Assembly (NCBI GenBank): GCA_030612585.1
Contig: JAUWNP010000074.1
Coordinates: 1 to 19,108 of the forward strand
Reading direction: 5' to 3'
Length of the DNA stretch: 19,108 bases
Source: Anaerolineae bacterium
GTDB lineage: Bacteria; Chloroflexota; Anaerolineae; B4-G1
Shown here: piece after piece, positions 1 through 19,108 of the stretch
How the letters are laid out: every line of letters begins with the position of its first letter
How positions within the stretch are numbered: position 1 is the stretch's first letter
The notes under the pieces: generated by a model
What the model was told of the DNA's origin: nothing
The model's database searches: none
Seen by the model: only the letters and a program-made list of their open reading frames with translations
Position numbers and translations under genes: made by a program

Positions 1-1
1 A

Positions 2-3000
2 CCCCCTCCCCGGCGCTCTCGCTCATCTTCCAAGCCCCTCTTCTCCCAGCACTATCTGACGCACCGCATCCAGGATCACTCTGAGTGGGACGATGAGGTC
101 TCCGAACCGTTCCGACGGCTCCGGGCGCTGTACGAAGAGAAGCGGGGTTTTCTGTCCACGCTCAACGAGGCCCAGACCGAGGCGGAGTTCATCCGGCCCG
201 TGCTGGAGATTCTGGGTTTCGCCTACATCCCCCAGACCACCACCCGCCGCGCCGGGCGAATCCAGCGGCCCGACTACGCCCTCTTCGCCGATGACGAAAC
301 CAAGGCCGGGGCCTATCCATTTCAGGAGGACAACGAGCCAGCATTCTACACTCGCGCCATGGCGATCGCCGACGCCAAGTACTGGGAGCGGTCCCTGAGC
401 GAGGCGCGCCGGGACGACCCCCGCGACGTCTTCAAGAACAGCAACCCCTCCTTCCAGATCGTCAACTACCTCACCGGCACCGGCGTGAACTGGGGTATCC
501 TGACCAACGGGCGGCACTGGCGGCTCTACTACCGCCAGGCATCCTCCACCGCCACCGAGTTCTACGAGGTAGACTTGGTTGACCTGCTGGAATCGGGCGA
601 TTTGGAGCAATTCAAGTATTTCTGGCTCTTCTTCCGCCGCGTGGCCTTCATTCGGGATGCCCAGGGCCGCAACTTCCTGGAGCGAGTCCAGGAGGGAAGC
701 GCCACCTACGCCCGGATGGTGGGCGACCGGCTCAAGGAGCGGGTCTTTGCCGAGGTCTTCCCCTACCTGGCCGGTGGCTTCGTCGCCTACCGCGTCGTTC
801 GGGGTAGGTACGTGAGCGGCGAGGTGGCATGCCGCGCCATCTACGAGGCCACACTCTCCCTGCTCTACAAGATACTGTTCCTGCTCTACGCCGAGGCCCG
901 CCACCTGCTCCCGATAGACAACGCCGGCTACCGCGCTCAGAGCCTGACCTGGATGGCGCGGGAGGTAGCGGAGCGGATGGATCGGGCCGAGCCACTGGGC
1001 CGGGCCTCGACCGCGCTCTACGACCACGTGCTCAACCTCTTCTGCCTGATTGACCGGGGCGACCCCGGTCTGGGTTTGCCCCGCTATAACGGCGGCCTCT
1101 TCCACTTTGATTTCGACGGCCTCGCCGATGCGGACAAAAGACGTCCACAAGAGAAGCACGCGGCCAATTGGTTCCTCACGCAGCATAAGATAGCCGATGC
1201 TTTTTTGGCCCCGGCGCTGGATCTGCTGTACCGTGCCAACGGTGAACCGGTGGACTACGGCTACATCGGCGTGCGCCACCTGGGCGCTATCTACGAGGGG
1301 CTGTTGGAGCATCGCCTGGCCGTGGACGATGCCGCTGGCGCGCAGGTTCATCTGGAAACCGACAAAGCGGTACGCAAGGCCACCGGCTCCTACTACACCC
1401 CGGACTACATCGTCAAGTACATCGTCCGCCACACGCTGGGGCCGATCCTGGAGGAGCGCGCCCAGCGCTTCGACGAACTGATGGGCCGGATCGCCGGGGT
1501 GCGCCGCCAACTGGCCGACGGCCGCCGCAGCGCCAGCATCCGCACCCTGCGGGGCGAACTGGATCGGCTGGAGCGTCAGGCCCGCGAGGCGCTGCTGGAT
1601 ATCAGAGTTTGCGATCCGGCGATGGGCAGCGGCCACTTCCTGGTCGAGGCGGTGGACTTTCTGACCGACGGCCTGATCGAGGTGCTCAATCGTTACCCTG
1701 AGCACAACCCGGTGCTGGCGCTGCTGGACCGCATCCGGAGGGAGATCGTCGCCAGCCTTCAGCGCCAGGGCATCCCGGTAGACCCGGCCAGGCTGGACGA
1801 TACGCAACTCCTGCAGCGGGTGGTGATGAAGCGCTGCATCTACGGGGTGGACCTGAACCCGATGGCGGTGGAGTTGGCGAAGGTGAGCCTGTGGCTGCAC
1901 TCTTTCACTATCGGCGCGCCGCTCAGTTTCCTGGACCACCACCTGCGCTGCGGCAACTCGCTCATCGGCGCGACGGCTCGGGAGGCCCACGAGCAGTTGA
2001 GCAGCGAGATGCCCCTGTTCGGTGGCCCCTTCGCCGGGCTGCTGCGGGCGGCGGAGATCATGCGCGGCATCAGTATCCTGTCCGACGCCACGTTCAGCGA
2101 GGTAGAGGAGAGCGAGCGGCTGTTCCGCCAGTTCGATGAGGCGGCCAAGCCCTACAAGCGGCTGCTGGACATCTTCGTCGCCCGGCACTTTGGGGTGAGG
2201 CGGGCCGACGAGTTCCTGCGCCTGTACGGGGCCGATGCCATCCAGGCCGGCCCGGAGAGCGTGGGTCAGCCCTACGCCGAAGTGATGCACCAGGCGCGGC
2301 AACTGTACGAGGAGAAGCGCTTCTTCCACTGGGACCTGGAGTTCCCGGAGGTGTTCATTGATCTGGAGCGGGCGACGTGGAAGGAGAACCCGGGGTTTGA
2401 TGTGGTGGTGGGGAATCCGCCGTATGTGCGGCAAGAGTCGTTTATCGAGATTCAGGATTATATCAGCCAAGTGTATAGCACCTATAGTGGCAGGGCCGAC
2501 ATCTATGTTTACTTCTTGGAAAGAGGGCTGTCACTTCTGGCAAATCGTTCCTTTCTCTCCTACATTGTTTCAAACAAATTCACAAGGGCAAACTATGGGC
2601 GCAATCTACGCGGGCATCTTGCCGAGCACAGCGCGATAAAGCAGATGGTTGATTTCGGAGACCTTCCGGTGTTTGAGGGAGTATCGGCATACCCTTGCAT
2701 TCTGGTTCTGCAGCGATTGAAAGATGTCACTCTAGACATCAACCAGGTGCTGGTTTGCAGACTCAGGGAACTACATCCTGATGGGATAGAAGATGTTGTA
2801 AGGAAGACAGCCTATCACATTCCACAACATTCACTGGCTCAGGACACTTGGAGGTTAGAACCCCCCAGAATTACGAATCTAGTGACGAAAGTCCACTCGC
2901 AAGGTCAGAGCATACGGGAATTCTGTGGCGAACCAACCCGCGGGATTCTAACTGGCTTGAATGAAGTCTTTGTCGTCAGTGAAGAGATGATGCAAAACAT

Positions 3001-4168
3001 TGTTCGGACACACCCAGCAGACTCCAGGTTATTCAAGCCCTACGTTAGAGGACGCGACGTTGAGAGGTGGACGCCCCTTGACCCTCAAGAGTATGTCATC
3101 TTTACGCAAGGAATTGGTATTGATGAGTACCCTGCTGTGAAGGCTTATCTTGACCAATTCAGGCAGAAACTTGAAGCCAGAACAGCGGTTACTACAATTG
3201 GCAACATGTGGTTTGAGTTGCATCAGATTGCTGGATACAAGCAGCAATCTGAGCCCAAGATTGTATATCCTAGCGTTTCTCACGAGTGTCGTTTCACACT
3301 GAACTCAGATGGCACCATTGTGGACAAGACATGCTACTTCTTGTTGTCAGACAGCAAGTATTTCCTTGCTCTACTTAACTCAAGCCTAACGCTTTTCTTG
3401 TTCCGTCAACTTGGAGCAGAACGCCGTGGGGGCTACCTTGAGTTCCTTGGACAGTACGTCGCTCGACTCCCAGTCCGCTGCATCGCCTTCACCACGCCAT
3501 CCGACGAGCGAGCGCGGTTGGTGGAGGTTGGGATCACTGAGGCCACTGAGTGGATTGAAAGCACTGAAAAGGGTTCAGTGGACTCAGTGAAATTCAGTGT
3601 TTTCAGTGGTTCCAAACTCGGTCACTGGCTAGAGCAACGTCTCTCTCTCACCCACATCCCCGCCCCTCCCCTCGTCCGCCAGCACAACGCCGACCCGCTC
3701 AACACGGACTGGCAACTCCCCGAGGGTGGCCCCGTCGAGCAATCTGACGTCGTCCACGACCTCCTGGCCCACCTGGCCGGGCAGATGATTGAGATGAACA
3801 AAGAGAAGCAAGCCGAGATCAAGGGTTTCCTGGTCTGGCTGGAGCGAGAGATCGGCGCGCCCATTGACAATCTGACCCGCAAGACCCACCTCCGTAACTA
3901 CCTGGGCGACTACCAGAAAGGGGAGTCTCACCGGGCGCTGGAGGAAGTGCTGGACATCCTGCGCCGGAATCGCCGCCGGCTGAAGGTGGACCCATCAGAA
4001 CGGGCCTTCCAGGAGCAACTGGCGGGGGAGTACGAGGGTAGCCTGGGCAAACTCCTGCCCCTCAAGGCCCGCCTGGCCGGTATCGACCGGCTGATTGACC
4101 TGATCGTCTACCGGCTGTATGGGTTGACGGAGGAGGAGGTTGCCATCGTCGAAGGCAACGCGCCCTGA
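2..4168 (+). CDS. Eco57I-like type IIG restriction-modification enzyme, 5'-truncated by the window edge
   Basis: The protein should methylate adenine in a specific DNA site and cut unmodified DNA, with both activities in one chain. The reading frame is open from nt 2. Residues before the GTG at nt 200 (FSQHYL near the edge, then EAEFIRPVLEILGF) look like the normal family N-terminus, and that GTG has no ribosome binding site, so the true start lies upstream. In order: a PD-(D/E)XK-like nuclease (PD at nt 269-274, DAK at 371-379); SAM-binding motif I, DPAMGSGHF, at 1613-1639; catalytic NPPY at 2414-2425; an AT-richer target-recognition region at about 2430-3460; and a helical C-terminal region. 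A SNF2-type translocase is absent from this chain. Motif I and NPPY are intact, so it is probably active. A solo BREX-like methylase is less likely because of the nuclease motifs. The next gene begins 58 nt downstream. Confidence 0.9.
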   Translation, partial: PPPRRSRSSSKPLFSQHYLTHRIQDHSEWDDEVSEPFRRLRALYEEKRGFLSTLNEAQTEAEFIRPVLEILGFAYIPQTTTRRAGRIQRPDYALFADDETKAGAYPFQEDNEPAFYTRAMAIADAKYWERSLSEARRDDPRDVFKNSNPSFQIVNYLTGTGVNWGILTNGRHWRLYYRQASSTATEFYEVDLVDLLESGDLEQFKYFWLFFRRVAFIRDAQGRNFLERVQEGSATYARMVGDRLKERVFAEVFPYLAGGFVAYRVVRGRYVSGEVACRAIYEATLSLLYKILFLLYAEARHLLPIDNAGYRAQSLTWMAREVAERMDRAEPLGRASTALYDHVLNLFCLIDRGDPGLGLPRYNGGLFHFDFDGLADADKRRPQEKHAANWFLTQHKIADAFLAPALDLLYRANGEPVDYGYIGVRHLGAIYEGLLEHRLAVDDAAGAQVHLETDKAVRKATGSYYTPDYIVKYIVRHTLGPILEERAQRFDELMGRIAGVRRQLADGRRSASIRTLRGELDRLERQAREALLDIRVCDPAMGSGHFLVEAVDFLTDGLIEVLNRYPEHNPVLALLDRIRREIVASLQRQGIPVDPARLDDTQLLQRVVMKRCIYGVDLNPMAVELAKVSLWLHSFTIGAPLSFLDHHLRCGNSLIGATAREAHEQLSSEMPLFGGPFAGLLRAAEIMRGISILSDATFSEVEESERLFRQFDEAAKPYKRLLDIFVARHFGVRRADEFLRLYGADAIQAGPESVGQPYAEVMHQARQLYEEKRFFHWDLEFPEVFIDLERATWKENPGFDVVVGNPPYVRQESFIEIQDYISQVYSTYSGRADIYVYFLERGLSLLANRSFLSYIVSNKFTRANYGRNLRGHLAEHSAIKQMVDFGDLPVFEGVSAYPCILVLQRLKDVTLDINQVLVCRLRELHPDGIEDVVRKTAYHIPQHSLAQDTWRLEPPRITNLVTKVHSQGQSIREFCGEPTRGILTGLNEVFVVSEEMMQNIVRTHPADSRLFKPYVRGRDVERWTPLDPQEYVIFTQGIGIDEYPAVKAYLDQFRQKLEARTAVTTIGNMWFELHQIAGYKQQSEPKIVYPSVSHECRFTLNSDGTIVDKTCYFLLSDSKYFLALLNSSLTLFLFRQLGAERRGGYLEFLGQYVARLPVRCIAFTTPSDERARLVEVGITEATEWIESTEKGSVDSVKFSVFSGSKLGHWLEQRLSLTHIPAPPLVRQHNADPLNTDWQLPEGGPVEQSDVVHDLLAHLAGQMIEMNKEKQAEIKGFLVWLEREIGAPIDNLTRKTHLRNYLGDYQKGESHRALEEVLDILRRNRRRLKVDPSERAFQEQLAGEYEGSLGKLLPLKARLAGIDRLIDLIVYRLYGLTEEEVAIVEGNAP
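3535..3608. repeat. Cluster of TTCAGTG/CACTGA short repeats inside the methylase gene
   Basis: CACTGA occurs at 3535, 3544 and 3562. The opposite orientation, TTCAGTG or CTCAGTG, occurs at 3574, 3583, 3593 and 3602, with a 9-10 nt period. CACTGAA (3562-3568) and TTCAGTG (3574-3580) form a 7-bp hairpin with a 5-nt loop. CACTGAAAA (3562-3570) also pairs perfectly with TTTTCAGTG (3600-3608). The frame stays open and encodes a low-complexity Ser/Val/Glu stretch between the target-recognition region and the C-terminal helices. It looks like a small repeat tolerated in a linker; a function is not evident. Confidence 0.7.
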
Positions 4169-4226
4169 GATGGCACCCTAGGCCCGGGGAAGCAGCCCCG
4201 TAGAGACATGATGGAGGATCACCAAG

Positions 4227-6371
4227 ATGCAGTTCCACATCACAATGAGTCGTGAGTTCTGGCAGGACTTGGGCCGTTTGCCCCCAGCCGTCTATCGGCG
4301 TGCTGTCCATGCAACCGATCGCATGATGAGAAATCCTTGGGCACAGGAATTGCACCCGGAGAAAGTGCGACGTGCAGAAGAAGGGATACATTCTTGCCGA
4401 GTGGATAAATCGCACCGCATTATCTGGAAACACGTTAAGCCCAATGATGTCGTCCTCTGTCTGGTTGATAAGCACGATGAAGCCTACCGTAGGGCCAGTC
4501 GCAAGAGTTTCACCCTTAAGGATGGCATCATCCATGTCGCTGACCTTCTAGAAGTGGGTGCCAAAGCTCCAGAACCGCGTGGACGTATCTTCAGCTGGTT
4601 TCAACGTGACGATGCGCAGCCAGGAGCGCTCTTTGTTGGCTACCGAAACCGAGAATTGCTGGATCTGGGAGTGCCGGAAGATGTACTGCCCCACATTCGG
4701 GTTCTGGACGACGTCAACCAGTTGGAGCTTGTAGAACGGTTACTTTCGACCGATGTCTACAACAGACTTCTCGAAATCGCGCTGGGCATTGTAGAACGCC
4801 CTGTGGTACCGGACAAAGAGTTGCGACATAGCCTGCAGCGCTATCAGGGCGGTGATGACCTTTACCGTTTTGTGGACAGCGAGGAGTTCAAGCGAGCCCT
4901 GACTGGCAGTATGGAGGAGTGGATGCTCTTCCTGGCACCGCATCAGCGGCAGTTGGTCACCCGGACATACAATGGCCCTGCAAGGGTGAAAGGAGTGGCA
5001 GGATCAGGAAAGACCGTTGTTGCAATCCATCGGGCTCGCCAACTAGCCCGAGTGGCCTTGCAGCAGAAGCGTAAGGTCCTCTTCCTGACATACGGGAACC
5101 GCTTGCCAGGTGTGGTCTACCATCTGTTGGAACACCTGGCCGGAGAAAACGCCCCCGAACTTGACGCTGTGGAATGTGTTACTATTCACGGGTGGTGTTA
5201 TCGCTTCCTGAAAATGTATGGCAGGCGACCGAATGTAGATGGGACGGGGGAAGCTTATAAGGCGGCTCTAAACCAAGCCATTACCCAAGCACAGCCATGC
5301 TATCCGAATCTCCGTATCTGGTCCCAGTCCCGTTCCTTCTTCGCTGATGAGATCAGATACGCAATCAAAGGACGAGCCGTCACGGCGCTGGAGGAATATC
5401 TGGCGTTAGATCGAAGCGGACGTGGTACACCATTGCGGGAGACAGAACGGCGCGCAGTCTACGCTGTCTATGAGGTCTACCAAGAGTATCTGCAGGCACG
5501 TGGCCTGTGGGACTTTGATGACTATGTCATCGAGGCCCTGCGACTCGTGGAATCGGACCACCTGCCCAACCAATACACGGCGGTGGTGGTAGATGAGATT
5601 CAGGATCTGACCGAGGCGGTGATGCGCCTAATCCGCCGCATTATACCTCCGGGCACCAATGACCTCTTCCTGGTGGGGGATGGCTTGCAGCGGATCTACC
5701 CCGGGGGCTACGCCCTTGGCCGGCTAGGCATCAACATCACAGGTCGGGGCACGCTACTACGCAAGAACTATCGCAACACTCAGGAAATCCTGCGCGCAGC
5801 CCACGCGATGATGGCTGGTCGGCGCTTCGACGATATGGGCGACGAAGAGAGTGAAGTCCCCGAGCCGGAGTTCTCGGTACGTCAAGGGGATGTTCCTGTC
5901 TTGCATCGTGCCAGGACTCCTGAACAGGAATTGGGCTGGGTCCGCAGTAAGATAGCAGAGCTGAAGAAGCAAGAGAGCTACAAGGATCGGGACATCGCGT
6001 TGCTATATCGTTGGCGGAAACCTTACCAGAATCTTATTCACCAGCACCTTGCACAGCAAGTGCAATTGGTTGAGATCCAACGTGATGCAGCCACGTACTT
6101 CGGCCCGGGCGCCAAGCATACGACCTTCCATAGCGCAAAAGGCTTGGAGTTCAAGGTGGTTTTTGTAGTCGGCGTAACCGATGGACGGTTCGTGCCTAGA
6201 GATGATTGGTCTCTGGAGGGTGAAGAACTGGCCGACTATATGGCGCGGGAGCGGCGACTCTTATACGTGGCGATGACACGCGCGCGCGACCTGCTTTACC
6301 TGACGTGCTCTCGCGGGCAGCCTTCGCGCTTTCTGGCCGATGTGCCAAACGAATACCTGAAGCGTGGGTAG
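4227..6371 (+). CDS. SF1 UvrD/Rep-like helicase with N-terminal RelE/ParE-fold domain
   Basis: This is an ATP-driven DNA helicase of 714 residues. Residues 1-95 resemble a RelE/ParE-type toxin fold (SCRVDKSHRIIW at 56-67, HDEAYRRA at 83-90). Residues 100-240 I do not recognise. The helicase core follows: Walker A GVAGSGKT at 256-263, motif II DEIQD at 456-460, motif III around LVGDGLQRIY, motif V TFHSAKGLEFK at 633-643 and motif VI AMTRARD at 682-688. All look intact. The ATG is supported by GGAGG at 4213-4217, 9 nt upstream. The 5' part is AT-richer than its neighbours (27 of 60 GC at 4381-4440, against 40 of 60 at 6661-6720), which suggests separate acquisition. The RelE-like part is probably a nucleic-acid-binding or regulatory module, since no antitoxin gene sits beside it. 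It may support the upstream restriction system. Confidence 0.93.
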   Translation: MQFHITMSREFWQDLGRLPPAVYRRAVHATDRMMRNPWAQELHPEKVRRAEEGIHSCRVDKSHRIIWKHVKPNDVVLCLVDKHDEAYRRASRKSFTLKDGIIHVADLLEVGAKAPEPRGRIFSWFQRDDAQPGALFVGYRNRELLDLGVPEDVLPHIRVLDDVNQLELVERLLSTDVYNRLLEIALGIVERPVVPDKELRHSLQRYQGGDDLYRFVDSEEFKRALTGSMEEWMLFLAPHQRQLVTRTYNGPARVKGVAGSGKTVVAIHRARQLARVALQQKRKVLFLTYGNRLPGVVYHLLEHLAGENAPELDAVECVTIHGWCYRFLKMYGRRPNVDGTGEAYKAALNQAITQAQPCYPNLRIWSQSRSFFADEIRYAIKGRAVTALEEYLALDRSGRGTPLRETERRAVYAVYEVYQEYLQARGLWDFDDYVIEALRLVESDHLPNQYTAVVVDEIQDLTEAVMRLIRRIIPPGTNDLFLVGDGLQRIYPGGYALGRLGINITGRGTLLRKNYRNTQEILRAAHAMMAGRRFDDMGDEESEVPEPEFSVRQGDVPVLHRARTPEQELGWVRSKIAELKKQESYKDRDIALLYRWRKPYQNLIHQHLAQQVQLVEIQRDAATYFGPGAKHTTFHSAKGLEFKVVFVVGVTDGRFVPRDDWSLEGEELADYMARERRLLYVAMTRARDLLYLTCSRGQPSRFLADVPNEYLKRG

Positions 6372-6442
6372 GTAACGAGGAAGCCGACTTGAGTTCCGCC
6401 AGTGCGCGTGGGGGTTGTATCCAGGCAGTGAGGAGTAAGTCT

Positions 6443-7030
6443 ATGCCCGTCATATACACAAACCGCAAAGGAGTCACATACTACCTGCGCCGGACCGTCA
6501 CCAAGACCGGCAAACCGCGCTACCTCTTCGCCCGCGAGCCCAAGGGCGAGCCGGTGGAGCAGATTCCAGAAGGTTGGAAGATCAGCGAAAGCGTCAACGG
6601 TATCGTCTCGTTGGTCAAGGATCGTCCGGCACAGATTTTACCGCAGGAGGTCGCGGCGGTCGAGGCGGCGGTGGCGCACCATCCCAAGTCGCGTAACTAC
6701 CGCGTCGCCGTGAAGCACAACCGGATTGAGGTCTACGAGCGGGTCGGGCCAGATGCGGATGAGTTTCTCGCTGGCCTGGCGGAGATGGGCTTCGGAATGA
6801 TCCAACGGTCCGACCGATTGCGCGCCGGGATGGACCGCCGCGCCCAGTTCACGCCGGTGCTGCGCTTTATCCTGGCGGACGCAGAGCAGCGCACTTTCTG
6901 CACCGAGCGTTGGTGCTACCGGGGCAGTATTGACGGTTGGCTTGACGTTCATCAGGAAGGACCGGTGGATCGGCTGGCCCGTCAGTGGGTCCCCAGGTTG
7001 GGCACAGACGCGCTTTTCGGGGTGTACTGA
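6443..7030 (+). CDS. Uncharacterised 195-residue protein
   Basis: I cannot assign a function. The start at ATG 6443 is preferred over an in-frame upstream start inside the helicase gene (6305), because AGGAG at 6431-6435 lies 7 nt before it. The first 50 residues (YTNRKGVTYYLRR, then KTGKPRYLFAREPKG and IPEGWKISESVNGIVSL) form a compact block. From memory, similar openings occur in widespread small hypothetical proteins; this is unverified. There is no signal peptide or membrane segment, so it is probably cytoplasmic. The middle is charged and helical, and the C-terminal half holds two cysteines (FCTERWCYRG). The next gene starts 32 nt later, so the two are probably cotranscribed. Confidence 0.8.
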   Translation: MPVIYTNRKGVTYYLRRTVTKTGKPRYLFAREPKGEPVEQIPEGWKISESVNGIVSLVKDRPAQILPQEVAAVEAAVAHHPKSRNYRVAVKHNRIEVYERVGPDADEFLAGLAEMGFGMIQRSDRLRAGMDRRAQFTPVLRFILADAEQRTFCTERWCYRGSIDGWLDVHQEGPVDRLARQWVPRLGTDALFGVY

Positions 7031-7062
7031 CCTGACTTGGAATCTTGAGAGGAAGAAACACC

Positions 7063-8013
7063 GTGACCGACCCATTCTCCGACCGCTACTGGATTGAAGA
7101 ATTCCAGGTCACCCAGGCCGATCTGGACCGCATCGCGGCTCACATCCGCGAGATGGGCCAGGCCCGCGACCTGACCGCTTTGGCCCGGCGTGTGGTGCGC
7201 GGCCGCCTGCGTCACGGCCCAGAGACCAGCGCCCCGGCTCACTCCGCCTGGGCTGAGGATCCATCCGTGCGCCTCTGGGACCCGGCAGGAGAGTGGAAAG
7301 AGGGAGATCACGCGATCGTTGCTGTCAACCCTCGAGATGATGATCCCAAGTGGTTTGAGCCCTTTGTAGGAGAGGTAACCAAGGTAGAGGCCGACAAAGT
7401 TACGGTGCAGATAGACGCACTGGGCGAACCCAAGTCATACCGCACGCGGGCCAAGTATAGCGAAGGTGATCTGCAAAAGTGGCGGCAACTTGTTGAGGAA
7501 CTGGTGGAAGCCCGGCGTGGCACCAAAGACGTGGAGACTCAGATCGAGTACGTGATTCTCGAACACGGGGAACGAGTCGTCAGCCAACTCCTGGACGGAT
7601 TGCGTGCCGACGGACGATTCGTCCGCCTGGCTGGTCGCTGGTTTCTACACGAACTGGCCGTGCCCCCCACCGAGGAGCAACTGGCCGCGCTGGCCTGGGC
7701 GATGGTCCCGCTCAGTGAGCCTCGGCCCACGGCAGACCTGGTCCCGCTGGTGCAGTCTCCGCTGGCTGAAGGCGCTCCCGGCCTCTTCGGCCTCTACCTG
7801 GCGCTGTGCGACCGGTCCGCTCTCTTTGAGAATGCCGATCCCGGCAAACGGCCGCGCTGGATTCTTGCCGCCCCGCCGCCAGGCTCCTGCACGCCCCGTC
7901 ACGCCGCCTACGACCCCGAAACCTACGAAGTCCTCTGCTTGCCCGGTGAACCGATCTCGCCAGAGGTGATCGGCCGGCTGTGGGACCTGGGGTTGCTAAG
8001 AGCGGTGCTCTGA
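7063..8013 (+). CDS. Uncharacterised 316-residue protein with a possible winged-helix segment
   Basis: I do not recognise the family as a whole. GTG 7063 is the likely start (MTDPFSDRYW), with GAGAGGAAG at 7048-7056 upstream; an in-frame TTG at 7045 would overlap that binding site. Three parts can be seen. The first is an N-terminal helical block (FQVTQADLDRIAAHI). The second is a beta-rich block around WKEGDHAIVAVNPRDDD and FVGEVTKVEADKVTVQID, which looks like an SH3-like barrel. The third is a stretch at about nt 7540-7655, ending in FVRLAGRWFLHELA, that looks like a winged helix of the HARE-HTH type. A similar ending occurs at the N-terminus of the large helicase fusion at 12676. There is no signal peptide. 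A DNA-linked role is inferred from context only. Confidence 0.8.
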   Translation: MTDPFSDRYWIEEFQVTQADLDRIAAHIREMGQARDLTALARRVVRGRLRHGPETSAPAHSAWAEDPSVRLWDPAGEWKEGDHAIVAVNPRDDDPKWFEPFVGEVTKVEADKVTVQIDALGEPKSYRTRAKYSEGDLQKWRQLVEELVEARRGTKDVETQIEYVILEHGERVVSQLLDGLRADGRFVRLAGRWFLHELAVPPTEEQLAALAWAMVPLSEPRPTADLVPLVQSPLAEGAPGLFGLYLALCDRSALFENADPGKRPRWILAAPPPGSCTPRHAAYDPETYEVLCLPGEPISPEVIGRLWDLGLLRAVL

Positions 8014-8014
8014 T

Positions 8015-8043
8015 TTGTGCCTGACGCTCTGCTGTGGTAGAAT
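8015..8043 (+). promoter_or_regulatory. Predicted sigma70-type promoter with extended -10, upstream of abiEi
   Basis: TTGTGC (8015-8020) and TAGAAT (8038-8043) are separated by exactly 17 nt. TG at 8035-8036, one base before the -10, forms an extended -10 element. The site begins just after the stop codon of the preceding gene and lies 32 nt from the abiEi start. AbiEi proteins are known to repress their own promoter by binding inverted repeats. I see only one small inverted repeat nearby (AGAGC, 3 nt, GCTCT, at 7999-8011), too weak to call an operator. Confidence 0.55.
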
Positions 8044-8075
8044 AGGGCTATAAGTCGAGAGGAGAATCACCGCCA

Positions 8076-8849
8076 ATGGCAGAATATCTATCCCCGATTT
8101 CTGTAGCCCAGCGGCTTCACCAACATGACCTGTTCTACTTCACCCCCTCCCTCCTGGCCGACCTCTTCAGCCTGGACCGGAGGCAGGCATATCGCCTGAT
8201 CGCGCGGCTCAAGGCCGAGGGGCTCGTAGACGAGGTCGAGAAGGGGAAGTTCCTCCTGTTGGGACTGGAGCCGGAGCGAGTGCTCTCCAATCCCCTCTTC
8301 ATCGCCAGCCACCTGGTCGCCCCGGCCTATGTTTCCTACTGGTCCGCCCTGCACTTCTACGGCTTCACCGAGCAGGTGCCGCTTACCATATTCGTGGCGA
8401 CGACGAAAAAAAAGCGCCCTGTGACCTTCCGGGACTTCAGTTTCCGCTTCGTCACCGTCAAACCGCACAAGTTCTTCGGCTACCACCGGGAGATGCTGGG
8501 TGACCTGCCGGTGCTCGTCGCCGACGAGGCCAAGGCCATCGTGGACAGTCTGGATCTCCCACGCTACGCGGGGGGCATCGCGGAGGTCGCCAAAGCCTTG
8601 CGGGCGGCGCTGGAGGTGGTGGACGTGGACACGCTGGTCGAGTACGCCAATCGGGTGGGGGACAAGAGCCTGGGGTCACGGCTGGGGTACCTGCTGGAGC
8701 CCTTCGGCTATCCTGTCGAAGGTCTCGTCCGATCCGCCAGCCCGGTCAAACTGGATCCGGCTTATCCCCGTGCCGGTCACACCAACTCGCGGTGGCAGGT
8801 CGTCGTCAATGTTCCCGAGAGTGAGATGGTTCCACAGGGGGTAGGCTGA
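8076..8849 (+). CDS. abiEi: AbiEi antitoxin and transcriptional repressor of a type IV toxin-antitoxin pair
   Basis: The 257-residue protein fits the AbiEi family, which neutralises the AbiEii nucleotidyltransferase toxin without binding it directly and represses the operon. Residues of about 12-65 form a winged helix (LLADLFSLDRRQAYRLIARLKAEGLV, followed by a wing at KGKFLL). The rest matches the AbiEi C-terminal region, with VSYWSALHFYGFTEQVP and a positively charged strand pair (TKKKRPVTF). The ATG follows AGAGGAG with an 11-nt spacing from GGAG. The stop codon overlaps the abiEii start by one base (TGATG), which suggests translational coupling. The gene is complete. A stand-alone regulator is unlikely because the cognate toxin gene follows immediately. 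Confidence 0.88.
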   Translation: MAEYLSPISVAQRLHQHDLFYFTPSLLADLFSLDRRQAYRLIARLKAEGLVDEVEKGKFLLLGLEPERVLSNPLFIASHLVAPAYVSYWSALHFYGFTEQVPLTIFVATTKKKRPVTFRDFSFRFVTVKPHKFFGYHREMLGDLPVLVADEAKAIVDSLDLPRYAGGIAEVAKALRAALEVVDVDTLVEYANRVGDKSLGSRLGYLLEPFGYPVEGLVRSASPVKLDPAYPRAGHTNSRWQVVVNVPESEMVPQGVG

Positions 8850-9601
8850 TGTTGACCAAAGCCCAGATTCAGCGGATTGCTCAGCGGCACGGGGTCGGGA
8901 TGCAGGTTCAGGAGCGGGACTACCTGCAGCACCTGCTCCTGTGGCTTCTCTACTCCCGCAGCCAGGAACTGATCTTCAAGGGCGGCACGGCCCTGCGGCT
9001 GGTCTACGGCGGCAATCGTTACTCTGAGGACCTGGACTTCAACGGGCCGGACGACGACGTCGTGCTGGAGGCCCTCTGGGAGCAGGTCGTCGCCGGACTG
9101 GAGGACTTCGGGGTCGTTGCCGAGATGCGTAACACCTGGACCTCCGATGTGGGGTACAGTTTCGACGTCAGTTTCCGGGGGCCGCTCTACGACGGGCGGG
9201 ATCGCAGCAAGGGAAAGGTGCGGGTGGACGTCAACCGGCGGCTGGAGGAGGTGGAAGCGCGCCGGGAACTGGTGGCCTCCGAGTACGACGACGTGCGCCC
9301 CTTCGTGGTGACGGTGCTGACGCTGGAGCACCTGCTGGCGGAGAAGGTGCGGGCGCTGCTGATGCGGAGCAAGCCGCGAGATCTGTATGACATCTGGCTG
9401 CTCTTGCGCCGGGGGGTGCAGCCTGACCAGGCGCTGGTCGAACGCAAATTGGCACTCTATAGGATGGCGTGGGAGCCCGACGCGCTGGAGGAAGCCCTGG
9501 AGCGTGTTCGCGCCGGTTGGGAGCGGGACCTGCGGCACCTGCTGCCCCAGTTCGTAGCCTACGACGACGCGCGTGAGGGCGTGGAAACCCTGCTGGAGTG
9601 A
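8849..9601 (+). CDS. abiEii: AbiEii-type nucleotidyltransferase toxin
   Basis: Members of this DUF1814/AbiEii family are polymerase-beta-like nucleotidyltransferases; relatives such as MenT toxins add nucleotides to tRNA acceptor ends and stop translation. The expected core is present: KGGTALRL at 44-51, SEDLDF at 59-64 with the D61/D63 metal-binding pair, RVDVN in the middle, a conserved Lys166 in AEKVRALL, and RDLYD at 177-181. Length (250 residues) is normal and no key residue is missing, so it should be active. AbiE pairs give abortive-infection protection in lactococci and stabilise plasmids. The downstream STAND gene begins 7 nt after the stop, which is unusual for a stand-alone AbiE pair and suggests a shared transcript. 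Confidence 0.9.
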   Translation: MLTKAQIQRIAQRHGVGMQVQERDYLQHLLLWLLYSRSQELIFKGGTALRLVYGGNRYSEDLDFNGPDDDVVLEALWEQVVAGLEDFGVVAEMRNTWTSDVGYSFDVSFRGPLYDGRDRSKGKVRVDVNRRLEEVEARRELVASEYDDVRPFVVTVLTLEHLLAEKVRALLMRSKPRDLYDIWLLLRRGVQPDQALVERKLALYRMAWEPDALEEALERVRAGWERDLRHLLPQFVAYDDAREGVETLLE

Positions 9602-9608
9602 ACTGACT

Positions 9609-12600
9609 GTGAGCATTCAAGCCCTCTGGGCGAGTCTACCCTCTGACGTGAAGACCCTTCTGTTGGGGGCTGGCGGAGAACTGACCGCTACTCTGGTGGA
9701 GCGGGCGCTGGATGCCCTGGGCACCGCTGTGCACGGCACGCCCCAGGAGCAGGCCATACGCGAGGCTTACGCCCAGGCTGGCGTTGCCTTCCTGACCTGC
9801 CTCGATCTGCCGCAGGAGACGGAAACCTTCGAGGACTGGAAGACCCACATCCAAGACCTCCTCGACCCCGTCTTTGACGATGACCGCGTGCAGACCGTCC
9901 TGACCGACGCCGTTCTCCACAAGGACCGGCCCGAAGCCGTGGACCCTGGCCCCGTCCAGGCCGCCTGGGTCGAGTGCCACGGCGAGGGGACGGAAGCCAC
10001 CCTCCCCTGGCGAGAGGGGCTAGGCCTACCCGACGCCGTCCGCGCTTTCGCCCGCGCCTTCGAGCACGAGGCCGAGGCCCGCCCCGAACTCCACACCTTC
10101 CTCATCGCCGCCCGCCTCAAGCGGGCCGTAGGCCGGCTGGAGACAGGGGTGCAGGTCGAGGGGATGGAAGAGCTGCTGCGGGCTGTGGGGAGCCTGACCG
10201 ACCAGCAGGAGCGCCTCCTGGCTCTCTTTACTGACCTGGCCCGGATGGGCTACGGTGTCCGCTCCGTTTCCGTCGAACGTGATGTGACCGGCAGTGTCAT
10301 CGTCACCGGGGACAACAACCAGGTCCTCGTGGCCGACGGGGGCCTTCTGGCCCGCCTCTTCCGCGGACTGCCGGACCGGGAGCAGATGTTGACTGAATAT
10401 CGGGCCCACATCCGCCGCACCTGTGTTTACCTCGACCTGAAGGGGCTGGCTCTCCCCGAGGTCCACGGGCGCCCTCTGGACCCTGCCTTGGTGCGCATCT
10501 CCCTGGACCGGGTGTACATCAAACTGCGGGCGTTGCCCCGCCAGGGCCGCCCCGAGACACTGCCTCCGCCGGAAGATGCTGGGGCGATGGCCCGCTACCT
10601 CCAAGAGCGGCAAAGACGGAGGTGGAGGGGGGAGGAGAGGGCGTGGGCCGGGGAGCGCATACCGGTGCCCCTGGAGCAGGCGGTGGCGGAATACGCCCAA
10701 CTGGTTATCCTGGGCGCCCCGGGTGCGGGCAAGTCCACCTTCCTGCGCCATCTGGCCTGGGCCGACGCCGCCGGAGAAGGGCCGCTGCCCCTCCTGGTGC
10801 CCCTGGGCCGGGCCGCTGTGGCGATGGAGGGCGGATGCTCTCTTCTGGACGCCGCCCTGGACCTGCTGACCCACCACAAAGCGGGGGCGGAACGGAAACA
10901 GCTCCGGCCTGCTCTGGAGGAGGAGATCGCCGCCAAACGGATCCACTGGCTGTGGGATGGCCTGGACGAGGTCAGGTTGCACCGTCGGGAGGTGGCGGAC
11001 GCCTTGGCCCGCCTGACCGCCGACGGCCATCGAATGGTCGTTACCTCTCGACCTTTGGGGTACGAGCCCCTCCCTGGCTGCGACGCCCTCTACGAGGTGT
11101 TGCCTCTTCAGCCAGAGGACGCCCGCGCCTTCGTGGACCGTTGGTTCCTGGCGCTGGCGGAGGCGCGCGGTGTGCCGGAAGGAGAGCGGGAAGCGTGGGC
11201 TGGGGAGCGGGCCCGCTGGCTGAGGGAGCAACTGGACACCCGCTCCGGCCTACGGGAGGTGGCCGAAAACTCCCTGATGCTCACCTTCCTGGCCGTCTTG
11301 GCCGGCGACGAACCCCGGCAGGATTTTCCCCGCTATCGCAAGGACCTCTACGCCCGCTATGTGGAGCGGCTCTTCACTGCCTGGGAGGCCTCGCGGCGGG
11401 GTGGCGAGGAGGTGCCGCTCTTGGACGGCTTCCAGGACGCCAACGAGGCCCGCGAGGTGGCCCTGTGGGGCTTTCGCCGGGTGGCGCTGCACCTGCACCG
11501 GGCCTACGCCGAAAAACCTGCGCAGGCCAGCTGCCCTGCCGTCAAGGCGGCCCTGGCCGACGAATTGGCCCGCACGGCGGGGCTGGGCCGCTTCCAGGCA
11601 CCAGCCCAGGCCGGGGCCATCCTGGCCTTCTGGGAGCGGGCCGGGCTGCTGGATGGCTACCGGCTGGGTGACTGGGAGTGGCTGGCCTTCCGCCACCTGA
11701 CTTTTCAGGAATATGGCGCGGCCCGCGCCCTGGCCGAGGCCTATCAGGACGACCCCGACGGTCTCTGGGCCGAACTGGAGTCTCACATTCTGGACGACGA
11801 TTGGGCCCAGGTCATCCCCCTGGCACTGGCCCATTTGGAGGATCCCACGCCTCTGTTGGAACGGCTGCTGGAGGCAAATGCCCAAGATGAGGATAGACAG
11901 CGCCCGCTCTTTCTGGCAGCGGCGACGCTATCTGACGGGGCGAGTGGAACAGAAGCACAACACAGGCAGATGGTCGATAGTCTTGAGAATCTGATCCGCA
12001 CGCGGGATGATTCGAAACGGGAGAGGAGAGTCGGTGATTTCGATGCCATCACTGCTATGAGCAATCTTGGGGGTGAATCGTACGCACAGTCTCGTCTCCT
12101 GGTCTTGGCCCACGACAGCACAGTACGCCTCGGGGCGCGTCTATGTGCCGTCATGGCGCTAGGCCGGCTGAGCCAGATCGATGCCCTGCTGGCCTTGGCC
12201 CGAAACGACGAGATGGGAACAGCGATACGTCTGCGGGCTGGTGAGGCCCTGGGAAAACTGGGCCAGGCTGACAGTCTGCTAGCGTTGGCCCATGATGGTG
12301 CGACGGACCCATGGACGCGCCGGGAGGCTGCCAAGGTCTTAGGACTACTGGGCTGGACCGACGATGCCGCCCCCATTCTTCTAGCACTGGCTCGCGATAC
12401 CGCGATACTCCCGCAGGTGTGTTCGCTGGCCGTTAATGCCCTGGACTTTCTGTACCGAGCCGATGAACTATCAGCATTGGCCCACGACAGTCAGGTGAGT
12501 CTGTGGGTACGGTTACAGGCTGTCGAAGCCTTAGGCCATCAGGGTCGGACCATTGCCAGGTCGAAGGCGCTGGATGGGCTGCGGGCCGTAGCAGAGGATC

Positions 12601-12671
12601 GCGCCACGCCGGAGGAGGTCCGCCAGGCGGCGAGACGGGCTTTGCAGCGACTGGAGGGTCAGAAGGAATAG
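9609..12671 (+). CDS. NACHT-like STAND ATPase with C-terminal HEAT-like repeats (bacterial NLR-type)
   Basis: This 1020-residue protein looks like a signal-transducing ATPase that senses a ligand through C-terminal repeats and triggers an effector. GTG 9609 is preferred because GGAG lies 10 nt upstream; an in-frame GTG at 9573 would sit inside abiEii. Residues 1-210 are helical and unassigned, with no catalytic motif I recognise. A beta element (TGSVIVTGDNNQV) follows at about 225-240. The ATPase core has Walker A GAPGAGKST at 369-377, Walker B DGLDE at 450-454 and VVTSRPLGY near 477. Residues 828-1020 hold about six degenerate 30-residue HEAT-like units (LLALAHD, ending ALGKLG). Anti-phage STAND proteins of this plan are known. 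Here the effector may be another operon protein. The downstream gene starts 4 nt later. Confidence 0.85.
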   Translation: MSIQALWASLPSDVKTLLLGAGGELTATLVERALDALGTAVHGTPQEQAIREAYAQAGVAFLTCLDLPQETETFEDWKTHIQDLLDPVFDDDRVQTVLTDAVLHKDRPEAVDPGPVQAAWVECHGEGTEATLPWREGLGLPDAVRAFARAFEHEAEARPELHTFLIAARLKRAVGRLETGVQVEGMEELLRAVGSLTDQQERLLALFTDLARMGYGVRSVSVERDVTGSVIVTGDNNQVLVADGGLLARLFRGLPDREQMLTEYRAHIRRTCVYLDLKGLALPEVHGRPLDPALVRISLDRVYIKLRALPRQGRPETLPPPEDAGAMARYLQERQRRRWRGEERAWAGERIPVPLEQAVAEYAQLVILGAPGAGKSTFLRHLAWADAAGEGPLPLLVPLGRAAVAMEGGCSLLDAALDLLTHHKAGAERKQLRPALEEEIAAKRIHWLWDGLDEVRLHRREVADALARLTADGHRMVVTSRPLGYEPLPGCDALYEVLPLQPEDARAFVDRWFLALAEARGVPEGEREAWAGERARWLREQLDTRSGLREVAENSLMLTFLAVLAGDEPRQDFPRYRKDLYARYVERLFTAWEASRRGGEEVPLLDGFQDANEAREVALWGFRRVALHLHRAYAEKPAQASCPAVKAALADELARTAGLGRFQAPAQAGAILAFWERAGLLDGYRLGDWEWLAFRHLTFQEYGAARALAEAYQDDPDGLWAELESHILDDDWAQVIPLALAHLEDPTPLLERLLEANAQDEDRQRPLFLAAATLSDGASGTEAQHRQMVDSLENLIRTRDDSKRERRVGDFDAITAMSNLGGESYAQSRLLVLAHDSTVRLGARLCAVMALGRLSQIDALLALARNDEMGTAIRLRAGEALGKLGQADSLLALAHDGATDPWTRREAAKVLGLLGWTDDAAPILLALARDTAILPQVCSLAVNALDFLYRADELSALAHDSQVSLWVRLQAVEALGHQGRTIARSKALDGLRAVAEDRATPEEVRQAARRALQRLEGQKE
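12090..12663 (+). repeat. HEAT-like repeat block in the STAND protein
   Basis: Five clear units of about 30 residues and a sixth weaker one follow the pattern D-x-LLALA-x-D, then R-x2-A-x2-ALG-x-LG. The first and fifth units share the 14 bases TTGGCCCACGACAG at 12105-12118 and 12477-12490, which points to fairly recent internal duplication or conversion. Blocks of this kind serve as ligand-binding solenoids in STAND proteins. Confidence 0.7.
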
Positions 12672-12675
12672 GTAG

Positions 12676-15600
12676 ATGAGCCAAGCCCTCAGCCAGGCCA
12701 TTCACCAAACTCTCAACAACAATCCCGACGGTCTCACCGAGCGGGAGATCCGCCGGGCTGTCATCGAGGGGCTTGGCCTGCGTTGCACCCCACGCGAGGT
12801 CCGGGAAACCCTGCACACCCACCCGGACCTTTTTGTCCCCCTGGCTGGCGGTGTGTGGCGCTCCAAAGCAGCAGTGGAGGCGGAAAAGGTCGCGGCCAAC
12901 GTCGAAGAAGTACCCCGCGAACGGGGCGAGGTTCAACGACCCTACCTGGCGGACCTTCCGTCTCTGGAATCCTTCATCGCCTTCGACCTGGAGACCACCG
13001 GCGTCAAGCCCGAGCGCGACCACATCATTCAGATCGCTGCCGTGCGTTTTGTGGATGGCCGGCCCGCGCCCGCCGTTGCCGATGATGGGACTGAATTGCC
13101 CCCCGTGTTCAACGAGTACGTGGACCTGGAGGGGCGCGAGATACCTTACGGCCTCAAGGTCAAATTGGGCTTCACCGACCACCCGGAGTGGGAGCAGGAA
13201 CTGGCACGGGCCGCTCCTCTGGCGGAGGTGCTGGAGAGATTCCACCACTGGGCCGGCGACCTGCCCCTGGTGGCCCACAACGTTCGTTTCGATCTCACAT
13301 TCCTGAGACAGGCCGCCGACCCGATTGGGTGGGAGATCACCAATCCTATCGTGGACTCAATGGAACTGGCCTGCCTGGCCCAAGGGGGCACGGGCCGTTT
13401 CCGCCTTGAGGAACTGGCCCGCTCGCTCAATGTTGGGGAGGGACTGAGCGGAGGCCGTCAGGTCGAGGACTGGGCCAGCCAGCAGGGGGTGGGTGCCTTT
13501 TCCTGGACCGGCTTCCACAACGCCGTGGTGGACGTACTCGTGCTGGCGGCGGTGGTCCCTCGGCTGGTGGAGGCCATCCAGAAGCGGATGGTTGAGAACC
13601 CCCTGCTGGCTGGGGAGTTCGTCCGGTTGATGGGCCATGCAGCGACCAGGCTGGGGATAATCGCATCATCGGCGGTGGAGGATCGCGACGCTGTCATCGC
13701 AGAACTCGTCCGAGAGACCTCCGAGGTTTTGGCCGCAAATTCAGGTCAATTGGAGCCAGAACACGGGGCGGGGCCTCTCCAGGAAGACTTGTCGGAAACC
13801 TCGGAGGTCTTTCTCACGCCGGAGGCGGTGCGGGCACGGTTCGAGGAAATGGTTGAGCGGCACGGCCTCAGGAGACGTGAAGCCCAGTTCCAGATGGTCG
13901 AGCATGTGAGTCGCGCGCTCCGGGACGAGCGTTTTATGGCCGTCGAGGCCCCCACCGGCACCGGCAAGACCTTCGCCTACCTGGTCCCTGCCATCCTCTG
14001 GGCCCGCGGCCAGGGTGAGCCAGTCGTCATCTCTACCTACACCCGTTTGCTCCAGGATCAGATGGCCGACGCCCTGGAGCGGGTTCGCCAGAACCTGGGA
14101 ACGGATTTCCAGGCCCAGGTGCTCAAGGGCATGCGTAACTACATCTGCCTTGAGCGAGCAGCGGCCGTCTATGCCCAGACTTGCGTAGGTGACTTGGATG
14201 AAGAGCAGCGTTTCGCCTGGTTGGTCCTGCTGACCTGGCTCTCGGTCACCCGTGAGGGGCTGCTGGACGAGTTGAGTTACTGGGCGCTCACCACGTTCCC
14301 GGCGCTGGCCCGGCTGTGCGAGGCTCTGCGGGCAGAGCAGGGGGAGTGTCCCCGCAAGCATTGCCCGGCGCGCGAATCTTGCTTCCACCGCCTGGCCTAT
14401 GACCGGGCTCAACAGGCCGATGTAGTCGTGATGAACCACGCCCTGCTGCTTTCCAAGGAGTGGGAGCAGGCCGGGCTGCCCTTCACCCGCGTCGTGGTGG
14501 ACGAGGCCCACAACCTGGAGGACGCAGCCACTGCTGCCGCCACCGACGAGGTCTCCTGGGGGGGCATCGTCTACCTGGTAAACCGGCTGCTCGACCGGCG
14601 GTCGGGCCGGGGGGTGCTGATCCGGGTGCGCGACAAGGTGCGGGACGCCGGGGGCCAGCGGCTCATCGCGCGGGCGCTCCAGGGACGGAGCCTCCTGGCG
14701 ACGTTGGCGGAGGACTTTGGGCAGCGGCTGCACCGGTACGTGGAGTTGAACCGCGCCCAGGTGGACCCGCGATATGGGGCCAGGTTGGCTCTGGAGGCGG
14801 ACCCGCGCCGCGCCAACCCCCGCAGTTGGAAGCCGGTCGAAGAGGCGCGCCAGAGGCTATCAGAGGCGCTGCGGGAGACCGGCCAGGTGGTGGCACGGCT
14901 GAACAGCTGGCTGAACGAACATCCCCTGCCCGCCTTCCAGGAGGAGACGCGAAACGAACTGAGGTTCCTGGCCGAGCAACTGGCCGAGCAGGCGTATCTA
15001 CTTGAAAACCTGCTGCGGGTCGGCTACGACCGGCTGGTTCGTCTGCACTGGATCGAGGTTGAGCGGGCGATCCCGCCGGGGGAGGCCGAGGAGCAAGAGG
15101 AATACACCGGCCCTTACCGCTGGGCGGTCAAACGCGCCCCGGTGCGGGTGGCCCCGTATCTGGAGGAGCGGCTGTACGAGACCTGTCAGACCCTGGTCTT
15201 GACCTCGGCTACGCTGCGCACTACCAGGGAGGCGGGGTTTGGGTTCATTCTTGACCGGCTGGGGCTCTTGGAACGAGTGCGGCCGGAGGACGCTGTCGCC
15301 CTGCCGCCGGAGTTGGACTACAGCCGGGCGCTGTTTGCCGTCGCTCGTTACATGCGCGCCGATGCCCGGCCCAGCGAGATTCAGAACTTCGTGGATGAGG
15401 TAACCCAGGAACTGGGCTGGTTCTACTCCTTCACCGGCGGCAATGGCCTGACGCTGTTCACCGCCCGCGAACGCATGCTGCGGGTCTTCCGCGACCTGGA
15501 GCCTGCCTTGGGTGAGCACAGCATTCCCGTTGGCTGCCAGGGGGAAACTGGCAGCCGGAAAGCCCTGCTGGAGGAGATCAAGGCACGCCCCGGTTCGGTA

Positions 15601-18387
15601 CTGTTGGGACTGAAGAGTTTCTGGGAGGGGGTGGATGTGCCCGGTCCTAACGTCTCCTACGTCGTGATGGAGAAACTCCCCTTCCCATTGTTGGGCGATC
15701 CGGTGATCCGCGCCCGCGCGGCGGAGGTTCGCGCCCGGGACGGCCACGAGTTCGCCGACTACATCCTACCACTGATGCTGATTGACTTCAAGCAAGGGTT
15801 CGGCCGGCTGATCCGGGGGGAGGAGGACATCGGCGCGGTGCTCCTCCTGGACAAGCGGGTGTGGAACCGCGAGTACCGTCGGGACCTGTTGGCGGCTTTG
15901 CCAGGAGCGAATGACACAGGGGGCAGCGGCCAGGGGCCACGGCTGTTGGATGATGGGATATTGCTGTCCCGTCGGGCGGTCTACCGGGCCGTGGCTGACC
16001 ATATGGCCCAGGCACCCCCAAAGTGGCGCATTGACCTGGAGCGGATGGAGCATATCCTGGCTGAGGTGCCGGAGCGGCTTCTGACTGGGCTGGAGCGATT
16101 GTTGGCCGACTTACGCCTGCCGCGTATCGTGTCCTCGGAACGGCTGCGGGAGGTCTGGGACCGGGTGCTCCGGGGGATGCGGGAACTCTTCGGCTTCCAG
16201 GAATGGCGTCCGCCGGAGCAAGAGGATGTGGTGCGGGCGGCTCTTACTGGACAGGATGCCCTGGTTGTGCTGCCCACGGGATCCGGCAAGTCGTTCACCT
16301 TCCAGTTGCCGGCGCTGCTGCGGGAGGGCACCACCCTGGTCTTCTCGCCGCTGAAGGCGCTGATGAAGGACCAGGTAGATCGGCTACTGGACCGGGGGCT
16401 GGCTGTGGCCGAGCGGGTAGATAGCAGCCAGACGGCTGAGGAGCAAGAGCGGGTCTATCAGCGTATGCAGGAAGGGACAGTGCGGCTGGTCTACATTGCC
16501 CCAGAGCGGGTGCGGGACCCTCGGCTGCTGGCGGCGCTGAGGTTGGCGCGGAACGTCGTTCAGGTGGTGGTGGATGAGGCCCATTGCGTCCACACGTGGG
16601 GCTACAGTTTCCGGCCCGACTTTCTGTACATCCACCACCTGGTGGACGTCATCGCCGAGGCCCAAGGCTACCGGCCGCCAGTCGCCGCGTTGACGGCGAC
16701 GGCCACACCTCGGGTGCGGGTCTCCATCGCCGAGCGGCTGGAACTCCGCCCGGGCTACCAGGAGATCGAGCGCAACCCCAACCGCCCTGAACTGCGCTTC
16801 GTGGTGTACAACCGCACGAGCCCGGGGTTCCGGGTGCGCAGCAAGCGGGACAAACTCCGCATCCTGCTGCGCATCCTGCGCGCAGCCGATCGGCGCAACG
16901 AGAGCGGTATTGTCTACATCAACACGACGCGGGAGGCGGAGCGGCTGGCCCGCAGGCTGGAGGCGGTGGGACTGGACGCTCGCTACTACCACGGCAAGAT
17001 GGACGACCAGGCCCGCAAGGAAGTCCAGGACATGTTCCTGGATGGTCAGATCAACGTCATCGTGGCCACCAAGGCCTTCGGGATGGGCATTGACAAACCG
17101 GATATCCGCTACGTGGTCCACTATCAGATTCCGGGGGACATCGAGTCGTACTTCCAGGAGGCAGGCCGTGCCGGGCGCGACAGCCAGGTGAGTTGGTGTG
17201 TGTTGCTCTACCACGAGGGCGACCTCTGGATTCACGAGAACTACTTCATCCCCAAAAGTCTGCCCGAGTCAGAGCAGGTGGCGAACGTGTTGGAGTGGCT
17301 CCGCCGTCGCTGCGGGACGGACGAGGGGAGCCCAATCTACGTGGACCCCCGAGAAGCGGCTGACGCGCTGGACTTTGATGAGCAGCGGGAATTGGGCATC
17401 CACCTGCATTTGCTGGAGGAGATGGGCTTCATTCGACGTGGCGTGGACGTGACCCTGAAGGCCAGCGCGCGGCTGTTGGCACCGCTGGAGGTGGTGGCAG
17501 CGCGGGCTCAAGATGTGGCACCGGGGCCAGTAGGAGGGGCAATCGGGCGGGTGTTGGAGGTCCACGGGATCGGTCAGGTAGCCCGAGGTGAACTGCCGGT
17601 CGTGGAGGCGGCACTGGCGGAGGGCCTGGACCCGCTGGCGCTGGACGAGGCGCTGTATCAACTGGCCCTGCAAGGGCTCCTGATCTACCGAGGGTTTGCT
17701 CGGGCGTTCGTGCTGACGCCTGGGCCGAGGATGCTGGAGGGGGCGCGGCTGGACCTGGACCTGGGGGAGGCCCGCCGGGTGCGAGGGGAGATGGAGGCCA
17801 ACCTGGCCGCGATGCGACGGTATGCCGAATCGCTGAAAGTTGGCGATTGCTTGCGGGAGGAGATCCTCAGGTACCTGGGGGCCGAGAAGCCGCCCACCCG
17901 CGCCGGCGAATGTTGCTCGCTGTGCGACGTGAACCTGGCCGTCCCCTGGGCCGACGAATCTGCGTGGGAGGATCTAACCGACCCAGGACGGTACCAGGAT
18001 GCCAAATACACGATTCTGAAGGCGGTGGCCTGGGATGCGGGATTGGCCAACGTGAGAGGGCGTGCGCCTTATGGGGCCTGGACACTGGCCCAGATCCTCG
18101 TGGGAAACGACTATATGGCTACCAAGTATCAGACAGACCCCGAGCGGAAGAAAGCACGGCGACGGCTTATTGTGTCCAGCGAACACTTCGGAGCGCTGGA
18201 GGGGTTGCGTGGGGGCGCAGACACCGTGTTAGACTTTCTTGATGCACTCCAGGCGGAGGGATACGTGGAGGATGTGGAGCGGCGGTGGAATGGCGGCACA
18301 TACATCTATCCGGCGTCGACCCCCAAAGGAGTACAGCGTCTGAAAGAAGGACGGCTGTTCGGTAGCGAGGCAAGCGCTGATGGGTGA
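12676..18387 (+). CDS. Triple fusion: DnaQ-like exonuclease, DinG/XPD-like FeS helicase and RecQ helicase
   Basis: One open frame of 1903 residues joins three enzymes. Residues 1-60 resemble a winged helix. The exonuclease has DLETTG at 104-109, HNVRFD at 201-206 and the HxxxxD pair H281/D286, so the DEDDh set is complete. The DinG part has Walker A APTGTGKT (Lys431), four cysteines C491, C558, C563 and C569 placed for an iron-sulfur cluster, DEAH at 609-612, and QGFGRLIR at 1040-1047. The RecQ part has LPTGSGKS (Lys1205), DEAH at 1300-1303 and QEAGRAGRD at 1494-1502. It then has an insertion of about 200 residues, a cysteine cluster (C1725, C1746, C1747, C1750) and an RQC-like winged helix. 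Exonuclease-DinG fusions are known in Firmicutes; the added RecQ is the unusual part. ATG follows AAGGAA by 7 nt. Confidence 0.95.
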   Translation: MSQALSQAIHQTLNNNPDGLTEREIRRAVIEGLGLRCTPREVRETLHTHPDLFVPLAGGVWRSKAAVEAEKVAANVEEVPRERGEVQRPYLADLPSLESFIAFDLETTGVKPERDHIIQIAAVRFVDGRPAPAVADDGTELPPVFNEYVDLEGREIPYGLKVKLGFTDHPEWEQELARAAPLAEVLERFHHWAGDLPLVAHNVRFDLTFLRQAADPIGWEITNPIVDSMELACLAQGGTGRFRLEELARSLNVGEGLSGGRQVEDWASQQGVGAFSWTGFHNAVVDVLVLAAVVPRLVEAIQKRMVENPLLAGEFVRLMGHAATRLGIIASSAVEDRDAVIAELVRETSEVLAANSGQLEPEHGAGPLQEDLSETSEVFLTPEAVRARFEEMVERHGLRRREAQFQMVEHVSRALRDERFMAVEAPTGTGKTFAYLVPAILWARGQGEPVVISTYTRLLQDQMADALERVRQNLGTDFQAQVLKGMRNYICLERAAAVYAQTCVGDLDEEQRFAWLVLLTWLSVTREGLLDELSYWALTTFPALARLCEALRAEQGECPRKHCPARESCFHRLAYDRAQQADVVVMNHALLLSKEWEQAGLPFTRVVVDEAHNLEDAATAAATDEVSWGGIVYLVNRLLDRRSGRGVLIRVRDKVRDAGGQRLIARALQGRSLLATLAEDFGQRLHRYVELNRAQVDPRYGARLALEADPRRANPRSWKPVEEARQRLSEALRETGQVVARLNSWLNEHPLPAFQEETRNELRFLAEQLAEQAYLLENLLRVGYDRLVRLHWIEVERAIPPGEAEEQEEYTGPYRWAVKRAPVRVAPYLEERLYETCQTLVLTSATLRTTREAGFGFILDRLGLLERVRPEDAVALPPELDYSRALFAVARYMRADARPSEIQNFVDEVTQELGWFYSFTGGNGLTLFTARERMLRVFRDLEPALGEHSIPVGCQGETGSRKALLEEIKARPGSVLLGLKSFWEGVDVPGPNVSYVVMEKLPFPLLGDPVIRARAAEVRARDGHEFADYILPLMLIDFKQGFGRLIRGEEDIGAVLLLDKRVWNREYRRDLLAALPGANDTGGSGQGPRLLDDGILLSRRAVYRAVADHMAQAPPKWRIDLERMEHILAEVPERLLTGLERLLADLRLPRIVSSERLREVWDRVLRGMRELFGFQEWRPPEQEDVVRAALTGQDALVVLPTGSGKSFTFQLPALLREGTTLVFSPLKALMKDQVDRLLDRGLAVAERVDSSQTAEEQERVYQRMQEGTVRLVYIAPERVRDPRLLAALRLARNVVQVVVDEAHCVHTWGYSFRPDFLYIHHLVDVIAEAQGYRPPVAALTATATPRVRVSIAERLELRPGYQEIERNPNRPELRFVVYNRTSPGFRVRSKRDKLRILLRILRAADRRNESGIVYINTTREAERLARRLEAVGLDARYYHGKMDDQARKEVQDMFLDGQINVIVATKAFGMGIDKPDIRYVVHYQIPGDIESYFQEAGRAGRDSQVSWCVLLYHEGDLWIHENYFIPKSLPESEQVANVLEWLRRRCGTDEGSPIYVDPREAADALDFDEQRELGIHLHLLEEMGFIRRGVDVTLKASARLLAPLEVVAARAQDVAPGPVGGAIGRVLEVHGIGQVARGELPVVEAALAEGLDPLALDEALYQLALQGLLIYRGFARAFVLTPGPRMLEGARLDLDLGEARRVRGEMEANLAAMRRYAESLKVGDCLREEILRYLGAEKPPTRAGECCSLCDVNLAVPWADESAWEDLTDPGRYQDAKYTILKAVAWDAGLANVRGRAPYGAWTLAQILVGNDYMATKYQTDPERKKARRRLIVSSEHFGALEGLRGGADTVLDFLDALQAEGYVEDVERRWNGGTYIYPASTPKGVQRLKEGRLFGSEASADG
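13715..13810. repeat. 15-bp perfect inverted repeat in the linker between exonuclease and DinG parts
   Basis: AGACCTCCGAGGTTT (13715-13729) is the exact reverse complement of AAACCTCGGAGGTCT (13796-13810), with 66 nt between. Each arm is itself nearly palindromic (ACCTC-C-GAGGT), so the arms also read as direct repeats. In frame they encode ETSEV twice (residues 347-351 and 374-378). The position is the interdomain linker. Confidence 0.75.
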
Positions 18388-18479
18388 TGGAGCAGGTCTA
18401 TTGAACCAAGTCGTGCCGTTAGATGTATATACTATGCCCCCAGATGATCACATAGTGACCGTGTCCAAAGGGTGAGGTT
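18388..18479. other. Short intergenic gap with only weak promoter-like sequence
   Basis: TATACT at 18428-18433 resembles a -10 box, but the nearest -35-like TTGAAC (18401-18406) is 21 nt away, too far for a normal promoter. A small TCAC-ATA-GTGA inverted repeat lies at 18448-18458. There is no terminator hairpin with a T-run after the helicase fusion, so the end of that transcript is not visible. Confidence 0.3.
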
Positions 18480-18839
18480 ATGTCCGCGACAACCGCTGTG
18501 TCTACCGCCGCAGCAGAGATCGCCTGGTCGCCGGACGGTGCGCACATTGCCGTTGTCGCCAGCGAGAATTATCGGGAGGGGGAGGCCACCGCCTTGCACC
18601 TCGTCGCGCTAGAGATGGGCGAGGTCACCATCGTCGTGGACGGCGAGGGTTGGCTCTTCTGGCTCAACTGGTCGCCGGATGGAACCCGCCTGCTGTTCAC
18701 GATGGGGGAAATGCGCCAGCGGTACGAGACCGACTTCCCCTACGCCGATCTATGGCTCTACGACGTCGCGTCCGGCGAATTGGAACAATTGACGTTGGGC
18801 GGGGGGTTTGGTCGCCGTAACGTGAAATGTGAAGCGTGA
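18480..18839 (+). CDS. Truncated PD40/TolB-like beta-propeller fragment
   Basis: This 119-residue frame has two PD40-type blades (IAWSPDGAHIAVVA and LNWSPDGTRLLFT), then ADLWLYDVASGELEQLTLGG, which normally leads into another blade. It stops instead after an unrelated tail (RRNVKCEA). Full propellers need several more blades, and the N-terminus has no signal peptide although such proteins are usually exported. I read it as a remnant of a larger gene, or a recently truncated one. GGTGAGG just upstream could serve as a ribosome binding site. It is not obviously linked to the defense genes. It could instead be a genuine short protein, but two blades are unlikely to fold alone. Confidence 0.6.
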   Translation: MSATTAVSTAAAEIAWSPDGAHIAVVASENYREGEATALHLVALEMGEVTIVVDGEGWLFWLNWSPDGTRLLFTMGEMRQRYETDFPYADLWLYDVASGELEQLTLGGGFGRRNVKCEA

Positions 18840-18875
18840 ACGTCGGTAGTTGGCTCAATGGCTTGAGAACCTGAA

Positions 18876-18884
18876 AGGAGTGAG
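18876..18884 (+). promoter_or_regulatory. Ribosome binding site that points to an ATA start
   Basis: AGGAGTGAG precedes the ATA at 18888, with 7 nt between AGGAG and that codon. No ATG, GTG or TTG exists in the lipoprotein frame between the stop at 18864 and the lipobox, so this site decides the start. Confidence 0.5.
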
Positions 18885-18887
18885 ATC

Positions 18888-19108
18888 ATATCTGCTCAAT
18901 ATAAAGCAATCGCCGCCGCGATAATCGTTCTGATCCTGGTCACCGGTTGTGTGCAAGCGGAGCCCATAGTTACGATTGCCACCTACGGTAGCAGCGAGAG
19001 GGCCACAGGTACGCCCGCGCCTGCCCCTTCGACCTCAACCCCAACTGCCGCGCCGAGAGGTGAAGGCCGCGCAGATGGCTTGCCGGAAGAGCCTGCCCTG
19101 AGCGAAGC
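18888..19108 (+). CDS. Lipoprotein, 3'-truncated by the window edge, apparent ATA start
   Basis: The frame gives a typical lipoprotein signal peptide: a short basic start (SAQYKA), a hydrophobic core (AIAAAIIVLIL) and the lipobox LVTGC, with the acylated cysteine at codon 21 (nt 18948-18950). After cleavage comes a Thr/Pro/Ser/Ala-rich linker (TGTPAPAPSTSTPTAAP), as in many exported binding or beta-propeller lipoproteins of high-GC Gram-negative-like bacteria. The frame is still open at the right edge. The only sensible start is ATA 18888, placed correctly after AGGAGTGAG; it may be a mutated ATG or a sequencing error. Together with the preceding PD40 fragment it may belong to a family of exported beta-propeller proteins, but the catalytic or binding domain is not in the window. 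Confidence 0.6.
   Translation, partial: MSAQYKAIAAAIIVLILVTGCVQAEPIVTIATYGSSERATGTPAPAPSTSTPTAAPRGEGRADGLPEEPALSE
19089..19108. repeat. Probable start of a dispersed genomic repeat, cut by the window edge
   Basis: The last 20 bases, GAGCCTGCCCTGAGCGAAGC, match, from memory, the beginning of a short palindromic element scattered through many bacterial genomes, which usually continues toward TCGAAGG. Here it would lie inside the lipoprotein gene (EEPALSEA). Only half the element could be present, so this is tentative. Confidence 0.35.

Follow-up and report, generated by a model that had tools for sequence, protein, structure and literature searches.

A conserved exonuclease-DinG-RecQ fusion protein whose gene neighbours suggest a role in restriction-type defence

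Introduction

Does a single polypeptide that joins an exonuclease to two helicases repair the DNA of its host, or does it attack foreign DNA? The question is raised by a 19,108-nt stretch of Anaerolineae DNA (contig JAUWNP010000074.1; hereafter the window), in which one gene encodes a DnaQ-DinG-RecQ fusion. We analyzed the protein, its homologues and its gene neighbours, and concluded that the fusion is real, conserved and uncharacterised. Its neighbours point to membership of restriction-type defence operons, themselves uncharacterised, and away from routine DNA repair.

Results

Domains and catalytic motifs of the fusion

The fusion gene (12676..18387, + strand) has an ATG start and encodes 1903 aa without internal stops; it was assigned by Pfam, NCBIfam and its homologues. 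The N-terminal ~70 aa (12676..12885, +), for which no Pfam match is listed, may be helix-turn-helix-like, judging by eye. They are present in most rows of our alignment A1 and missing from the Thermus row. The exonuclease follows at 12976..13434 (+; residues 101-253, RNase_T, PF00929, 1e-12). The PDB chains that it matches (PolC and DEDDh) and the motif residues indicate the DEDDh type, motif III (residues 281-286) lying past the end of the Pfam domain at residue 253. Residue conservation was tabulated for 19 locus copies of the fusion, the broken G542 copy being excluded. D104, E106 and D206 were found in 16/16 rows covering those positions, and H281 and D286 in 17/17.

The DinG/XPD-type helicase occupies 13834..15918 (+; residues 387-1081), with Pfam matches to ResIII (401-476) and Helicase_C_2 (918-1076, 2e-35). 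DEAD_2 (567-623) reached 20.6 bits, slightly short of the Pfam cut-off, and the NCBIfam DinG model (387-1078) reached 410 bits, under the cut-off of that equivalog. K431, D609, E610, H612, Q1040, G1043, R1044 and R1047 are present in all 19 fusions, and A611 in 18. The best solved matches of this part are SaDinG (8zef) and E. coli DinG (6fwr). Cysteines 491, 558, 563 and 569 of the window protein align with the Fe-S cysteines of 6fwr only, and they are predicted to bind an Fe-S cluster. All four are found in 13 of the 19 fusions, the window's among them; they are entirely missing in L064, L065, L078 and L079, and two are left in L008 and L091. Since the set is incomplete in 6/19, the DinG motor may differ in those fusions.

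The RecQ core D1-D2 (16168..17250, +; residues 1165-1525) is canonical. Its matches to DEAD (1180-1344, 2e-37) and Helicase_C (1393-1501, 1e-28) are joined by an above-cut-off match of the fusion to NCBIfam RecQ (TIGR00614, 339.8 bits); the core motifs and fold of the RecQ family are present, and K1205, the DEAH box (1300-1303), Q1494, R1498 and R1501 occur in 19/19 fusions. AlphaFold secondary structure and the extents of structural alignments delimit an insert of ~180 aa behind the core (17251..17781, +), which is probably winged-helix-like according to the model. It separates the core from a reduced zinc-binding subdomain (17782..17946, +), in which C1725, C1747 and C1750 are kept in every one of the 19 fusions and RecQ_Zn_bind (PF16124, 1703-1750) scored 20.4 bits vs. 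a 25-bit cut-off. The C-terminal tail (17947..18384, +), modelled by AlphaFold as helical with a strand pair, may be winged-helix-like as well. HRDC is absent from the listed Pfam matches of the fusion. The first-pass annotation had described three complete modules in one 1903-residue frame. The frame, the exonuclease motifs, the Fe-S DinG part and the RecQ core bear this out, but "complete" needs a qualifier for RecQ, because ~180 residues precede its reduced zinc site and HRDC is not among the listed matches.

Conservation and distribution

A search of ~5.8 billion proteins yielded 7991 scored candidates, 330 of them at E <= 0.001; the 120 listed homologues are 98% to 36% identical to the window protein. 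All three domains were counted in 109 of these 120, on other contigs, whereas ten are without an exonuclease match and one is without Helicase_C_2. The three-part order is thus found in many assemblies and is not restricted to the one in which it was first noticed. Because the 109 homologues keep all three domains on other contigs, a frameshift or misjoin in the window's fusion appears very unlikely at the sequence level. In quick trees of 39 fusions, one for the DinG part and one for the RecQ part, 29 of 36 splits are shared, as would fit a single ancestral fusion passed on as a unit; L080, L089 and L063 form long branches. From the 120 listed homologues we selected the 23 rows that make up A1 and the 20 P rows used in the trees. 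On the grounds of the shared domains and the shared splits we rejected an artefact or misassembly.

The distribution of the fusion is patchy. It was found in 4/301 genomes of the phylum of G002, 6/396 of the class of G002, 3/47 of the class of G303 and 3/158 of the class of G284, and the phylum of G001 (84 genomes) gave one fusion and one RecQ-only match. These genome sets overlap and their cut-offs differ; copies truncated at the end of a contig (G275, G541, G839, G874) were counted, as was the broken G542 copy. G002 carries two diverged copies. Armatimonadetes, Fervidibacteria, Poribacteria and Parcubacteria are further source names among the listed homologues. The first-pass annotation had allowed that the homologues might be a described housekeeping repair enzyme; this patchy set does not correspond to one.

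A viral origin was considered and rejected: scanning viral contigs with A1 gave 45 loci, each matching either the DinG part or the RecQ part and none across both. Phage records gave 2 matches at E <= 1e-40, in the RecQ part only. Two of the 45 viral-contig loci extend slightly beyond the DinG part.

Thermaceae homologues and earlier literature

The architecture itself is not new, as it was named for Thermus thermophilus HB27 in 2005 (Omelchenko et al., PMC1274311). The statement of the first-pass annotation that no characterised exonuclease-DinG-RecQ protein was known therefore holds for function and not for architecture. The literature searched, a scope that most subscription papers fall outside, yielded no functional study of the fusion and one short description (2005). 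In a paper on YprA helicases (PMC12458937), DinG, RecQ and DnaQ go unmentioned in the text searched.

The HB27 protein TT_RS10770, encoded on pTT27, agrees with the window protein in its three parts and their order, at ~31% identity. It is 1649 aa long, is without the N-terminal extension and shows four zinc cysteines by eye. Used as a tblastn query against plasmid records, it matched 21 Thermaceae records over at least 79% of its length (one in three pieces), while four T. thermophilus records, including HB8, matched its first 249 aa only. The protein is accessory: HB8 retains just the exonuclease end and lacks it as a whole, and the HB8 annotation at the remnant (one of the four remnant records, the one opened) has no A-B-C cassette. 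Genes A, B and C lie downstream of the fusion in 8/8 Thermaceae loci opened, assigned by BLAST and profiles in the seven scanned loci and by gene order and lengths in L071. TT_RS10770, too, is followed by A-B-C and not by P or D, the genes described below. Product A is a putative coiled-coil protein (weak Pfam matches).

One rival reading is an accessory DNA-repair enzyme that plasmids and islands merely carry. In such an enzyme, the exonuclease and DinG would act as SaDinG does, at crosslinks or replication forks, and the fused RecQ would open the other strand side. Data of a 2026 paper (PMC13140390) speak against it: Tn-seq classes the pTT27 gene "recQ" as Highly Permissive, and pangenomes place it in the shell. 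This "recQ", which has no locus tag there, is presumably TT_RS10770, and its permissiveness is weak evidence because the same paper rates many normally essential genes permissive too. Patchiness and repeated linkage to restriction-modification and other defence genes (below) also speak against repair. Yet all three activities are of a repair type, C of the Thermaceae has no PADLOC match, and published treatments place the Thermus gene under DNA repair. The S. aureus exonuclease-DinG SaDinG, a 3'-5' exonuclease and 5'-3' helicase, is by itself a crosslink-repair enzyme (PMC12345164), which keeps repair a live rival. We consider it rather unlikely overall.

The operon in the window

The fusion is the last of eight assigned genes (2-18387), which share the + strand and lie no more than 71 bp apart, in the order methyltransferase, UvrD-like helicase, 195-aa gene, P', AbiEi, AbiEii, NACHT gene and fusion. 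The cluster thus holds a DNA methyltransferase of its own, a type IIG/DrmMI-like N6 adenine methyltransferase (2..4168, +) that is open at the left end of the window and matches PF07669, PF02384 and PF12950 as well as PADLOC DrmMI and REase_MTase_IIG. The UvrD-like helicase (4227..6371, +), a separate gene outside the fusion, has an N-terminal extension of ~230 aa; its T. oshimai homologue (30% over 728 aa) lies 3 bp upstream of the fusion there. The partner gene P' (7063..8013, +) encodes 316 aa from a GTG start, a TTG at 7045 being possible, and lies 4.7 kb from the fusion. Between the two are the AbiEi/AbiEii pair (8076..9601, +; 8076-8849 and 8849-9601), in an order shared with L114, and a gene for a NACHT STAND ATPase (9573..12671, +) with an NNH2-like N-terminus and HEAT repeats, for which NACHT and NNH2 scored slightly under the Pfam cut-offs. 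The NACHT gene may start at the GTG at 9573 or, likelier, at the GTG at 9609 past the AbiEii stop. Its own stop is 4 bp ahead of the ATG of the fusion.

Partner genes of the fusion

The start of gene D overlaps the stop of the fusion by 4 bp in 4/4 loci (L064, L065, L078, L079). The order is hsdR, hsdM, hsdS, fusion and D in L065 and L078 (hsdS in two pieces in L078). L079 has hsdR, a methyltransferase and an hsdS-like gene, followed by the fusion, D and an HmaA-like helicase (1309 bits); a TGT-like gene is also found near the fusion in this locus. L064 is a short contig carrying the fusion and D together. D was detected in 4 of 12 fusion genomes, adjacent to the fusion in all four; in the class of G303 (47 genomes) it occurs in the 3 fusion genomes and in 0/44 others. 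Since the matches in its own four loci are profile rows and arise by construction, the informative result is the absence of D from these other 44 class genomes and from the 8 other fusion genomes.

P was found directly after the fusion in L008 (229 aa, near the contig end) and L091 (664 aa). As a fusion-specific gene it was rejected, because the P profile matches 250/396 genomes, mostly through proteins of ~530 aa (example L110). The three best matches of this profile adjoin the fusion but are profile rows and hence no evidence, so the P' of the window was used alone as query instead. It matched 7/396 genomes (E <= 1e-15), all of which were opened, and it adjoins the fusion or its remnant in three of them. 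In G528 (L090), P' (60% identity to the window's over 315 aa) is 19 bp upstream of the fusion, behind a DUF5131 gene, a PDC-M41A candidate and N6 methyltransferases. In G839 (L083), the contig breaks off inside P', whose final 61 residues are followed by the fusion. In G786 (L114), the end of P', AbiEi (78%), a partial AbiEii (83%) and two fusion pieces lie one after another within 1.7 kb; they repeat the gene order of the window in decayed form, with the NACHT gene undetected. The other four genomes (G671, G747, G793, G798) pair P' with relatives of the window methyltransferase (33-36% over 547-835 aa, main matches), and the stretches opened around P' contain no fusion match. From these three and four genomes we concluded that P' is a methyltransferase- and fusion-linked protein. 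P relatives P0129 and P0130 have the C-terminal half of P joined to an N6 methyltransferase.

Neither P nor D gave a profile match in L002, L063, L080, L089 and L092, nor in the cut contigs L001 and L003. The fusion is coupled to a 2174-aa sacsin/TmtA-like gene in L063, and in L002 a methyltransferase and a 1122-aa gene lie upstream of it. The predicted structure of P (L091) has a pLDDT of 55.5 and gave weak winged-helix and Tudor/chromo-like Foldseek matches (best E 0.058); alignment A2 gave no convincing match to PDB sequences (best E 0.058). One partner common to all clades was also considered, but no pair among P, D, C, A and B aligned convincingly in hhalign; P vs. D came closest (135 columns, E 0.0088, probability 4.6). 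P/P', D and A-B-C showed no detectable relatedness by BLAST or hhalign.

Partners without detectable relatedness, together with the five loci L002, L063, L080, L089 and L092 that have no P or D profile match, would be expected of a defence-island passenger with no single conserved role, which each clade uses differently and hence with different partners. Translational coupling through 4-bp overlaps, the confinement of D to fusion genomes within its class, the position of P' beside the fusion, its remnant or a methyltransferase in 7/7 genomes, and a partner type that follows the tree of the fusion make a mere passenger very improbable.

Linkage to methyltransferases and defence genes

N6_Mtase (PF02384) was searched in ten fusion genomes and lies within 5 kb of the fusion in 4/7 loci, vs. 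0.14 expected under random placement (P 3.3e-6), the loci and the family having been picked after the data were seen. A locus was tested if its contig extended 5 kb or more upstream of the fusion (G303, G025, G457, G528, G002:C91, G284, G542); G002:C91, with an N6_N4 methyltransferase, was scored as a miss, and G275, G456, G541, G002:C209, G839 and G874 were excluded for their short contigs. Because of this post hoc choice and because defence genes cluster, the excess is read as island linkage and not as partnership. In the Thermaceae, L004 and L087 carry CRISPR genes close to the cassette, and L069 has a nearby gene with the annotation brxL. The first-pass annotation had named a lack of any link to defence genes as a point against its reading; the loci described here do link the fusion to defence and restriction-modification genes.

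The hsdR, methyltransferase and hsdS genes immediately upstream of the fusion in L065, L078 and L079 would also suit a helper of restriction that protects the host: in a form of restriction alleviation, the fusion would repair or clear host DNA that type I or IIG nucleases encoded next to it have cut, and would not attack foreign DNA. RecBCD plays both a host-protecting and a foreign-DNA-attacking role in E. coli. A helper of this kind is improbable in our view, as the opened Thermaceae loci have no annotated restriction-modification operon beside the cassette (the PLSDB gene table is incomplete).

Discussion

Our preferred reading, to which we assign a probability of roughly 60%, is that the fusion is a DNA-processing effector of accessory, restriction-linked defence operons. 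The catalytic modules are intact, the chain is conserved, the distribution is patchy, the partners are clade-specific and in several cases translationally coupled, and the loci are linked to methyltransferases and defence genes. Against defence, such genes cluster, and proximity may reflect the sharing of islands; moreover, P' occurs without the fusion in 4/7 genomes and is 4.7 kb apart from it in the window. The operon and partner evidence is new, as far as the literature searched shows.

In a defence operon of this type, the nearby methyltransferase and a partner that would bind DNA (P/P', D, or A-B-C in the Thermaceae) would tell self from foreign DNA. The fusion would load onto foreign DNA that is unmodified or being replicated, at its gaps or ends. 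RecQ helicases move 3'-5'. With DinG running 5'-3' along one strand and RecQ tracking 3'-5' along its complement, the two motors would travel the same way into the duplex, and the DEDDh exonuclease would degrade the 3'-ended strand during unwinding. This degradation step would be RecBCD-like in logic only; given the defence reading, we see about an even chance of RecBCD-like action. More tentative, and possible rather than probable, is a new modification-linked immune class in Chloroflexota, Thermaceae and other phyla, with a one-polypeptide, RecBCD-like effector of two opposite-polarity motors that the DNA-binding partner (D, P/P' or A-B-C) would direct to its target and adenine methylation would hold back.

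If the defence reading is true, public genomes hold the core of an undescribed defence operon under the plain annotation "RecQ family helicase". One chain that carries a nuclease and two motors of opposite polarity would offer a compact way to test how RecBCD-like machines work. The question can be tested at once, since the laboratory strain T. thermophilus HB27 has a version of the fusion.

Comparison with known systems

The DinG proteins of S. aureus and Bacillus subtilis share the N-terminal exonuclease and the DinG helicase but have no RecQ part, whereas the fusion continues into RecQ in frame. WRN, a protein of eukaryotic genome maintenance, combines an exonuclease with a RecQ helicase but has no DinG motor. 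RecBCD and AdnAB use SF1 motors and a RecB-type nuclease. The fusion may share their logic of two opposite-polarity motors and a nuclease on one DNA end, but only a functional analogy is possible, because its motors are SF2 (DinG, RecQ) and Pfam gave no match to an SF1 motor or RecB-type nuclease in it (E <= 0.001). No Chi-like regulation is known for the fusion.

Among defence systems, each of the best 25 of 57 PADLOC matches on the fusion covers one part only. Type IV CRISPR (Csf4) was rejected, since the typeIV_DinG models match the DinG part only and no csf effector is among the matches listed for the 8 window ORFs. Dpd was rejected likewise, the DpdF models matching the RecQ part only and no DpdA being among the matches listed for the same ORFs. 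Druantia III DruH-DruE, whose DruE is a helicase-nuclease effector (PMC13192584), and Hma resemble the fusion in their organization: a giant helicase or helicase-nuclease is encoded with its companions, in a defence operon there and probably also in the case of the fusion.

Gene content around the fusion

In the window, P' (the partner gene, 7063-8013), AbiEi-AbiEii and the DnaQ-DinG-RecQ fusion follow one another in this order, and the AbiEi-AbiEii genes occupy the same placement in genome G786 (locus L114), there with remnants of the fusion. The stretch between P' and the fusion, with AbiEi-AbiEii and the NACHT gene, spans 8076-12671 in the window, and the corresponding region of L114 is 2489-4155. 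No match to the NACHT gene was detected in L114, and P' directly adjoins the fusion in L090 (G528) and L083 (G839). We concluded from these arrangements that the stretch between P' and the fusion is a site of gene gain and loss.

Further upstream, the window carries a UvrD-like helicase (4227-6371), whose N-terminal part falls outside any assignment, and, immediately 5' of P', a 195-aa protein (6443-7030) with no Pfam match. A homologue of the helicase (30% identity) is located 3 bp 5' of the T. oshimai fusion (L069 6352-8136) and adjoins a gene annotated brxL.

Variation of the fusion and its neighbours

In T. thermophilus HB8 (L088 9001-9891) the fusion is reduced to its exonuclease end (first 249 aa, 99.6% identity), and neither DinG, RecQ nor A-B-C (the Thermaceae genes after the fusion) is annotated beside this remnant. 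Some records label Thermaceae C genes (e.g., L004 17591-19135) "transcription antiterminator BglG"; a Pfam scan of two C proteins gave no match.

All four Fe-S cysteines are absent from the DinG part in L064, L065, L078 and L079, with the helicase motifs still intact. In L079 (1-8099), the genes after the fusion and D, which overlaps the 3' end of the fusion, encode an HmaA-like SNF2 helicase (1309 bits) together with one sigma-70-like and one TGT-like protein. The end of the L063 fusion is overlapped by a sacsin/TmtA-like gene (2174 aa; 901-7425), and a PD-T4-6-like kinase gene (13469-15409) lies upstream. On a Deinococcus actinosclerus plasmid (L089 6610-14567), a 1759-aa fusion precedes an 886-aa gene with no Pfam family above cut-off and no match to the profiles of P, D, A, B and C.

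P' and the wider P domain apart from the fusion

The P domain also occurs in a widespread protein of ~530 aa (e.g., L110 1519-3102), which matches no Pfam family above cut-off; 250 of 396 genomes match a P profile, mostly through proteins of this size. In L115 (G671), L116 (G798) and L117 (G747), relatives of the window methyltransferase and P' form tandem pairs, two copies each, with no fusion within the stretch opened. These pairs possibly represent a separate restriction-type system.
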